A DNA stretch of 64,000 nt from Candidatus Tityobacter terrigena (GTDB taxonomy: Bacteria > Vulcanimicrobiota > Vulcanimicrobiia > Vulcanimicrobiales > Vulcanimicrobiaceae). This document shows, piece by piece, positions 1-64,000 of this stretch (within the stretch, counting starts at the first letter, position 1; the number at the start of each line of letters is the position of its first letter). The stretch lies in contig PMHO01000018.1 of the NCBI GenBank assembly GCA_003156715.1, forward strand, positions 1 to 64,000, in the 5' to 3' direction. The notes under the pieces were generated by a model. That model was given only the letters and a program-made list of their open reading frames with translations, did not search any database and had not been told where the DNA came from. Made by a program: the position numbers and the translations under genes.

Positions 1-452
1 TCGCCGTCATTTTCTGGTTTTCCGTGGCGTAAGATCTTGGGAGAGGATCCGCGGTAGCCCACGCGCGCAACGGTATGGAGCATGGCGGCATTTTCGCGAA
101 GCTGGATACGCAGCCGGCGAACGTGAACGTCGACGGTACGGTCCGATTCAACGCGGTCAAGCGTGGCGTTATCCCAGGCAAGCTCAAGCAGTTGGGCGCG
201 ATTGAGTGCGCGTCCGGCGTTACGAGCGAGGGCGGCGAGGAGCTGGAGCTCACGTGGCTTGAGGTCGAGGACGCGGCCATTCACGGCGGCCTCCCGGCGC
301 CCAAGATCAATGGTGAGCGGTCCGACGTCGAAAACCTCGCGGTCGTCGCCAACGCTCGTCGGGATGCGCTCTGCGCGCATTGCCTGGACCACTTCGGCCG
401 CAATTGCCGCGGCCAGTTCGCGAATTGTGTTTGGATCGAGTGTAAACCCCAT
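1..452 (-). CDS. Winged-helix (OmpR/PhoB C-terminal type) DNA-binding protein, partial
   Basis: An open frame on the minus strand starts with ATG at 452 and is still open at the left edge (about 150 residues visible). Residues about 40-135 read as a Trans_reg_C winged helix: a GPLTIDLGRREAAV opening, LKPRELQLLAALARN, the recognition-helix stretch ESDRTVDVHVRRLR, and the closing wing VARVGYRG. The N-terminus (about 35 residues, predicted helical) is too short to be a phosphoreceiver domain, so this is a stand-alone DNA binder rather than a full response regulator. A good Shine-Dalgarno (AAGGAG, plus-strand 462-467) sits 9 bases before the ATG. The C-terminus lies outside the window. Confidence 0.85.
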   Translation of the reverse strand, partial: MGFTLDPNTIRELAAAIAAEVVQAMRAERIPTSVGDDREVFDVGPLTIDLGRREAAVNGRVLDLKPRELQLLAALARNAGRALNRAQLLELAWDNATLDRVESDRTVDVHVRRLRIQLRENAAMLHTVARVGYRGSSPKILRHGKPENDG

Positions 453-701
453 CGTCGCTGTCTCCTTCCGGCCTGGCGCCGGGTGCGCTGTGATGGGTGC
501 GCAAAGAGCCGGAAGCGGACGGCGGGGCAAGAGCGAAGCGAAGCGCAGAGGCGTAGGCCGGCCCTTGCGCCGCTGGCGGCTTCCAGCTAGCATCCCTCGA
601 TTCAGCGTGCACGGCGACAGGCCGGACGGTGACGGCGAACGTTCAGCCTCGAGACGGCGCAGGAGCGACAAGGCAATCCAGCCGCTCAAGCCTTCGACTG
701 C
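453..701. other. Divergent intergenic region
   Basis: About 250 bases separate the minus-strand winged-helix gene from the plus-strand gene at 702. Open frames crossing this stretch are rich in Arg/Ser/Ala and look like GC-driven shadows. Apart from the Shine-Dalgarno of the leftward gene I see no convincing promoter, repeat or RNA gene. If the rightward gene really begins at its internal ATG (807), the gap is 354 bases. Confidence 0.5.
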
Positions 702-1733
702 ATGACGATGGGTCGGAACGCGCGCAAATCGCACCCATCAGCAACGCCACACCTACCCGGAACGCCGCAACGAATTGCTAGCCGCGGTGGGTCAACCCGA
801 TGGATTATGCAAGCATCGACGACGGTCTACGAGCACATCGAGGCGACGCGCGTCCGGGTTCATGGTCCGAGCGGCGAGGAGCCCATGTCGCTCTGGGATC
901 GTCGCATCTGCGCGCTTATCGTCGATGGTCAGCCGCTGGGTAACCATCAGCTGCCGCAAGACAAAGAAGACCGCAAACGCGTCAACGAGATGATGGGAAT
1001 CGCGGGCGCCCTGGTCGGCGCAGACGTCGACCGCGAGATCGGCGGTCTGCGCAGCTTCCCACCACGGCACGGCGTCGCAACACCGGACTTCGAGGCCGAC
1101 CTCCGTAACGGACGCACGGTGCGTCTCGAAACCTGTGCGCTAGTCGACGAAACGCAACAACGCTACGTCAACGCTGCGGGCGCGATCATGCAACGGGTGA
1201 ACGACGCGATCGCGACGACGCCGACCGTCTGGAGCGCGAGCCCTTACTTTGTGCGCTGTTATGGGCGGCCGCTCGAACCCACCGACATCCGGCCCGTGAG
1301 CCGCGAGCTCACGGATTTTCTCACGAAGAGCGGTGCGACGCTGTCCGTAACCACAAGCATGACCAAGATCGGCGCGCCATACACCGTCCTCGAAGGGCTC
1401 GATACGCACGTCTGCAGGTTGAAAGAGAAAGGCAAGACGGGCGTCGTGTTCCAACCGCTGATGCACCTGCTCGGCGACGCGCGGCCACGAGACATCTTTC
1501 CGACGCTCTTCACGCAAAAGGCGGCGAAATACGGCGAGTATTCCGACGACGGCGCCATTGCGGTGTGGCTTGCGATGTATGTCCTCTCGCCGATGACACT
1601 GCCGTACGGCGACGTAGAAGCGCTCATTGCGACTGCTCCGGATCCACGCCCGTTCGATCGGCTCATCATCGGTTCCAAGACGATCGGTCGAGCCTTCGAT
1701 CCGTCTACGCGGCCCGGGTGCGCAGTTCCGTGA
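702..1733 (+). CDS. Unknown protein, possible PD-(D/E)XK-like nuclease fold
   Basis: A 343-residue protein I do not recognise. The first 35 residues are low-complexity and the body may start at ATG 807 (residue 36). A stretch near residue 128 (TPDFEADLRNGRTVRLE) has the spacing of a PD-(D/E)XK nuclease core (PD, about 14 residues, then E), but the usual following Lys is absent, so the assignment is weak. No signal peptide or membrane segment is evident. The stop overlaps a GTG (GTGA at 1730-1733) that opens the next coding stretch, so the two genes are probably one transcription unit. Neighbours (PIN-domain protein, DUF2971 protein) suggest an accessory or defence-type locus, which is inference only. 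Confidence 0.6.
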   Translation: MTMGRNARKSHPSATPHLPGTPQRIASRGGSTRWIMQASTTVYEHIEATRVRVHGPSGEEPMSLWDRRICALIVDGQPLGNHQLPQDKEDRKRVNEMMGIAGALVGADVDREIGGLRSFPPRHGVATPDFEADLRNGRTVRLETCALVDETQQRYVNAAGAIMQRVNDAIATTPTVWSASPYFVRCYGRPLEPTDIRPVSRELTDFLTKSGATLSVTTSMTKIGAPYTVLEGLDTHVCRLKEKGKTGVVFQPLMHLLGDARPRDIFPTLFTQKAAKYGEYSDDGAIAVWLAMYVLSPMTLPYGDVEALIATAPDPRPFDRLIIGSKTIGRAFDPSTRPGCAVP

Positions 1734-1821
1734 CGCCCGAATACGATCCGCGCGCCGCGCTCAAGCAACACCACCGTAATCTCGCCGCCGCGCCGATCGA
1801 CGGTCACGATGCGGCGGGATT

Positions 1822-2862
1822 TTGGCGCGAGACGTATTGGTCACAGTGGCACCCGATGCGGTTCCGATCGTCGTCGATGCGAACATTCTGCACGACTGTA
1901 TCGGACGATCGGCAAAGCGGCGCGAGCCAACGGCATTGGTCACGATCGCCAACACGCGCGCTGCCCGCATCTATTGCGCACCGCACGTCCTCGCCGAATT
2001 CGTCAAATATCGCGACAAGTGGGCCGCCGAATACGGGGTGAGCACGGCGGCCTATCAGGAAGCCTTCAATACCTACTACCGTCCCCTCGTGCGCCGGGTG
2101 CCAACCGACGGCCTCGAGGAGATGCTCTTACCCGACGAGCGCGCGCGCCTCGACGTATTGCGTATTGAGGACGCCGACGACGTACCGACAGCGACACTCA
2201 CTATCGCACTCGGCGCACTTCCCATGACCAGGGATCACGCGCCGTGGAAGGCTGTGCACGGTGCGCCAACTGACGCAGCCACGCTCCATTTGTGGGTCGA
2301 CCGCTTGATGAACGTCGGCAATCGGGCCGAAACCGAGAACCTGCAATCGTTCACGCTTGTCGGCGTCACAGCACCGGGCGCAGTCGCGATTCATTGGGCC
2401 GGCAAACTCTACCGCTTCTCGCCTGTAGCGTTCGGGATCGCCGCCGCCGCCATTGTCGGCGCGGCGTTCTGCGTTCCGCGCCCCGCCTATCAGAAGGCGT
2501 GGGACGCCCTCAAGACGGGGTTCGGCAGGCTCGATGAGGCTATCATGACGCCACACGTCCAGGCCAACGAGGAGCTCCAACACGAGTTGCCTCCTTTCCC
2601 GGGGTGGGACGATCTCGTCGCCGCGACGTCGCGCGACGCAGCTCTTGGGCGCGCATGCCTCTATCGGCTCGCGCGATCGCGGCGAACTCCGGCGACCGTC
2701 AGCTCGATCGTCGACGATTTACCGACGCTCGACATTGGCCAAGAAGCGCCCCGCGTAGGCAGGGTGCTGCGGCGCTATCCATGCTTTTCCGAGTTGCGCC
2801 CGCAATGGTGGCAAGTAGGCCGTCCCGAATCATTCGCTAACGGCGGCAGAAGGAGACGCTAG
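1822..2862 (+). CDS. PIN-domain protein with C-terminal extension; N-terminus probably frameshifted
   Basis: Residues about 15-145 look like a PIN (VapC-like) RNase domain: IVVDANILHDC carries the first acidic residue, YCAPHVLAEFVKY gives a central acidic residue, and a DADD-TATLTIALGA-TRD stretch gives the last acidic pair. The remaining 200 residues include a hydrophobic patch (VAFGIAAAAIVGAAF) and a helical C-terminus I cannot assign. The only start in this frame near the domain is TTG 1822 (or GTG 1849). A different frame starting at GTG 1730, overlapping the upstream stop by 4 bases, reads as sensible protein up to about 1820. A one-base slip near the TTTT run at 1820-1823 would join the two into one PIN gene. 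Substrate unknown. Confidence 0.7.
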   Translation: MARDVLVTVAPDAVPIVVDANILHDCIGRSAKRREPTALVTIANTRAARIYCAPHVLAEFVKYRDKWAAEYGVSTAAYQEAFNTYYRPLVRRVPTDGLEEMLLPDERARLDVLRIEDADDVPTATLTIALGALPMTRDHAPWKAVHGAPTDAATLHLWVDRLMNVGNRAETENLQSFTLVGVTAPGAVAIHWAGKLYRFSPVAFGIAAAAIVGAAFCVPRPAYQKAWDALKTGFGRLDEAIMTPHVQANEELQHELPPFPGWDDLVAATSRDAALGRACLYRLARSRRTPATVSSIVDDLPTLDIGQEAPRVGRVLRRYPCFSELRPQWWQVGRPESFANGGRRRR

Positions 2863-2945
2863 GCTCGACGACTCTCTGCGCGGTCTGGTCTAGCCGTGGA
2901 CGACGTTGCAAAAACACGGGGCGCCCCATCACCTGAGGAAGAGAG

Positions 2946-3875
2946 ATGATGACTGACGAGGCGGCCGGCGCAGTTTCCAAACCAATCTACAAGTATGTGG
3001 ACATCGCCGGCCTAAGGCGACTTCTTCAAGGCTCCATACGGTTCACCCAGCCGAGCGCCTTCAACGATCCATTCGAGTTGCTGCCGGAAGTCGTGGTCCC
3101 TAACAACGCGGTTCAGAAGCAGCTCAGCTTTTCGTTTGATGTGCGGGCGCAACGCCGGCAGCCGCCGCCGGGCGCTCTGAACGAAGTGCCGGACGGCTGC
3201 CAGGCGAGCGATGCCATGTCGCGCGACATCGTTCAGCAGTTCAACAGCCTTATCGGCATTCTCTGTCTGTCGCGGGTCAGTGAGTCGCTCCTAATGTGGT
3301 CTCACTATGCCGATCAATATGCCGGCGCTGTGGTTGAGTTTGATGGATCGCACGAATTCTTCGACGGCCAGATCGATGTCGAATATCGTCCGCTGCGGCC
3401 GATGCGTGATGTCGGCGCATATGTCTCACCGCTGGAACCGATCCCCGTCGCCGAACTTTGCGCAAAATCCGAGCAGTGGAAATACGAGCAGGAAGTACGG
3501 GTCATACGTAGCCTTGCAGACTGCGAGAAAAAAGGCATCGGCTCTCGCGGCTTTCTGGTCTACACTCAGCATCTGCCGCCCCAGTGTATCAAGTCCGTTA
3601 CCCTAGGCGAGCGCACGCCTCTCACAGAACAGCGGGCGATCTATGATGCTGTGAAAGACACCCGAATTTCCCTCGCGCTCGCCGCCATCGACCGTCGTGG
3701 CTATGCGTTCAGGCGCGAGCTGATTAAAATGGCTGTTCCGGTTTCGGAGATGAATCCGTGGATTACGCCGCGTACGGCTCATATCTTCAGCCACCTAACG
3801 ACGCCATTCGGTGAGATCGCGCGTCATCTAATCGCCAACCATCCGATGAGCAAGACCGTCAACAAGCCCGTGTGA
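2946..3875 (+). CDS. DUF2971 family protein
   Basis: A 309-residue soluble protein matching the DUF2971 pattern. It opens with a YKYVDIAGLRRLLQGSIRFTQP-like stretch followed by FNDPFELLP near residue 38. The central LCLSRVSESLLMWSHYAD near residue 115 is the family hallmark, and WKYEQEVRVI follows near residue 180. Biochemical function is not established for this family; members often occur in accessory and defence-rich regions. A purine-rich Shine-Dalgarno (AGGAAGAGAG) precedes tandem ATG codons at 2946 and 2949. It lies 83 bases after the PIN gene on the same strand, so it may be co-transcribed. Confidence 0.8.
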   Translation: MMTDEAAGAVSKPIYKYVDIAGLRRLLQGSIRFTQPSAFNDPFELLPEVVVPNNAVQKQLSFSFDVRAQRRQPPPGALNEVPDGCQASDAMSRDIVQQFNSLIGILCLSRVSESLLMWSHYADQYAGAVVEFDGSHEFFDGQIDVEYRPLRPMRDVGAYVSPLEPIPVAELCAKSEQWKYEQEVRVIRSLADCEKKGIGSRGFLVYTQHLPPQCIKSVTLGERTPLTEQRAIYDAVKDTRISLALAAIDRRGYAFRRELIKMAVPVSEMNPWITPRTAHIFSHLTTPFGEIARHLIANHPMSKTVNKPV

Positions 3876-3922
3876 GCACAGCAGCGGCTATTGAGGTTAT
3901 GGGGCATCCGAGGCGGTGCGTG

Positions 3923-3945
3923 TCCGGTAATGGAACGTTACCGGA
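3923..3945. terminator. Hairpin between convergent genes
   Basis: A perfect 8-base inverted repeat (TCCGGTAA / TTACCGGA) with a 7-base loop lies between the convergent DUF2971 and SDR genes. There is no strong T-run on either side, only ATTAAAA shortly after, so it is a plausible but weak terminator for the rightward genes. Confidence 0.4.
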
Positions 3946-4012
3946 ACGTCATTAAAATCGGTAGGCGAGTTCGAATGAAGCATTTGCCGAAGTGCTAAAC
4001 GCTTTCTCATGA

Positions 4013-4741
4013 TTACGCGCTGTAGCCGCCGTCGATAGTTAGACTGGCACCGGTAATGAAATCCGCTTCGGGGCCCGCAATGTAGGCCACAAAACTCGCG
4101 ATCTCTTCTGGAGAGCCAAAACGGGCGAGCGGCACGAGCCCCCGGATAGTCGATGCATGTGGGACGTCGGCCGGATTCATCTGGGTTGCCGTTGGACCCG
4201 GCTGAATGTTGTTGACCGTTATCGCACGCTTTGCAAGATCGATCGCAAGCCCGCGGACCATTGACGCAAGGGCACCCTTCGTCATCGAATAAACTGATGA
4301 GCCTGGGAATGCAGAGCGATCGGCGACCACGCTGCCGATTGTGATGATGCGCCCGCCTGCCACGAGATGCGGTAGAGCAGCTTGAATGGTGACGAACGGG
4401 GCGCGGACGTTCACGGCCAGCATTCGATCGAAATCCTCGAGTTCGTAGCCATCGATGCCAGCGAGAATCATGATGCCAGCGTTGCTTACGAGCACGTCAA
4501 GTGCTCCAAACCTTGCTACCGTCGCATTAACGGCGGCCTTCAGGGCTTCGTCGTCCGTGCTGTCGGCCCGAATTGCAAGTGCGACCCCACCGGCGTCGGT
4601 GATCTCGGCGACGAGCGCGTCGGCTTCCGCAGAAGCGCGCGCGTAAGTGAAGACGACGAGTGCGCCGTCACGCGAAAAGCGGCGCACGATGGCTGCGCCG
4701 ATGCCGCGCGATCCACCGGTGACGAAGACAACCATTCCCAA
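4013..4741 (-). CDS. SDR family NAD(P)-dependent oxidoreductase (3-oxoacyl-ACP reductase-like)
   Basis: A 242-residue classical short-chain dehydrogenase/reductase. Seen: the cofactor motif TGGSRGIGAA at residues 8-17, SNAG in the strand-4 region (near 85), the catalytic Ser in IGSVV, the YSMTK catalytic Tyr-Lys pair near 150, and NNIQPGPTATQM after it. Length is normal. Such proteins are cytoplasmic and reduce or oxidise a carbonyl/hydroxyl using NAD(P)H; the substrate cannot be read from sequence. It is divergent from the XRE/NB-ARC regulator at 4986, with 244 bases between them, so that regulator is a candidate controller. Start ATG at 4741. Confidence 0.9.
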   Translation of the reverse strand: MGMVVFVTGGSRGIGAAIVRRFSRDGALVVFTYARASAEADALVAEITDAGGVALAIRADSTDDEALKAAVNATVARFGALDVLVSNAGIMILAGIDGYELEDFDRMLAVNVRAPFVTIQAALPHLVAGGRIITIGSVVADRSAFPGSSVYSMTKGALASMVRGLAIDLAKRAITVNNIQPGPTATQMNPADVPHASTIRGLVPLARFGSPEEIASFVAYIAGPEADFITGASLTIDGGYSA

Positions 4742-4951
4742 AGTGTAGTGAGATGCGCAGCCCTGAGGCAGTGACTTTTACTACCGTGGAGCGAACTCTC
4801 AATTGAACGCGCGCCTGTGCCCCAATCCAACTGCACGCCGTCCGCGTAGAGTGCCGAAAATCGGATCCAGTCGCTGGAGTGCTTTACAATAAGTTGGCTG
4901 GTTGGCTTTGCACCATTGCCGCGATGGAACAAATCAGCCGGGGTGGTCACT

Positions 4952-4979
4952 TTGGCAAGCTGCCCGACCATGCTATTCT
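4952..4979 (+). promoter_or_regulatory. Candidate promoter for a leaderless regulator mRNA
   Basis: TTGGCA (4952-4957) and TATTCT (4974-4979) are spaced by 16 bases. The GTG start of the downstream gene is at 4986, only 6 bases after the -10 box, so transcription would begin at or next to the start codon. No Shine-Dalgarno is present. The paralogous gene at 10508 shows the same arrangement. Confidence 0.5.
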
Positions 4980-4985
4980 TTAGAT

Positions 4986-7433
4986 GTGGACGATACACGA
5001 TCGGCGCAATTTGGACAGCTGCTCAGACGACACCGACTCGCCTCGGGGTTATCTCAGGAGGGCCTCGCCGAACGAGCGCGGATTTCCGCGTCGGCGATCG
5101 GCGCGCTGGAACGAGGCTCTCGGCGCGCGCCATACCGCGACACCGTCTTGCTGCTTGCGGATGCTTTACGGCTCGCCGGTGCAGAACGAGTAGAGTTCGA
5201 GGCCGCCGCCAACCACGCCCGCGGTCGGCAGCAGCGCATCCACGACGGACTGCCTACAAGGCACAACCTACCGACGCGGCTGACCTCGTTTGTGGATCGG
5301 TTTGAAGAGATCGCCGAGATCAAGCGCCTGTTGAAAACCCATCGCCTTGTCACAATAACCGGCTCGGGCGGTGTCGGAAAGACTCGCGTAGCAGTCGAAG
5401 CTGCAAAAGAGCTGATCGATGAGGGCCAAAGCGACATCTGGTTCGTTGATCTCTCACCCGTGAGCGACGGGACATACGTCGCCGGGGCCGTTGCAACGGC
5501 GCTTCTGATTCCACTTCCACAAGGTGGCGATCAACTGGTGTCGCTCGCTGCCAGGCTAAAATCTCGAAAACTTCTGCTGATCATTGATAATTGCGAACAT
5601 GTCGTCAGTGATGCGGCGGCCGTGGCCAGCTCACTTCTGCGGGCCTGCCCTGATATCGCGATTCTTGCAACAAGCCGCGAGCGGCTGGCGATTGAAGGCG
5701 AGAGGGTGTACCGTCTTCCTTCCCTTGGCGTTCCCGCGAAGTCCCCTGCCACAGTCGAAGAGGCTTATAGCTATGCGGCACTGCAGCTGCTTACGGAGCG
5801 AGCACTCGCCATCGACCGCAGATGTGTACTAACCGCAGAAAGAGTCAGCACAGTTGCCGAGATCTGCCGGCAACTCGAGGGCCTTCCCTTAGCAATCGAA
5901 TTGGCAGCTACACGCCTGCCCTTTCTTGGCTTCGACGCATTGAACCGGCAACTGAAGGAGCACTTCGAGATAACGGGGATCGCTCGCGATCTTCCGCGAC
6001 GCCAGCAAACGATCTTTTCGACAATTGCTTGGAGCTACGCCCTTTTGGCCGAGCGAGAGCGAATGCTCTTACGACGCTTAGCGGTCTTCAACGGCGGCGC
6101 TACGCTCGAGGCGGCAGTGATTGTGTGCGCTGACAGCAGCTTGACGGCATCCAACGTGCCGGACCTCTTGTCACTGCTGGTGGATAAATCGCTTCTCACG
6201 GTGACTGCCGTTAACGATCAGAGCCGATATACGATGCTTGAATCGATCCGTGCATTCGCCTCGAGCAAATTGCTCGAGGCAGGAGAGGTTGTAACGATGT
6301 CGAGGGCACACGCAGCCTGGTTAGCCGGCATGGCCGAACGTGGCGACGCGCGCTTCCGAGAGACGACCACGGATCACTGGCTCCACGAATTCGGATCAGA
6401 AATCGATAACGTGCGTTCGGCGCTCAGTTGGGCTCTCGGTTCTCGCGAATATGAGGACGCGCTCCTTGCCGCCAAGATCATTGGCGGATTCCGCGGATTC
6501 TGGATAACAACGGAGCGTCACTCAGAAGGCCGACGTTGGGTGGAAGAGGCTCTGAGTAGGGTCGACGAGACACGCGATTCACCTTTTGCGGCAAATTTAA
6601 TGATCGCACATATGCAGCTCGTGGACGAATCCGAGCGTTTGAAAACGGGACTACGCGTTCTACCGTTCCTGGAAAGCGTCGTTGACCGAGGCGTCATTGG
6701 CAGGATGCATTCGTTTTTGGCGCTTGAGTACAGCTTGGCGGGTGAATTCGCCGAAGCTGACGAGTCGATCGCGCAGGCATTTGCGATTGCCACCGAGATA
6801 GGCTTCGGAGCTCGAGCGCTCGTCAGGCTACTTGTGGACCGTTCGGGAATTCGCGCACGGGCCGGCCGCTTTGACGAGGCACGAGCGGACCTCGCCGTGG
6901 CGGCTCGTCTAAGAGATGCGCTGGGCGACGAGAACCTAATGAGCCAACTGTATTGGGAAGCCTACGTGGAATTTGCCGGCAGCAACGTCAGGCGATCTGC
7001 GGAACTGCTCGAAACCTGCCTCGACGTATGTCGTTCGCAGTCGCGGAATCTGGCACTAGTCTTACCGGAGCTTGCCACTGCTCGCCTGATTCTTGGCGAG
7101 GTCGACGCAGCCAGAGCCGCGGCCCGTGAGGCTTTGGATCTCGCTCGCTTCGAAAGGAATCTCGCGCTGCGCGCGATTTGGCAAGTGGCTGCCATAACGG
7201 CAATTCTTGGCCAACCGCGTACTGGAGCTCGCCTGATTGGGTTCGCGATGGCCGAAACTGAACGGCAAAGGCGTCCTGCAGATCACTACTTCGCCGCTAG
7301 CCACAAGATACTCATGGCATCATTGAGTAAGCAACTTTCAAACGATGTGATCTCGCGGTTATCCAGCGAAGCTACGTTCCTCGACTTGGAGCAGGCCGTA
7401 GACGAAGCGGCTCAGGCGCTAGCACCGGGGTAG
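4986..7433 (+). CDS. XRE-HTH / NB-ARC ATPase / TPR transcriptional regulator
   Basis: An 815-residue STAND-type regulator. Residues 8-65 form an XRE helix-turn-helix (LSQEGLAERARISASAIGAL). An NTPase domain follows with Walker A GSGGVGKT at 126-133 and Walker B LLLIIDNCEH near 197-206. A TSRE sensor and a GLPLAIELAA motif come next. The C-terminal half is helical repeats of TPR type. In related proteins, ligand binding to the repeats with ATP cycling drives DNA binding. GTG 4986 is chosen because it aligns without gaps over the first 140 residues with the paralogue at 10508. It is divergent from an SDR gene and followed by an exported epoxide hydrolase, both plausible targets. Confidence 0.85.
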   Translation: MDDTRSAQFGQLLRRHRLASGLSQEGLAERARISASAIGALERGSRRAPYRDTVLLLADALRLAGAERVEFEAAANHARGRQQRIHDGLPTRHNLPTRLTSFVDRFEEIAEIKRLLKTHRLVTITGSGGVGKTRVAVEAAKELIDEGQSDIWFVDLSPVSDGTYVAGAVATALLIPLPQGGDQLVSLAARLKSRKLLLIIDNCEHVVSDAAAVASSLLRACPDIAILATSRERLAIEGERVYRLPSLGVPAKSPATVEEAYSYAALQLLTERALAIDRRCVLTAERVSTVAEICRQLEGLPLAIELAATRLPFLGFDALNRQLKEHFEITGIARDLPRRQQTIFSTIAWSYALLAERERMLLRRLAVFNGGATLEAAVIVCADSSLTASNVPDLLSLLVDKSLLTVTAVNDQSRYTMLESIRAFASSKLLEAGEVVTMSRAHAAWLAGMAERGDARFRETTTDHWLHEFGSEIDNVRSALSWALGSREYEDALLAAKIIGGFRGFWITTERHSEGRRWVEEALSRVDETRDSPFAANLMIAHMQLVDESERLKTGLRVLPFLESVVDRGVIGRMHSFLALEYSLAGEFAEADESIAQAFAIATEIGFGARALVRLLVDRSGIRARAGRFDEARADLAVAARLRDALGDENLMSQLYWEAYVEFAGSNVRRSAELLETCLDVCRSQSRNLALVLPELATARLILGEVDAARAAAREALDLARFERNLALRAIWQVAAITAILGQPRTGARLIGFAMAETERQRRPADHYFAASHKILMASLSKQLSNDVISRLSSEATFLDLEQAVDEAAQALAPG

Positions 7434-7534
7434 TTTTAACAACTTCTACGGGCGCCGCCCGCGATGCTACTGTGGGGAGACCGAATACTCGAGCCGGCCG
7501 CGGCCGCTCGACATATACATCCGGAGGTACCCTA

Positions 7535-8857
7535 ATGTCAATGGCGCGCGGACTCACCCGTCGTGACTTCGTCGGAACCGCGGGGGCCGTGGTTGCGGCA
7601 CTACCGCTTGGCCTGGTCGCAATTCCCGAAGGGTCTCAAGCGATGAATGACCCGACCGCCATTCGCCCGTTTCGTGTGAGCGTCCCCGAAGCTGATCTGG
7701 TTGAATTGCGCCGGCGTATCAACGCGACAAGATGGCCCAAACGGGAGACGGTCACGGATGACTCGCAAGGCGTCCCACAAGCGACGATTCAGCAACTCGC
7801 GCAGTATTGGGGTTCCGAATACGATTGGCGCAAGTGCGAGGCGAAACTCAATGCCTTGCCTCAATTTCTAACCGCAATCGATGGGCTGGATATTCATTTC
7901 ATTCACGTCCGGTCGCGGCACGAAAATGCGCTGCCGGTGATCGTAACGCACGGATGGCCCGGCTCGATCATCGAGCAGTTGAAAATCATAGACCCCCTAA
8001 CGAATCCGACGGCCCACGGCGGCAGCGCAGCGGACGCGTTTGATGTTGTGATTCCATCGATACCGGGTTTCGGCTTCTCGAGTGAACCCGCCACTACCGG
8101 ATGGGATCCCGCGCGTATCGCGCGCGCCTGGACCGTCCTCATGAAGCGTCTCGGCTACGAGCGATTCGTAGCCCAAGGCGGTGACTTCGGTGCGCTCATC
8201 TCGGACGTGATGGGCGAACAGGCGCCACCGGAACTGCTCGGCATCCACACCAACCTTCCGGGGACCGTTCCAAAAGAGATTGCGAAGGCATTGCAATCGG
8301 CCAATCCGCCGCCTGCGGGGCTTTCGGACGAGGAGCGGCAGGCGTACCTGCAGTTAAAAGATGTCAATCCAAAGCACTTCGCCTACGCCTACATGATGTC
8401 GACTCGGCCTCAGACGCTGTACGGTCTTTCGGACTCACCCATCCAACTCGCCGCGTGGCTCTTCGATCACGGTGATGGGTGGGCGCAACCGGCCGCGACC
8501 ATCACCTCGGCGGTGCTCGGCCGTACGGTCAACGGCTACAGTGCCGGCGCCGTCACGCGCGATGATGTCCTCGACAACTTCACGCTCTATTGGTTGACGA
8601 ACACTGGAATCTCCGCGGCCCGCGGCTATTGGGAAAATAAGGGGCGGAGCGTCTTCGGTGTCTTCAACGTTTCCATCCCTGTCGCTATGACGGTCTTTCC
8701 GGGTGAACTCTATCAAGCTCCGAAGAGTTGGGCGGAACGGGCGTATGCCAAACTCGTCTACTTCAACAAAGTCGATAAAGGCGGGCACTTCGCCGCGTGG
8801 GAACAACCGCAACTGTTCGCTGAAGAACTACGCGCCGGCTTTCGGACGCTTCGCTAA
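7535..8857 (+). CDS. Tat-exported epoxide hydrolase-family alpha/beta hydrolase
   Basis: A 440-residue protein that starts at ATG 7535 behind a strong GGAGGT (7523-7528). The N-terminus has a twin-arginine signal (LTRRDFVG then a hydrophobic stretch), so it is probably exported folded. An EHN-type N-terminal region (IRPFRVSVPEADLVELRRR) precedes an alpha/beta hydrolase core with the oxyanion motif HGWPGS. The nucleophile elbow GGDFGA has Asp, as in microsomal-type epoxide hydrolases, and the general-base His lies in GGHFAAWEQP near the end. These enzymes hydrate epoxides to diols; the natural substrate is unknown. It ends 4 bases inside the convergent peroxiredoxin-like gene. Confidence 0.88.
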   Translation: MSMARGLTRRDFVGTAGAVVAALPLGLVAIPEGSQAMNDPTAIRPFRVSVPEADLVELRRRINATRWPKRETVTDDSQGVPQATIQQLAQYWGSEYDWRKCEAKLNALPQFLTAIDGLDIHFIHVRSRHENALPVIVTHGWPGSIIEQLKIIDPLTNPTAHGGSAADAFDVVIPSIPGFGFSSEPATTGWDPARIARAWTVLMKRLGYERFVAQGGDFGALISDVMGEQAPPELLGIHTNLPGTVPKEIAKALQSANPPPAGLSDEERQAYLQLKDVNPKHFAYAYMMSTRPQTLYGLSDSPIQLAAWLFDHGDGWAQPAATITSAVLGRTVNGYSAGAVTRDDVLDNFTLYWLTNTGISAARGYWENKGRSVFGVFNVSIPVAMTVFPGELYQAPKSWAERAYAKLVYFNKVDKGGHFAAWEQPQLFAEELRAGFRTLR

Positions 8858-9450
8858 TCCTGTTCCCCAAGCATCTGGACAAACGACTTGCCGTACGGGT
8901 AAAACAGATCCTTACACCCTTCTTCCCACGCCGCCTTCAGGTCAGGCGTGGTGATGTCCCAATCCGGCCGGCATTTCTTCGTCACGACGCGCAGATCTTG
9001 GCGAAGATCTTCCATCGTCGGCCGGCCGAAAAACCAGTAGCCATTGTAGATCTTGTATACAACTAGCCCAGGCTCGAGAACGATCACGTGCGGGATCATC
9101 GGATTGTGTAAAGCATCAGTGTATTCTGCGATATCAAGGTCCTTTTGGACGCTGCGCCCCGCGTCCGAGAGAAAAGGCCAATGGGCGCCGACGCCTGTGC
9201 GATACTCGCTCGTTTCGGTAATATTGTCGGTGCTAATTGTAACTAGGCGACAATACCCAACTTCAAGCTCGCGATGAAGGGCGACTAGCAGTTCAGACTG
9301 CCTTCGGTCCTTAGGACAATAGCCGCCCCGGCTGAGCACGAGAACCAGCGGGTGCGGCCCTTGCAATTCGGAAAGCTTCCGCCGTACGGCGGTGTGGTCC
9401 GAAAGCTCGTAGTCGGGAAAACACGCCCCAGGGATGATGTCCGATCTCAT
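8854..9450 (-). CDS. Peroxiredoxin-like (AhpC/TSA, redoxin fold) protein
   Basis: A 198-residue thioredoxin-fold protein. PGACFPDYELSDH at the start, LVLVLSRGGYCPKDRRQ near residues 36-52 with a Cys at the peroxidatic position, and WPFLSDAGRSVQKDLDIAEY mid-protein match the redoxin family. The typical PxxxTxxC is changed to GGYCPKDR, a variant found in the peroxiredoxin-like AhpC/TSA subgroup, so peroxidase activity is likely but not certain. Other Cys residues near the C-terminus could act as resolving residues. Start ATG at 9450. It is convergent with the epoxide hydrolase gene (4-base overlap). Confidence 0.8.
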   Translation of the reverse strand: MRSDIIPGACFPDYELSDHTAVRRKLSELQGPHPLVLVLSRGGYCPKDRRQSELLVALHRELEVGYCRLVTISTDNITETSEYRTGVGAHWPFLSDAGRSVQKDLDIAEYTDALHNPMIPHVIVLEPGLVVYKIYNGYWFFGRPTMEDLRQDLRVVTKKCRPDWDITTPDLKAAWEEGCKDLFYPYGKSFVQMLGEQD

Positions 9451-9593
9451 ATTTAGCTAATGACTCCCGATGGTTGTGCGATCTTCCCGGGAATCTAACG
9501 GGTCAAGCCAAACGGGCCAAGTGAGAAGGACCACCCCTCTGCGACCCGCGCGCGCACAGCAGAGTTGTTATTTCTCACTCCTTATGGTTCGCG

Positions 9594-10431
9594 TTGCTCT
9601 GGTACCGTGTGGTGGCGGACATGGTGCAGGGATCGATTGGATCGGCGATCATAGGGGTTTTTATTCTCGGCGCGTCACTCGGCGCTGCCGTTAGGCTCCT
9701 TATGAGACCGCGGGGGAGCGATCCGACGGTGGTTGGTGCGTTAGTGTTAGTCGCTGAAAATGATGTACTGGGTGACGCGCCGTTGTATACATATGCCGGC
9801 AATATCAGGAGCGGCAAGGCGGTCCTCGGCGTCAGCCTAACTGGTGGGGCGCAAGCAGTAAGAGTGAGGATATTGTTCTCACATGCGCGGGAAAACGCCA
9901 GCTTATCGACGTCCGCGAAGGCCTCCATTGTGGCGCCTGCTCGTTTCATCGGGGTCGACACGGCGCGATACAGTTTTCATCAGTCGCATCAGCGAGAGAT
10001 CGTTGCAGTCGACGTCGCAATCGCCGCCGGCGCTAGGGTAAGCGTCTCATGCGATGTGCCGAAGCCACCGGATTTGGAAACGTGCACGAGTTGCCGCATG
10101 GCATTCGCGCCACCGCTGAGCCGCGACATTCTTGCGCTCGCTTCACGCGGCGGTTTCAACCCGATCATGCCGGTGATGGCGAATATTCAACGCGTTCCAC
10201 AGTCGACGGGCTTCTCAACGACCGGGGGGAGGCGAGTTCACGATCACGTGCTCGGCTCGATCACTGAAGCATCGTATCTTGACGCGAACGACCCGATACT
10301 CCGCGCATTCTGGGCCGATGAGCCTAAGCGAAGCTGGCAAAGCTTCTGGCTATTTTTCCTAGCCGCCATATCCCGCTCTCGGTGTGGCCATGCTCTTCGA
10401 AGCGCTGCGCCCGTTTATCGACGGCCTCTAA
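9594..10431 (+). pseudogene. Unknown two-TM protein with an apparent frameshift
   Basis: The main frame (TTG 9594, or GTG 9609, or ATG 9621) encodes an N-terminal membrane segment (IGSAIIGVFILGASLGAAV), a beta-rich middle of about 190 residues, and the start of a second membrane segment (FWLFFLAAI). It then becomes Arg-rich and runs into the next gene. Skipping one C in the CCC at 10372-10374 restores a hydrophobic helix (ALGVAMLFEALRPF) ending at TAA 10429-10431. This is either a real one-base insertion or a sequencing error. Function unknown; the protein would be anchored at both ends with a soluble middle domain. It lies just upstream of the regulator at 10508. Confidence 0.6.
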
Positions 10432-10472
10432 GCGGCGACGGGTTCCGATGGCGTCTCTGGCCGCTCGCCCGC

Positions 10473-10501
10473 TTACGTCGGCAAGCTCGGCGTGGTATGC
10501 T
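10473..10501 (+). promoter_or_regulatory. Candidate promoter for the second leaderless regulator
   Basis: TTACGT (10473-10478) and TATGCT (10496-10501) are spaced 17 bases apart, and the ATG of the regulator begins at 10508, 6 bases after the -10 box. No Shine-Dalgarno is visible. The layout mirrors that at 4952-4986. Confidence 0.45.
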
Positions 10502-10507
10502 TTGGGC

Positions 10508-12985
10508 ATGGGCCCTGCCTCAGCGACGGCCTTTGGTGTGCTGTTAAAGCGTCATCGCCTTGCGTCAGGCCTGTCGCAGGAGTGTCTTGCGGAACGAGCC
10601 CGGATGAGTACGTCGGCAATTGGCGCGCTCGAACGCGGTTCTCGACGCGCGCCGTATCGCGACACGGTCGCGCTTCTGGCTACCGCCTTAGGACTTGCCG
10701 CCCACGAGCATGCAGAGCTCGAAGCCGTCGCCAGCCAGGCTCGCGGGCGTCAGCCGCGGATAGACGCCGAACCGCAGACTAGGCATAATCTGCCCATTCG
10801 GCTGACCTCATTTCTCGGGCGCGATGCTGAGATCGCGGAGATCGAAGCCCTCCTAAGAACGTGTCGGCTTGTCACGATCACCGGCTCCGGCGGCGTCGGC
10901 AAGACGCGTACCGCCACCGAGGTTGCGAAACGCCTTCTCGGCGAGCAGCAAGAAGAGGCATGGTTTATCGATCTCTCGACCATCGACGACGGGGCATTGG
11001 TGGCCGGCACGATCGCCGCCGTCTTGGACGTCGCGCTGGCGCCCGATGCCGATTCGAGCCGTTCCATCGCGGCCAAGCTCAAGGCAAGAAAGCTTTTGTT
11101 GATCCTTGACAACTGTGAGCACGTGATCGATGAGGCAGCAGTTGTGGTTGCCGCGATCCTCCGCACGTGTCCCGGAATAACGATCCTGGCCACGAGTCGC
11201 GAGCGTTTTGCCATCGAGGGCGAGCGGGCATATCGTCTCCCGTCACTCTTGGTGCCCACCAGGAATCCGGCGACGACCGCCGAGGCCTGCTCGTATGCAT
11301 CGTTCCAACTTTTCCTGGAACGAGCGACCGCATTTGAACCGACTCTCACTTTCGACGCAGAACGGCTTAGAACGAGCGCCGAGGTCTGTCGCCGGCTTGA
11401 GGGCATCCCACTGGCGCTCGAGCTAGCCGCGAGCCGTTTGTCGACTCTTGGTTTAGCCGGTTTGAACAAAGGCCTGAGAGAGCACTTCGTATTGACGAAC
11501 ATCGCGCGCGACGTGCCGCAGCGACAGCGAACAATGCTCGCCACGATTGCCTGGAGTCATGATTTATTGAGCGAACGAGAGCGCGTGCTCTTGCGGCGTT
11601 TATCGATTTTCCGCGGCGGCATTACCCTCGAGGCGGCCGAAGCGGTCTGCGCCGACGCGCAGCTGCCAGCAAGAAGTATTCCGGACGTGATGTCGCTATT
11701 GGTCGATAAATCGCTGCTTTCCATACGAATTAGCGAAGAGCATGGTCGATATTACATGCTCGAATCGGTTCGGGCATTTGCGTTGACCAAATTGAGCGAG
11801 GCTAGCGAAACCGAGCCGATCGCACGAGCGAATCTCTGTTGGCTTGCTACCATCGCAGATCGCGGTCACGACCTATACTCGAATATGTCTTCAGATCGTT
11901 GGCATGGCGAGTTCGGGGCGGAGCTCGACAATATACGCTCAGCGCTCGATTGGGCAGTCAACCATGGCACAGACGATGATGCATTGCTTGGCGCTCGTAT
12001 CGTAGGCGGCCTGCGCGGACTCTGGACCGCGACGGATCGGCACGGCGAATGTCACCGTTGGACGGCAGAATTCATAGATCGAGTTGACGAGTCGCGCTAT
12101 CCCGTCATCGCATCGCGTTTGCTGACTGCTCACATTCAAGTGAGCCGCGGTGCAGCGGTATTCGATGCAGCCGAACGAGCGGTTCCGGTCTTCGAGGGCG
12201 TCGGTGATGCGCTCTCGCTGATCTCGCTGCACGCGCACGTTGCTTGGTTTTACAGTCGGGCATCGAGATTCGCAGAGGCAGAACAATCGGTCGAGCGAGC
12301 ATTTGCGCTCGCCGACACCGAAGGGATTCAACGTTCGCGACGTTACGTCGACCTGTTGGAGATACGCGCCGCAGTTCGCGCTCGCGCTCGCAGGACGGAC
12401 GAAGCCCGAAAAGATCTGAGCGATGCAGCGCAGCTCAGGAGCGTGGTCGGCGGAGGGGATGCTAGGAATCTGAATTTGTCGTGGAGCGCGTACATCGAAT
12501 TCGTCGATGGCAATGTCGAGCGGTCTGCCGAGCTTTACGAGGCATGCGTGAATCACTACCGGATGCATTCGGGCAACCCAGCGGTGATTTTGCACCAGCT
12601 TGCCGGCGTGCGCCTCGCACTCGGTGACCTTGATCGAGCCGAATCGGCGGTACGCGAAGCGCTCGAGCTGGCGGGTTTTGAATCGCATATCGTCTGGGCC
12701 GCGATTTGGCACTTGGCAGCGGTTGCGGCACTTCGCGGCCACCCCGGCCCCGCCGGCCGACTATTCGGCTTTGCGTTGGCTACGAGCGACCTATCGAAGC
12801 CGTTGGAAGACCCTATCGAAAGGTCGAGCTACGACATCCTGATGGCGTCGCTACACGAGCAGCTTCCCGCTGCAGCTATCGCCGCACTCCAGGCAGATGG
12901 GGCCCAGCTCGACCTGGATGGGGCCCTCGAAGAGGCGTTCAAACTGTGCGCCAATCTGTGTAGACCGTCCGTGGAGCAACGTTAG
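10508..12985 (+). CDS. XRE-HTH / NB-ARC ATPase / TPR transcriptional regulator (paralogue)
   Basis: An 825-residue paralogue of the regulator at 4986. The HTH region differs at only about 8 of 54 positions. Walker A GSGGVGKT is again at residues 126-133, and LLLILDNCEH, the TSRE sensor and GIPLALELAA follow in the same order. The C-terminal half is TPR-like repeats and is more diverged, which suggests a shared DNA-binding mode but different ligands. ATG 10508 is supported by gap-free alignment with the other copy; upstream in-frame sequence is Arg/Ser-rich and unlikely to be translated. It is followed after 56 bases by a small HTH gene on the same strand. Confidence 0.85.
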   Translation: MGPASATAFGVLLKRHRLASGLSQECLAERARMSTSAIGALERGSRRAPYRDTVALLATALGLAAHEHAELEAVASQARGRQPRIDAEPQTRHNLPIRLTSFLGRDAEIAEIEALLRTCRLVTITGSGGVGKTRTATEVAKRLLGEQQEEAWFIDLSTIDDGALVAGTIAAVLDVALAPDADSSRSIAAKLKARKLLLILDNCEHVIDEAAVVVAAILRTCPGITILATSRERFAIEGERAYRLPSLLVPTRNPATTAEACSYASFQLFLERATAFEPTLTFDAERLRTSAEVCRRLEGIPLALELAASRLSTLGLAGLNKGLREHFVLTNIARDVPQRQRTMLATIAWSHDLLSERERVLLRRLSIFRGGITLEAAEAVCADAQLPARSIPDVMSLLVDKSLLSIRISEEHGRYYMLESVRAFALTKLSEASETEPIARANLCWLATIADRGHDLYSNMSSDRWHGEFGAELDNIRSALDWAVNHGTDDDALLGARIVGGLRGLWTATDRHGECHRWTAEFIDRVDESRYPVIASRLLTAHIQVSRGAAVFDAAERAVPVFEGVGDALSLISLHAHVAWFYSRASRFAEAEQSVERAFALADTEGIQRSRRYVDLLEIRAAVRARARRTDEARKDLSDAAQLRSVVGGGDARNLNLSWSAYIEFVDGNVERSAELYEACVNHYRMHSGNPAVILHQLAGVRLALGDLDRAESAVREALELAGFESHIVWAAIWHLAAVAALRGHPGPAGRLFGFALATSDLSKPLEDPIERSSYDILMASLHEQLPAAAIAALQADGAQLDLDGALEEAFKLCANLCRPSVEQR

Positions 12986-13041
12986 CGCCCAGAATACGAT
13001 GTGGCAGACCCACCTGCTACCGCATAAGGAAGCACTTCATC

Positions 13042-13374
13042 ATGCTCGATTATGAAGCCGAACATCTGGACTGCGAACAAGATTCCGAGCGCCGCCGCCA
13101 GCTCCGGTCCTTCCTCATCCATTGCCGTTCTCGACTTGCCCCGACGGAACTCGGCTTGCCGCTGACGCCTCGCCGCCGAGTTCGGGGTTTGCGTCGCGGC
13201 GAGGTCGCGGAGCTCATCGGAGTTACCGTCGACTGGTACCGCCACTTTGAGAGCGGCCGGCAAGTAAGAGTATCGCCGCGGCTTGTGTCGCGCTTAGCCA
13301 AGGCCCTGCGCCTCGACCCTACCCAAGAGAGGGCACTCTTTCGTCTATCGTTCCTCGAGATGTATCACTTATAG
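13042..13374 (+). CDS. Short XRE/MmyB-type helix-turn-helix protein
   Basis: A 110-residue protein. Residues about 40-105 match the N-terminal HTH of MmyB-like regulators: RRRVRGLRRGEVAELIGVTVDWYRHFESGR, then SPRLVSRLAKALRLDPTQERALF. Those regulators normally carry a PAS-like ligand domain of about 150 residues after the HTH. Here the protein stops, so it is a truncated or minimal version. The stop lies inside a perfect inverted repeat (13370-13395). It is probably co-transcribed with the large regulator upstream. Confidence 0.75.
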   Translation: MLDYEAEHLDCEQDSERRRQLRSFLIHCRSRLAPTELGLPLTPRRRVRGLRRGEVAELIGVTVDWYRHFESGRQVRVSPRLVSRLAKALRLDPTQERALFRLSFLEMYHL

Positions 13375-13395
13375 AGCGCCATAGCGCGCTCTATA
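13370..13395. repeat. Perfect 10-base inverted repeat over a stop codon
   Basis: TATAGAGCGC (13370-13379) and GCGCTCTATA (13386-13395) flank a 6-base spacer, and the TAG stop of the HTH gene lies inside the left arm. No T-run follows, so it is not a canonical terminator. The right arm shares CGCTCTATA with the operator-like array at 21687-21695, which suggests a protein-binding site. Confidence 0.6.
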
Positions 13396-13581
13396 GCGCT
13401 AGCGTTCTCTGTCATCAAATCGAGTGAGGAACTCCAATGAGCGCAACAAGGGTCGTCGGGTCGAAACCGGGCACGCCCTGTAAGGATGACATTAGCGAAC
13501 ACGGGTATGCCCGACGACGCGATCGGCCGGGTGCCCGCCTCAAGTCACCTTTGATCTTGTTTGCAGATCAAAGGCGGCGCG
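13396..13581. other. Short gap before the relaxase gene
   Basis: About 190 bases between the HTH gene and the 3' end of the relaxase gene. It contains a second small repeat (AGCGCTAGCG) next to the inverted repeat and otherwise no gene-like frame. A stretch near 13452 loosely resembles a tRNA T-arm but does not fold as one. I could not place a left attachment site here. Confidence 0.4.
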
Positions 13582-16500
13582 TTAGCGCTCGATCCGCCGT
13601 CCGAGGTCTTGCGACGTTCGCTCCGCACTGGTAAATGGCTGATCCCTGCGTTCATGTCGCGGTTCTTGAGCGTGCTCTCGATACTGTGCCCGTTCCTGAG
13701 ATCGCTCGCTTGACCCGCGTGCACGATCTCGTGAGTCTTCACGCTCTTGAAGCCACTCCCCAAATGCTTGCGGCCTCAGCTCACGATAGATTGCCGCGAC
13801 GTTCTTCCTCATTGAACGCAAGGCTTCACGCCTCGCGTCGAGCTTCGCTTCGATTGAGGGCGAGCTAGCAATCTCGCGTTCGCGCTCCCGGTACGCGTCG
13901 CGGGCAAGATCAATTCGTTCTCTTTGAAGCGCCCGGAGCGGTTCCGCTATCTCGTATTCGTAAACGCGCCGAAGTGGAGCTGCCTCGCGCTGCGCTTCGA
14001 TGTTGTGGACGCGGAGCGTCTCACGGCCACCAGTACGTTCGAGAAGCTCGCCATGCGTCAGCGTTGTGGTTTTGAGCGAGATGCTGGCGGCAATATGGCT
14101 GGCCAAGTCGTCAAGATCCCGAAAGGCCGTGCGTGGTATGACTAGGTCAAGTTTCTTCTTCGATCTGCTGGCGGCTACGAAGACGAGTTCGGCGGATGCG
14201 CTTCGGTCAATCACGGACACAGCAGCGTCGACGCTCGCGCCCTGCGCCTTATGAACCGTGGAGGCATTCGCATAATCGAACGATCTGTACGTCCTCGGCG
14301 AAAAGGACACGACCCTCTCGCTGCGCCCGTCAAGCTGAACACTGATGCGGTCCTGCTTCGCATAGACGACGACGCCGCGATCCCCGTTGCGCACACCCAA
14401 ACCGCGTTTTCCAAGGCTATTCTCGAGAAACATCAGACGATCGCCGGCGGCGAACTCCCTTGCACCGCCGTCAGTAACGTAGCGCTTCCCTTGGCCACTC
14501 AGACCCGCGCGTCGCCGATCTTCTTCTGCGAGGTGGCGGACGCTGTCTCGATCGGACGCGAGGGTTAGCGTGTCGAGGCCTCGAGCTTTGTGTTCCTGCG
14601 ATCTCGAGATGGCTGCATCGATCGCCTCGTCGCGATTGTCGGTCCACGCGAGCGCACCGTGGTCGGTCAAGGCTCCGAGAGCATGTCGGACCATCTCGAG
14701 TCGTTTGCAGTCGTCGCGCTCGACGATCGCATCGGCAAGCATCGCGACGGCCTCCCTATGCCAAATGCGTTCCTGCCGCTGGATCTCGCGGAGCTCGCTA
14801 TGTGTGCCTGCGGCACGGGTGACATCCTCAACGATCCGAAAGGACGCGCCAAAATCGATGGGCTGGAGCTGCCGCCGATCTCCGATCTGCAGAACCACGC
14901 TCCCGCGCTCCCGGGCAAGCTGCAATATTCGGCCATTGGCCCTGGAATCGACCATCGCGGCCTCGTCCACGACGACGATTCCGCCGTGCGGTATCACCGG
15001 TATCCGGCCTTCCTCGAGGATGCGTGCCCTGGCGGTGTTCACGCATCGGAAGCCGGCCTCCGACTCGAGCCGCTCAGCGGCAGCCTGCGACAGCGTGAGG
15101 CCCACGACTTCTCGCCCCGAGAGTTCACCCAGGACGCGAACAGCGCCCTGAATCGTGGTCTTACCGACGCCGGGCAAGCCATCGATCGCGACCAGTGAAC
15201 CGCGCGCGACTTGGCGTAAGGCCTCGCGTTGCTCGGAGGAGAGCGTGAAGGCCGTACCCCGCTTTGCCGCTTCCTGCGCTTCGTATAGGGCGGCGGCGTT
15301 GTCCACGTCTCCGGGATTCAATCCTGAGGCCGTCGTCGCCAAAGCCCGGGCGTCGGCCGCAAGCCGATCCTCGATGTCTAGGACCTCGGTTGTGGTCATT
15401 AGCGGCTGCATCGTGTCGGCGGAGAGCACTCGAACCGTTGCGCTTCCAACGACGAGATCGCCAAGGCGCTCGATCTCCGCTGGATCCGAGATTCTGGACG
15501 CGAGCCATAGATCCACGTCCTCCCGCGTGAATGTGCTGCTCTGTGCCGTGACGTCAGCTAGGACCGCCGTCGGCCTCGCCTCGACGCTCCGTATGATCTC
15601 GCACTCCGATTCGTCGAGCCCTTGAAATGCCGGGAGGTCGTCGAGTTTGTCCCGTAAGGCCGCGGCCAGCGGCACGATCTCGCCGGTTTGGCGTTTTCGC
15701 TCCCTCTCCGCAGCCTCAAACTTATCGTGTTCCGCCCGCAGTTCGGCAAGCCGCTCATCGCTCTCGTTGCCGTCGAGACCCTCTTCCCGGTGCGCCGTAC
15801 GCAGGTCGCGCCGCTGTTGCTCGTGCGCCACCCGCAACTCGCCGAGGCCCACGTCCCTCACGAAAACCTGTCCTTGGTCATCGCCCCCGAGTTCGCACCC
15901 GAAGCGGGCTGCCACGGCATGCAACGTGGCCCAATCCGGACGACGGCCGCGCTGCCGCGCGATGTCGAGCGCAACTTGCAAGCGCGGGCCGACGCTCGCG
16001 TCGACATACCGACCGAAGGTGCCGTCCCGCTGACGGTAGCCTTCGAACGACCGCCGTTCTTGGCGAACCAGGCGCTCTTCTCGCCGTTGCGCCCGCCAGG
16101 CCGCCAGCTCGTGCACATCAGCCCACCGCACATGGGCGGTTGAGCAGCCGGCGTCCTGAACGACCGCGAGCCCGCGATCGTGCTCAAGACCGTGCTTCAG
16201 CTCGACCTCTCGTTCGGCCCAGGCCATGCGGCGATGCAAGCCCGTACGGTCGTACGCCATGCCCACGCGCGGATCGACCGCGCCAACGGCACAATGGACA
16301 TGCAGGTTTCCCTCACGTACGAGCGCTGCGCCTCCGTCATCGCGGAGAATTGAGCCGTCGAGTCCGCGTTCGTACACGATTGTGTCGCGGTGAATGACCG
16401 CGACCGACCGGTGGTGGCCGAGATTGAGTTTCCCGAGCACGTCGCCAACGTGAGTATGGATCTGCTCGTCGGTAAGGGATCCGCTCTCGCGCGTGTTCCA

Positions 16501-16824
16501 CGACCATACGAAATGCATGGCTGCGCTCCGTACGCCTGGATTGCGCGTCGCGTCGGCGTCAATCTGAAGGCTGGCGGTCGAAAACGAAGCGCAGTTTCGA
16601 ACGAGAACGGACGATGGCCGCGTACCGTGTCCCGCCGCTGGACTCCAAATCACCCCGATACCAAGATCGGGTCGCTCCTCTGCTTCCGCGTAGACAGCCT
16701 CGAGCGCATCCGCGATTTCTTCCCGGGTGGCGCCCTTCTCAGTGATCGCGTATCCCACGAGATACTCGATGAGCCCGGCTGCAGCTCCGCCGGCACGAGG
16801 CGCAGCGCATAGCTTCCCGATCAC
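13582..16824 (-). CDS. Relaxase-helicase fusion (TraA-like conjugative relaxase)
   Basis: A 1080-residue protein. The N-terminal domain resembles MobP/MobQ relaxases: a candidate nicking Tyr in LIEYLVGYA (residue 21 or 25), VIHRDT at 144-149 and NLHVHCAV at 173-180 with His175 and His177 as metal ligands. Residues about 525-960 form a superfamily 1 RecD/TraA helicase: Walker A GLPGVGKT at 549-556, VVVDEAAM from 617, QIGDRRQLQPID, and motifs TVHKAQG and VAASRSKKKLD. The C-terminus is a charged coiled coil. It would nick oriT and unwind the transferred strand. GTG 16824 directly follows the TAA of the upstream ribbon-helix-helix gene, so translation is probably coupled. Confidence 0.88.
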   Translation of the reverse strand: MIGKLCAAPRAGGAAAGLIEYLVGYAITEKGATREEIADALEAVYAEAEERPDLGIGVIWSPAAGHGTRPSSVLVRNCASFSTASLQIDADATRNPGVRSAAMHFVWSWNTRESGSLTDEQIHTHVGDVLGKLNLGHHRSVAVIHRDTIVYERGLDGSILRDDGGAALVREGNLHVHCAVGAVDPRVGMAYDRTGLHRRMAWAEREVELKHGLEHDRGLAVVQDAGCSTAHVRWADVHELAAWRAQRREERLVRQERRSFEGYRQRDGTFGRYVDASVGPRLQVALDIARQRGRRPDWATLHAVAARFGCELGGDDQGQVFVRDVGLGELRVAHEQQRRDLRTAHREEGLDGNESDERLAELRAEHDKFEAAERERKRQTGEIVPLAAALRDKLDDLPAFQGLDESECEIIRSVEARPTAVLADVTAQSSTFTREDVDLWLASRISDPAEIERLGDLVVGSATVRVLSADTMQPLMTTTEVLDIEDRLAADARALATTASGLNPGDVDNAAALYEAQEAAKRGTAFTLSSEQREALRQVARGSLVAIDGLPGVGKTTIQGAVRVLGELSGREVVGLTLSQAAAERLESEAGFRCVNTARARILEEGRIPVIPHGGIVVVDEAAMVDSRANGRILQLARERGSVVLQIGDRRQLQPIDFGASFRIVEDVTRAAGTHSELREIQRQERIWHREAVAMLADAIVERDDCKRLEMVRHALGALTDHGALAWTDNRDEAIDAAISRSQEHKARGLDTLTLASDRDSVRHLAEEDRRRAGLSGQGKRYVTDGGAREFAAGDRLMFLENSLGKRGLGVRNGDRGVVVYAKQDRISVQLDGRSERVVSFSPRTYRSFDYANASTVHKAQGASVDAAVSVIDRSASAELVFVAASRSKKKLDLVIPRTAFRDLDDLASHIAASISLKTTTLTHGELLERTGGRETLRVHNIEAQREAAPLRRVYEYEIAEPLRALQRERIDLARDAYREREREIASSPSIEAKLDARREALRSMRKNVAAIYRELRPQAFGEWLQEREDSRDRARGSSERSQERAQYREHAQEPRHERRDQPFTSAERTSQDLGRRIER

Positions 16825-17229
16825 TTAGCCAGCCCAGCCTCCCCCGCGCCGAGGCTCGTTAGCTCGAACTTCTTCTGCGTGCTTTCGCCGCAGCGGGATC
16901 ATCGCTTCGGCAACGATCCGCTTCGCCGTTTCAATATCGTCCTTTGCCGCGGATATGTTGCCACTTTCCAAGGCTTCGATGGCCTGTGCGAGGCGGTACG
17001 AGACCTGTGCCAACGGTTGTACGATTTCAACCGCGGTCGTCGCGTACGAGCGTTCGGGTTCTGCCAGAGCGTTGCTGAGATACTCCGCCATCGAAACGCC
17101 GGCCGAAGCCGCGCGATCGCGTAGCGCGTCACGAACTCGCGAGTCGACGTCGAGTGAGAGTACGACGCGGCCACCGTACCGCGATGACATTTTGTCCGAA
17201 TCTTTATCGGGTCTGCCCTTGGGCACCAT
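16825..17229 (-). CDS. Ribbon-helix-helix relaxosome accessory protein
   Basis: A 134-residue protein with a ribbon-helix-helix core at about residues 20-52: RVVLSLDVDSRVRDALRDRA, then GVSMAEYLSNAL. A helical region and a basic C-terminus follow. Small proteins of this type next to relaxases (MobC/TraY-like) bind oriT and often repress their own promoter. It starts with ATG 17229 behind GAGGA, and its stop abuts the relaxase start. The repeat-rich gap just upstream (17230-17417) is the natural binding target. Confidence 0.75.
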   Translation of the reverse strand: MVPKGRPDKDSDKMSSRYGGRVVLSLDVDSRVRDALRDRAASAGVSMAEYLSNALAEPERSYATTAVEIVQPLAQVSYRLAQAIEALESGNISAAKDDIETAKRIVAEAMIPLRRKHAEEVRANEPRRGGGWAG

Positions 17230-17291
17230 CCTGCATCCTCATTTAGCGGTTCTAGTGCGGCTCCACCAACTCTACTATGCGCGGTCATCGT

Positions 17292-17362
17292 CGTGCGTCT
17301 CACTTTGTGCGCACAGTCTGAGACGTTTTGTCTCACTTAGCGTGCACGAAGTGGGACACACG
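17292..17362. other. Repeat-rich divergent gap, candidate oriT or operator
   Basis: Between the divergent relaxase and ParA operons, a roughly 23-base segment (17292-17314) is repeated in imperfect inverted form at 17342-17362. Inside it lies a perfect 6-base inverted repeat with a 5-base loop (TGAGAC at 17319-17324, GTCTCA at 17330-17335). GTCTCACTT occurs twice as a direct repeat. Nested inverted repeats beside a relaxase and a ribbon-helix-helix gene are the usual look of an origin of transfer. No nick site can be named from sequence. Confidence 0.5.
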
Positions 17363-17417
17363 ACTTTTTTAGAGGCGCTACACTGTCGGTACGACTCACA
17401 GACCATCGAGGTAACAA

Positions 17418-17768
17418 GTGACATCATCGGAATTGGAAACGATCCTAGAGCGCCTTGAAACAGTTGCGCCAAGGTCGCGCCTGAGCGAGAAACGCCAGCT
17501 CCTTAGCGGTGCTCGCGAGCGCATCCTTGAGCTCCGACGCCGCGGACACTCCTGGCGCTCAATGGCCCGAGAACTCTCGGCAGCAATCGGCGAGACGGTC
17601 AGTGCTGACTTACTCCGTGCGGCTTGCATCAAACGCGTCGCACGGCGTCGTTCATCGCGCGCAGCGGCCGCGGGCCCTATTGCCAAAATGGCGGAAAACA
17701 CGCCGACGCCAAGACTCGTCATGACGCCTAACGACGGTCGCTTCGGCGCAAAGGGTCTGAAGCTATGA
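17418..17768 (+). CDS. Small basic protein, first gene of the transfer operon
   Basis: A 116-residue protein that starts at GTG 17418 behind GAGGT (17408-17412). Residues about 25-70 (RERILELRRRGHSWRSMAREL, then ADLLRAACIKR) look like a compact helical DNA-binding motif, followed by a basic, Ala-rich tail. I cannot assign it to a named family. Its end overlaps the ParA-like gene by 4 bases (ATGA at 17765-17768), so it belongs to that operon and may be a DNA-binding partner for the ATPase. Confidence 0.6.
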   Translation: MTSSELETILERLETVAPRSRLSEKRQLLSGARERILELRRRGHSWRSMARELSAAIGETVSADLLRAACIKRVARRRSSRAAAAGPIAKMAENTPTPRLVMTPNDGRFGAKGLKL

Positions 17769-18541
17769 GCGCACGCCGTCTCATCGCGATGGTTGCCCAG
17801 AAAGGCGGCGTTGGGAAGACGCACGCCGCGAAGTTGGAGTACGACCTTCTACAGCGGCGCGGTCGCCGAGTTGAGGCCTGGGACCTCGATGCTTCGACCG
17901 GTACGTTTGCCGTATACGACGAGGCGATTAAGACGTTTGATCTGAACGATTCGAGCGAGGCGTATTCGTGGCTCGACGATTGCTATCGCGCTGACATAGA
18001 TGACGTGCTTATCGACGTGCCTGGTGGCCGTATCGATGATCTGCTCCGCACATTCGGAGATAACAGCGTCGACGCTCTTGTCTCCGCCGTGCGGGACTCT
18101 GGACGCGAGCTTGTCGTCCTGACACCAATCGGAGTAAATATCGCCGAGACCGTGACGGCTCAGGTCGTTCTCAATGCGTTCGGAGAAACCGCTGCGCGCG
18201 TCGTTGTCATAAAGAACGGGCGCTTTGGCAACGCAGATGATTTTGTTATATACGACGGCATCGAGGTCGGGGGGGAACGCCGCTACGGCGCGACCGGCGA
18301 TCTCGCGGCGAGCGTTGGGGCCGAGACGATCTGTCTGCCGTGCTTGGCGCCGCGTCTGCTGGCACAGGTAGACGCCGAGCGTTTGCGCCTCTGCGAGGCC
18401 GCTAGCGCGACCGGGGCCGATCGCCTTGGGCGCCTGAACGCGACGCGGGTGCAGATGTACCTCTCCTCCGTCGAGGCGGCATTTCGCGGTACGTCGCTGG
18501 CAATCGACGGCGTCATTCCGCAGCGAGCCGCGGCACGATGA
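17765..18541 (+). CDS. ParA/MinD-like ATPase
   Basis: A 258-residue P-loop ATPase with the deviant Walker A motif KGGVGKT at residues 14-20. A VEAWDLDAS stretch fills the position of switch I, and DDVLIDVPGG acts as a Walker B-like strand. The C-terminal half is less conserved. Within mobile elements such proteins position the DNA or the relaxosome (VirC1-like) or partition the excised form. No ParB-like gene is visible next to it, so a relaxosome-positioning role is a reasonable inference. It overlaps its neighbours by 4 bases on both sides. Confidence 0.8.
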   Translation: MSARRLIAMVAQKGGVGKTHAAKLEYDLLQRRGRRVEAWDLDASTGTFAVYDEAIKTFDLNDSSEAYSWLDDCYRADIDDVLIDVPGGRIDDLLRTFGDNSVDALVSAVRDSGRELVVLTPIGVNIAETVTAQVVLNAFGETAARVVVIKNGRFGNADDFVIYDGIEVGGERRYGATGDLAASVGAETICLPCLAPRLLAQVDAERLRLCEAASATGADRLGRLNATRVQMYLSSVEAAFRGTSLAIDGVIPQRAAAR

Positions 18542-19044
18542 ACGACAGTGCACGCGATGTTTACCTTGCCTCGCTCGATGCGAGGAGCGAACTCAATGCC
18601 CGCCGGCTAGCTGAGCTTTCGCACATCCCCGATGACGATGCGATGTGGTTGCTCATGCACGAGACGCAGCGCTCGGTGCGCGAGGTCATCAACGGTGCCA
18701 ATATCGCTCTTACGAACGAGCCCTTTGCTCAACGGCTGTCGGTTGCCGTGGCGACCAGCGTCGCGCGCGACGAGCGTATTGCAACAGCACTAACGGCCGC
18801 CATCGAACGCACCTATGAGGCGGCGACGCGCGCGCTCCGCTCGCTCGAAGTTGCACTCCACGACGTGGTAAGGCGACGCGCCGCAGCGCCGCTTTCATCG
18901 CTCGCCTTCTCCTTCACGCTCGGACTGACCGTGTGCTGCGCATTGATTTGGAGTGCCTATCACGCCGGATCAGACTACGGCTACAACCTTGGCTACCGTG
19001 CCGGATACCAAGCGGGAATTCTCTACGAAAGGAATCACCGGTGA
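18538..19044 (+). CDS. Single-TM protein with a GYxxGY tail
   Basis: A 168-residue unknown protein. About 120 helical residues precede one membrane segment (SLAFSFTLGLTVCCALIWSAY) and a short tail in which Tyr-Gly repeats every four residues (YGYNLGYRAGYQAG). The Gly/Tyr spacing suggests helix packing or oligomerisation. Overlaps of 4 bases with the ParA-like gene before it and the coupling-protein gene after it suggest it works with both, perhaps linking the ATPase to the membrane coupling protein. That link is inference. Confidence 0.65.
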   Translation: MNDSARDVYLASLDARSELNARRLAELSHIPDDDAMWLLMHETQRSVREVINGANIALTNEPFAQRLSVAVATSVARDERIATALTAAIERTYEAATRALRSLEVALHDVVRRRAAAPLSSLAFSFTLGLTVCCALIWSAYHAGSDYGYNLGYRAGYQAGILYERNHR

Positions 19045-21131
19045 CTGCCTACCACATCCGGGAGTCGCAAGGGCGAATTGTTGCGCTGTGCGTGGCGGTT
19101 GTTGATCCCTTTGCATTCGTCGTCGCTGGCCTCTGGCTCGCCCTCCAGTTGCGCCCGATCGCCGAATCTTGGATGCAGCATCATCCGCTGCACTACCTCG
19201 CCTGGGCCGTCGCGCTCTACGCCGGCATTGTCCTCATTGTGGCGAACGCTATGGTACCGCTCTCGCTTCTTGCGCGAGGGCTTGGTATCTCGAAGGAGGT
19301 CTTTCGAGACGTGCGGCCGAGGCACGTCGCGTTCTGGATCGGCATCGCGCTGGTCGTCCTGTCGCACGATGTGCATGCCACGCAGTGGATTGAGCGTCAA
19401 GACCCTCTACCCGATTACACGGGAACTGCGATCCTTACGATAATCGGTAGCATGGCGATATTCTTCGGCGCTTGCGGCCTTGGACGCGCCGCCTGGAACG
19501 CGGCCACGACAGCTACTACGAGCTCGTTGTGCCAAGCGAAAAATCGATCTCGTTGGTTTAACCGTGCGGGGCAGATCACGCTCTGCGGCGGTATCGCTAA
19601 AGGCGTGTTTCGTCATCGTAACCTCGCCAACGGAGCCCCCAGGAAAGGCGAGGTATTGCTCTATGGCGAGCGCAGCGCAAATCGCGGTACGCTCGCAATC
19701 GGCGCACCGGGGTCGTCAAAAACCCGCTGCAAACTTTACCCGGATCTGTATTGGGGGCTTCTCACCTCGCCTCGTGCCGGCGCCCTGATCTTCGTGACAA
19801 AACGCAGAGCGACGAACGATTTTCTGGCGATTACGCGCCCATTCCGTACCGAAACGCAAACCCATGTTGTCGGCATCGGAGAAGGACGCGCCACGATGGA
19901 CATCACGGCTGGAATGACACATGAGGCGATCGGCGACGCGATCCAGGACGGCATCGGACAGTCGCAGAGCGATTTTTGGAAACACGGTCCCTCAGAGTTC
20001 GTCGAAGGACTGGTCGAGCTGATCCAAGCCCTAGCCCCTGCCATGATCCATGTCGCGGCGGCGACAGATAAGGACGGCACGGTGGAACCTGGCGGCGAGG
20101 CCTATGACCTCGAAATCGGCGATACGCTGCCGACTCTGCTGAGGTTAATCTCCCTCGATGACCGTCGGCTCGATGCCGTCTTCGGGTACGGTTTCGACCG
20201 TGCGACGGGGATTGCCAGTAAGAATTCTGCAAAAGCCGAGGATCTACGCGCGCTCCTTTATGGCATCAGGGAACGTCTCGTTCCGCTCTTGCAACGTGAC
20301 GCGAAGCTCGGAGAGGAATTTCGGCAAAGCGTGCTTCCGCAGATCCAGCCGTTTGGCCGCGGCAGCGTCCGTGACGCTTTCTGCGATCACGCCGGCATCG
20401 ACTTGTCGTTGATCGAGCATGGCCACGTTATTATCCTCGAGATCGACGAGACCGAACACCCCAGGGCCGTAGGGACAATCGTGCGTATGGTCTTCCGTCG
20501 CATTGCACAGATGGCACGTCAACGAACGGCGAGCCATCGCGTCGGAAGCCTCGATCCCATCCTACTGATCTGCGATGAGTATACAAACTACGCAGCACTA
20601 GGTCACGCGCAAATCTGGAACACCATCCGCGAATCAAACTTTTGCGCGACGGTCGGAATCACCAGCGTTAGTGCTCTAGCCGAACAGCTTGGAAAAGCAT
20701 CAACCGCAAACTCGATCGTCGGAAATTTTGCGAATAAGATATTCTTTGAGAGCGACGATAAGACGACGCGCGACCTAGCAAATGAACTTGTCGGGAAGAC
20801 GACCGTTATCCGGCGCGGCGCAAGCGAGGGTACGTCGAAGACGCGCGGTACGTCCGCAAACGCATCCATCAGCGGCGGTGGGTCGCACCAGTCGCGCGGG
20901 ACGACTCGAAGTGAGTCCACGAGTGAGCAACGCGAAGACGCTCTCGATGGCAGCGTCTGGCGAAGCTTGTACGCCGAAAAAGGGCACGCCACGGCGATCG
21001 CTTTTGTTCGCACGGAAGAAGGCACCACGACCGACGTAGTCACTCTCGGGGTGCTCGATCCGGCTGAACAGATCGCTACCGCGCTCCCAGAAGCCTACGG
21101 ACTTTATCAGCGACCTGGCGTTAGCTGCTAG
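19041..21131 (+). CDS. Type IV coupling protein (VirD4/TraG/TraD-like)
   Basis: A 696-residue membrane ATPase. GTG 19041 overlaps the previous stop (GTGA). The first 160 residues carry four or so membrane segments. A nucleotide-binding domain follows with GAPGSSKT as a Walker A variant, and LLICDEYTN as Walker B near residue 510, next to WNTIRESNFCATVGITS. A Ser/Thr/Gly-rich linker lies near residue 600. These hexameric pumps deliver the relaxase-DNA complex to a type IV secretion channel. No channel genes are in the window, so the element probably borrows one. The 3' end overlaps the convergent gene by 11 bases. Confidence 0.88.
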   Translation: MTAYHIRESQGRIVALCVAVVDPFAFVVAGLWLALQLRPIAESWMQHHPLHYLAWAVALYAGIVLIVANAMVPLSLLARGLGISKEVFRDVRPRHVAFWIGIALVVLSHDVHATQWIERQDPLPDYTGTAILTIIGSMAIFFGACGLGRAAWNAATTATTSSLCQAKNRSRWFNRAGQITLCGGIAKGVFRHRNLANGAPRKGEVLLYGERSANRGTLAIGAPGSSKTRCKLYPDLYWGLLTSPRAGALIFVTKRRATNDFLAITRPFRTETQTHVVGIGEGRATMDITAGMTHEAIGDAIQDGIGQSQSDFWKHGPSEFVEGLVELIQALAPAMIHVAAATDKDGTVEPGGEAYDLEIGDTLPTLLRLISLDDRRLDAVFGYGFDRATGIASKNSAKAEDLRALLYGIRERLVPLLQRDAKLGEEFRQSVLPQIQPFGRGSVRDAFCDHAGIDLSLIEHGHVIILEIDETEHPRAVGTIVRMVFRRIAQMARQRTASHRVGSLDPILLICDEYTNYAALGHAQIWNTIRESNFCATVGITSVSALAEQLGKASTANSIVGNFANKIFFESDDKTTRDLANELVGKTTVIRRGASEGTSKTRGTSANASISGGGSHQSRGTTRSESTSEQREDALDGSVWRSLYAEKGHATAIAFVRTEEGTTTDVVTLGVLDPAEQIATALPEAYGLYQRPGVSC

Positions 21132-21633
21132 GAGGAACAGGTATACCGAAACGACGGCGTTGGCGCAGCCAAACCGTCTTCGCTTCCTCCTCGGACTGAC
21201 AGGTTCGGAGGTACCACGTCCAGTCTCGTTGCGAAACGGCATCATACTGAGCTTTGAATAGGCGCCGCGCTTCGATCTCGTCGGCCCGTTCATTCTCAGG
21301 GACGTAGAGAAAGTCGTCCCACGTTACGCGTACGAGACCGTCGTCGTTGTCGGCGGATGAGATCTCAATACAATCAAGGAGCGCAGCTAGGGCGTTCCAC
21401 GCATCATCCTTCTCGTTGATCGCGCGGTGCGCGTCCGCCAGACGATATCCGAGGCCGCGCATATCGCGGACCGAATTGGAGTGGGAACCTTGATTAGGCT
21501 CGATGGGCTGTTCGAGGTATAGCTTGACCGCCTCGTTGACCAGTGCCGTGATGCTCTTCTCGTCCTGACGAGCCCGTTCGCGCAGTTTCTTCGAGATATC
21601 GTCCGGGAAGCGGACCAAGATCGAATCGGCCAT
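21121..21633 (-). CDS. Ribbon-helix-helix protein with C-terminal domain
   Basis: A 170-residue protein. Residues about 5-45 are a ribbon-helix-helix: ILVRFPDDISKKLRERARQ, then KSITALVNEAVKLYL. The other 120 residues are acidic and unassigned. ATG 21631-21633 sits behind GAGGA, which is a better start than the TTG one codon upstream. A striking set of ATATAG half-sites lies 33 bases upstream (21666-21698), as expected for an autoregulated Arc/CopG-type repressor. It is convergent with the coupling-protein gene. Confidence 0.75.
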   Translation of the reverse strand: MADSILVRFPDDISKKLRERARQDEKSITALVNEAVKLYLEQPIEPNQGSHSNSVRDMRGLGYRLADAHRAINEKDDAWNALAALLDCIEISSADNDDGLVRVTWDDFLYVPENERADEIEARRLFKAQYDAVSQRDWTWYLRTCQSEEEAKTVWLRQRRRFGIPVPPSS

Positions 21634-21665
21634 CAAATCCTCGTAAACGGTAAGCGCCCGCTTGA

Positions 21666-21698
21666 CGATATAGTTTCTATATAGTACGCTCTATATCG
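21666..21698. promoter_or_regulatory. Operator-like array of ATATAG half-sites
   Basis: CGATATAG (21666-21673) and CTATATCG (21691-21698) form a perfect 8-base inverted repeat, and between them lies a self-palindromic CTATATAG (21677-21684). The array is just upstream of the ribbon-helix-helix gene on the minus strand. Evenly placed half-sites fit a ribbon-helix-helix repressor. CGCTCTATA inside the array also occurs at 13387-13395. Confidence 0.6.
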
Positions 21699-21869
21699 CC
21701 GCATTCGAGCCGATATCCTTGGTCTTGAAAAACTAAGCGGTCTGTAGGTTCCGGTGATCGAGAAGAAGGCCCCCACTTCCGAAGCCTCTTTGGGCTACGC
21801 GGTCCGAGATACCGCCTATTGCGTAGCCGCAACTGGCCATGCGAGCGCGCGGCACAGGTTCGTCGCCTG

Positions 21870-22265
21870 ATGCGCGCCTCGATTAGCCGCCTTTCGCGCG
21901 AAGATACACTTCGATACGCAGAACTCATCCGGACGTTTATGCGGGAATGCCATCTTTCCGGTTATTCGCTCTTCTTAGGAGCTGAATTTCCGCGAGCGAC
22001 CCTCATGCGCTGGTTGAACGGGGAATCGCGGATTCCGGTCGACGCGGCGCAGACGTTAGTCAGAAGCCTGACGAGCCACGCAGAAGAAATTTCGAAAAGT
22101 CCGGCACTTAAAGAGCTGCAGGCCTTACTCAATGCTCATCGCGTCCACGACGTTAGCGCATCGCGACTACATCTTGAACTGCGTGCTCGACGAATTCCGA
22201 TTCGGCGAACGCTTGAAGCGTTGCGCGCAGCAAACGTACTGCCTCCGGGGCCCAGCGTGGGTTGA
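21870..22265 (+). CDS. Unknown protein of the mobile element
   Basis: A 131-residue protein if translation starts at ATG 21870; an upstream start at 21819 is possible but adds an Arg-rich leader. It is predicted mostly helical, with YAELIRTFMRECHLSGYSLFLG and LMRWLNGESRIPVDAAQTLV suggesting an HTH-like or phage-regulator-like fold. I do not recognise the family. It is divergent from the ribbon-helix-helix gene, so the operator at 21666-21698 could also affect it. Confidence 0.5.
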   Translation: MRASISRLSREDTLRYAELIRTFMRECHLSGYSLFLGAEFPRATLMRWLNGESRIPVDAAQTLVRSLTSHAEEISKSPALKELQALLNAHRVHDVSASRLHLELRARRIPIRRTLEALRAANVLPPGPSVG

Positions 22266-22361
22266 TTGGGCTATGACTCTGCAGGTGAAGTTACCAAGCT
22301 GGCTTCGGTCGACATTTGCTCGGCAAGGCACATTCTCATCTAGACCGGTTAGGAGCTGATC

Positions 22362-23168
22362 ATGCCTCTACTGAACCCGGATTTCGATCCGGATTGGAAA
22401 GCAAGATTTGAGCGTGCGAAACGTCGAGTCGATGCGACGGGCAATCAAGAGCATCTTTCGGCAATGCATAACGCCTTTTGGTCTCGATATCGGACGATGG
22501 CGGAGATTCGAGACTTTCATTTCGATGCCGTGAGGCGGAAAGCGAATATATGGGATCTCGAAGTAACGATCCCGCACCTAGACGATGATTGCACTTGGGA
22601 TGATATAGCTCTCGTGTCCTCACACCTCGAGGATGCAATTAACGAGCATATCACGCAAGGGGGAAGACTTGGTCATCAGAACCCGGAGGGATTACACGCG
22701 TTTTTCCCCGACGACTCGGCGCAACGGTTCACTGAGTACTATCAATATACGGGCTTCTGGAATTTTCCGTCGGCGTGCTACATAACGACCGAATACCAGG
22801 AAAGCGCGGCCCACGTCTGCTTCACCCTCATACCCAATGCGGGAACCTCTCCCATCAACATGATTGTGGAGTTGGCAACCTCGATTTACCATGACAAGCT
22901 CGCTGGCCGCTACGATCCTGGAGAAGCGAAATGGTACACCTATTTCCGTTTCGCTGGGCCCGGGGGACACGAGGGATTCTGGCAGGCTGTTCTCAGCTGG
23001 GACAAACAACGTAAGAAATACACGAAGGTGGAATGGCTGCACTTCTCCTCTGTACCGGCCGTGATCGCCGAGAGCACTGAACTTGAAACGGATCCGCAGG
23101 AGCCCTTAGTTCGCCCTCGGGTGATTAGTGCGATTGACGATGAGGACGCCGGCGAGCGCGATGCGTAA
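22362..23168 (+). CDS. Unknown cargo protein
   Basis: A 268-residue soluble protein that starts at ATG 22362 behind TTAGGAGC. It is rich in aromatic and acidic residues (FTEYYQYTGFWNFPSACYITTEY, then KWYTYFRFAGPGGHEGFWQ) and has no signal peptide or membrane segment. I know of no matching family. The GC content is visibly lower than that of the chromosome genes to the right, consistent with recent acquisition. It lies between element regulators and the integrase module, a common place for cargo. Confidence 0.65.
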   Translation: MPLLNPDFDPDWKARFERAKRRVDATGNQEHLSAMHNAFWSRYRTMAEIRDFHFDAVRRKANIWDLEVTIPHLDDDCTWDDIALVSSHLEDAINEHITQGGRLGHQNPEGLHAFFPDDSAQRFTEYYQYTGFWNFPSACYITTEYQESAAHVCFTLIPNAGTSPINMIVELATSIYHDKLAGRYDPGEAKWYTYFRFAGPGGHEGFWQAVLSWDKQRKKYTKVEWLHFSSVPAVIAESTELETDPQEPLVRPRVISAIDDEDAGERDA

Positions 23169-23237
23169 GTTTCGAGAGGGCCAAGACCCGCTATCAACGC
23201 GAGCGTCGGCATTTTGCTCACGGAGGGCCTCGTTTTC

Positions 23238-23444
23238 ATGCAACTAGATCTCGCCGGCCAGAACAAGCTCACGCGTCAAGAGGCTGCCGCCAGACTTCGC
23301 GTACATACCGATACGCTTGATCGGTGGGCGGACGCCGGGCTCATCCGCCCGATGCGCTATCCGTCGCCAAATGGCGGGCGACCGACGATTCGATACACCG
23401 TCGGTGAAATCGACCGCTTTGAGCGAGAGGCGATGTCGCGCTGA
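23238..23444 (+). CDS. MerR-type helix-turn-helix protein (excisionase-like)
   Basis: A 68-residue protein starting at ATG 23238, with GGAGG about 10 bases upstream. KLTRQEAAARLRVHTDTLDRWADAGLIRP is a MerR/excisionase winged helix, followed by a short wing (GGRPTIRYT) and a final helix. There is no effector domain. Just upstream of the integrase, a protein of this size is most likely the recombination directionality factor, although a plain DNA-binding regulator cannot be excluded. Confidence 0.7.
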   Translation: MQLDLAGQNKLTRQEAAARLRVHTDTLDRWADAGLIRPMRYPSPNGGRPTIRYTVGEIDRFEREAMSR

Positions 23445-23498
23445 CCCCCTCCGGCAATTGGCGCCAATGTCGTAGCAATCAGAAACGAGAGTACCCAG

Positions 23499-24599
23499 AT
23501 GGCAGACCGTCGAGCAGACCGCGAAGGCTCAAAGCCCGTAAAACGGGCCAACGGACGATACCAGTGCGCTATTCAGGTGAATGGAACGCGGCGCTACTTT
23601 ACCGGGGCGACTGCCTCGATCGCTCGCGAGAAGATGAGGGCGTGGCTCCGGTCACCCGAAGCTGCCGATCCGACCAAGCTTGATGGGCATACGTGCGTTT
23701 CCGACCTCTTGGACTCATATGTGAAACGCATAGCGGAGTCTAGAGCGGACAAAACATATCGTAGCTATGAGAGCGTTGTTCGGCACCACATAAAGCCGCG
23801 CATCGGCCTCTTACATCCCGCCAAGGTTACGCCGAAACACATATCCGCGATGCTCGATGACATGCGAACCTCGCCCATCGCCATCAAAGGGAAGCCTAAG
23901 CACGGGCGGGCGAAGCGGCTGATTGGCGTGCGCACACGTGAGCTTGCCTATATCATCGTCGGCGCTGCGTTTAAAATAAGTTCTCCAGGCCTGCTTTCGG
24001 GTGTAGAAAAGCCAAAGTACAAGTCAGAGGAAATGCGTCCTTGGAAGGGCGACGAAGCGGCACGCTTCCTGGCGTGCGTCGACCGAGTAGGCGACGCGAA
24101 CCGTGCCCTCTACCGTGTCGCGCTTCGAACAGGGGCTCGCAAGGGAGAACTGCTTGCGTTGCGGGTCAACGATTTCGACGCGAAGGCGTGCAGCATCCGC
24201 ATTACAAAGAGTTACAACGAGAAATTGCGAGAAGATGGGCCCACCAAAACGCCATCTTCCCGACGAAGCATCGCTCTGTCGAGCGAGACGGTCGCTGCGA
24301 TAAAGAAGCACATTCTTGCGACGGGCGTGCGCAGCGACGATCGCCTCTTTCCAATTCACGACGTCCGGCAGCTCACCAAAGAGATGCAGCGTGCCATGCG
24401 GTCCGCCGGCGTTCCGGTCATTCGCTTCCACGACCTCCGGCACACCTTCGCAACGCTGGCACTTGCAGCGCGAGTCCCGTTCAAGGTGGTGTCGGAGATG
24501 CTTGGACACAAGAGCGTGAAGCTCACCCTTGATACCTACGCCCATACGCTGCCCGGCATGCACGAGTCCGCAGTTGAAGCGCTCGAGGCGGCGTTCTAA
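23499..24599 (+). CDS. int: Tyrosine recombinase / site-specific integrase
   Basis: A 366-residue integrase. An N-terminal arm-binding region (about 1-60) and a SAM-like core-binding domain (about 65-150) precede the catalytic domain. Catalytic residues visible: Arg in TGARKGELLAL, the HDLRH box (His and Arg), the GHKSVKLT His and the Tyr of LDTYAHT near residue 346. All are present, so it should be active. The integrase, with its small HTH partner upstream and a tRNA piece 1.1 kb downstream, marks the right end of the element. Confidence 0.93.
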   Translation: MADRRADREGSKPVKRANGRYQCAIQVNGTRRYFTGATASIAREKMRAWLRSPEAADPTKLDGHTCVSDLLDSYVKRIAESRADKTYRSYESVVRHHIKPRIGLLHPAKVTPKHISAMLDDMRTSPIAIKGKPKHGRAKRLIGVRTRELAYIIVGAAFKISSPGLLSGVEKPKYKSEEMRPWKGDEAARFLACVDRVGDANRALYRVALRTGARKGELLALRVNDFDAKACSIRITKSYNEKLREDGPTKTPSSRRSIALSSETVAAIKKHILATGVRSDDRLFPIHDVRQLTKEMQRAMRSAGVPVIRFHDLRHTFATLALAARVPFKVVSEMLGHKSVKLTLDTYAHTLPGMHESAVEALEAAF

Positions 24600-24674
24600 G
24601 CTCGGTTCGGCGAAAAGGGCGCGGGACGCAAATTTCGGGGCGGGCTCCCCAGCTCGCACCCCGAAACGCGTCAG

Positions 24675-25385
24675 ATGGGCATCGACGCCGCATACGAGCC
24701 GGCCGAGCGCAGTTATTTGCCGCGTAGGTCTCAATTTGTGGCCGATCTCAACAATGAAGTTCGCCAAAGGATCGCCGAGCTCGCGAGCAAGGGTATTCAT
24801 GGCGGTCCGACCGTGCAGTATGTCGTTCAGGCTGGAAGCGAGAACATGATCGCGCGTTGCGCCGCCGCGGCCGATGAACTCCAGCGCGCGTGTAACTCAA
24901 AGCACATCGTATTCTACCCGGGTTTGCTCGACGACCTCAACACGGGATTTGATCTCCTTACGGAATCGGATGCTGCGAGCGCAACGAATAACATTGCCGC
25001 TGCAATCAGCTACCTTCCGAACTTGGTTGCTGTCAAGGCGGCAGTCGCGCAAGCGATGTTGCAGGCGCGCCTGCAAGGCGCCGCAACCGCAAAGGCCGAT
25101 CTCGCACATTTCGCCGCGAATCTGGAATACGAGGCAGCGAGCGCCGCGTCCGCCGCCCCTACCGCTAGAAACACAGCACCGTCGAAGCTGTCCCGCGCCC
25201 TTTTACTTCGAAGGATCGAGCGAGTTTTGAAATGGGCCGGTTTAATAGGTGGCGCGATCGGAGCCGGCGTCGCAATCGATCGGGTCGCGACAGCGCTCTT
25301 GGGCGAGGTACATAAGGCCCCTCAAAGTTCCGTCTCTCCGATACCGGCAACCAGCAGTGCTCTAGGCGACACGAAGGCACGTTAG
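24675..25385 (+). CDS. Unknown membrane-anchored protein at the element end
   Basis: A 236-residue protein starting at ATG 24675, 75 bases after the integrase. About 190 residues of mostly helical, Ala-rich sequence precede a C-terminal membrane segment (WAGLIGGAIGAGVAIDRVATALL) and a short Ser/Pro tail. No signal peptide. The family is not recognised. Position between integrase and attachment site is typical of accessory cargo. Confidence 0.55.
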   Translation: MGIDAAYEPAERSYLPRRSQFVADLNNEVRQRIAELASKGIHGGPTVQYVVQAGSENMIARCAAAADELQRACNSKHIVFYPGLLDDLNTGFDLLTESDAASATNNIAAAISYLPNLVAVKAAVAQAMLQARLQGAATAKADLAHFAANLEYEAASAASAAPTARNTAPSKLSRALLLRRIERVLKWAGLIGGAIGAGVAIDRVATALLGEVHKAPQSSVSPIPATSSALGDTKAR

Positions 25386-25519
25386 GCTGTCGTCCCCTTC
25401 CCTTGCTACGAAGCCCGGGAAGGTCGGTACTCCTGCTTGGCCTGGGCACGGGGGTCGGATCGGCCCCCGCGAGCCGTTCGCTATGCCCATTCTCGGCATC
25501 CGCCGGCGGCCGGAATGTT

Positions 25520-25541
25520 CGCACACAGTTGCGCACACAGT
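25520..25541. repeat. Tandem 10-base repeats, candidate integrase arm sites
   Basis: CGCACACAGT occurs at 25520-25529 and again at 25532-25541, a 12-base period, about 120 bases from the tRNA-derived core. Tyrosine integrases bind short direct repeats (arm-type sites) at such distances. Assignment is by position only. Confidence 0.35.
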
Positions 25542-25659
25542 CAGCGTCGGATGCGTGCGGGTTTCTGCGGATATCGGGGTCGCGGGATGGGAGAAAAACG
25601 CCTTATTTCACAAGCAAGAGCCGACTCCAGCCTATTACTGCTCCCTTGAGCCCGCCAGC

Positions 25660-25714
25660 GAGCAGCTGACTGTTAATCAGCGGGTCGTTGGTTCGAGTCC
25701 AACTTCGGGAGCCA
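25660..25714 (+). tRNA. tRNA-Asn(GUU) 3' portion, probable right attachment site
   Basis: From the D-stem 3' strand onward this is a clean tRNA-Asn: anticodon stem GCTGA/TCAGC (25665-25669 / 25677-25681), loop CTGTTAA with anticodon GTT at 25672-25674, T-arm GTTGG-TTCGAGT-CCAAC, and a 3' end with CCA (25712-25714). The 5' half is wrong: the D-loop lacks the conserved GG, and only 4-5 of 7 acceptor pairs form if TCCCTTG at 25642 is used. The simplest reading is that integration left only the original 3' half here. The intact copy would be at the other end, outside the window. Confidence 0.7.
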
Positions 25715-25719
25715 TTTAG

Positions 25720-25749
25720 AAGCCCGTCAAATGAAGGTTTGGCGGGCTT
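25720..25749 (+). terminator. Rho-independent terminator after the tRNA-Asn 3' end
   Basis: A 12-base stem with one G-T pair (AAGCCCGTCAAA at 25720-25731, TTTGGCGGGCTT at 25738-25749) and a 6-base loop, followed by a T-rich stretch. It lies 5 bases after the tRNA CCA end, so it is the native tRNA terminator. This supports the view that sequence from here on is the original chromosome. Confidence 0.8.
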
Positions 25750-26259
25750 TGATTTCGCGTGCTATTCGTCGGCTTCGAAGACTGAGAAGACGTCGCTTAG
25801 ATTTGCGGATTTTGCGAAAGCGGACGGATAACGCTGAAGAACCTTGCGTCCTGTCCGGCCATTGCGCGATCGGTAGGCAAAATATTCGAAATCGATCCAA
25901 ATCGCCTGGTTCATTCTCTCGCGCAGCACCGCGGCCACCGGCGGAAGCCGCTTCCAATCGCGTGGTGCATGAGGGAGTATGACGCAAACAGCACGTCGTC
26001 CAGGGCTCTCCCCGGCCGGCGCTGGGGGCTATTAGGCTAAGCTAATGTGATTAATTCGTGAACCCTTATTTCCGAAGACAACTTGAAATCCGAGCAGCTA
26101 GCCGAGGCACCGACGTGCATCTCACAAGAGGAAGCGACCGCGCGGATGAGCGGCCCTGCAGCGTGACAGCAGGCCCAATCTGCACCCTGTTAAACAGTGA
26201 GGCCCTGCCGCGCGCCGCTCTCTTGCGTACCTGTCAGCCTTGCTGGAGGCAATTAAAGA
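25750..26259 (+). other. Intergenic region right of the attachment site
   Basis: About 510 bases with no convincing gene. Open frames on both strands are Arg-rich shadows. It must hold the promoter of the secreted protein at 26260. AT-rich sequence near 26030-26060 (TTAGGCTAAGCTAATGTGATTAATT) is the likeliest place, but no clear -35/-10 pair stands out. Confidence 0.4.
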
Positions 26260-27456
26260 ATGTACGTTCGTATCGCATCTCTTGCTGCATTCGGCGGAAC
26301 GGCGACGATGGTTCTCGCGACGCTCTGCGCAGGCGGCGTTTTGAGTTCGCCGGCCGGTCGCGCCGCGACCGTTTTGGGTGACCGCCCGCTCCTGGTACCG
26401 CTCGCCGAGCGGATGCCGGCGCTTCTCCTCCAGCGGTTCGTCGACTCGCAGCCGCCGACGCGCCGGGGGAGCTGGAGCGCTTCCGATTCGGCAAACCAGC
26501 ACGTGTACGTGTCCGACCCGAGCCTCAACGGCTATTATGGCGCCGTTTGTTATTACGGCCGCAATGGCGGCGACCAGCTCGGATGCCTTGCGGGCGGGTC
26601 GTCTGCAACCTCAGGTATCGGCTTTCCACAAGGTTCATGGGTCGATCGCAAACACCACCTGTGGGTCGCGAACGCCTTAGCCCCGAGCGGCTACTCGGGT
26701 CAAGTCACGGAGTACACGCTGCCGCTCGATGCTTCGTCTGCGCCGATCAACACGCTCTATTCCGCAGTTAGCAACCCCAGCGAAGGGGCGATGACCGGCT
26801 ACGTGTGCGGCGACAAAGCCGGTAATATATATGGCACCGTCATGTACACTGCGACGACGGCCGTCTGGGCGGCGGGGACGATGAACGCGCCGCAGACCGC
26901 AACGCTCGTCGATCCGAACTTTTCGAGCGCCGGCTCGCCGTCGCTTGCAGACGGACTCGTGGCATGCGCCACCGACGCCGCGGGCGATCTTTTCGTATCG
27001 GGACAATACGCGATCGGCGCTTCGGGAAACTACACGTACTTCGCAGAGTTGGATGAGTTCGTGCATGGAGTTCGCGGGAACGGAAAGGCGAGGATCCTTC
27101 AAAAAGAGACCTCCGACCTGTACTTCCCGGCCGGTGTAGCGATTGACAGCCAGGGCAACCTCGCCTGGGCGCTCTTCGATCTATCCGACTCGGGCTCGAG
27201 CGTATGCACGTTTGCAAAGCCGTATACCGGCGCGCCGACGGCGTGCACGAGCGGATTCGCGACGGGCTTTCACTTCACGTCGGACGGAGAGCAGCTGTGG
27301 GGCGGCAATACGACCGCCTACCCGTGGTATCACCAGCCGCAAAAAACCGTCGCTAACGAAATTGAATACCCCGGCGGGGGGTTGGTGCGGTCCACCTCCG
27401 GCTCAGGCCTCATCACGCCGGTCGACGCGGCCGTGAATCCGCCGCTCAAGCTCTGA
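26260..27456 (+). CDS. Secreted protein, probable beta-propeller (NHL/SMP-30-like) repeats
   Basis: A 398-residue protein with a Sec-type signal sequence (hydrophobic residues about 4-35). The rest has loosely repeated blocks of the kind YVSDPSLNGYYGAVCYY, GNIYGTVMYT, GDLFVSGQYA and GNLAWALFDLS, each spaced about 50-60 residues. This is the look of a beta-propeller that binds ligand or protein outside the cytoplasm. No catalytic residues can be named. It is convergent with the cytochrome c gene. Confidence 0.65.
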   Translation: MYVRIASLAAFGGTATMVLATLCAGGVLSSPAGRAATVLGDRPLLVPLAERMPALLLQRFVDSQPPTRRGSWSASDSANQHVYVSDPSLNGYYGAVCYYGRNGGDQLGCLAGGSSATSGIGFPQGSWVDRKHHLWVANALAPSGYSGQVTEYTLPLDASSAPINTLYSAVSNPSEGAMTGYVCGDKAGNIYGTVMYTATTAVWAAGTMNAPQTATLVDPNFSSAGSPSLADGLVACATDAAGDLFVSGQYAIGASGNYTYFAELDEFVHGVRGNGKARILQKETSDLYFPAGVAIDSQGNLAWALFDLSDSGSSVCTFAKPYTGAPTACTSGFATGFHFTSDGEQLWGGNTTAYPWYHQPQKTVANEIEYPGGGLVRSTSGSGLITPVDAAVNPPLKL

Positions 27457-27492
27457 ACGGCTGAGCGCGAACGTTCGCCTGCGAGGCTCCTC

Positions 27493-27906
27493 TTACGGTT
27501 TTTGGATCGTCGCGGTATCAGTGCTCGCAACGGACGCGCTCAAGGGCCGCGAACCTGCTTTGTGGCCGTTTTTCTGCAGAATGTACGCGAGGATGCTGAG
27601 GTACTGCGCCTTCGAGAGCGTTCCTGGAGCCGTCATCGGCATCTGCTGTGAGATGTATTCGTACACTTCCGCGAGCGACTGCTGTGCGATCGCGCTCGTT
27701 CTGCCGACGAGAGCAGGCGCCGTAACACCCCCCAGATTTGCGCCGTGACATGAGGCGCAGTTTTTCGCGTACGTTTTCGCTCCAATTGCAGCCTGAGGCG
27801 CGGTAAATGCAATGGCATCACCTCCTGCGGCCGCGCGGGCGAAAGGCAAGAGCGTAGCCGACAGCGTCGTAGCAGCCAAGAAAATGCGTAAGGCAGCGAG
27901 CCTCAA
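27493..27906 (-). CDS. Small exported c-type cytochrome
   Basis: A 137-residue protein starting at TTG 27906 behind a strong AGGGAGGT (plus-strand 27912-27919). A signal peptide (about 26 residues ending FARAAA) precedes a single heme-binding CASCH (Cys50, Cys53, His54). A Met-rich stretch at 89-91 (MPM) supplies the likely axial ligand. The only heme protein next to a PQQ alcohol dehydrogenase on the same strand is its probable electron acceptor in the periplasm. Longer in-frame starts add an Arg/His-rich segment inside the dehydrogenase gene and are unlikely. Confidence 0.85.
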   Translation of the reverse strand: MRLAALRIFLAATTLSATLLPFARAAAGGDAIAFTAPQAAIGAKTYAKNCASCHGANLGGVTAPALVGRTSAIAQQSLAEVYEYISQQMPMTAPGTLSKAQYLSILAYILQKNGHKAGSRPLSASVASTDTATIQKP

Positions 27907-28031
27907 GACCGACCTCCCTAGGTGAAGGCTGAAAAGCGACGTAACCGGCAACGCACTTTCGTGAATTGCCGGTACGTCACTTGCGATGACCGTTGGCGAC
28001 CGCGATGAAGACGCGGTTCGGCACCAAGGAG

Positions 28032-29843
28032 TTAGTGCGTGGTGGTGGCCGCAGGCACGCCTGCAAACGATCTCGCCCGCATCGCGCCCGACGGCGCCAT
28101 GCCTGCACTCGAGCCGTTCAAGACCCATGTGTAGACCATCGAGCCTTTCGGAATGCCGGCTAGCCACGGCACGGAGGCGGCGAAGAACTTCGAGACGACG
28201 CCGCCGGTGCCCGAAGGGATCGAGACATACTGTTTGCCGCCTTCGGAATAGGTGATCGGCGACGCGTTGAGACCGCTGGCCGTCTTGGTCGACCAGACCG
28301 TGTCGCCGGTGGCCTCGTCGAGGGCGAGCAGCTTGCCTTCCGGGGTTCCGATGAACACGAGGCCGCCTGCGGTGATGAGGGCACCGTCGAGCATCGGAGA
28401 GCGGAAGCGTTTCTTCCAGACCTGCTTGCCGCTGGTGATGTCGATCGCCACAACGCTGCCGGAAAGAACCGCTTTCTTGAAGCCGGCGCCTCCGTTGAAG
28501 GTTGCCGGCTTCGGATTCATATCCGATTTCGGAAGGGGATCGATCTCGATCGAACCCTCGAGCAGCGGAATGACCATCAGATGCTTCTGCGGATCGTACG
28601 CGCTCGGCTCCCAGTTCTTGCCGCCGATAACGGAGGGGTAGAGCTCGTACGGCTTGCGCGCGTTCGCCGCGCTCTGGATGCTTTGATTCAAGGCGATCTT
28701 GCCGTCGCGCGTGACGGTGCCCCAGTTGATCTTGTCGAGCAGCGGCACGGCATAGATCAATTTGCCCGTCACGCGATTGATCACGTAGAGGTAACCGTTT
28801 CGATCGGCATGGGCGATCGCGGGAACCGTCGCGCCGTCGACGCTGGCGTCGACGAGAAGGGGTTCGCTGACGCTATCGAAGTCCCAGATATCGTGTGGCG
28901 TGAACTGGTAGAACCACTTCATCTTGCCGGTCTCCGGCGAAAGCGCAAGCACGGAGCTTGAATAGAGCAGCGTCCCTCTGAGGCTGTTAGCGTCCCAGTC
29001 CGGATTTGGGTTGCCCGTGCCCCAGTAGACGGTGTCGAGCTTCGGGTCGTACGTTCCCGGTAACCACGTCGGCGCGCCGCCGCGCGCCGCTACTCCGGGA
29101 ACTTTCCACGTGTCGTAACCAGGCTCGCCCGGGCCTGGAATCGTGAAGTGGCGCCAAATCTGCTTCCCGGTAGCGACGTCGTACGCGGCGATGAAGCCGC
29201 GAGTGGTGTACTCGCCGCCGCCGACACCGGTTAGGACCATATTTTTGACCGGCAGCGGCGGGCTCGTGATGTCGTAAGCACGGCTATTGGGCGCAACCGT
29301 CGTGTTCCACAGAACCTTGCCGGTCGCCGCGTCCAGCGCCACGAGGTGGGCGTCGAGGGTGCCGAAGATGACCTTGTTTCCACTGAGCGTAACGCCGCGG
29401 TTATCCGTATCGCAGCATGCCCGCGGCAATGATGTAGCCGGGAGCTGATACTTGTAAACCCACTTTTTCGCACCCGACGCGGCGTCGAATGCCCACACCG
29501 TCGAGTTACCAGTCGTCACGTACATCACGCCGTTGGAGACGACTGGCGTTGCCTCCATAGCGACGGGGGGCCCGAGCGTTTTCTTCCAAGCGAGGGTGAG
29601 CTTCGAAACCGAAGACTTATCGATGGCCTGAAGTGGACTGTAACGATTTGCACCGAGGTCCCGGCCGTACCAGAGCCACGAACTGCCGTCGTCGGAGCCG
29701 GCTCCCTCGAGTTGCTGAGATGAGACGCCCGGTGCCTCGTCCGCCGTCGCCGCGCGCATCACCGGCACCGATAGAAAAGCAAAGCCTGCGAGCGCGAGGA
29801 CGCACGCCTGAATTCTTGAGATCTGCAAGAAAAATCTCCCCAA
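28032..29843 (-). CDS. PQQ-dependent alcohol dehydrogenase, predicted lanthanide type
   Basis: A 603-residue periplasmic quinoprotein with a signal peptide and an eight-bladed propeller of W-motif blades (VLWNT, IWRHF, MKWFYQ, VWKKRF, TVWSTK). The vicinal disulfide is Cys143-Cys144. Metal and PQQ ligands visible are Glu in GGEYTTRG and Asn in WGTGNPNPDWD. The catalytic Asp321 (W320-D321-F322-D323) is followed two residues on by Asp323, the extra Asp that marks lanthanide-dependent XoxF/PedH enzymes; calcium enzymes have Ala or Ser there. It oxidises an alcohol, with electrons passing to the adjacent cytochrome c. Methanol specificity cannot be claimed. Confidence 0.9.
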   Translation of the reverse strand: MGRFFLQISRIQACVLALAGFAFLSVPVMRAATADEAPGVSSQQLEGAGSDDGSSWLWYGRDLGANRYSPLQAIDKSSVSKLTLAWKKTLGPPVAMEATPVVSNGVMYVTTGNSTVWAFDAASGAKKWVYKYQLPATSLPRACCDTDNRGVTLSGNKVIFGTLDAHLVALDAATGKVLWNTTVAPNSRAYDITSPPLPVKNMVLTGVGGGEYTTRGFIAAYDVATGKQIWRHFTIPGPGEPGYDTWKVPGVAARGGAPTWLPGTYDPKLDTVYWGTGNPNPDWDANSLRGTLLYSSSVLALSPETGKMKWFYQFTPHDIWDFDSVSEPLLVDASVDGATVPAIAHADRNGYLYVINRVTGKLIYAVPLLDKINWGTVTRDGKIALNQSIQSAANARKPYELYPSVIGGKNWEPSAYDPQKHLMVIPLLEGSIEIDPLPKSDMNPKPATFNGGAGFKKAVLSGSVVAIDITSGKQVWKKRFRSPMLDGALITAGGLVFIGTPEGKLLALDEATGDTVWSTKTASGLNASPITYSEGGKQYVSIPSGTGGVVSKFFAASVPWLAGIPKGSMVYTWVLNGSSAGMAPSGAMRARSFAGVPAATTTH

Positions 29844-30048
29844 ATGAGTGCATTGTGGCGATAAGTTTTCCCTCGGCAGGTTGCGAAGCAGAGACGCTCA
29901 TTTCCTGCGAAGATGCTCTGTCTTACCTGGTTCTGTCGCGCTACGGCTCAGCCGACCAAAAGCGGAAGTTGCTCGAGCCGCTGCTCGCGGGAGAGCTACG
30001 TTCGGCCTTCGTCGTACCGGGCAAGAACGCGCCGCGAGCGCGAGCGAA

Positions 30049-30825
30049 CTACATCGCTAGGAATGAAGCGCTCGGAGAAGCCGGATCGCTGAGCACGCGC
30101 CCGTAGAAGCCGCAAATGTGCGAGCGCAGAGCTTCCGCCGCGGCATCGCCTTGACTTGCCCGAATCTTTCCGGCGATCTCGAGGTGTTCGGTGGCCAGCA
30201 GTTCGCGTTCGGAGTCCCAATCCTCCAGTTTCGAGAAGGCAACGAGCATCACGCGCGCCATCGATTCTCGGATAGCTTCCATCAGTACCGGCGCAAGGGT
30301 GTTGCCGGAAACGCGAGCGATCGTCACGTGGAACTCGGTATCGGCCGCGAGGAACTGCTGGGCGTCGGTAATTCCCACCATCCTTTGGGCCGCCGCAAGC
30401 AGCTGGGCCTTTTGCTCCGGTGTCGCGCGCGTTGACGCCGAACGGCCTGAGAGCATCTCGAGCGCTACGCGGATCTCGAGCAGATCGGAGAACGGTATTC
30501 GCTGCAACGATGAGTACAGATCGAGCAGCGCGCTGAGACCGCTCGTTCCATCCGCGGATACGGTCCAGCCCGATTCGGGACCGGCCCCCCGCCGCGCCGA
30601 TAGGACACCGAAGGCCTCGAGCATGCGAAGCCCCTCTCGAACCGACTGACGACTTACGCCAAAGAGCTTCGCCAGCTCGCGCTCGTGGGGAAGCCGGTCC
30701 CCGATTGCGAGCCGGCCCTCGGCGACCGCTTGCTTCAGCTGTAAGATAACTTCCTCAAAGGCACGGCGGGGCCGGATCGGCGTTATCCCGGTTAGGCTGT
30801 TGGGCCTATGGTTCGACCTTTGCAC
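30049..30825 (-). CDS. FadR-type GntR family regulator (FCD domain)
   Basis: A 258-residue regulator. Residues about 15-85 hold a GntR winged helix (LPHERELAKLFGVSRQSVREGLRMLEAFG with the typical SRQSVREGL). The rest is an all-helical FCD ligand domain with Asp and His residues for metal or acid binding (ADTEFHVTIARVSGN, then HICGFYGR). The chosen GTG 30825 lies 7 bases after TATACT, so it may be leaderless; longer frames upstream are low-complexity. It is divergent from the 2-hydroxyacyl-CoA mutase-type operon, and a perfect consensus operator lies on that operon's promoter. Ligand is probably a hydroxy acid or acyl-CoA of that pathway (inference). Confidence 0.85.
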   Translation of the reverse strand: MQRSNHRPNSLTGITPIRPRRAFEEVILQLKQAVAEGRLAIGDRLPHERELAKLFGVSRQSVREGLRMLEAFGVLSARRGAGPESGWTVSADGTSGLSALLDLYSSLQRIPFSDLLEIRVALEMLSGRSASTRATPEQKAQLLAAAQRMVGITDAQQFLAADTEFHVTIARVSGNTLAPVLMEAIRESMARVMLVAFSKLEDWDSERELLATEHLEIAGKIRASQGDAAAEALRSHICGFYGRVLSDPASPSASFLAM

Positions 30826-30902
30826 CCCGCAAGTATAGCATGCGCTCAAGCTACGGTTGCTTTGGGGCAGAAGCGGTGCGCAGTAGGCGACGGGAGGTCC
30901 GC

Positions 30903-30941
30903 TTGACAAGAGAAGCGTGGCTTGGTACATTGGTAGGACCA
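30903..30941 (+). promoter_or_regulatory. Promoter plus FadR-family operator of the mutase operon
   Basis: TTGACA (30903-30908) and TACATT (30926-30931) are spaced exactly 17 bases. TTGGT-AGG-ACCAA (30930-30942) is a perfect palindrome, and its inner 11 bases (30931-30941) match the FadR-subfamily consensus TNGTNNNACNA at every fixed position. It covers the end of the -10 box and the expected transcription start. The GntR regulator transcribed away from here is the obvious repressor. Confidence 0.75.
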
Positions 30942-31091
30942 ACGGACCTAGCCAGGGCGCAGCCCTGTCCTGGGCTTTCTCCCGGCCTGGCGCTCGTTCG
31001 ACGTCGTCTGTCGGACCAGGCGCGGCGCAGCAGCCGGGCCGCCAATAATGCACGGCCTTTTCTCACCCGGTTCACAAGTCTGGAGAGAAGC

Positions 31092-31499
31092 GTGGCTCAA
31101 CCAATTCGGGTACTGGTCGCAAAAGTTGGCCTGGATGGCCACGATCGCGGGGCACGGGTCGTCGCTCGAACGCTGCGCGACGCCGGGATGGACGTGATCT
31201 ACTCGGGTCTTCATCGAACGCCCGAAGAAGTCGTCAACGCCGCCGTCCAGGAGGACGTCGACGTGCTCGGCGTCAGTTTGCTCTCGGGCGTGCAGATGAC
31301 GGTCTTTCCGAAGATCTTCAAGCTGTTGGGTGAGAAGGGCGTCAAAGACATGATCGTCGTCGCGGGCGGGGTCATGCCCGACGAAGACGTGGCGGCACTC
31401 AAAGAAATGGGCGTGCACGAAGTGATGCTTCAGGATACGCCGCCCGCCCAGATCGTGGCGACGCTGACGAAACTGGTGAGAGAACGTGGCGAGCGCTGA
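31092..31499 (+). CDS. hcmB: B12-binding small subunit of acyl-CoA mutase (2-hydroxyisobutyryl-CoA mutase type)
   Basis: A 135-residue protein starting at GTG 31092 behind GGAG. It is a stand-alone cobalamin-binding domain: AKVGLDGHDRGARVVARTL contains the DxHxxG motif whose His replaces dimethylbenzimidazole as the lower cobalt ligand, followed by GVSLLSG and VVAGGVMPDED. Methylmalonyl-, isobutyryl- and 2-hydroxyisobutyryl-CoA mutases with split subunits have a protein of just this size. The partner large subunit at 33908 carries the residues of the 2-hydroxyisobutyryl type. A leader of about 150 bases precedes it; I do not see a cobalamin riboswitch in it. Confidence 0.88.
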   Translation: MAQPIRVLVAKVGLDGHDRGARVVARTLRDAGMDVIYSGLHRTPEEVVNAAVQEDVDVLGVSLLSGVQMTVFPKIFKLLGEKGVKDMIVVAGGVMPDEDVAALKEMGVHEVMLQDTPPAQIVATLTKLVRERGER

Positions 31500-32940
31500 T
31501 CCGATCGCGCAGCCGATGGAGCTCTGGTCGTTTCCGGCTGCTTACGACAACGACTATTTTCCGCCCGAGGGGAGCCGCTACTGGTTTCCCAGGCGCGAGA
31601 CGATGCCGCCGGTGGAGCGCGAAGCGGCAATCTTGCAGCGGCTCCAGGTCGTTTGCCGCTACGCTTACGAGAACGCGCCGTTTTACCGGCGCAAGTGGAG
31701 CGCAGCGGGCTTTCATCCCGACCAGCTGCGCTCGCTGGAGGATTTCGAAGACAAGGTTCCCGTGATCACCAAGAAAGACTTGCGGGAGTCTCAAGCAGCG
31801 TCCCCGCCTTTCGGCGACTATCTTTGCATCCCGGATAGCGAGATCTTTCACGTTCACGGAACGAGCGGCACGACCGGCCGCCCGACCGCGTTCGCGGTCG
31901 GGCGCGGCGACTGGAAGGCGATCGCCAACGCTCACGCTCGAATCATGTGGGCGATGGGAATGCGGCCGGGCGACATGATCTGCTACGCCGCGATATTTAG
32001 CCTCTATCTGGGAAGCTGGGGCGGCCTCGCGGGCGCGGAACGGCTCCACGCCAAGGCGTTTCCATTCGGCGCAGGTGCGCCCGGGATGACGGCGCGTTGC
32101 GCACAGTGGCTACACGCCATGCGCCCCGCAGGCTTCTACGGCACGCCGACCTTCGCCATCCATCTCGCGCAAACGGCATTGAGCGAGGGGCTCGATCCGC
32201 GCGATTTCGGCCTGAAGTACATGTACTTTTCCGGCGAGCCGGGCGCTTCGATCCCAGGCGTGCGCAATAGGATCGAGCAGTTCTACGGGGCCAAAGTATT
32301 CGATTCCGGTTCGATGGCCGAGATGACGCCGTGGATGAACGTCGCCGGGTCGGCGCAGACGGACGGGATGTTGTGCTGGCAGGATATCGTTTATACGGAG
32401 GTCTGCGACCCAGCGTCGATGCGGCGCGTCTCGTACGGACGGCGCGGAACGCCGGTCTACACGCATCTCGAGCGCACCTCGCAGCCGATGATCCGTCTCG
32501 CATCGGGCGATTTGACGGTGTGGGTCGACGAGCCGAATCCGTGCGGACGAACCTATCCGCGTTTGCCGCAGGGTATCTTCGGCCGGATCGACGACATGTT
32601 TACGATCCGCGGCGAAAACGTCTACCCGAGCGAAATCGATGCCGCGTTGAACGAGACGGCGGGTTATGGAGGCGAGCACCGGATCGTCATCACTCGAGAG
32701 GGTGCGATGGACGAACTCCTGCTGCGGGTCGAGTGCGACTTCGAGGGGCCGGAAATGCGGGAGGACTTCCGGCAAGACGTTTCCCGCCGCATCCACAAGA
32801 TGCTCGGCCTGCGAACCAAAGCGGAAGTCGTGGCGGCGGGTACCTTACCGCGCACGGATTTCAAAGCCCGCCGAGTGATCGACGACCGCGACGTTTTCCG
32901 TGACATGAACGCGCAGATCGAGGCGGAGCGAGTCCAATGA
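31486..32940 (+). CDS. hcl: Acyl-CoA ligase, PaaK-like (candidate 2-hydroxyisobutyrate-CoA ligase)
   Basis: A 484-residue AMP-forming CoA ligase that starts at GTG 31486, overlapping the hcmB end by 14 bases. Seen: an N-terminal RYAYENAPFYRRKW as in phenylacetate-CoA ligases, the P-loop HGTSGTTGRPT near 125, YFSGEPGAS, GSMAEMTPW, the ATP-binding GRIDDMFTIRGENVYPSEID near 365-385, and a small C-terminal domain ending in TLPRTDFKARRV with the catalytic Lys. Known hcm clusters contain a ligase that activates 2-hydroxyisobutyrate, which fits its position between the two mutase subunits. A phenylacetate-type substrate cannot be excluded on sequence alone. Confidence 0.8.
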   Translation: MASADPIAQPMELWSFPAAYDNDYFPPEGSRYWFPRRETMPPVEREAAILQRLQVVCRYAYENAPFYRRKWSAAGFHPDQLRSLEDFEDKVPVITKKDLRESQAASPPFGDYLCIPDSEIFHVHGTSGTTGRPTAFAVGRGDWKAIANAHARIMWAMGMRPGDMICYAAIFSLYLGSWGGLAGAERLHAKAFPFGAGAPGMTARCAQWLHAMRPAGFYGTPTFAIHLAQTALSEGLDPRDFGLKYMYFSGEPGASIPGVRNRIEQFYGAKVFDSGSMAEMTPWMNVAGSAQTDGMLCWQDIVYTEVCDPASMRRVSYGRRGTPVYTHLERTSQPMIRLASGDLTVWVDEPNPCGRTYPRLPQGIFGRIDDMFTIRGENVYPSEIDAALNETAGYGGEHRIVITREGAMDELLLRVECDFEGPEMREDFRQDVSRRIHKMLGLRTKAEVVAAGTLPRTDFKARRVIDDRDVFRDMNAQIEAERVQ

Positions 32941-33911
32941 GCCGATACGTCCCGTCGCGCGAGCTGGTCGAACGGGTCGCGAACGGTGAGATTCCCGCGA
33001 TTGCCCGAATGATTTCGCGCGCCGAAGCGGGCCTGCCGGAAGCGCGCGAGGCTCTCGCCGAAATCTATCAGCGGGCCGGTCGCGCCCATGTCATCGGGCT
33101 CACCGGCGTGCCGGGCAGCGGCAAGTCGACCATGGTCTGCGCGCTTGCAGCCCGTTTACGCGCCGGCGGTTCAAAGGTCGGTATCGTCGCAGTCGACCCT
33201 TCGAGCCCGTATTCGGGCGGTTCGATCCTCGGCGACCGGATCCGCATGACCGATCTGAGCGGCGATCCGGGCGTCTACATTCGCAGTATGGCGACGCGCG
33301 GCGTCATGGGCGGCATGGCGCGCGCAACGATGGACGCCGTCGACATTCTCGACGTCGCCGGCTTCGAAACGGTCATCATCGAGACGGTCGGCGTCGGTCA
33401 GGACGAAGTTGAGATTGCCAAGGCGGCCGACACGACCGTGGTGGTTTCGGCGCCTGGTCTGGGGGACGAGATTCAGGCGATCAAAGCCGGCATGCTCGAA
33501 ATCGCCGACGTGCACGTCGTGTCCAAGTGCGATCGCAGCGATGCTCAGCGCACGTTGATGGACCTCAAGGGGATGTTGACCCTCGGCGTAAGGCAAGGCA
33601 AGAATTCGGAGTGGCGCGTCCCGGTCGTCGGCGTCAGCTCGTACGACGGGTCCGGCTTCGAGGAGCTGATGAGCGCGCTAGAACGGCATCGCAACGTCGC
33701 CCTGCACACCGAGAGCGGGCGCGAGCGCAGGGTCGCCATCGCCGGATTTCGTTTAACGAAAACTGCGGAGAATCTACTGATGGAACGCTTTGCAAGGGCT
33801 TGCGCACCGTTGACGCTCGGCTTTGCCCAACGGCTGCACCGCCACGATGGCGACCCATACTCGCTCGCGGGCGAACTCGTCGCCGCTTCATTCGGAAAGG
33901 AACGATCATGA
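32937..33911 (+). CDS. meaB: MeaB/ArgK-type G3E GTPase, mutase chaperone
   Basis: A 324-residue GTPase: Walker A GVPGSGKS near residue 60, DPSSPYSGGSILGDRIRM (the MeaB signature), ETVGVGQDEVEIA as Walker B/switch, and SKCD replacing the usual NKxD base-recognition motif. MeaB-type proteins load adenosylcobalamin into acyl-CoA mutases and protect them from inactivation. ATGA overlaps at both ends (32937-32940 and 33908-33911) tie it to the ligase and the mutase large subunit; hcm clusters have such a GTPase (MeaH). Confidence 0.9.
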   Translation: MSRYVPSRELVERVANGEIPAIARMISRAEAGLPEAREALAEIYQRAGRAHVIGLTGVPGSGKSTMVCALAARLRAGGSKVGIVAVDPSSPYSGGSILGDRIRMTDLSGDPGVYIRSMATRGVMGGMARATMDAVDILDVAGFETVIIETVGVGQDEVEIAKAADTTVVVSAPGLGDEIQAIKAGMLEIADVHVVSKCDRSDAQRTLMDLKGMLTLGVRQGKNSEWRVPVVGVSSYDGSGFEELMSALERHRNVALHTESGRERRVAIAGFRLTKTAENLLMERFARACAPLTLGFAQRLHRHDGDPYSLAGELVAASFGKERS

Positions 33912-35614
33912 GAGACACCGTTGAGAGAAACGTTCTCGACGCAAAAGCCATCGAAGATTTGCGCGAGCAAGAGCGTGACTGGGAAGCCACCGAGGTCGCG
34001 CAGTTCCTTCAGAAGCAGGCGGAACGCAAGCCTGGTTTCCTGACCTTGGGCGACTTCCCGGTCAAACGCACGTACACGGCCGCCGACCTCGTCGAGACTC
34101 CAATCGAGGATATCGGTCTGCCCGGGCGCTACCCGTTCACGCGCGGCCCGTACCCGACGATGTATCGTTCGCGCAACTGGACGATGCGTCAGATCGCCGG
34201 TTTCGGCACGGGCGAGGACACGAACAAGCGCTTCAAATTCTTGATCTCCCAGGGCCAGACCGGTATATCGACGGATTTCGACATGCCGACGCTGATGGGC
34301 TACGACTCCGACCACCCGATGAGCGAGGGTGAAGTCGGCCGCGAAGGCGTTGCGATCGACACGCTCGCCGACATGGAGGCGCTCTTCGAGGGCATCGATC
34401 TGGAGCAGATCTCTGTGTCGATGACGATCAATCCGTCGGCCTGGATTCTGCTGGCGATGTACGTCGTGCTGGCACAGCAGCGGGGCTACGATCTGCACAA
34501 GCTCTCCGGCACGATCCAAGCGGACATTCTCAAAGAGTACATGGCGCAGAAGGAATATATTTTCCCGATCGAGCCTTCCGTTCGAATCGTTCGCGACTGC
34601 ATCACGTATTGCGCGAAGAAGATGAAGCGCTACAATCCGATCAACATCTCGGGGTATCACATCTCCGAGGCGGGATCCTCCCCGCTTCAAGAGGCGGCCT
34701 TTACCCTGGCCAACCTGATCGTCTACGTCGAGGAGGTGCTCAAGACCGGCATGCAGGTCGACGAGTTCGCCCCGCGGCTCGCTTTCTTTTTCGTATGTCA
34801 GGCCGATTTTTTCGAAGAGATCGCAAAGTTCCGCGCTCTGCGCCGCTGCTATGCGAAGCTCATGCGCGAGCGCTTCGGAGCCAAGAACCCCGAATCGATG
34901 CGGTTGCGCTTCCACTGCCAGACCGCGGCGGCGTCGCTGACCAAGCCCCAGTACATGGTCAACGTCATGCGGACGACCTTGCAGGCGCTTGCGGCCGTCC
35001 TCGGCGGCTGCCAGTCACTGCACACCAACGGCTACGACGAGGCGTTCGCCATCCCGACCGAGGACGCGATGCGCCTGGCACTACGGACCCAACAGGTTAT
35101 CGCCGAGGAAAGCAACGTCACGCAAACGACCGATCCTCTGGGCGGCTCGTACTATGTCGAGGCGCTAACGACGGACTACGAGAAACGCATCTTCGAGATT
35201 CTCAAAGACGTCGATGAGCGCGGCGGCACGATCAAGCTGATCAAAGAGGGCTGGTTTCAACAGCAGGTTGCCGACTTCGCTTACGAGACGGCGCTGCGCA
35301 AGCAGTCCGGGGAAAAGCCGGTGATCGGCGTCAACACGATGGTCGACGATACCCCAGATCCGAAGATCGAGACGCATCCCTACGACCAAACGACCGCCGA
35401 ACGCCAGGTCGCGCGCACGCAGCGGGTACGTCGCGAGCGCGACGCCGCCACGTTCGATCGGCTCATGCAGCAACTGCTCGTCGTTGCGAAGGACGAGTCC
35501 CAGAACATCATGCCCATCACGATCGAACTCGTGCGGGCGGGTGCGACGATGGGCGACATCATCGAGACGCTGAAAACTCTTTGGGGCACGTATCGCGAGA
35601 CGCCGGTATACTAG
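33908..35614 (+). CDS. hcmA: Acyl-CoA mutase large subunit, 2-hydroxyisobutyryl-CoA mutase type
   Basis: A 568-residue catalytic TIM-barrel subunit without its own B12 domain. Family motifs: RGPYPTMYRSRNWTMRQIAGFG, DMPTLMGYDSDHP, SGYHISEAGS (His251) and RFHCQTA. Substrate residues: Ile96 (RQIAGF) stands where methylmalonyl-CoA mutase has Tyr89 and isobutyryl-CoA mutase Phe. Asp123 (STDFD), 27 residues on, matches HcmA Asp117. Gln214 (YMAQKEY) replaces the carboxylate-binding Arg207. Together these mark 2-hydroxyisobutyryl-CoA / 3-hydroxybutyryl-CoA interconversion, not methylmalonyl-CoA. ATG 33908 overlaps the GTPase stop. Numbering comparisons are from memory of the family. Confidence 0.88.
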   Translation: MRDTVERNVLDAKAIEDLREQERDWEATEVAQFLQKQAERKPGFLTLGDFPVKRTYTAADLVETPIEDIGLPGRYPFTRGPYPTMYRSRNWTMRQIAGFGTGEDTNKRFKFLISQGQTGISTDFDMPTLMGYDSDHPMSEGEVGREGVAIDTLADMEALFEGIDLEQISVSMTINPSAWILLAMYVVLAQQRGYDLHKLSGTIQADILKEYMAQKEYIFPIEPSVRIVRDCITYCAKKMKRYNPINISGYHISEAGSSPLQEAAFTLANLIVYVEEVLKTGMQVDEFAPRLAFFFVCQADFFEEIAKFRALRRCYAKLMRERFGAKNPESMRLRFHCQTAAASLTKPQYMVNVMRTTLQALAAVLGGCQSLHTNGYDEAFAIPTEDAMRLALRTQQVIAEESNVTQTTDPLGGSYYVEALTTDYEKRIFEILKDVDERGGTIKLIKEGWFQQQVADFAYETALRKQSGEKPVIGVNTMVDDTPDPKIETHPYDQTTAERQVARTQRVRRERDAATFDRLMQQLLVVAKDESQNIMPITIELVRAGATMGDIIETLKTLWGTYRETPVY

Positions 35615-36720
35615 TGGCCGCCTTGGCGCACGGGCAAGCGGGCTCCGGATGTGAATTCGGACCGGCGCAGCGCCGGGGGGACCTGCGAATGGCGCGCCGC
35701 GCCGGCGTCGCCCGGATCACGCTCGACCGGCCGGCCAAGCTCAACGCGCTCACTCCCCAAATGGTCCGCGACATGCGCTCCGTCCTGGACGAGGGGGAGC
35801 GCGATGCGACCCTTCGGCTCGTACTGATCGACGGCGCCGGGCCGCGCGGATTCTGTGCCGGCGGCGACGTCAAGTTCGTTCGTGACAGCGCTCTTGCGGA
35901 CGATGGACAGGCGCAGATCTTCTGGGCCGATGAGTACCGGCTGGATGCGAAGATCGCCGGATTCGGCAAGCCGATCGTGGCCTTCATGACCGGCATCGTC
36001 ATGGGTGGAGGCGTCGGCCTTTCGGCCCACACGCGCCACCGGATCGTCACGGCATCGACGCGATTCGCGATGCCCGAGGCCGGCATCGGGCTGATCCCGG
36101 ATGTCGGAAGCACCTGGCTGTTTGCGCGCGCGCCGGGCGAAGCCGGCACGTATCTCGCGCTCACCGGAAGGCATGTCGGCGCTGCCGATGCGATCGCGTT
36201 GGGATTCGCGGATCGTTTCGTTGCGGAAGAAGGCTTGGAAGCGCTGAAGGCAGCGCTCGTGCAGGATTCCCCGCGCGGCGACGATGACGTGCGTGCGGTC
36301 GTCGAGCGTTTCGCGTTGCCGCCCGGCGAGCCGCTCCTCTCCGCGCAGCGATCGCTCATCGATCGAGCCTTCGCGTACGATACGGTCGAGGAGATCCTCT
36401 GTGCACTCGGCAGGGACGGGTCCGGATTCGCGCTAGCGACCGCGCGCGAAATTGCTGCAAAATCACCCACGAGTCTGAAATTGACGTTGCGCGCGCTACG
36501 TGAAGCGCGAAGCCTCGACGGCTTGCAGGACTGCCTGCGGCTCGAATACCGGCTGGTGTGCCGCTTGCTTGGGGGACACGACTTTCTCGAAGGCATTCGG
36601 GCTGCGGTCATCGACAAGGATCGTCGCCCGAAATGGCGTCCGAGCGACCTCGGCGACGTCTCGCCGCCCGGCCTCGACGGCTACTTCGCTTCATTAGGAA
36701 CGAAGGAACTGCAGTTCTGA
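35614..36720 (+). CDS. 3-hydroxyisobutyryl-CoA hydrolase-like enoyl-CoA hydratase superfamily protein
   Basis: A 368-residue crotonase-fold protein beginning at GTG 35614, sharing one base with the mutase stop. ITLDRPAKLNAL, GFCAGGDVKFV (oxyanion hole), VMGGGVGLSAHTRH and MPEAGIGLIPDVGSTW are the pattern of 3-hydroxyisobutyryl-CoA hydrolase (HIBCH), including the Glu of MPEAG and the Asp of PDVG. That enzyme belongs to valine breakdown. Beside a 2-hydroxyisobutyryl-CoA mutase it may instead hydrolyse a related hydroxyacyl-CoA. It is the last gene of the operon. Confidence 0.8.
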   Translation: MAALAHGQAGSGCEFGPAQRRGDLRMARRAGVARITLDRPAKLNALTPQMVRDMRSVLDEGERDATLRLVLIDGAGPRGFCAGGDVKFVRDSALADDGQAQIFWADEYRLDAKIAGFGKPIVAFMTGIVMGGGVGLSAHTRHRIVTASTRFAMPEAGIGLIPDVGSTWLFARAPGEAGTYLALTGRHVGAADAIALGFADRFVAEEGLEALKAALVQDSPRGDDDVRAVVERFALPPGEPLLSAQRSLIDRAFAYDTVEEILCALGRDGSGFALATAREIAAKSPTSLKLTLRALREARSLDGLQDCLRLEYRLVCRLLGGHDFLEGIRAAVIDKDRRPKWRPSDLGDVSPPGLDGYFASLGTKELQF

Positions 36721-36759
36721 CGCGCCGAACGAGGCGGCCGCTCGATCTCTGCCGATCGG

Positions 36760-38262
36760 TTATCGCACGCGGCTTGCGCTTCGTAGCGACGCCACTTCGG
36801 CAGCGAGGGCGTCGAGGCGTTTTTCGAGCGACGCGATGTCGGCGTGACGTGCGGCAAGCGCGCGCCGCTGCTCGTTCTGCGCGCGCGTCACAAGGCCGAG
36901 CGCCTTGCGAAGTGCGGCGTTCTCGCGGCGCTCGACGCGATACAATCCCTGAATTGCGGCAAGCGAGACGCCGTCGGCGTCGACCGCCGTGATGTGCCGG
37001 TCGTCCTCGCCGACGCCGAATGCGGCGAAGAAGTCCTGTGCCATCGGACCGACATGACGTACGCCGCCCTCGCTCTTGTAGCTCCATTCGCTGAGCGGCA
37101 GCGTCGCGAGCTTCGCCAGCATTCGCTCTCCGTCGAGCGGAGAGATGGCCGTCTTGAGCGCGCGGTCGCTGAGTGAGGCCCACGAGCCGCCGCCGGCGGC
37201 GAGCGTGACGCCCGTCGCGAGCGCCGCATCGGTGTAGAAGGTAACCCCGCCCGATGAACGCACCAAGAATTGGTTGGGAGCAGCGGAGCTGAGCTGCTTT
37301 GCACCGCCGGCGTCGTCACTCCACACGAAATCGCCATCGCCGGCAGCCTCCGAACGCGTGCCGGCGGCGAAACTATCGTTCCCGGCGGCGAGGTTTCCGC
37401 TACCCCCCGGGATCGCCGCGCCTCGCCCGCTAACGACGTTGCCATTACCGCCCGCGACGACGCCATACGCGGCCGACTCGGCATTGTTCTTCCCCCCGCC
37501 GACGAACCCGTAGTCGCCGGAGGCGGCATTGCCTTGACCTCCGACGACCGCGCCATATTGCCCCGCCTTCTTGTTTGAAAAATTACCGACGGTATTACCT
37601 GAGCCGCTGCCGACGAAAGAGTAGTTGCTCGTGACGAAGTTGGTGTCGCCGCTGCCGACGAATGAATCGTCGCCCGATACGTTCGCATTGCTGCCTGCTC
37701 CGGCGAATGAAGCCGTACCTGAGACCGAACTGCTCCCACCCCCGCCAATGAAGGAGCCTTCGCCCGAGACGGTGTTGTCGCCGCCGGTGCCGACGAACCC
37801 GTAATCCCCGGTCACGACGTTGTCGGCGCCGGAACCGACGAAGCCGAGGCTGGCTGCGATCGTATTACCGATGCCGGCTGCGATAAACGACGACTCCGCC
37901 TTTGCGCTATCGACGCGGTCCTTGAAAATCAGGTTACCCGTTCCGCCACCGATGACGGCGTCAAGGTCGCATGCGCGATTGGGTCCCGCAGGCGCCACCG
38001 AGACGGACCCGCCGCTAAGCACGCCGGAGTCCGTGCCACCCGCAACGTTGCCGCTGCCGCCGGGTGTGACGCCTCCGGACCCATTGGTCGTGCAGAGGCC
38101 GGATTTTCCGGGGCGCGCCGCTCGCGCCGCCGGACGCACGGCTTGAGCCGGCGCGAGTCGATGGCCCAAAGCGATCGTCGGCTCAACTGATGATGCTGTT
38201 AGTGCGCTCGCAGCCAGGATTAGACCGAGCCCGCTCAGCCGGCGGGCGGAACGAATCAACAT
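36760..38262 (-). CDS. Secreted head-repeat protein with C-terminal S74 chaperone domain
   Basis: A 500-residue protein starting at ATG 38262 behind AGGAGG. A signal peptide is followed by about 20 repeats of the form G-x-x-N-x-V-x-G-x-x-S-F-V-G (YadA-head/left-handed beta-roll style) at residues about 85-310. Then comes an intramolecular chaperone (peptidase S74) domain with SDRALKTAISPLDG near 360, whose Ser and Lys are the self-cleavage pair, and a final coiled coil. S74 domains trimerise beta-structured fibres and then cut themselves off. This suggests a trimeric surface or appendage fibre. On the same strand as the next repeat protein. Confidence 0.8.
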   Translation of the reverse strand: MLIRSARRLSGLGLILAASALTASSVEPTIALGHRLAPAQAVRPAARAARPGKSGLCTTNGSGGVTPGGSGNVAGGTDSGVLSGGSVSVAPAGPNRACDLDAVIGGGTGNLIFKDRVDSAKAESSFIAAGIGNTIAASLGFVGSGADNVVTGDYGFVGTGGDNTVSGEGSFIGGGGSSSVSGTASFAGAGSNANVSGDDSFVGSGDTNFVTSNYSFVGSGSGNTVGNFSNKKAGQYGAVVGGQGNAASGDYGFVGGGKNNAESAAYGVVAGGNGNVVSGRGAAIPGGSGNLAAGNDSFAAGTRSEAAGDGDFVWSDDAGGAKQLSSAAPNQFLVRSSGGVTFYTDAALATGVTLAAGGGSWASLSDRALKTAISPLDGERMLAKLATLPLSEWSYKSEGGVRHVGPMAQDFFAAFGVGEDDRHITAVDADGVSLAAIQGLYRVERRENAALRKALGLVTRAQNEQRRALAARHADIASLEKRLDALAAEVASLRSASRVR

Positions 38263-38347
38263 CTCATCCTCCTTTGGAACGCAGCCTTGACGCTTGCGGA
38301 CAAACACTACGCGGAATCCCAGAGGTGCTTGCGACTCTCGCGGCGCG

Positions 38348-39340
38348 TCAGCGCGCGGGGCGCGAGACTGCCGGCAATCGCCGCAGCGCGGGCGCCGGCG
38401 GCAGCCGGTCGTTGTCGGCGTCGAGCGGACGCGCGACGATGCGATAGTCGAACGAAAACGTCGAGCGCCCGCCTTGCGCTTCGCGCACCTGGAAGCCGGC
38501 GGGTGTCTTCTGGCTGACGTAAAGGCCGCGCGTGTCCGCCATCGGCGTTAGGAAAACGTAATAGCGGCTGGTCCGATCGATGGTCGATGCGAACGCGCGG
38601 TCGAGCGCCACGTTGGCAATGCCTGCGACGAGGCGCGCCGTTCCGACGTCGTCGAGCGTTGCCGATGCCGACTCGGCCGCATAGGCGAGAATCTGCCGGC
38701 CGCTGCGGTCCACGTGCCGCGTGCGAACGTTCTTGACGACGGCACCCCCCGTGCATGCGAGTTCCGCATTATAATCGATCGTGCACAGACCATCGGTCTG
38801 AGCGTTGAACCCCTCAAAGATGTACGTGTTGGAGCTGTCAGCTTTTGCCTCGAGCGCCTCATAGAGGTTGGTGGTATCGGCCGACTCCGCGTATACCCCG
38901 TCGCCGCTACCGCTCGACGTGCCCGGCTGGATACCCGCGACGCCCGAGCCTCCCGACGCGGTCGAATGACCTTCGACGCCGTTGTTGCTCGATGAGGTTC
39001 CGTATACGCCCTGACCGTTCGAAGACCGGCCGTAGACGCCGTGCCCCTGGCCCGTCGTCGCGGTGCTGATGCCGGACGTGCCGGAGTTTCCGTTGGTCGC
39101 GCTCGACACGCCCTGCACGGCGGTTCCGGCCGCCGAGAGGCCGTACACACCAAAGGGGGCTCCCGCGGTGGAGTCGCCCTCCAGGCACGCCGTGCCGGTG
39201 CTGCAGCTAAAGATCTTGCTCTTGGCTGGCTTGGCGTGCTCTGCCCGCACGGAGCTATAGCTGGAGATCGCGATGGCTATACCGGCTGCAAGCATAGCCG
39301 CGACCGCCGGACGGTTCGATCGAAAGATACCGTAAAGCAT
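38348..39340 (-). CDS. Secreted GVYG-repeat protein
   Basis: A 330-residue protein with a Sec signal (PAVAAMLAAGIAIAISSYSSVRA). Residues about 60-150 contain repeats of the type G-x-G-V-Y-G-x-S (GVYGLS, GVYGRS, GVYGTS, GVEGHS, GVAGI, GVYAES). After these comes a beta-rich C-terminal domain of about 150 residues (STIDRTSRYYVFLTPMAD). Such repeats stack into beta-solenoid or fibre-like structures. It lies 85 bases upstream of the S74 protein on the same strand, so the two may form one surface structure. Start ATG 39340. Confidence 0.65.
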   Translation of the reverse strand: MLYGIFRSNRPAVAAMLAAGIAIAISSYSSVRAEHAKPAKSKIFSCSTGTACLEGDSTAGAPFGVYGLSAAGTAVQGVSSATNGNSGTSGISTATTGQGHGVYGRSSNGQGVYGTSSSNNGVEGHSTASGGSGVAGIQPGTSSGSGDGVYAESADTTNLYEALEAKADSSNTYIFEGFNAQTDGLCTIDYNAELACTGGAVVKNVRTRHVDRSGRQILAYAAESASATLDDVGTARLVAGIANVALDRAFASTIDRTSRYYVFLTPMADTRGLYVSQKTPAGFQVREAQGGRSTFSFDYRIVARPLDADNDRLPPAPALRRLPAVSRPAR

Positions 39341-39546
39341 CGTGTGCGCCTTTCTGCGCTCCCCTCATGGGGAGATGAAGCGTGACGCGCCGGCCGCCTT
39401 CCTGCTCTCGCCATCCTACGCCTCATCGCGCCGTCACACCAGCCAGGTGGCGACTGCATACAAAGCACGTCTATCCCGTGCCGCGCTTCAGAGCTTGCCG
39501 AAACCGCGTCGGGCGACGTGGAAAGCGACTGCCGGGGCGGCTAGTT

Positions 39547-40668
39547 TTAGCGGTGGAGCGCTCGCGTTCGGACGGCCGGCTGACGCGTGGCCCGGGCCGG
39601 TATGACGAGCCCGAGGATCGCATCCACGATAACGGCATCCCATTGGGTTCCGCGACCGCTCTCGAGCTCGCGAAGCGCATGCGAAACCGACAAAGGACGG
39701 CGGTAGGGACGATTGCTGATCATCGCGTCGAAAGCGTCGGCCACCGCGACGAGCCTGGCCATCAATGGGATTTCGTCGCCGACCAAACCATCGGGATAGC
39801 CCCGGCCGTCGATTCGCTCGTGGTGCGCGCGGACGACCGGCGCCAGCTCGCGCAACGACGGTATCTTTTCCAGCATGACGGCACCATCGACGGGGTGCGC
39901 GCGCATGATCACCCATTCTTCGGCGGTCAGCGGACCCGGCTTCGTCAGGATCGACCTTGGGGTAGCGATCTTGCCGATATCGTGCAGCTCTCCGCATAGC
40001 ATTGCGAACTGCTTGGCGCTCGCACCCATTCCCAGCGCGTCCGCTAAGCGTCCGCACCAAGCTGCAGTCGAGCGCAGGTGCTCGGCGATGTGGTGGTCGA
40101 GGGCTTCCATCGAAGCCTGGAGCGCGGTGACGACCTCGTCCTGTTCGACTAGCTTGGTGCTGGCGCCGCCCGAGCGGCGGGACATGCGCGCGGCATGACC
40201 CTGCTCGGCGCGCCGCTCCAGGTCGGAAGCCCTCAGCGCCAAGTACTGCACGACCTCGTCGCGCCGGCCGCACTCGGCCGCATATGCGGCAGACAGGGCG
40301 GCACACGTCAGTACGATCGCGCGCCTTCGCTCCGCCAGACCCCCGTCGGCGTCGGACGGAGCTTCGACGAGGGCGTTTAGGCGGGTCCGCTCGCCGCTGG
40401 CCAACTCTTGGGCGAGCGCGTCCAAGAACGAGTTGACAAAAATGCTCGTGCCGAGCGACCCGCGCTCGCCGCGTTCGTTTCCGGCGTGCAGGACGGCGCC
40501 GGTTAGGTCTCGGCGCCGCCCCGCGACGAGCTCCTTGAGCTCGGCACCCGACTCAGCGCTAAGCGCTTTAAGCGAAGTCGTATTCCACCTCCGTGTACTG
40601 CGCGAGTCTTCCAGCCGCATGAGATAATAATCTAGCGGGAGTGGAGATCGCGCTTCCGCAAGCCGCAT
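39547..40668 (-). CDS. HD-GYP domain protein (cyclic di-GMP phosphodiesterase)
   Basis: A 373-residue protein starting at ATG 40668 behind GGAGG. The N-terminal 170 residues are helical and unassigned. The C-terminal half is an HD-GYP domain: HIAEHLRSTAAWCGRL, HDIGKIATP, MRAHPVDGAVML, HHERIDGRGYPDGL (the GYP motif) and VADAFDAMIS. All metal ligands appear intact, so hydrolysis of cyclic di-GMP to GMP or pGpG is expected. With the GGDEF-EAL protein at 44967 it forms a second-messenger pair in the region. Confidence 0.9.
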   Translation of the reverse strand: MRLAEARSPLPLDYYLMRLEDSRSTRRWNTTSLKALSAESGAELKELVAGRRRDLTGAVLHAGNERGERGSLGTSIFVNSFLDALAQELASGERTRLNALVEAPSDADGGLAERRRAIVLTCAALSAAYAAECGRRDEVVQYLALRASDLERRAEQGHAARMSRRSGGASTKLVEQDEVVTALQASMEALDHHIAEHLRSTAAWCGRLADALGMGASAKQFAMLCGELHDIGKIATPRSILTKPGPLTAEEWVIMRAHPVDGAVMLEKIPSLRELAPVVRAHHERIDGRGYPDGLVGDEIPLMARLVAVADAFDAMISNRPYRRPLSVSHALRELESGRGTQWDAVIVDAILGLVIPARATRQPAVRTRALHR

Positions 40669-40956
40669 CGCGCCCTCCAGTGGCAGCTGCGCTCGGCATT
40701 CCGAGCGATTGAGAGTGCCGACGTTAGAGCGATGGGAAAATCGAGTCCATCGGCGCGACCCGACCTGAATCGGCGCTCATTCGAGGCGGACCCGCGGCGT
40801 TCGTGCAGGCCGCTAAGCCTACCACCGTAAGGCAAAGGATGGCGATCGAAGCAAGTCGACGCAAAATACAGCCTCCCAACTCGGCGTGTTCTAACCAGGG
40901 TAGCGGGTCCGCGGTCCTACTTACTCTCCCCGGTTTTGGGTAGACAGGGACGAGCT

Positions 40957-43590
40957 TTACACGATACCCGAGCGCCGGGCAAGGGAAACGGCCTCGTGCC
41001 GGCCCTTGCAGCCTAGCTTTCGCACGATTGCTTTGACATGGGAGTCGACCGTCTGGGCGCTCCGGCCAAGTTCGGCGGCGGCATCCTTGCTGCTCGCGCC
41101 CGTCGCCAAGATGCGAAGAACGCGCATTTCCGCTTTCGTGAGCGAGGCTAAGCTTGGCTGCGACGAACTCTTGGGGAGCGGCAGCGACTCGATCAGCCGC
41201 GCGTAACCTCCCATGTCACGCCGATGCAGTTCGGACAGCGCTTCGAGCAGGACCGCGTGATCGGCACCCGATTCGACGTGCACGTAGGCGGCCCGGCAGG
41301 CGCGGCACAACGCTCGAATCGGCGGCCCGTAGGCCTGCGACTCAACCTCTAGCCTGCGTAGGGCGCGGTTCGCGACCGAGCCGCGGTCCAGCATCAACCA
41401 AGCCAGAACCGCCAAGCAGCGCACTTTGACGAAGCGCGGCGTATGCGTTTCGCCCGCAGGCACGTTAGCGCACTCGAAGGCCAGCTGCCGCAAAGCGGCC
41501 TCGGCCACGTCGCGCTCACCGCTCGCGGCTGCGAACAACGCGATTTCGGCGTGCCGAAGCGCTCGGCGCGCCGGCGTCTCCAATAGACCGGCGGTGCCGT
41601 CGAGAAAGCGCAAGGACGTGCTGAAATTACCCTGCCAGGCCGACTGCAGCGCGAACGCCGGCAACAAGGCTTCGTTCGTCCGCCGCTCCGAGGCTCCGCC
41701 TTGAACCGCGCGCAACTGCGCGTCCAACTGCTCGAGCCGCCCGAGATCGCCCTGTTCCGCGGCGAGATCGTACAAGTCGATCAATCCGAGGTACCAAGTG
41801 CTGCGATCCGCCGCGCGTTCGGAGAGACGCAGGACGCGGTTCGCAGTCCACTGGCGTAGTGCGGTGTCGCCGGCCTGGTTGGCCACGTAGATCAACGTCG
41901 TCGAGGCTCGTGCCGCAAGCCCGTAAAGCCCGAGCCGCTCGGCGATTTGAACGGCTTCCGTCGCGCGCGTGCCGGCCTGGGCGATCGAACCGGCCAGCGT
42001 CGACACGATGGCCGCGCAGTGCAACGTCATGGCTCGCAGCCCCTCGTCGCCGAGGCGAGCGACGATGTCCAGAGCCTCCTTTGCCAGCCGTTCGGCGGAA
42101 ACGAGATCGTTGCGGATGGCACGCGAAACGGCCAGGGTGCTCGCGTACTTCGCCTTGAGTTCGGGGCTGTTGAGGTGCAGGGACGAAACCGACTCGAGGA
42201 TATCGGCAGCACGGCCGTGCTCCAACCGCCCGCTCAAAGACATGGCGAAGCGCTGCGCGATATCAACCTTCTCTTCGACGTCTCCCGCCCGCTCGAGCGC
42301 AATCGAATAAAGAACGTCGGAGTCTTGGTGACGGCCGCGCACGCCGTTGGTCGTGGCGCGCAGACACAACATGCGAGCGTCGCGCTCCCGAATCGCCGGC
42401 GGCAACGCGGCGAGCGCGCTCTCGACGAGGTCGACGCAGCCGCGCTCGAGCAGCGCAAACCCGCTCTGGGAGAGCACTCGTTCGATCGCATAGGTCGCGC
42501 AGACCTGTACGTACAGGAGCAGTGCTTCGTCGGCTTTTCCGGCCCGTTCTCGGGACTCCGCCGAGCGGCGAACCGACAAATCGTAGCGGTCGCCGCCGCA
42601 TGCCTTAAGCTCGTGCTCCAAGAATTCGCGGAACAGGTCGTGATACTTGTAGGTGCGCGGGCCTTCGACGCTGATGAAAGCGGTCTTGGCGCGGAGTTGC
42701 TCGATGCGTGCCAGCGCATCCGGGCCGTGGTCGAATGCGAGCGTGCCGAGATCGACGGTCGCCGTGACGCAGGTATCGCGCAGGAACTGTTGCTCCTCCG
42801 GCAAGAGCGTGCGAAAAACTTGCTCCGCGAGGTAGCGGTAGATCATATCGCGCGTGCCGGCAGCGATTTGGCGGAACTGGGTCGAGCGCGTCGCCGCCCG
42901 GAGCGCGAAAACGAAGGCCGTCGGCCAACCGCCCGTGAGGTCGAGCAACTCGCGCAGGTCGTCGTCGCGCATTGCGATCGCAAGCGAGCGAGCCATCGCC
43001 ACCGCTTCTTCCAACGTGAAGCGCAAATCGAATTCGTCGACCGGCAGTTCCGTCGTGCCGTAGGCAAGCCAGCTTGCGACCGGAAGAGCGCCGAGGGAGC
43101 GGGTTGCGATGACCCAACGCACGCGCTCGGGCGCGCGATCGACCAACTCGGCCACGAGGCGGTCGACGGCGGGGTCGGCCGCTGCGACATGCAGATCGTC
43201 GAGCACGACGGTGCCGGCGTAGCTTCCGAGCCACGCGGCAAGCCACGTCGCCAGCTCCGCGGGCGGGTCGTTGCCCTTGGCCGCGCGCTCGTAAGCCGTT
43301 GCCATATTTCGAGGCGCCTTGGGCGCTACCGGCGCAAGCGCCTGAACGAGGCCGCGCAGGAAGCCCGCCAGCGTGGCGTTTTCCTTGTGCAGCGAATACA
43401 CCACGTGCGGCTGCGCGGCGGCTTGGAGATAATGACGAAGTGCGACCGACTTACCGAATCCTGCCGGCGCAACGACAAGCGCTACGCGAGCCGCCGCCGC
43501 CTGCGCACAACGTTCCGTGACTCGCGCTCGGGCAACGGGCTCGAACGGCTTCGCCGAGTCGCGCCTTGACACCGCGACGAGGCCGCGCAT
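40957..43590 (-). CDS. MalT-like ATP-dependent LuxR family regulator (LAL)
   Basis: An 877-residue regulator. The N-terminal ATPase has Walker A VAPAGFGKSVALRHYL near residues 40-55 and Walker B GTVVLDDLH near 155. A winged-helix/TPR middle section follows, and a C-terminal LuxR HTH (LTKAEMRVLRILATGASSKDAAAELGRSAQTVDSHVKAIVRKL) occupies the last 65 residues. In this family an inducer plus ATP causes oligomerisation and activation of target promoters. Target genes cannot be named. Start ATG 43590. Confidence 0.9.
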   Translation of the reverse strand: MRGLVAVSRRDSAKPFEPVARARVTERCAQAAAARVALVVAPAGFGKSVALRHYLQAAAQPHVVYSLHKENATLAGFLRGLVQALAPVAPKAPRNMATAYERAAKGNDPPAELATWLAAWLGSYAGTVVLDDLHVAAADPAVDRLVAELVDRAPERVRWVIATRSLGALPVASWLAYGTTELPVDEFDLRFTLEEAVAMARSLAIAMRDDDLRELLDLTGGWPTAFVFALRAATRSTQFRQIAAGTRDMIYRYLAEQVFRTLLPEEQQFLRDTCVTATVDLGTLAFDHGPDALARIEQLRAKTAFISVEGPRTYKYHDLFREFLEHELKACGGDRYDLSVRRSAESRERAGKADEALLLYVQVCATYAIERVLSQSGFALLERGCVDLVESALAALPPAIRERDARMLCLRATTNGVRGRHQDSDVLYSIALERAGDVEEKVDIAQRFAMSLSGRLEHGRAADILESVSSLHLNSPELKAKYASTLAVSRAIRNDLVSAERLAKEALDIVARLGDEGLRAMTLHCAAIVSTLAGSIAQAGTRATEAVQIAERLGLYGLAARASTTLIYVANQAGDTALRQWTANRVLRLSERAADRSTWYLGLIDLYDLAAEQGDLGRLEQLDAQLRAVQGGASERRTNEALLPAFALQSAWQGNFSTSLRFLDGTAGLLETPARRALRHAEIALFAAASGERDVAEAALRQLAFECANVPAGETHTPRFVKVRCLAVLAWLMLDRGSVANRALRRLEVESQAYGPPIRALCRACRAAYVHVESGADHAVLLEALSELHRRDMGGYARLIESLPLPKSSSQPSLASLTKAEMRVLRILATGASSKDAAAELGRSAQTVDSHVKAIVRKLGCKGRHEAVSLARRSGIV

Positions 43591-43938
43591 TATCGGTCCA
43601 CCAAAATTCAGTTACCCCGACCCGGAAAAGGCAAGGCGCTCACAGCATTTGACCCGCCGGGCAGCTTCTCCCGTTCGAACCGCTCCACGAGCGCTCGGCG
43701 GCGAACGAACGCCGTTCGATGCAGAGCAACCGCTTGCACCGATGTGCGCCGGCGGGTCTCCGAACGCGCAGGTAAAAGCCGCCACGAGCCAGCACCTCAG
43801 TCTTCCCTCTTCACTGATGGCGCCTTGCCATTAGTTGCGTTCCCCAAACGCAAACACACGCCGTTGCGGCGAGACCGGTTTGGCCGATGCGAATCTACCA
43901 CGCGGAATCTGCGCCTGCCGGCGTTACAGTCAGGCAAG

Positions 43939-44139
43939 TTGGCTTCATTGTTCGCTGACGCATCCGAGTCGGGCGAACGAGATGCCGGGCGCGGCGGCTC
44001 GTCGGCCTCGCTCAATCTCGTATGCGATCGATGCGGTCACAAGTTCTTTAGTGCCGCCGCACAAGACATGATCGGCAAGCCCTGTCCGCAGACCGGATGC
44101 GGTGGTGGACTGCGTTCCCTCGGTCGCAAGCTTAGGTAG
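43939..44139 (+). CDS. Small zinc-ribbon protein
   Basis: The frame ends in a compact zinc ribbon: CDRCGHKF, then CPQTGCGGGLRSL, that is two Cys pairs about 20 residues apart, with a basic tail. TTG 43939 gives about 66 residues and is a guess; longer frames reach back to 43744 through Arg/Ser-rich sequence that looks non-coding. Such mini zinc ribbons act as RNA- or protein-binding parts. No partner gene is evident. Confidence 0.45.
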   Translation: MASLFADASESGERDAGRGGSSASLNLVCDRCGHKFFSAAAQDMIGKPCPQTGCGGGLRSLGRKLR

Positions 44140-44260
44140 CGACCGAACGTCTGGTGGGCTCGTTCCCGCGCAAGCGGCGGACCGCTCGAAGAACGTGGAG
44201 CTTGAAAAAATCCGCGGCTCCGATTGGTTTTCACTAGCCGCTTGATGGGAATGCTGCAGG

Positions 44261-44941
44261 ATGCCCGCCCTGCTGAAGTTCCGCTTCGCGACGGCCGCAG
44301 CGGCACTGGTGATGCTGATGTCCGCGCAAACGGGCGCATCTCCCACGCTCGCTAAGACGAGCAATAAGACCGCGAGCGCGAGCCGGGACGAAGCGCGTAG
44401 CTTTTCGCGTACGAACGTTCCGATACTCGGCGCGAGGTCCGTAGCAATCGCGGACATGGGCGTCGCGAACGGGTTCTCGCATCTCGATGTCGTCCACTTG
44501 ACCTTCCGCCCGGCGATGCGCCAGCCTTCGGGCAGGGTGTGGAGTGCCGTTGCCGCCCATCAAATCTGGAGCGACGTACGAGCGATGCTGCAGAGGCTCA
44601 ATGGATTCCGCGAAAGGCGGGGCTTGCGGACGTTAGTCCTCGACCCCCGCCTATGTAAGGTCGCGCGACAGCACGCCCTCGACATGGTCGCGAGAAGGTA
44701 CTTCAGTCACGAATCGCCCGAAGGTCTCTCGCCGTTCGATCGCATGGCGCGTGCCGGCCTGCGCTACCGGTTCGCGGGTGAAAACATGGCCCTCGACCAG
44801 GACGAGAGGAACGCTTCGCGCGCGCTTTGGGGCTCGAGCGAACACCGCTCCAACATCCTCGAACCGAAATACTGCAAGGTCGGCATTGCCGCGGTGCGCC
44901 GCGGCGAGTCCGAGATCTTCGTGCAGGACTTCAGCGACTAA
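44261..44941 (+). CDS. Secreted CAP/SCP-domain protein (YkwD-like)
   Basis: A 226-residue protein with an N-terminal signal segment (residues about 8-30). The CAP domain occupies about residues 105-226: LNGFRERRGLRTLVLDPRLCKVARQHALDMVARRYFSH, then GENMAL and WGSSEHRSNILEPKYCKVGIAAVRR. The conserved His and Glu residues (HALDM, FSHESPEG, GENMA, EHRSNIL) are in place. Bacterial YkwD-type proteins are extracellular, with roles in cell-wall or stress biology that are not well defined. Start ATG 44261. Confidence 0.85.
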   Translation: MPALLKFRFATAAAALVMLMSAQTGASPTLAKTSNKTASASRDEARSFSRTNVPILGARSVAIADMGVANGFSHLDVVHLTFRPAMRQPSGRVWSAVAAHQIWSDVRAMLQRLNGFRERRGLRTLVLDPRLCKVARQHALDMVARRYFSHESPEGLSPFDRMARAGLRYRFAGENMALDQDERNASRALWGSSEHRSNILEPKYCKVGIAAVRRGESEIFVQDFSD

Positions 44942-44966
44942 GCGATACCCACGCTCGCGCGAACGC

Positions 44967-47102
44967 CTACCACGAAACGGCGCCCGCTGGATGAAGCATC
45001 AACGTGGCCCGCTCGGCGTCCAAGGGGCGCGAAAAGTAGTTTCCCTGACCGTAGTCGCACGTGAGCTCGCGCAACGCGCTCGCTTCGCCGGCCGTCTCGA
45101 CGCCCATGCCGGTGGCGCTGAGCCGAAGGTTGTGTGCGAGCGTCACGGCCGTGCGAACGATCTCCGTCTTCTCCACGCTGTCGTTCATCCCGCAGATGAA
45201 GGACCGGTCGATCTTCAAGGCGCCCGCCCCGAAGCGGCGCAGCGCGCTGAGCCCAAAATAGCCCGTGCCGAAATCGTCGACCGCGAACTCGACTCCGAGA
45301 TCCCTGATGCGAGCGAGCTGCTCGGTGACAGCTTGCGTCGGTTCCATCAACGTGCGCTCGGTGAATTCAAGTCTCAAACGGTCTGCAGCCACCGCGGACG
45401 TCTCGAGTGCGCCCGCGATCCTCGCGACGAAATCCGGCTGCGCGAGGTCCAGGCCGGATTGGTTGACGTTCATCGTTACGGAGGGGTTGCCGAGGTCCGT
45501 TTGCCACGCGCCGAGCTGGCGGCAGGCTTGCTCGAGAACCCACCCGTCGATCGAGACGATCAAACCTGCTTGGTGGGCGGCCAGCATAAACTCCGAGGGC
45601 AGCAGCGTCCCGCGTTGCGGGTGTCTCCAGCGCACCAGCGCCTCGAACCCGACGACGCGGGAGTTTGAAAGAGCGACGATGGGCTGATACTGGACGAAGA
45701 ACTCGTGACGCTCGAGCGCTTGGCGCAGTTCGGATTCCAAGCTGCGCCGCGCCGCGCCACGCGATCGCGTTCTCTCGTCAAAGACCACGGAGCGGTTTCC
45801 GCCCTGCGCTTTGGCTTCGTACATCGCGAGGTCTGCGTCGCGTAGGACATGCTCGGGGCGCTCGTAAGCCGAAGAACCAATTGCAATGCCGATCGTCGCG
45901 GTCGTCACGATCTCGTGATCGTCGAAGAGCAACGGTTCTGCGACTGCGCGCCGCAGCGCATCGGCGACGGCGACTGCCTGTTCGGTACGATCGATGTCGG
46001 TGAGCAGAATCGTAAACTCGTCGCCGCCGAATCGAGCCACGACGTCCTCGGCTCGAACCACCGTCTCTAGGCGCCGCGCGAGTTCCATCAAGAGAATGTC
46101 CGCTCGTGCGTGGCCGTACCGATCGTTTATGGCCTTGAAATCGTCCAAATCGAGGAAGAGCAGGCCGAAGCGGCGGGCACGAAAACGTTCGGCGTGGGCG
46201 AGGACCCTTTGCAAATGTTCCGAGAAAAGCGCCCGGTTCGGCAGCCCCGTTAGCCGGTCGTGAAAAGCCTCGTGCCGCATCACTTCTTCCTGATGCTTGC
46301 GCTCGGTGATATCGTGCGCGATCTTCACAAATCCGGCGGCGGCGGCCGAGGGGCTTTGAGCTAGCCGCGTGAGCTTGCTGACCGCGAAAAAGCGCGTGCC
46401 GTCTTCGCGGACATACCAGCGGTCGGCGCTAGCAGAACCTTGCGCCGACGCCTGCCGCAGTTCAAGCTCCGGCTCGCCGTTCTCGATGTCGGCGAGCGTG
46501 AAGATGATCGAGAAGTGACGGCCGACGGCTTCCGACTCGCGAAACCCGAAGAGGCGCTCGGCGCCGACATTCCAGAGAGTAATCGTTCCGTCCAGCGATA
46601 TCGCGAACATCGCGTAATCCGCGGCGCTTTCGATCAACAGCCGAAAGCGCTCCTCGCTTTCGCGCAAGGCGGTTGCCGCAAGGTGACGCTCCGTACTGTC
46701 ACGGACGATTTTCGAAAAGCCGATCGGCCGCCCGGCCTCATCGCGCAACGGCTGGGCGGTGTTTGTAGCCCAGAAGCGAGTTCCGTCGCGGCGCAGGTGC
46801 CAGCAATCCCGATGGACGCGCCCTTCGTTCAGCGCAGCGGTAAACTCGCCGGCCGGCTGGCCGTCAGCAATGTCCTCGGGCGTGAAGAGCAGCCTAACGT
46901 CCTGGCCGACGATCTCGTCCTCGGCGAATCCGAAGGTGCGTTCCGCGCCGGAATTCCAGCTGGTGACCGTTCCGCTCGGCGAAACGGTGAAAATTGCATA
47001 TTCCGTAACGCTATCGACGAGGCGTCCGTACAGGCTGTCGCTACCCTGTCGGTGCGAAGCCTGGGGCGCGGCGGAGGTTGAACGGCGGCCCTTTTTTTCC
47101 AT
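44967..47102 (-). CDS. PAS-PAS-GGDEF-EAL protein with a degenerate EAL domain
   Basis: A 711-residue protein from ATG 47102 (GGAG 6 bases upstream); a start at 47159 would add 19 residues. Two PAS domains are followed by a GGDEF domain with intact RFGGDEF (plus-strand 46014-46034). An RxxD inhibitory site (RAED) lies 5 residues before the GGDEF. The EAL domain has GFEALVRW, MNVN, EFTERTL, DDFGTGY and KIDRSF, but the motif normally AEGVE reads GMGVE. The general-base Glu is Met (codon 45105-45107). It probably makes cyclic di-GMP and may only bind it at the EAL domain. Confidence 0.88.
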   Translation of the reverse strand: MEKKGRRSTSAAPQASHRQGSDSLYGRLVDSVTEYAIFTVSPSGTVTSWNSGAERTFGFAEDEIVGQDVRLLFTPEDIADGQPAGEFTAALNEGRVHRDCWHLRRDGTRFWATNTAQPLRDEAGRPIGFSKIVRDSTERHLAATALRESEERFRLLIESAADYAMFAISLDGTITLWNVGAERLFGFRESEAVGRHFSIIFTLADIENGEPELELRQASAQGSASADRWYVREDGTRFFAVSKLTRLAQSPSAAAAGFVKIAHDITERKHQEEVMRHEAFHDRLTGLPNRALFSEHLQRVLAHAERFRARRFGLLFLDLDDFKAINDRYGHARADILLMELARRLETVVRAEDVVARFGGDEFTILLTDIDRTEQAVAVADALRRAVAEPLLFDDHEIVTTATIGIAIGSSAYERPEHVLRDADLAMYEAKAQGGNRSVVFDERTRSRGAARRSLESELRQALERHEFFVQYQPIVALSNSRVVGFEALVRWRHPQRGTLLPSEFMLAAHQAGLIVSIDGWVLEQACRQLGAWQTDLGNPSVTMNVNQSGLDLAQPDFVARIAGALETSAVAADRLRLEFTERTLMEPTQAVTEQLARIRDLGVEFAVDDFGTGYFGLSALRRFGAGALKIDRSFICGMNDSVEKTEIVRTAVTLAHNLRLSATGMGVETAGEASALRELTCDYGQGNYFSRPLDAERATLMLHPAGAVSW

Positions 47103-47356
47103 ACCGGCTCCGTCGAGTTGGAGTGCAAGCCCTCCATGGTGAACGTTAGCAGAACGCATCCGCCGCCACTATACGGTATGGTACAGCCTGCTTGGTCGTC
47201 TGTCAATCTGCGTATCCGAGGTGCAGGGTCGTTCGCCGAGCCGTCCAAGTGACACGAACGAGCTGCCTTCGTCGGGAGAGGCAGCCGAGAGGCCTGCCGC
47301 CTCTGTCGTCGCATCATGCCTTCGAGCGCGCTCGCGCGCGGGACGAGGTACGATCG

Positions 47357-47977
47357 GTGTCATCAAGAGAGTCCACACACGGCGCCGCGGCTGCGGAGGA
47401 GAGCTCGCGCGCCGCTCATCCATCGCTGAAGAACTACTTGCACCTGCCGCTCGGCGAACGCGCCCCGGAAGAAATCAACGTCGTCGTCGAGATCGCCGAG
47501 GGGGGCCGCAATAAATACGAGTACGATAAGAAACTCGACATCTTTCGGCTCGATCGCGCCCTTCACTCACCGATCTTCTACCCCGGCGATTATGGGTTCG
47601 CCCCGCACACGCTCGCCCAGGATGACGATCCGCTCGACGTCCTGATCCTCGTCGTCGAACCAACCTTTACGGGCTGCCTGGTGGAAGCACGCCCCATAGG
47701 CGTGCTGCACATGGTCGACGGCGGCAAGATCGACGACAAGATCGTGGCGGTTCCGGTCGGCGAACCGTCCTTCGAGGGCATTCATAACTATTCGCAGGTA
47801 TTTCCACACACGCTCCGCAGGATCTCGCACTTTTTCGAGACCTACAAAACGCTCGAGGGAAAAGCGACGAGCATCAAGGGCTGGAGCGATGCGGCGAACG
47901 CGAGACGGATCGTCGTCGAATCGGCCGCGCGCTTCTCGCGCACGGGAGCAGGGTTGACGACGCCTATCCGCGGGTGA
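47357..47977 (+). CDS. ppa: Inorganic pyrophosphatase (family I)
   Basis: A 206-residue enzyme. GTG 47357 sits 7 bases after GAGGT and gives a normal family length; upstream in-frame sequence is Arg-rich. KYEYDKKLDIFRLDR, FYPGDYGF and the signature DDDPLDVLIL with its metal-binding Asp residues are all present. It hydrolyses pyrophosphate to phosphate in the cytoplasm, pulling biosynthetic reactions forward. A Ser/Ala-rich extension of about 20 residues precedes the fold. It is divergent from the GGDEF-EAL gene. Confidence 0.95.
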   Translation: MSSRESTHGAAAAEESSRAAHPSLKNYLHLPLGERAPEEINVVVEIAEGGRNKYEYDKKLDIFRLDRALHSPIFYPGDYGFAPHTLAQDDDPLDVLILVVEPTFTGCLVEARPIGVLHMVDGGKIDDKIVAVPVGEPSFEGIHNYSQVFPHTLRRISHFFETYKTLEGKATSIKGWSDAANARRIVVESAARFSRTGAGLTTPIRG

Positions 47978-48042
47978 AGCGCGGTTAGGAGGTCACGGGG
48001 GCTCGAGTAGAACGTAGCGAGCGACGCAACAGAGGAGGATGC

Positions 48043-49269
48043 ATGGTCATTGGTTCCGACCCCTCGGATCTCGCGGAGCGGTTCAAAGAGTTTTCCTTGC
48101 CGGCCACCCCGCCCCGTACCGACTACTTCTTCATCGACGAACTTCTCAAGCCTGAAGAACTCGAGATTCGCGACCGGGTGCGGCGCTGGGTCGACCGCGA
48201 GGTCATCCCGACCGCGGCCGGATACTGGGACCGAGCCGAGTTCCCGTTCGAGATCGTTCCCAAATTCAAAGAGCTGGGCATCACGGGCGGTCCGATACGC
48301 GGTTACGGATCCCCAGGCATGTCGCTGGTCGCGGCGGGGTTGGCGGCGCAAGAGCTCGCGCGCGGTGACGCGAGCGTCGCGACGTTCTACGGGGTCCACT
48401 CGGGATTGGCGATGGGCTCGATTGCGATCCTCGGCTCGCAAGAGCAGCGCGACCGCTGGCTTCCCGCCATGGCGCGTCTGGAGAAGATCGGCGCCTTCGC
48501 CCTGACCGAGCCGATTCACGGTTCCGACTCGATCGCGCTCGAGACGGCCGCACGACGAGACGGCGATTCTTGGGTGCTGCGGGGCGCGAAGAAATGGATT
48601 GGGAATGCATCGTTTGCGGATCTCATCATCGTTTGGGCGCGCGACGAAAGCGGGGAAGTCGGCGGCTTCGTCGTCGAGAAGGGGACGCCGGGCTACCGCG
48701 CCCGCGTGATCGAGGGCAAGATCTCCAAGCGCGCGGTCTGGCAGGCGGAAGTCACGCTTGACGACGTGCGGGTTCCGCTCGAGAACCGTCTCGCGCGAGC
48801 GCGCTCTTTCAAGGATACGGGCAAGGTTCTAACCGCAACCCGGTACGCCGTTGCCTGGGAAGCGATCGGTCACGCCAGCGCCGCGTACGAATACGCGTTG
48901 GCCTACGCCAAGCAGCGCAAGCAGTTTGGAAAGCCTCTGGTCTCCTTCCAGCTGGTGCAAGACAAGCTGGTCCGCATGCTAGGCGAGATCATCAGCATGC
49001 AGTTGCTGTGCCTGCGCCTTAGCCGGCTCCTCGATGAACGAAAGGCCACCCAAGGAATGGCTTCGCTCGCCAAGATGCTCAACTGCCAAAAGGCGCGTAA
49101 GATCGTGGCCGATGCGCGCGATCTCTTGGGCGGCAACGGGATCCTCCTCGGCCACCACGTCGCGCGCCACTTCGCCGATATGGAAGCCGTCTACACCTAC
49201 GAGGGCACCGACCATATGCAGATGCTCGTTGCCGGCAAAGAGATTTGCGGCGTGTCGGCCTTCAAGTAG
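48043..49269 (+). CDS. Acyl-CoA dehydrogenase, glutaryl-CoA dehydrogenase-like
   Basis: A 408-residue flavoprotein. ALTEPIHGSDS (FAD/substrate loop), GAKKWIGNASFADLIIVWAR, YAKQRKQFGKPL and TYEGTDHMQMLVAGKEICG near the C-terminus are acyl-CoA dehydrogenase signatures. The catalytic Glu is in TYEGT, and that context with the KEICGVSAF ending is closest to glutaryl-CoA dehydrogenase. It would oxidise an acyl-CoA and pass electrons to ETF. It starts at ATG 48043 behind AGGAGG. No clear operon partner; the homogentisate cluster begins 280 bases downstream. Confidence 0.88.
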   Translation: MVIGSDPSDLAERFKEFSLPATPPRTDYFFIDELLKPEELEIRDRVRRWVDREVIPTAAGYWDRAEFPFEIVPKFKELGITGGPIRGYGSPGMSLVAAGLAAQELARGDASVATFYGVHSGLAMGSIAILGSQEQRDRWLPAMARLEKIGAFALTEPIHGSDSIALETAARRDGDSWVLRGAKKWIGNASFADLIIVWARDESGEVGGFVVEKGTPGYRARVIEGKISKRAVWQAEVTLDDVRVPLENRLARARSFKDTGKVLTATRYAVAWEAIGHASAAYEYALAYAKQRKQFGKPLVSFQLVQDKLVRMLGEIISMQLLCLRLSRLLDERKATQGMASLAKMLNCQKARKIVADARDLLGGNGILLGHHVARHFADMEAVYTYEGTDHMQMLVAGKEICGVSAFK

Positions 49270-49550
49270 CCGGCTGGGGCGCCCCAGCTTCGGCGCAAGT
49301 CTTTGGCCGCTCGGCGAGCGCATCCGGAACGCGACGGAAGCGCTCGTCGAGGCGGCTGGGATAACCCCCCGGCGAGCGCGTCGCTGCTGCCGGCGTCGCT
49401 CGCTGCGGTCGGGTTACGGGGTGCCGCTCCAGGTGGAAGGCGAGCCGTATAAACGCTCGCACTCAAGCTATCGGCGCGCGCGTTGGAAACCTCCAGTGAT
49501 CGCAAGCGCACTTTCGCCGCCGTGAAATCACGATCACCGTAGGAAGGCGT

Positions 49551-50558
49551 TTGCGCGAAGGGAATAGGCCGGGCTGGAGCCTAGCCGATATGCCAAAAGC
49601 CTTCGCCTCGCAAGCCGACCTCGCCGAGAAAGCGATCAGCTTCGAGAGACTCTCGGAGCACGCCTACGCCTACACGACCGAAGGCGATCCGAACACGGGC
49701 ATCGTCGTCGGCGACGATGCCGTCATGGTAATCGACACGCAAGCGACCCCGGTGATGGCACAAGAAGTCATCCGTCGCGTCGCGTCGGTAACGACGAAGC
49801 CGATCGCGTATGTCGTGTTGACCCACTACCACGCGGTGCGCGTCTTGGGCGCATCTGCCTACAAGCCGCAGCAGGTCATTTCAAGCCAGGACACACACGA
49901 CCTGATCGTCGAGCGCGGCGAAGCCGATATGAAAAGCGAGATCGAGCGCTTTCCACGGCTCTTTCGCGCGGCTGAGTCGATTCCGGGGCTGACCTGGCCG
50001 ACGCTCACCTTTCGCGGGGAGATGCGCCTTCATCTGGGTTCGCTCGAAATACGGCTTCTCCAACTCGGGCGCGGCCATACGAAGGGCGACACCGTCGTAT
50101 GGCTGCCGCAGGAAAAGACGCTCTTTTCCGGAGACCTAGTCGAGTTTGGCGCGACGCCGTACTGCGGGGACGCCTATTTCACCGACTGGCCCGCCACGCT
50201 CGACGCGCTCACCTCGCTCGAGCCCGAAAACGTCGTGCCGGGCCGGGGCGCTGCGCTGCGCGGCGGCGACGCGGCGCAGGCCGGCATCGCGGGGACGCGG
50301 AGTTTCGTGCGCGACCTGTTCGCCGCGGTGCAAGAAGGCGTCGCGGCCGGCAAGATCCTGCGTGACGTCTATGCGGCGGCATACGAACGGCTGGCGCCCA
50401 CGTACGGGAAATGGGTGATCTTCGAGCACTGCATGCCGTTCAACGTTAGCAGAGCCTACGACGAAGCGGCGGGCTATCGCGACCCGCGCGTCTGGACCGC
50501 GCAGCGCGACCGTGAGCTGTGGCAATCGCTCGAGGGCTCGATCGCCGGCGCGTCGTGA
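49551..50558 (+). CDS. MBL-fold protein with altered HxHxDH motif
   Basis: A 335-residue metallo-beta-lactamase-fold protein. TTG 49551 (AGGAAGG upstream) or ATG 49590 may be the start. The usual HxHxDH reads H92-Y-H94-A-V-R: both His are kept, but the Asp and third His are Val and Arg. GRGHTKGDTVVWLP (a later His) and LFSGDLVE (the bridging Asp) are intact. At most one full metal site is expected. Its stop overlaps the flavin hydroxylase start (GTGA), so it belongs to the aromatic-acid cluster; it may hydrolyse a lactone or thioester there (inference). Confidence 0.8.
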   Translation: MREGNRPGWSLADMPKAFASQADLAEKAISFERLSEHAYAYTTEGDPNTGIVVGDDAVMVIDTQATPVMAQEVIRRVASVTTKPIAYVVLTHYHAVRVLGASAYKPQQVISSQDTHDLIVERGEADMKSEIERFPRLFRAAESIPGLTWPTLTFRGEMRLHLGSLEIRLLQLGRGHTKGDTVVWLPQEKTLFSGDLVEFGATPYCGDAYFTDWPATLDALTSLEPENVVPGRGAALRGGDAAQAGIAGTRSFVRDLFAAVQEGVAAGKILRDVYAAAYERLAPTYGKWVIFEHCMPFNVSRAYDEAAGYRDPRVWTAQRDRELWQSLEGSIAGAS

Positions 50559-52207
50559 ACGCGATCGCGAACGGTTCGTTTCGGCGGCCGGTCGCGGTCG
50601 TCGGTGCCGGCCCGGTCGGTTTAACGGCCGCGATCGATCTCGCGCAGCAAGGGCTCGACGTCGTGCTGCTCGACGAAGACGACACGCGGGCCATCGGCTC
50701 GCGCGCGATCTGCTTTTCAAAGCGGACCCTGGAGATTTTCGACCGGCTTGGTTGCGGTGAAAGGATGGCTCGCAAAGGCATCGGGTGGCGCGTCGGCAAG
50801 GTGTATTTTCGCGATCGACTGGTCTACGCATTCGACCTGTTGCCGGAATCGGGGTACCGGCGCCCCGCCTTCATCAACCTGCAGCAGTACTACGTCGAGG
50901 ATTTCTTGATCGAGCGCGCTTGCGAGTTACCCAACCTCGATCTGCGCTGGAAGAACAAGGTCGTGGGGCTCGTGCAGAACGACGAAGGTGTCGAGCTGCG
51001 CGTCGAGACCCCAGGCGGAACGGACGCGCTGTTTTTTGATTTCGTCGTCGCCGCGGATGGCGCGCGTTCGCCGATACGCGCGATGATGGGTTTGGAAACG
51101 AAGGGCCGCGTTTTCCGCGACCGCTTCCTGATCGCCGACGTGAAGATGAGCGCGGACTTTCCGACCGAGCGCTGGTTCTGGTTCGATCCGCCGTTCAATC
51201 GCAATCAGTCCGCCCTGCTACACCGGCAGCCCGACGGCGTATGGCGTATCGATTTCCAACTGGGCTGGGAGGCGGATCCGGCGCTCGAGAAACAGCCGGA
51301 GCGCGTCATTCCTCGCGTGCGCGCGCTGCTCGGATCGCAGATCGATTTCACGCTCGAGTGGGCCAGCGTTTACACGTTCTCGTGTTTGCGAATGGAGCGG
51401 TTCCGGCACGGTCGCGTGATCTTTGCCGGCGACGCGGCGCACGGCGTGTCGCCCTTCGGCGCGCGCGGCGCAAACTCGGGCATACAGGACGCCGACGCGC
51501 TGGGCTGGCGCTTGCGCTTGGTCCTGGAAGGAAAAGCGCCGGACCGCCTGCTCGATACGTACGACGCCGAACGGGTCTTCGCCGCCGACGAAAACATCCT
51601 CAACTCAACCCGCTCGACCGATTTCATTACGCCCAAGAGCGGGGTCAGCCGGACCTTTCGCAATGCGGTGCTGGAGCTAGCGAAAGACCACCCGTTCGCG
51701 CAACGGATGGTCAACAGCGGCCGCCTGTCGGTCCCATCGACGCTTACCGAATCCGCGCTCAATACGCCGGACTGCGAGCCGTTTGCCGGAGCGATGGTCC
51801 CGGGAGCCGTCGCGTCCGACGCGCCGGTACGCTGCGCCGGCCGGCCGGATTGGCTGCTCGCGCATATCGGCAACGCGTTCGTCGTGCTGTACTTCACGGA
51901 CGGCGCTCCTCAGGATGGAGTGAGCGCGGCCGTGCGCGAGTTCGAGCGGAGCTCGATCGAGGTTCGGCTGCTGATCGTCACGCGACCGAACGCCTTTGCC
52001 GGCAGCGTCTCTGGGATTACGGTCGTGGAAGACAGCGACGGTCTGTGCGCCCGGCGTTACGACGGCCGGCCAGGGACCTGCTACGTGTTCAGACCCGACC
52101 AACATGTCTGTGCCCGTTCGCGGCGTATCGATGCCGTTTGGCTGCGGGACGCCATCGATCGCGCGACCTGCGCCGGCGCGCTCACCCTGGCGAAAGAAGT
52201 TCGATGA
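50555..52207 (+). CDS. mhaA: FAD-dependent aromatic hydroxylase (3-hydroxyphenylacetate 6-hydroxylase-like)
   Basis: A 550-residue flavoprotein monooxygenase. GTG 50555 overlaps the previous stop. VVGAGPVGLTAAIDL near residue 15 binds FAD, VVAADGARSPIR is the DG motif, and VIFAGDAAHGVSPFGARGANSGIQDA is the GD motif. A thioredoxin-like C-terminal extension is typical of MhpA-type enzymes. It is followed by a 70-residue protein and then homogentisate dioxygenase. In Pseudomonas putida U, MhaA with the small protein MhaB makes homogentisate from 3-hydroxyphenylacetate, which fits this order. The exact substrate is inferred from context. Confidence 0.82.
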   Translation: MNAIANGSFRRPVAVVGAGPVGLTAAIDLAQQGLDVVLLDEDDTRAIGSRAICFSKRTLEIFDRLGCGERMARKGIGWRVGKVYFRDRLVYAFDLLPESGYRRPAFINLQQYYVEDFLIERACELPNLDLRWKNKVVGLVQNDEGVELRVETPGGTDALFFDFVVAADGARSPIRAMMGLETKGRVFRDRFLIADVKMSADFPTERWFWFDPPFNRNQSALLHRQPDGVWRIDFQLGWEADPALEKQPERVIPRVRALLGSQIDFTLEWASVYTFSCLRMERFRHGRVIFAGDAAHGVSPFGARGANSGIQDADALGWRLRLVLEGKAPDRLLDTYDAERVFAADENILNSTRSTDFITPKSGVSRTFRNAVLELAKDHPFAQRMVNSGRLSVPSTLTESALNTPDCEPFAGAMVPGAVASDAPVRCAGRPDWLLAHIGNAFVVLYFTDGAPQDGVSAAVREFERSSIEVRLLIVTRPNAFAGSVSGITVVEDSDGLCARRYDGRPGTCYVFRPDQHVCARSRRIDAVWLRDAIDRATCAGALTLAKEVR

Positions 52208-52416
52208 AGGCGCTTACGATCGAACCGAACATGGGCCGTCCCGACGACTTCTACGAAGCCCTCGTGGAAGCGCACCGCGACCTCACCGACGAGCAGAGCC
52301 AGGCGTTGAACGCGGCGCTGATTCTCCTGCTGGCCAATCACGTCGGGGAGCTTGAGGTCCTCAGGGATGCGCTGCGCCGCGCGCGGAAGACGGTCACCGA
52401 CAATCCGCCTCGATAG
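52204..52416 (+). CDS. mhaB: DUF2783 small protein, probable hydroxylase coupling protein (MhaB-like)
   Basis: A 70-residue helical protein from ATG 52204, overlapping the hydroxylase stop by 4 bases (ATGA). [23 protein letters not shown] and [18 protein letters not shown] are the DUF2783 pattern. In the 3-hydroxyphenylacetate system a small protein of about this size is needed to couple NADH use to hydroxylation. Size, order and family agree with that role, though no catalytic residues can be shown. Confidence 0.8.
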
Positions 52417-52426
52417 GAAAACGCTC

Positions 52427-53746
52427 ATGATGACCCTGTCACCCGCCGGGCTCGCTTACGAGTCCGGGTTCGGCAACGAATTCGCAACCGAAGCCCTGCC
52501 GGGCGCCCTGCCGGTCGGGCAGAACTCGCCGCAACGCTGCCCGTACGGGCTGTACGCCGAGCAGTTGTCGGGAACGGCATTTACGGCGCCGCGCGGCGCG
52601 AACCGGCGCTCTTGGCTCTACCGCATTCGGCCCGCGGCAATGCACCGGCCCTTCGAGCGGATTCCGAGCGAGCGCATCACGAGCGACTTCGGGCAGGTTG
52701 CAACGCCCCCGAATCAGCTTCGCTGGAATCCCTTGCCGCTGCCCGACGCTCCGACCGATTTTTTGGATGGCCTGATCGCGATGGCCGGCAATGGCGATCC
52801 GCACGCGCAGCTCGGCTGCGGCATCTACCTGTATGCCGCGAATCGCTCGATGGAGGATCGCTTTTTTTACAGCGGCGACGGCGAGCTCCTGATCGTTCCT
52901 CAGCAAGGGCGCCTGCGTTTGGCAACCGAGCTCGGCGTACTGGAAATCGAGCCGCTGGAAATCGCCGTGATTCCACGCGGCGTGCGCATGCGGGTCGAGT
53001 TGATCGATGCAGCTGCCAAAGGTTACGTCTGCGAAAACTTCGGCGTGCCGCTGCGCCTTCCGGATCGCGGGCCGATCGGAGCGAACGGCCTCGCGAATCC
53101 GCGCGATTTCCTGACGCCGGTCGCGCACTATGAGGACCGCGAAGGCGACTTCGAGCTCGTTGCCAAGTTTATGGGAAATCTGTGGTCGGCCAGGATCGAC
53201 CACTCGCCGCTCGACGTCGTCGCATGGCACGGCAACTATGCCCCGTACAAATACGATCTGCGGCGCTTCAACACGATCGGTTCGATCAGCTTCGACCATC
53301 CCGATCCGTCCATTTTTCTCGTGCTCCAATCGCCAAGCGACACGCCCGGGGTCGATGCGATTGACTTCGTCATCTTCCCGCCGCGCATTTTGGCGATGGA
53401 GCACACGTTTCGGCCGCCGTGGTTCCATCGCAACGTTGCGAGCGAGTTCATGGGACTCGTCGTCGGCGCGTACGACGCGAAAGCCGAGGGTTTTCTGCCG
53501 GGCGGCGCGAGCTTGCATAACAGCATGAGCGGGCATGGCCCCGACGCCGAGTCGTTCGCGCGAGCCTCGAGCGCGGACACGACGCAGGTCGAGCGCATCC
53601 GCGACACGATGGCGTTCATGTTCGAGACGCGCTGCGTCATCCGGCCGACGCGCTTTGCGCTCGAGACCTCGCAGCTGCAGGCGGAGTACTACCGCTGCTG
53701 GCAGGGCCTGGCCAAACGTTTCGATCCGCAGCGACCCGGCGGATGA
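52427..53746 (+). CDS. hmgA: Homogentisate 1,2-dioxygenase
   Basis: A 439-residue non-heme iron dioxygenase. It opens with [19 protein letters not shown] and the family stretch [24 protein letters not shown]. The iron ligands lie in [11 protein letters not shown] (His and Glu, near residue 330) and GHGPDAESF (His). [16 protein letters not shown] supplies the active-site His. It opens homogentisate to maleylacetoacetate. ATG 52427 gives the usual length; a longer frame would overlap the previous gene. Its stop overlaps the fumarylacetoacetase start (ATGA). Confidence 0.95.
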
Positions 53747-55065
53747 CCGGCTCCGCCCACGACGGAACGCACGATCCCAAGCTGCGCAGTTGGGTGGCTT
53801 CGGCAAACGAGCCGGGCAGCGACTTCCCGGTGCAAAACCTGCCGTTTGGATCGTTCAGACGGCGCGGAAGGGACGAGACCTTGCGGTGCGGCGTGGCCAT
53901 CGGCGATCGCATACTGGACATCGGGGCAGCGCTGGCCGCCGGTGCATTTCCGCCTCAAGCAGAGCGTGCTGCCGCCGCCGCCGCAGGCCCAGTGCTCAAC
54001 GCTCTGATGGAGCTCGGGCCGGGGGCTTGGTCGCTGCTGCGCGCGGCATTTTCGCACGCGCTACGTGAAGGGTCACCGCACGAGCGCGAGCTCGAAGCAG
54101 CGCTCGTGCCGATGGCGGCGGCGGAACTGGCGCTACCGATGGACGTCGGCGACTACACCGACTTCTATGCATCGATCTACCACGCCACCGCGGTCGGCGC
54201 GTTGCTGCGTCCCGATGAACCGCTCCTGCCGAACTACAAATGGCTTCCCGTCGCCTACCACGGCCGCGCTTCAACGGTCGTGATATCGGGCAGCGGTGTA
54301 CGCCGGCCCGTCGGACAAACGATGCCCTCCGGTGCGCAGACCCCGTTCGTCGGGCCTAGCAAACGCCTCGACTACGAACTCGAGGTCGGGATCGTCGTCG
54401 GGGTACCGAACGCACTCGGCGACCGCGTTGCCATCGAAGGCGCCGAACGGCACCTGTTCGGTCTTTGCTTGCTCAACGATTGGTCGGCCCGCGACGTGCA
54501 GGGCTGGGAGTACCGTCCGCTCGGCCCGTTCCTTGCCAAGAACTTCGCAACGACGATCTCGCCTTGGATCGTCACGATGGAAGCGCTCGAGCCGTACCGC
54601 GCGGGCTGGCAGCGCAACGGCGACGATCCGCAGCCGCTTCCATACCTGGATTGTGCCGATCTGCGGACGCGCGGTGCGATCGACCTGCAACTCGAAGTGC
54701 GGCTCGAAACGGCTGCGATGCGCGCCGCAGGCCAAGCGCCGGTGCAACTCTCGCGCTCGAATTTTCGCGATTGCTATTGGACCGTTTCGCAAATGCTGGC
54801 CCACCACACGGTCAACGGTTGCGCTCTGCGCTCGGGCGATCTGTTCGGCAGCGGAACCCAATCCGGTCCTGCGCCGGAAGAAGCAGGCTCACTGCTCGAG
54901 CTGACGCAGGCCGGCCGCCGGCCGCTGGTTCTACCCAACGGCGAGCGTCGCGCCTTCCTCGAAGACGGCGATCGGGTGATGCTGCGCGGCTGGTGCGAGA
55001 AGCGCGGAGCTGCGCGCATCGGCTTCGGCGAAGCGTCAGGAACGATACTGCCGGCGCGAGCCTAA
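53743..55065 (+). CDS. fahA: Fumarylacetoacetase
   Basis: A 440-residue enzyme. An SH3-like N-terminal domain ([10 protein letters not shown]) precedes the FAH fold: [13 protein letters not shown] (metal Asp), [18 protein letters not shown] (two metal Glu), [21 protein letters not shown] (metal Asp), [14 protein letters not shown] and [11 protein letters not shown]. It cleaves fumarylacetoacetate to fumarate and acetoacetate, the last step of homogentisate breakdown. Maleylacetoacetate isomerase, the step between, is not in the window; it may be elsewhere or replaced by a non-enzymatic glutathione route. Confidence 0.95.
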
Positions 55066-55103
55066 AACGCGCCCCGCGCGCGTCAGCGTTCTGTTAGGAA
55101 GCG

Positions 55104-55535
55104 TTAAGCGCGCGGACGGCGCGCACAGATTTCGAGCCGCGTGCCGAGCGGATCTTCGAAGAAAAGTGCCGGGTAGGCGTCATCGATCGACCACTCGACC
55201 ACCCGGCCACCCGCGTCGCGAACGAGCGGTTCGAGCGCCGGGAGATCGGCTTCGCCGTCGAGCGCGAAGGCGATGCGCGTCGCGTTCGGGAGCGTCGACG
55301 GATCTTCGATGAAGCCCACGAACCAGCCCGGTGAGCCGGGCTCGAGCGGCGGGTGATACTCGATCGCGTTACGCGGCCGGACAGCGTCGACGTCGTGCCA
55401 TTCACCGTGGACGTCGACGTGCGCCTCCGACTTGCGTGAGAGCCCTAGGCGCGGCAGGACGGCATCGTAGAAACCTTCGACGGCCGCAATCGAGCTGACG
55501 CGGATGTCGGCGTGATCGAGGCCTAGCAACTTCAT
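55104..55535 (-). CDS. VOC-family protein (glyoxalase/dioxygenase fold)
   Basis: A 143-residue protein with one vicinal-oxygen-chelate module pair: LLGLDHADIRVSS at the start (metal-ligand His8), VEGFYDAVLPRLG, and FFEDPLGTRLEICARR at the end, where the final Glu is the usual ligand. Reaction unknown. It faces the fumarylacetoacetase gene convergently with a 38-base gap, so a role in aromatic catabolism is possible but not shown. Start ATG 55535. Confidence 0.85.
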   Translation of the reverse strand: MKLLGLDHADIRVSSIAAVEGFYDAVLPRLGLSRKSEAHVDVHGEWHDVDAVRPRNAIEYHPPLEPGSPGWFVGFIEDPSTLPNATRIAFALDGEADLPALEPLVRDAGGRVVEWSIDDAYPALFFEDPLGTRLEICARRPRA

Positions 55536-55589
55536 GGGTCGCTGCTATGACGACGGGCGTCACGGACCCTAGCAACCAGCAGTCGGCCG

Positions 55590-56438
55590 TTAGCGCTCCA
55601 CGGCCGGTGGCGAACCGGCGAAACGCGACCACGGGTCGTTCGGTCGAGCGTGTGACCAGGCCGCCGCAGACCACGGGTTCGCATCCCGCGTGGGCGCACT
55701 GACTCCGAAATGCGTCCATGGGTTGGACGCCTGGCGTATGCCGGCCGCTTCGCGCGCCTCGAAGGCGATGAACGATCGCACCTGACCCATCGGCACGACC
55801 GCAAAACGCGCGGTCCGTTCGTCGAATCCGCGTGCATCGTCCCTGACCGCCGTCCGCTCCTGGCTCACGATGATTCCGCAAAGCCGGCCGCCGGTGTCGA
55901 AAACGCCTCCGCCGGAATCCCCCGGACCGCACGTCGGGCAGCGAACCACGAATGCCTCTTGCATCGCATTCATGAAATGAAAGCTCGAGACGGTCCAGGC
56001 GTCGCCGTACGGATGCCCGATCACGTTGCCGCCCTGCGGGGGAGCACCATTCGACAGCGGCGCGACGGCGTATCGGTCGCCCGGGGCGAGACGAAAACGG
56101 ACGAGTGCCAAATCCGCGCCGTTGGAGGTAGCTTCAACGCTTGCGGATCGCCCGTCGTCCTTGCGGCGGTAGGTCTCTAGCCGCGCGCCCGGATCGCTGC
56201 CATTGAGCAGGTAGACGCGCGGTCTGGACATCGCCGCGACGACATGTCGCGCAGTTACGACGACGAGCTCTCCATCGGCGCTGCGCCCGACGATCTCGCC
56301 GGCTCCGAATACGGTATTGCCGCGACCGCAGTCGCGCGCGCAATCGCCGACGATCGTCACGGTCGAAAGCAGCTCGCGCTGCTGTGCGGAACCGTCCGAG
56401 CCGCGCAAGAGTAATGCGAGTACGATCGGCGCAATCAT
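55590..56438 (-). CDS. Exported trypsin-like serine protease
   Basis: A 282-residue protein with a short N-terminal signal. The chymotrypsin triad is visible: His in VTARHVVAAM, Asp in NGADLALVRF and Ser in CGPGDSGGGVF. Four Cys residues (DCARDCG and CPTCG) could form disulfides. It has no PDZ domain, unlike DegP/HtrA. The C-terminal 60 residues are Trp/Pro-rich (NPWTHFG, NPWSAAAW, DPWSRFAG), a short repeat of unknown role. Start ATG 56438. Confidence 0.85.
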   Translation of the reverse strand: MIAPIVLALLLRGSDGSAQQRELLSTVTIVGDCARDCGRGNTVFGAGEIVGRSADGELVVVTARHVVAAMSRPRVYLLNGSDPGARLETYRRKDDGRSASVEATSNGADLALVRFRLAPGDRYAVAPLSNGAPPQGGNVIGHPYGDAWTVSSFHFMNAMQEAFVVRCPTCGPGDSGGGVFDTGGRLCGIIVSQERTAVRDDARGFDERTARFAVVPMGQVRSFIAFEAREAAGIRQASNPWTHFGVSAPTRDANPWSAAAWSHARPNDPWSRFAGSPPAVER

Positions 56439-56594
56439 GCTTTCACGTTTCGGAGCGGACGGCTAAAAGGCTTAGCAGATGCGCCCAATCAACGCTCGTG
56501 CCTGCCCCGCCGGCATGAGGATCGCGTTAAAGCGGTGCGGGAGCGGCCCATGCAGTTTGCGAACCGCGCACGAACCTGCGAAATGAGGTGTCGC

Positions 56595-56858
56595 GTGTCC
56601 GATCCGTCGAAAGCGTTCGATCCGGTTGCCCAGCTCGCGGAGCTGCATGCGCTGTGGGGACAATGGAATCCAATGATGAATCCGCTGCGGTTCATGGGCA
56701 GTACGCCGCGCTACGAGGCGATCGACCCGACCGTGGCAGAGATTGCGGTGCTTGCGGCGATGCACAACATGGCGTCGACGCTGTCGAATCCGGGCAGTTT
56801 GAAGGCGGCCATATCGGGCGAGATCGCCGAGCGCGCCAAGCGTCTAGCAGCAAGCTAA
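56595..56858 (+). CDS. Small unknown protein
   Basis: An 87-residue protein from GTG 56595, chosen because GAGGT lies 5 bases upstream; an ATG at 56583 is possible. It is mostly helical and Met-rich (PMMNPLRFMGS, VLAAMHNMAS) and ends in a basic helix. No family recognised and no signal peptide. Confidence 0.5.
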   Translation: MSDPSKAFDPVAQLAELHALWGQWNPMMNPLRFMGSTPRYEAIDPTVAEIAVLAAMHNMASTLSNPGSLKAAISGEIAERAKRLAAS

Positions 56859-56942
56859 GCCGAGGTAAACCCCGCGTGAGAATCGGCCGGGAGCGCTCCC
56901 AGAATGCAACGCCGTGCGGTCGCGCGCGGTTGATACGATGTT

Positions 56943-57338
56943 ATGAGATTTTTGGGAAGTTTGCTCGCAACGATGGCCTTCACGGCCGCCCTGGCCGGGC
57001 CGGCGCTGGCGATAACCCATCAGGGCGCGCCGGCGCAGGAGCAGTACACCACGACGTTCGTCCAAGAACTCGGTGTCGGCAGACTCGGAGCCGGCGCATA
57101 CGAAGGAACGCTCAATTTGACGATCGACTCAGGGGGACTCGTCAACGGCTATTACCGGCCCGATGGCGGCACGTTTATCCCGGTGACGGGAGGCGTCGAC
57201 GGTACGTCGGTGTGGCTCGACTTCGGCTTCATGGGGCACGTGCACGTGACCGGTACGTTCGAGCAAGGCCAAATCGTCGGCTATACCTGGATCCACGGGC
57301 AAGACTTCGTCTTCACGGCGCGGCCGAGCACGGCGTAA
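56943..57338 (+). CDS. Small secreted beta-rich protein of unknown function
   Basis: A 131-residue protein with a clear signal peptide (MRFLGSLLATMAFTAALAG, ending at ALA). The mature part alternates hydrophobic and polar residues with many Gly and Thr (GAYEGTLNLTIDSGG, HVHVTGTFEQGQIVGYTW), the look of a small beta-barrel or sandwich. I cannot name the family. It is followed after 25 bases by another small gene on the same strand. Confidence 0.65.
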   Translation: MRFLGSLLATMAFTAALAGPALAITHQGAPAQEQYTTTFVQELGVGRLGAGAYEGTLNLTIDSGGLVNGYYRPDGGTFIPVTGGVDGTSVWLDFGFMGHVHVTGTFEQGQIVGYTWIHGQDFVFTARPSTA

Positions 57339-57363
57339 TCCTGCGAGTGGCCGGTTCGGCTGG

Positions 57364-57762
57364 GTGAGCGGACCGGAGATCCTCGACCGGTATCTGTTGG
57401 GTGAACCGGTGTCGAAGCCGGCCGTGATCGGGACCGTATTGCGGGACCGATCGCCGCTGCCGGCGGCGGCGCCCTTTTATCGCGCTCTCGAGCGGGTGGG
57501 AGCGCAGGCGGATGACATGGCCTTCGTCGCGCTTCGCCTCGTGTTGAGCGGCATCGCACCGAGCGACGCGAGCGTTCGACGCTTGCGGGCGGTGGCCGGA
57601 GTTGCACGGGCCTGTGCCACCGGCGACCGAGCCGGCTTGCGCAAGCTGCTGGCGCGCGACGCCGAGGTGCTCGCCGTCCTGCCCCACCCGGGCGACGAGC
57701 CGGACTTGGAGGGACTCGGCCTAGCGGCGCGCGACGCCTACCGACGCGAACTGGAGTCGTAG
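57364..57762 (+). CDS. Small unknown cytoplasmic protein
   Basis: A 132-residue, helical, Ala/Leu/Arg-rich protein starting at GTG 57364. No motif or membrane segment stands out. RLVLSGIAPSDASVRRLRAVAGVARACATGDR suggests a small helical bundle. Codon use is like that of its neighbours, so it is probably real. Confidence 0.5.
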   Translation: MSGPEILDRYLLGEPVSKPAVIGTVLRDRSPLPAAAPFYRALERVGAQADDMAFVALRLVLSGIAPSDASVRRLRAVAGVARACATGDRAGLRKLLARDAEVLAVLPHPGDEPDLEGLGLAARDAYRRELES

Positions 57763-57832
57763 GCGGATCGCGTGGGCCCCGCCGAGCTACTTGCGAAACG
57801 CTCGCGGCTTGCTGCTACGTTACCGTGGCGTT

Positions 57833-58162
57833 ATGCCTTGGTTGCTTTCTGCCGCCCTCGCGCTCCTCGTCCTTGCAGCGCCGTCCGCCGGGTTGGCCCA
57901 GGGCGACGCGCCGCCCGTTCGGGCCCGTAACGCAGGAGTCATCGCGGGGCGCGTGGTCGGGATCGATTATCGCACCGGAATCGCCGACGTTGCGACCCGT
58001 AACCGCGGACGCTTCGAGGTACAGATTTTGCCGAGCACGATCATTGAGGGGCCGACGCCGGGATTCCATACCATCACGGACATTGCCAAGGGCTCGCGCA
58101 TCCGCGTTTTCTTGAGCCAGCGGGGCAATTTGTTCAACGCTCAAATCGTACGCATAAAGTAG
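57833..58162 (+). CDS. Exported small OB-fold-like protein
   Basis: A 109-residue protein from ATG 57833, with a signal peptide (PWLLSAALALLVLAAPSAGLA) and a mature part resembling a small OB/DUF5666-like barrel: GRVVGIDYRTGIADVATRNRG, TIIEGPTPGFHTITDIAKG, RIRVFLSQRGNLFNAQIV. Function unknown. It lies 8 bases upstream of nagZ, so it could be the first gene of that operon. Confidence 0.55.
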   Translation: MPWLLSAALALLVLAAPSAGLAQGDAPPVRARNAGVIAGRVVGIDYRTGIADVATRNRGRFEVQILPSTIIEGPTPGFHTITDIAKGSRIRVFLSQRGNLFNAQIVRIK

Positions 58163-58170
58163 CGAAGCCC

Positions 58171-59730
58171 GTGCCGCGGAGCGCCGCAGGCCGTCGTACC
58201 GCAGATGAAGCGGCTCGTTTGGCGGGCCGCGTTCTTTGCGTCGGTTTTCCAGGGACGGAGGCAAGGGCCGCGGTGCTCGAGGAGCTGCGCGAATTGAGTC
58301 CGGGCGCGATCCTCCTCTTCTCGCGCAACATCACCTCGGTCGAAGCGACGCGAGCGCTGGCCGATGCGCTCCGGGCGGCGCTCGGCGACGTTCTGATCGC
58401 GATCGACCAAGAGGGCGGGCGCGTCGCGCGCTTGCGGCTGGGCGCAACGCCGGTCCCTTCGATGATGGCGCTCGGCGCCTGCGGCGACGAGGGATTGGCG
58501 GAGCGGGTCGGGCTTTCGATCGCGGGCGATCTGCGGCGCGCCGGGGCGGACGTCGACTTCGCCCCCGTTCTCGATTTGGCGCTCGAGCCTCAGTCGGCGA
58601 TCGTTGGGACACGCTCGTTCGGCGACGAGCCGGCGCGGGTCGCAGCGCTCGGCGCGGCGGTCACGCGCGGTCTGCAACGCGGGGGAGTCGCGGCCACGCT
58701 CAAGCACTTTCCCGGACACGGCGCAACCGAGTTCGATTCGCACGCGGAGCTGCCGGTCGTCGGCGCCGGCGGGGCGACGCTGCGCGAGCGCGAACTGGTT
58801 CCGTTTGCAGCCGGCATCGCGGCCGGCGCGCGCTGCGTGATGAGCGCGCACGTCGTTTTCCCGGCGCTCGACGCGGAGCGCCCCGCGACGCTGTCGCCTA
58901 CGATTCTGACCGGACTGTTACGGGACGAGCTGGGGTTCGCAGGCGTGTGCGTCACCGATTGCTTGGAGATGGACGCCGTCGCGGCCCACGGCGGGAGCGT
59001 CGCCGCCGCGGTCGCCGCGCTGCGCGCCGGGGCCGATCTCTTGACGGTTAGCCATACCCTCGGCGTGGCACGCCAGATGCGTACGGCACTGGCGCACGCG
59101 CTCGAAGCCGGTACGATCGAGGACGAGCGGATGCGTCAAGCGGTCGCCCGCGTGGACGACCTGCGGCGCTGCCTGGCTCGCGCCCAGCCCCAAACCGACC
59201 CCGACCCCCACTGGGTCGCGCACCAGGTGGCCCGTCGCGCGATCACGCTGGTGCGGGGCCGGGCGCGCCTCGATCTGAACGAGCCGGCGACCGTCGTCTC
59301 GTTCGAGGGCGAAAGCGCGGACGGCGTCGGTTCCGGGACCGAACGCGCCTCACTCAATCGCGCGCTGCGAACGCGCGGCATGCGCAGTGAAATACTGCGC
59401 GTTCCGTTGGAACCCGAACCAGAGATGGTCGAACATCTGCGCGCCGTGCTCGCCGCACAGCGCGGCCGAAACGTCGTCATCGTCATGCGGCGTGCGCACC
59501 GCCACCGGTCGCAACGAAGCGCGATCGATGCATTACTCGCGAGCACTCCCCAAGCGTGGCTCGTCTCAGCTCTGGAGCCGTTCGACGTCGGGTGTTTTCC
59601 GCGCGCGCGCAACGTGCTCTGCTCGTACGGCGACGGCGCGCTCGAATGCGAGGCGCTGGCCGACGTCCTGACCGGCCGCGCCGGCGCCGGCGGGAAGCTG
59701 CCGGTGCGTCTTCCGGCGAGCGCCCCTTGA
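58171..59730 (+). CDS. nagZ: Beta-N-acetylglucosaminidase NagZ (GH3)
   Basis: A 519-residue GH3 enzyme from GTG 58171. The catalytic domain (about 1-340) shows GAILLFSRNI, AIDQEGGRVARL, LKHFPGHG (with the general-acid loop Asp/His in FDSHAEL) and VTDCLEMDAV, which holds the nucleophile Asp. About 180 extra residues follow, as in two-domain Bacillus-type NagZ rather than the 340-residue enterobacterial form. No signal peptide is seen, so it probably acts inside the cell on GlcNAc-anhydroMurNAc or muropeptides. First of the overlapping recycling genes. Confidence 0.92.
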   Translation: MPRSAAGRRTADEAARLAGRVLCVGFPGTEARAAVLEELRELSPGAILLFSRNITSVEATRALADALRAALGDVLIAIDQEGGRVARLRLGATPVPSMMALGACGDEGLAERVGLSIAGDLRRAGADVDFAPVLDLALEPQSAIVGTRSFGDEPARVAALGAAVTRGLQRGGVAATLKHFPGHGATEFDSHAELPVVGAGGATLRERELVPFAAGIAAGARCVMSAHVVFPALDAERPATLSPTILTGLLRDELGFAGVCVTDCLEMDAVAAHGGSVAAAVAALRAGADLLTVSHTLGVARQMRTALAHALEAGTIEDERMRQAVARVDDLRRCLARAQPQTDPDPHWVAHQVARRAITLVRGRARLDLNEPATVVSFEGESADGVGSGTERASLNRALRTRGMRSEILRVPLEPEPEMVEHLRAVLAAQRGRNVVIVMRRAHRHRSQRSAIDALLASTPQAWLVSALEPFDVGCFPRARNVLCSYGDGALECEALADVLTGRAGAGGKLPVRLPASAP

Positions 59731-60770
59731 GGGCAGCCGAAATCGTGCGCGCCGCCTGCGGCAATCGCTTCACGGCGGCCGTGTTGCGCGTTGAGGCGCG
59801 CGGCCGGGTCGTGCAGGAGGAAGCCTTCGGGACGATGGGCGGTTGCGGGCAAGCTCGACCCGCGGACCCGACGACGTGTTTTGACTTGGCCTCGCTGACG
59901 AAGTTGTTCTTAGCGGGCGCCGTTTTGCTGGAATTCGCGGCGGACGAGCGCAGCTTGGATGCGCCCCTCGTCGCGTGCTTTCCCGAGTGGAGAGGACGGC
60001 CGCACGCCGCGATCACGCTTCGCATGCTGCTGGCACATACGTCCGGCATGCAGTCCGGGGCCGACTATCGCATGCTGCTCGGTGAAAACGTCGAGCAGTT
60101 CGCGATCGCGCGCGACCTCGTAGCAGCACCGGGCGAGCGCGTCATCTACAGCGATCTCGGTTTCATCGTCCTCGGAGAGCTGCTGGCGCGCCGCTGCGGC
60201 GCCTCGCTCGCGTTCGTCATGCAGCATTTCTTTGGTGCTCTCGGCGTGTGCCGGACCACCTACCGTCCGCGCTGGATCGAGCGCTCGGGGATCCCGTCGA
60301 CCGAGCTCGATGACTGGCGCGGCCGTGTGCAGGGCATCGTCCACGACGAAAAGGCCTATCTGATGGGCGGCGTAGCCGGCCACGCCGGCCTTTTCGGCAC
60401 CGCGCGCGACGTCGCTCGTCTCGCCGACGCTTTCTTAGCGCCGCTTTGCGGCCGCGGGCCGCGGGCGGTGCCGGCCTGGCTCGCGCGCTGCGCCACCTCC
60501 GAGCACGGCTCCGACGCGGTACTGCGGCGCGGGCTCGGCTGGGCGTTGAAAACGAGCGATGAGAACTCGTGCGGCCGCTGGATGTCGCGCCGAACCTTTG
60601 GACACACCGGGTTTACCGGAACGAGCGTATGGGCCGATCCGGAGCGAGACCTCTCGATCGTGCTCTTGACCAACGCGCTGTACTTCGGCCGGCGCGACCT
60701 GCGTGACGTTCGTGCCGCAGTCTGCGAAGCGGTCGTCGAGGAATGCGATCGGTGCGCGCGATCGGCTTGA
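59727..60770 (+). CDS. Beta-lactamase-fold serine hydrolase
   Basis: A 347-residue protein from TTG 59727, overlapping the nagZ stop (TTGA). SLTK holds the catalytic Ser-x-x-Lys near residue 56. YSDLGFIVLGE is the Tyr motif, with Asp in place of the usual Asn, and GHTGFTG stands for the KTG triad. This is the class C/esterase-like (PF00144) family. With no signal peptide and with NagZ, AnmK and MurQ around it, it probably cleaves an amide or ester of cell-wall fragments, perhaps like the Bacillus AmiE-type amidase or a peptidase. Confidence 0.85.
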   Translation: MRAAEIVRAACGNRFTAAVLRVEARGRVVQEEAFGTMGGCGQARPADPTTCFDLASLTKLFLAGAVLLEFAADERSLDAPLVACFPEWRGRPHAAITLRMLLAHTSGMQSGADYRMLLGENVEQFAIARDLVAAPGERVIYSDLGFIVLGELLARRCGASLAFVMQHFFGALGVCRTTYRPRWIERSGIPSTELDDWRGRVQGIVHDEKAYLMGGVAGHAGLFGTARDVARLADAFLAPLCGRGPRAVPAWLARCATSEHGSDAVLRRGLGWALKTSDENSCGRWMSRRTFGHTGFTGTSVWADPERDLSIVLLTNALYFGRRDLRDVRAAVCEAVVEECDRCARSA

Positions 60771-61894
60771 TGTCGGGCACGTCGCTCGACGGCATCGATG
60801 CGGCGCTCGTCGAACTTTCTTCGCGCGCGCATGGCTACGCCGTCGAAACGCTCGCCTTCCGCACCCTGCCGTTCGAAGCTGGGTTGCGCGAACGCATCGT
60901 CGCCGCGCTTCCGCCATATGCGCCCGAGCCGCGCGCGGTCGCGTTGCTGGACGCGGCGCTGGGCCGGGCCTTTGGCGAGGCCGCCGCGTCGGTCGCAAGC
61001 GGAGAAGTCGATTTCATCGCGAGCCCAGGCCTTACGCTGTACCACGACGGCAGCGTGCCGGTCAGCGCGCAAATCGGGGACCCATACGCAATCCGCGAGC
61101 GCACCGGCGTGACCGTCGTTTTCGATTTTCGGCGGGCGGACGTCGCGGCCGGTGGCCAGGGCGCACCGCTCGTTCCGTACGTCGACCGTTTGCTCTTTGC
61201 CGACGCAACGCGCGACGTCGTCGCTCTGAACCTAGGTGGAATCGCCAACGTAACGGTGCTCGCGAAGAATGCCGGCTCCGCGCCGCGCGCCTGGGATACA
61301 GGGCCAGGCAACATGCTGATCGATGCCTTCGTGCGGCGGCGCAGCGGTGGAACGCGCGCCTTCGACGCCGGCGGAATGCTGGCAGCGCGCGGCCGGGTGA
61401 GTGAAGACGCGCTGCAAGCGCTGCAAGCCGACCCGTACTTCAGGCAGGCCCCGCCCAAGTCGACCGGGCGCGAGCGTTTTGGGGATGCGTATCTTGAAAG
61501 CCACGCGCGCGTCCTCGCTGCGCTCTCGGACGAAGACGGCTGCGCGACGCTGACCGCGCTGAGCGCGCGCACCATTTGCACGAGCCTCGCCGCGTTCGGT
61601 GCATCTGGGGCGCGCATCGTTGCATCGGGCGGCGGGACGCACAACGCTACGCTGATGGGCTTGCTGCGCGCGGAACACGAGGTCGACACATCGCAAGCCT
61701 TCGGCATCGATCCCGACGCCAAGGAAGCGATCGCGTTTGCGATCTTGGGGCTCGAAACGCTGCGCGGCCGGCCTTCGGGCGTCCCTTCCGCAACCGGCGC
61801 CCGGCATGCGGCAGTCCTCGGTGCGATCGCCCCGGTCGAGCCGGCGCGCCTGCTAGAGAAGATCGCGCGCACGTTCGCGAACGCTTCGGCATGA
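60752..61894 (+). CDS. anmK: Anhydro-N-acetylmuramic acid kinase
   Basis: About 380 residues from GTG 60752 (GAGGA 9 bases upstream; ATG 60743 also possible). The N-terminal GLMSGTSLDGIDAALVEL phosphate loop is diagnostic. GQGAPLVPYVDRLLF, NLGGIANVTVL, DTGPGNMLIDAF and ASGGGTHNATLMGLL follow in family order. It phosphorylates and opens 1,6-anhydroMurNAc to MurNAc-6-phosphate, the substrate of MurQ two genes downstream. The start lies 19 bases inside the upstream gene. Confidence 0.95.
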   Translation: MRAIGLMSGTSLDGIDAALVELSSRAHGYAVETLAFRTLPFEAGLRERIVAALPPYAPEPRAVALLDAALGRAFGEAAASVASGEVDFIASPGLTLYHDGSVPVSAQIGDPYAIRERTGVTVVFDFRRADVAAGGQGAPLVPYVDRLLFADATRDVVALNLGGIANVTVLAKNAGSAPRAWDTGPGNMLIDAFVRRRSGGTRAFDAGGMLAARGRVSEDALQALQADPYFRQAPPKSTGRERFGDAYLESHARVLAALSDEDGCATLTALSARTICTSLAAFGASGARIVASGGGTHNATLMGLLRAEHEVDTSQAFGIDPDAKEAIAFAILGLETLRGRPSGVPSATGARHAAVLGAIAPVEPARLLEKIARTFANASA

Positions 61895-62799
61895 AAGCGG
61901 TGCTGGCCGTCGGTGTCGACGCAGGCGGATCGTCGACGGTCGTCGCCTTCTCTCGCGCAGGCACGTATCAGGGCGCGATCGCGGGCGGCCCGGCCAATCC
62001 GAGTTCGCGCGGCATCGCTGCTGCCGCGCAAACGATCGCTTCCGCGGTGCGTGCGATTGCCGGTAGCGAAGACCCGGCGGCGATCTACGTCGGCGCCGCC
62101 GGGGCGGGCCGGCCCGAATCCGCCATGCAACTCGAGGCGGCCTTGCGCGGCGCTTTTCCAGCCGCGGCTAACCTTGCGGTCGCAAGCGACGTTGAGACGG
62201 CGCTACGGGCCGCAGTACCGAACGGGCCGGGGGTCGTCGTCATCGCCGGGACGGGCGCGGTCGCCTACGCCGAAAACGGCGAGCTTCGTGCCCAAGTCGG
62301 GGGCGACGGCTACCTGCTCGGCGACGAAGGCTCGGGTTTCGCGCTCGGTTTCCACGCCGTCAAGCGGCTCGCACGCGCCTTGGACGGTCGCGCCGCGTTC
62401 GACGAAACGACGGCCCTCGTGCAAGAAGAATTCGGTGTGAGCGACCGCGACGGGCTGCTCGCCGCCGTCTACGGCGGACCACTCGACGTCGCGCGGGTCG
62501 CTTCGCTGGCACCCAAGCTGATCGAGTTGGCGCGCGATGGTAAGAGCGAGGCGGCGAGGTCGGTCGGCGCGGCGGCGCAAACCCTCGGGGAAATGACGCG
62601 GCTTGCGGCCGAGCAGGCCGGACTCGCGCGCGGTTCGACTGCAGTGGTTTTCGCGGGCGGCCTTCTGCGCGATGACAACCGGCTTTCGTCGCTGCTGCGG
62701 ACACACGTACGCGGCGCGCTGCCCGGCGCGACCATCCTGCGTTCGGGCGACGAGCCGGTGCGCGCGGCACTCCGCTTCGCCGAGGCGATGCTCGGTTGA
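61891..62799 (+). CDS. BadF/BadG-type N-acetylglucosamine kinase
   Basis: A 302-residue ASKHA kinase from ATG 61891 (ATGA overlap with anmK). GVDAGGSSTVVAF is the phosphate-1 loop, ASDVETAL supplies the catalytic Asp, VVIAGTGAVAYA the phosphate-2 loop, GDGYLLGDEGSGFALG the sugar-binding segment and VVFAGGLLRDDN the adenosine loop. It probably phosphorylates GlcNAc released by NagZ; a MurNAc kinase (MurK-like) activity is also possible in this family. Confidence 0.88.
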   Translation: MKAVLAVGVDAGGSSTVVAFSRAGTYQGAIAGGPANPSSRGIAAAAQTIASAVRAIAGSEDPAAIYVGAAGAGRPESAMQLEAALRGAFPAAANLAVASDVETALRAAVPNGPGVVVIAGTGAVAYAENGELRAQVGGDGYLLGDEGSGFALGFHAVKRLARALDGRAAFDETTALVQEEFGVSDRDGLLAAVYGGPLDVARVASLAPKLIELARDGKSEAARSVGAAAQTLGEMTRLAAEQAGLARGSTAVVFAGGLLRDDNRLSSLLRTHVRGALPGATILRSGDEPVRAALRFAEAMLG

Positions 62800-63677
62800 C
62801 GGAGGGACCCCGTACCGAGGACGTCAACGCGGCAACCCGCGATCTCGATGCCCTGCCGAGCGACATGCTCGTTGCGCTGCTGCTGCGCGAGCAACGGGCC
62901 GCCTTCGATGCCGCCGAGCAAGCCGCACCCGCCATTGCACGCGCCGTCGACCGCATCGTGACGAGCCTTCGCGCGGGAGGATCCTTACACTACGTGGGCG
63001 CGGGCTCCAGCGGGCGCATCGCCATGCTGGATGCGGCCGAATGTCCGCCGACCTTCGGGACCGTACCGTCGGTCGTTCAAGCCCACATTGCCGGAGGCCC
63101 GGGCGCGCTGCTCGCCGCGATCGAAGGGGCCGAGGACGACGGCCCGGCAGGAGAGGCCGCCGTGCGAGGTGCGGTCGTTGCGGGTGATGCCGTTATCGGC
63201 CTCTCGGCCAGCGGCGGTGCCGCCTACGTGGTCGCGGCGCTGCACGCAGCCCGCGCGACCGGAGCCTTCACGATCGCCTTGACGGGCCACGGCCGTTCCG
63301 CATTGGCGCGCGCAGCCGAGCTTGCGATCGTCCTCGATACCGGAGCGGAAGCGATCGCGGGGTCAACCCGGCTTGCGGCGGGGACCGCGCAGAAGCTCGC
63401 GCTCAACGCGATCTCGACGGCGACGATGGTTCGCTTGGGGAAGGTCTACGATAACCTGATGATCGACCTGAGCGCGACCAATGCAAAGTTGCGGCGGCGC
63501 GCCTCCATGCTGGTGCGAACGCTCGCCGGCGTCGAGGAAGAACGGGCGCACGAACTGCTCGCTCAATCCGGTGGAAGCGTGAAGGTGGCCGTCGTGATGG
63601 GCCGCCGCCAGGTCGATGCCGCCGCCGCCCGCACGCTCCTCGAGCGCGAAGAAGGCTTCCTGCGCCGGTTGCTCTGA
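62796..63677 (+). CDS. murQ: N-acetylmuramic acid 6-phosphate etherase
   Basis: A 293-residue SIS-fold enzyme from TTG 62796 (TTGA overlap with the kinase). TEDVNAATRDLDALP, LHYVGAGSSGRIAMLDAAECPPTFG, a Glu in IEGAEDD, IGLSASGGAAYVVAAL, TRLAAGTAQKLALNAIST and MVRLGKVYDNLMIDLSATN are the MurQ series. It removes D-lactate from MurNAc-6-phosphate to give GlcNAc-6-phosphate. It completes the anhydroMurNAc salvage route with AnmK. Confidence 0.95.
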   Translation: MTEGPRTEDVNAATRDLDALPSDMLVALLLREQRAAFDAAEQAAPAIARAVDRIVTSLRAGGSLHYVGAGSSGRIAMLDAAECPPTFGTVPSVVQAHIAGGPGALLAAIEGAEDDGPAGEAAVRGAVVAGDAVIGLSASGGAAYVVAALHAARATGAFTIALTGHGRSALARAAELAIVLDTGAEAIAGSTRLAAGTAQKLALNAISTATMVRLGKVYDNLMIDLSATNAKLRRRASMLVRTLAGVEEERAHELLAQSGGSVKVAVVMGRRQVDAAAARTLLEREEGFLRRLL

Positions 63678-63688
63678 GGACGTCGCAT

Positions 63689-64000
63689 ATGCCGCACCCA
63701 GGCGCGCTTGGCGCAGCTATGGCCGCGCTCGTGATGGCGCTCGCGCTGAGCGCACCGGCTGCGGCCGTCCAAGGTCCGCCCGTCGTCTTCGTTCCGATCG
63801 ACGACCGGCCGGTCACGCTCCAACTCCCGCAAATGCTGGGCGCGATTGCGGGGCAGCCCGTCGTGACACCGCCGCTTGCGATGTTGGGTCATTTTCTGCG
63901 CCCGGGCGATTCAGATGCGATCCTCACCTGGCTCGCATCGCCCGCGACGTCGGGCGCTTCGGCGATCGTCGTTTCGACGGACATGATCGCATATGGCGGG
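63689..64000 (+). CDS. DUF4127 family exported protein, partial
   Basis: The gene starts at ATG 63689, 11 bases after murQ, and is open at the right edge (104 residues visible). A signal segment (AAMAALVMALALSAPAAA) is followed by VVFVPIDDRPVTLQLPQML, PPLAMLGHFLRPGDSDAIL and IVVSTDMIAYGG, the opening pattern of DUF4127. The function of this family is not known to me. Position at the end of a cell-wall recycling operon suggests it handles envelope sugars or glycans (inference). Confidence 0.8.
   Translation, partial: MPHPGALGAAMAALVMALALSAPAAAVQGPPVVFVPIDDRPVTLQLPQMLGAIAGQPVVTPPLAMLGHFLRPGDSDAILTWLASPATSGASAIVVSTDMIAYGG

Follow-up and report, generated by a model that had tools for sequence, protein, structure and literature searches.

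A palindromic operator candidate for a divergent LldR-like regulator on the promoter of a 2-hydroxyisobutyryl-CoA mutase operon in Candidatus Tityobacter terrigena

The breakdown of MTBE, tert-butanol and isobutene proceeds through 2-hydroxyisobutyrate. A GntR gene usually adjoins the hcm clusters (PMC7176365). In Aquincola, Methylibium and other Proteobacteria, this neighbour of the hcm/hcl genes is of the FCD type and often divergent from the operon, with a palindrome close to the operon promoter. No published operator or effector was found in the literature for the GntR genes adjoining hcm operons. The consensus operator of the FadR subfamily of GntR regulators joins a TKGT box to an ACMA box across a 3-nt gap, counted from GT to AC, and LldR, PdhR, GlcC and others share this TKGT-N3-ACMA arrangement (PMC4494728). 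LldR of C. glutamicum (CGL2915, PDB 2di3) governs lactate use, whereas the locus described here is a B12 mutase operon for 2-hydroxyisobutyrate. E. coli FadR binds long-chain acyl-CoA and is not known to have the FCD metal site. The FCD regulator DhdR (PDB 9jpj) has a 2-hydroxy acid, D-2-hydroxyglutarate, as its ligand. The type of control considered below is already known; what is new is a well-supported example of an operator and its probable regulator, found in a stretch of 64,000 nucleotides of the soil bacterium Candidatus Tityobacter terrigena (contig PMHO01000018.1, hereafter the window).

By the sequence of its products, the operon on the plus strand of the window is a genuine 2-hydroxyisobutyryl-CoA mutase operon. 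It starts with hcmB for the B12-binding small subunit (31092..31499; Pfam B12-binding 1e-24, TIGR00640 5e-45), followed by the gene for an hcl-type 2-hydroxyisobutyrate-CoA ligase of the phenylacetate-CoA-ligase family (31486..32940; 76-82% identical to alphaproteobacterial hcm-operon ligases), the gene for a MeaB-type GTPase chaperone of the mutase (32937..33911; Pfam MeaB 1e-85, TIGR00750 4e-88) and hcmA for the large subunit (33908..35614). HcmA scores 1039 bits against 4r3u, a solved 2-hydroxyisobutyryl-CoA mutase, versus 452 bits against methylmalonyl-CoA mutase, and its specificity positions hold Ile96 and Asp123, which correspond to Ile90 and Asp117 of the Aquincola enzyme. A 3-hydroxyisobutyryl-CoA hydrolase/enoyl-CoA hydratase-like gene with an uncertain start codon (35581..36720; Pfam ECH_2 1e-115) likely closes the operon. 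An ECH_2-type gene likewise lies downstream in two other genomes, G037 and G028.

The gap common to hcmB and the divergent GntR/FCD gene contains, 150 bp upstream of hcmB, a promoter with a 13-bp perfect inverted repeat, TTGGT-AGG-ACCAA (TTGGTAGGACCAA), at 30930-30942. The -35 hexamer TTGACA (30903..30908, plus strand) is separated by a 17-nt spacer from the -10 hexamer TACATT (30926..30931, plus strand), which is preceded by TGG and thus of the TG-type extended class. The repeat begins with the final two T of TACATT. Between 30700 and 31150, a promoter scan returned this TTGACA-17-TACATT promoter as the sole one (0.0 expected). All elements named in the preliminary description are therefore present and in place; the interval 30823-30942 that it quoted is the gap from regulator to operator rather than the operator proper. 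The core TGGT-AGG-ACCA agrees with the palindromic TKGT-N3-ACMA pattern of the FadR subfamily, its GT and AC being 3 nt apart as for C. glutamicum LldR, and is of the same TGGT...ACCA type as the operator of E. coli FadR.

How much of this could be due to chance depends on what is counted. The loose pattern TNGTNNNACNA occurs 8 times in the window versus 6.0 expected, a chance level, and was rejected as evidence. The full palindrome TTGGTNNNACCAA is not rare by itself either, since the 3.9 Mb genome has 2 occurrences versus 3 in a reversed control. Copies with one mismatch (45 per genome versus 30 in the control) were too noisy to be retained as a wider regulon. The composite TTGACA-N17-TANNTTGGTNNNACCAA, in which the -10 was relaxed from TACATT to TANNTT after the second site was known, has 2 exact matches in the genome and 0 in the control, with about 1e-5 expected. 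The second palindrome, at position 22460 of contig C32, also belongs to a promoter, TTGACA-17-TACTTT, and has the same register relative to it. In the 149 genomes of the phylum, the composite gave 3 exact matches, namely the two just mentioned and a third in G037, where it stands in front of hcmB. A protein search of the same set found close copies of the regulator only in this genome (two) and in G037 (one). The number of regulator copies thus equals the number of sites in each genome, one in G037 and two here. The composite of promoter and operator is not a chance product. A fortuitous palindrome on a promoter, for which the few copies expected per genome of the palindrome by itself could be invoked, is extremely improbable, as the composite is confined to genomes that hold the regulator and only the arms are conserved.

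This conservation is seen in the sole close ortholog of the locus, L021, which is the same contig as G037. The GntR protein there is 74-75% identical to that of the window and the intergenic gap is 138 bp. Left and right arms are each identical (5/5 and 5/5, i.e. 10/10), as are the -35 (6/6) and the TGG with the -10 (9/9), whereas the promoter spacer (2/14) and the centre of the palindrome (1/3) have diverged. In a comparison of two sequences and one paralogous site, arms that are kept around a centre that is not form the pattern that a dimer-binding site should have. The proposal that an operator sits on the mutase promoter is borne out by these arms and by the composite.

We also examined 12 plasmid-borne homologs of the regulator, with 30-39% identity, by scanning 250 bp upstream of each. 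The motif TGGTNNNACCA was found for 6 of the 12, versus 0.03 expected. For a seventh homolog, that of Arthrobacter (L128), the annotated start is placed further downstream, and two copies therefore fall slightly beyond the fixed 250-bp limit. Together with the restriction of the composite to regulator-holding genomes, this favours the divergent GntR/FCD protein as the binder, as had been proposed, and the operator very probably belongs to this neighbouring LldR-like regulator, to judge from these sequence comparisons. It could instead be read mainly by another regulator, for instance a paralog with 52% identity encoded at 39823-40536 of C32, or be common to both proteins as one regulon. In the paralog the recognition region is nearly the same, and its own contig has an identical promoter-operator, in front of a pair of Ldh_2 and 3-hydroxyisobutyrate-dehydrogenase-like genes. 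As G037 has the window-type regulator without the paralog, and a single such site, we consider this reading unlikely.

The C32 locus (G000:C32:22433-41500; L003, L125, L108) contains, besides the paralog and the second promoter-operator, genes for a BMC shell protein, an aldehyde dehydrogenase, Ldh_2, a 3-hydroxyisobutyrate-dehydrogenase-like protein and Rieske oxygenase. It is possible, from this gene content, that it encodes a microcompartment under an LldR-like repressor.

The neighbouring regulator itself (30049..30825, minus strand) is a protein of 258 aa with a GTG start at 30825, an N-terminal GntR winged helix-turn-helix domain (PF00392, 1e-17) and a C-terminal FCD domain (PF07729, 9e-20). 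Its best sequence match is C. glutamicum LldR (2di3) with 110.8 bits, the next one having 53. The same structure is first by predicted fold, with modest TM-scores of about 0.5 that are probably due to the domain arrangement in the model (overall pLDDT 76, FCD part mostly above 90). In FCD folds, D/H/H/H ligands hold a metal; here D162, H166, H214 and H236 are invariant across 12 FCD proteins and have identical counterparts in the alignment with 2di3. The regulator is thus LldR-like by sequence and predicted fold. It is not an LldR ortholog, since it reaches 95 bits against a cut-off of 311 for the NCBIfam LldR equivalog, and it stays likewise below the cut-off of the FadR equivalog TIGR02812 (44.7 versus 249 bits). 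E. coli FadR, although of the same GntR subfamily, is only distantly similar to it (35.7 bits), and DhdR, although among the top fold matches, has low sequence similarity (46 bits) and belongs to a different pathway. The label "FadR-type" given in the preliminary description therefore holds for the operator, which fits the FadR-subfamily consensus, but does not extend to the protein, which is closest to C. glutamicum LldR and not to acyl-CoA-binding FadR. Relatives of the regulator adjoin genes for LutABC lactate oxidation, alpha-hydroxy acid oxidase and FAD-linked oxidase.

Its gene probably has its own promoter, with the extended -10 TGCTATACT (30832..30840, minus strand) kept 9/9 in L021. 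The GTG start is 6 nt downstream of TGCTATACT, and L021 has an ATG at equal distance; this short and conserved spacing points to a probably leaderless message. At the start of the regulator gene (30809..30819), the sequence TGGTTCGACCT, one mismatch away from TGGTNNNACCA and TGGTTTGACCT in L021, may be a weak second operator. This imperfect site could add weak autoregulation; its conservation is weak evidence because it lies in coding sequence.

From these data we infer that the regulator binds here, that it represses and does not activate, and which compound induces, as follows. As the last base of the -10 is 30931, transcription would start near 30938, and a dimer on 30930-30942 would cover about -8 to +5. 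Because the operator overlaps both the -10 and the +1 of the hcmB promoter, as the preliminary description's scheme of simple repression had it, the bound dimer would exclude polymerase and block transcription of hcmB-hcl-meaB-hcmA, and of the hydrolase gene if it belongs there. Free 2-hydroxyisobutyrate would sit at the FCD metal site, in the manner proposed for lactate in LldR-type regulators, and the repressor would then leave its operator. The regulator would be made constitutively from its extended -10 promoter. As a whole, this scheme, with the palindrome as operator of the LldR-like regulator, is in our view probable, with repression as the likely mode and free 2-hydroxyisobutyrate as the likely signal.

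The regulator could also activate, or both activate and repress, from this site. A dual role is reportedly ascribed to E. coli LldR, to go by the title of Aguilera et al. 2008. The promoter here has a consensus -35 and a TG-extended -10, and a dimer on a site that overlaps its -10 and +1 should exclude polymerase; either mode is accordingly very unlikely. As to the signal, the same operator and regulator might respond to a CoA ester, 2-hydroxyisobutyryl-CoA or 3-hydroxybutyryl-CoA, in the manner of the acyl-CoA-responsive FadR, which is in the same subfamily and whose structures are among the fold matches. We regard such an effector as quite unlikely: LldR is closest by sequence and by fold, all four metal ligands are kept, and the relatives of the regulator adjoin alpha-hydroxy-acid genes. 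A free alpha-hydroxy acid is the better guess on account of the closeness to LldR and of these four ligands, and since 2-hydroxyisobutyrate is 2-methyl-lactate, the metal-bound free acid would be a more natural effector than its CoA ester. A specific pair of operator and regulator for 2-hydroxyisobutyrate would be a candidate biosensor.

The proteobacterial hcm loci differ from this arrangement in the regulator and in the operator. Their divergent FCD regulators, of about 220 aa, are 25-31% identical to that of the window and belong to a different, shorter subfamily; they are not orthologous. The window palindrome is absent from the proteobacterial hcm promoters examined. In place of TTGGTNNNACCAA these carry other palindromes, among them GAATTCNGAATTC, which lies near a TTGACA, and GTATACCGTATAC. 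The hypothesis that the palindrome recurs upstream of homologous operons holds for the sole close ortholog (L021/G037) and fails for the proteobacterial hcm operons and for G028. The latter genome has a closely related operon (HcmA 87%) with neither this regulator nor the palindrome, which shows that such an operon need not come with this regulator. A search of 44 hcm-bearing genomes outside the phylum returned no closer homolog of the regulator at 1e-30, a search in which no positive control matched. HcmA is 92% identical to that of G037 and 84-87% to alphaproteobacterial enzymes, most other matches in the phylum being at about 57%.

These comparisons fit an operon that was acquired from Proteobacteria and whose regulator was changed afterwards. 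The regulator appears to have been replaced by one of another FCD branch while the layout stayed, which would make this locus a clean case of a regulator swapped for a different branch of its family with the control layout unchanged. It is possible, though somewhat less likely than not, that a dedicated 2-hydroxyisobutyrate sensor derived from an LldR-type lactate repressor took over a Proteobacteria-derived hcm operon and ousted its first FCD regulator, with the divergent gene and the operator on the promoter kept, and that a duplicate of it runs the microcompartment locus through the same operator.

Several other features were noted around these genes. In the proteobacterial loci L027, L036-L038, L022, L030, L083 and L093, the region upstream of hcmB has its own palindromes, of GAATTCNGAATTC or ATTCGTATACGAAAT type, near the start; by sequence, these are likely the operators of different proteobacterial FCD regulators. 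In L021 (6627-7995), hcmB runs straight into meaB with no CoA ligase gene in between, so that 2-hydroxyisobutyrate must be activated in a different manner or by a product of another locus. The mutase operon has a leader of about 150 nt in the window and of about 30 nt in L021. The additional sequence (30952-31085) is single-copy in the genome and not a genomic repeat, and comparison of the leader with Rfam gave no match of note to a riboswitch or other known RNA. An exact 14-bp direct repeat, AGAGAAGCGTGGCT, occurs at 30908-30921 and 31084-31097 (within a base or two). One copy occupies most of the promoter spacer and looks recent, because the L021 spacer is unrelated; the other forms the ribosome-binding site and start of hcmB. 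After the regulator gene and in the same direction (27493-29843, minus strand) are genes for a PQQ-dependent alcohol dehydrogenase of the methanol/ethanol family and a cytochrome c, which were not found beside L021. This pair could act ahead of the pathway by oxidising 2-methyl-1,2-propanediol. Finally, the region 13582-24599 of the window contains ORFs that read as relaxase-, ParA-, type IV coupling-protein- and tyrosine-integrase-like, and probably represents an integrative element in the vicinity of the hcm operon.
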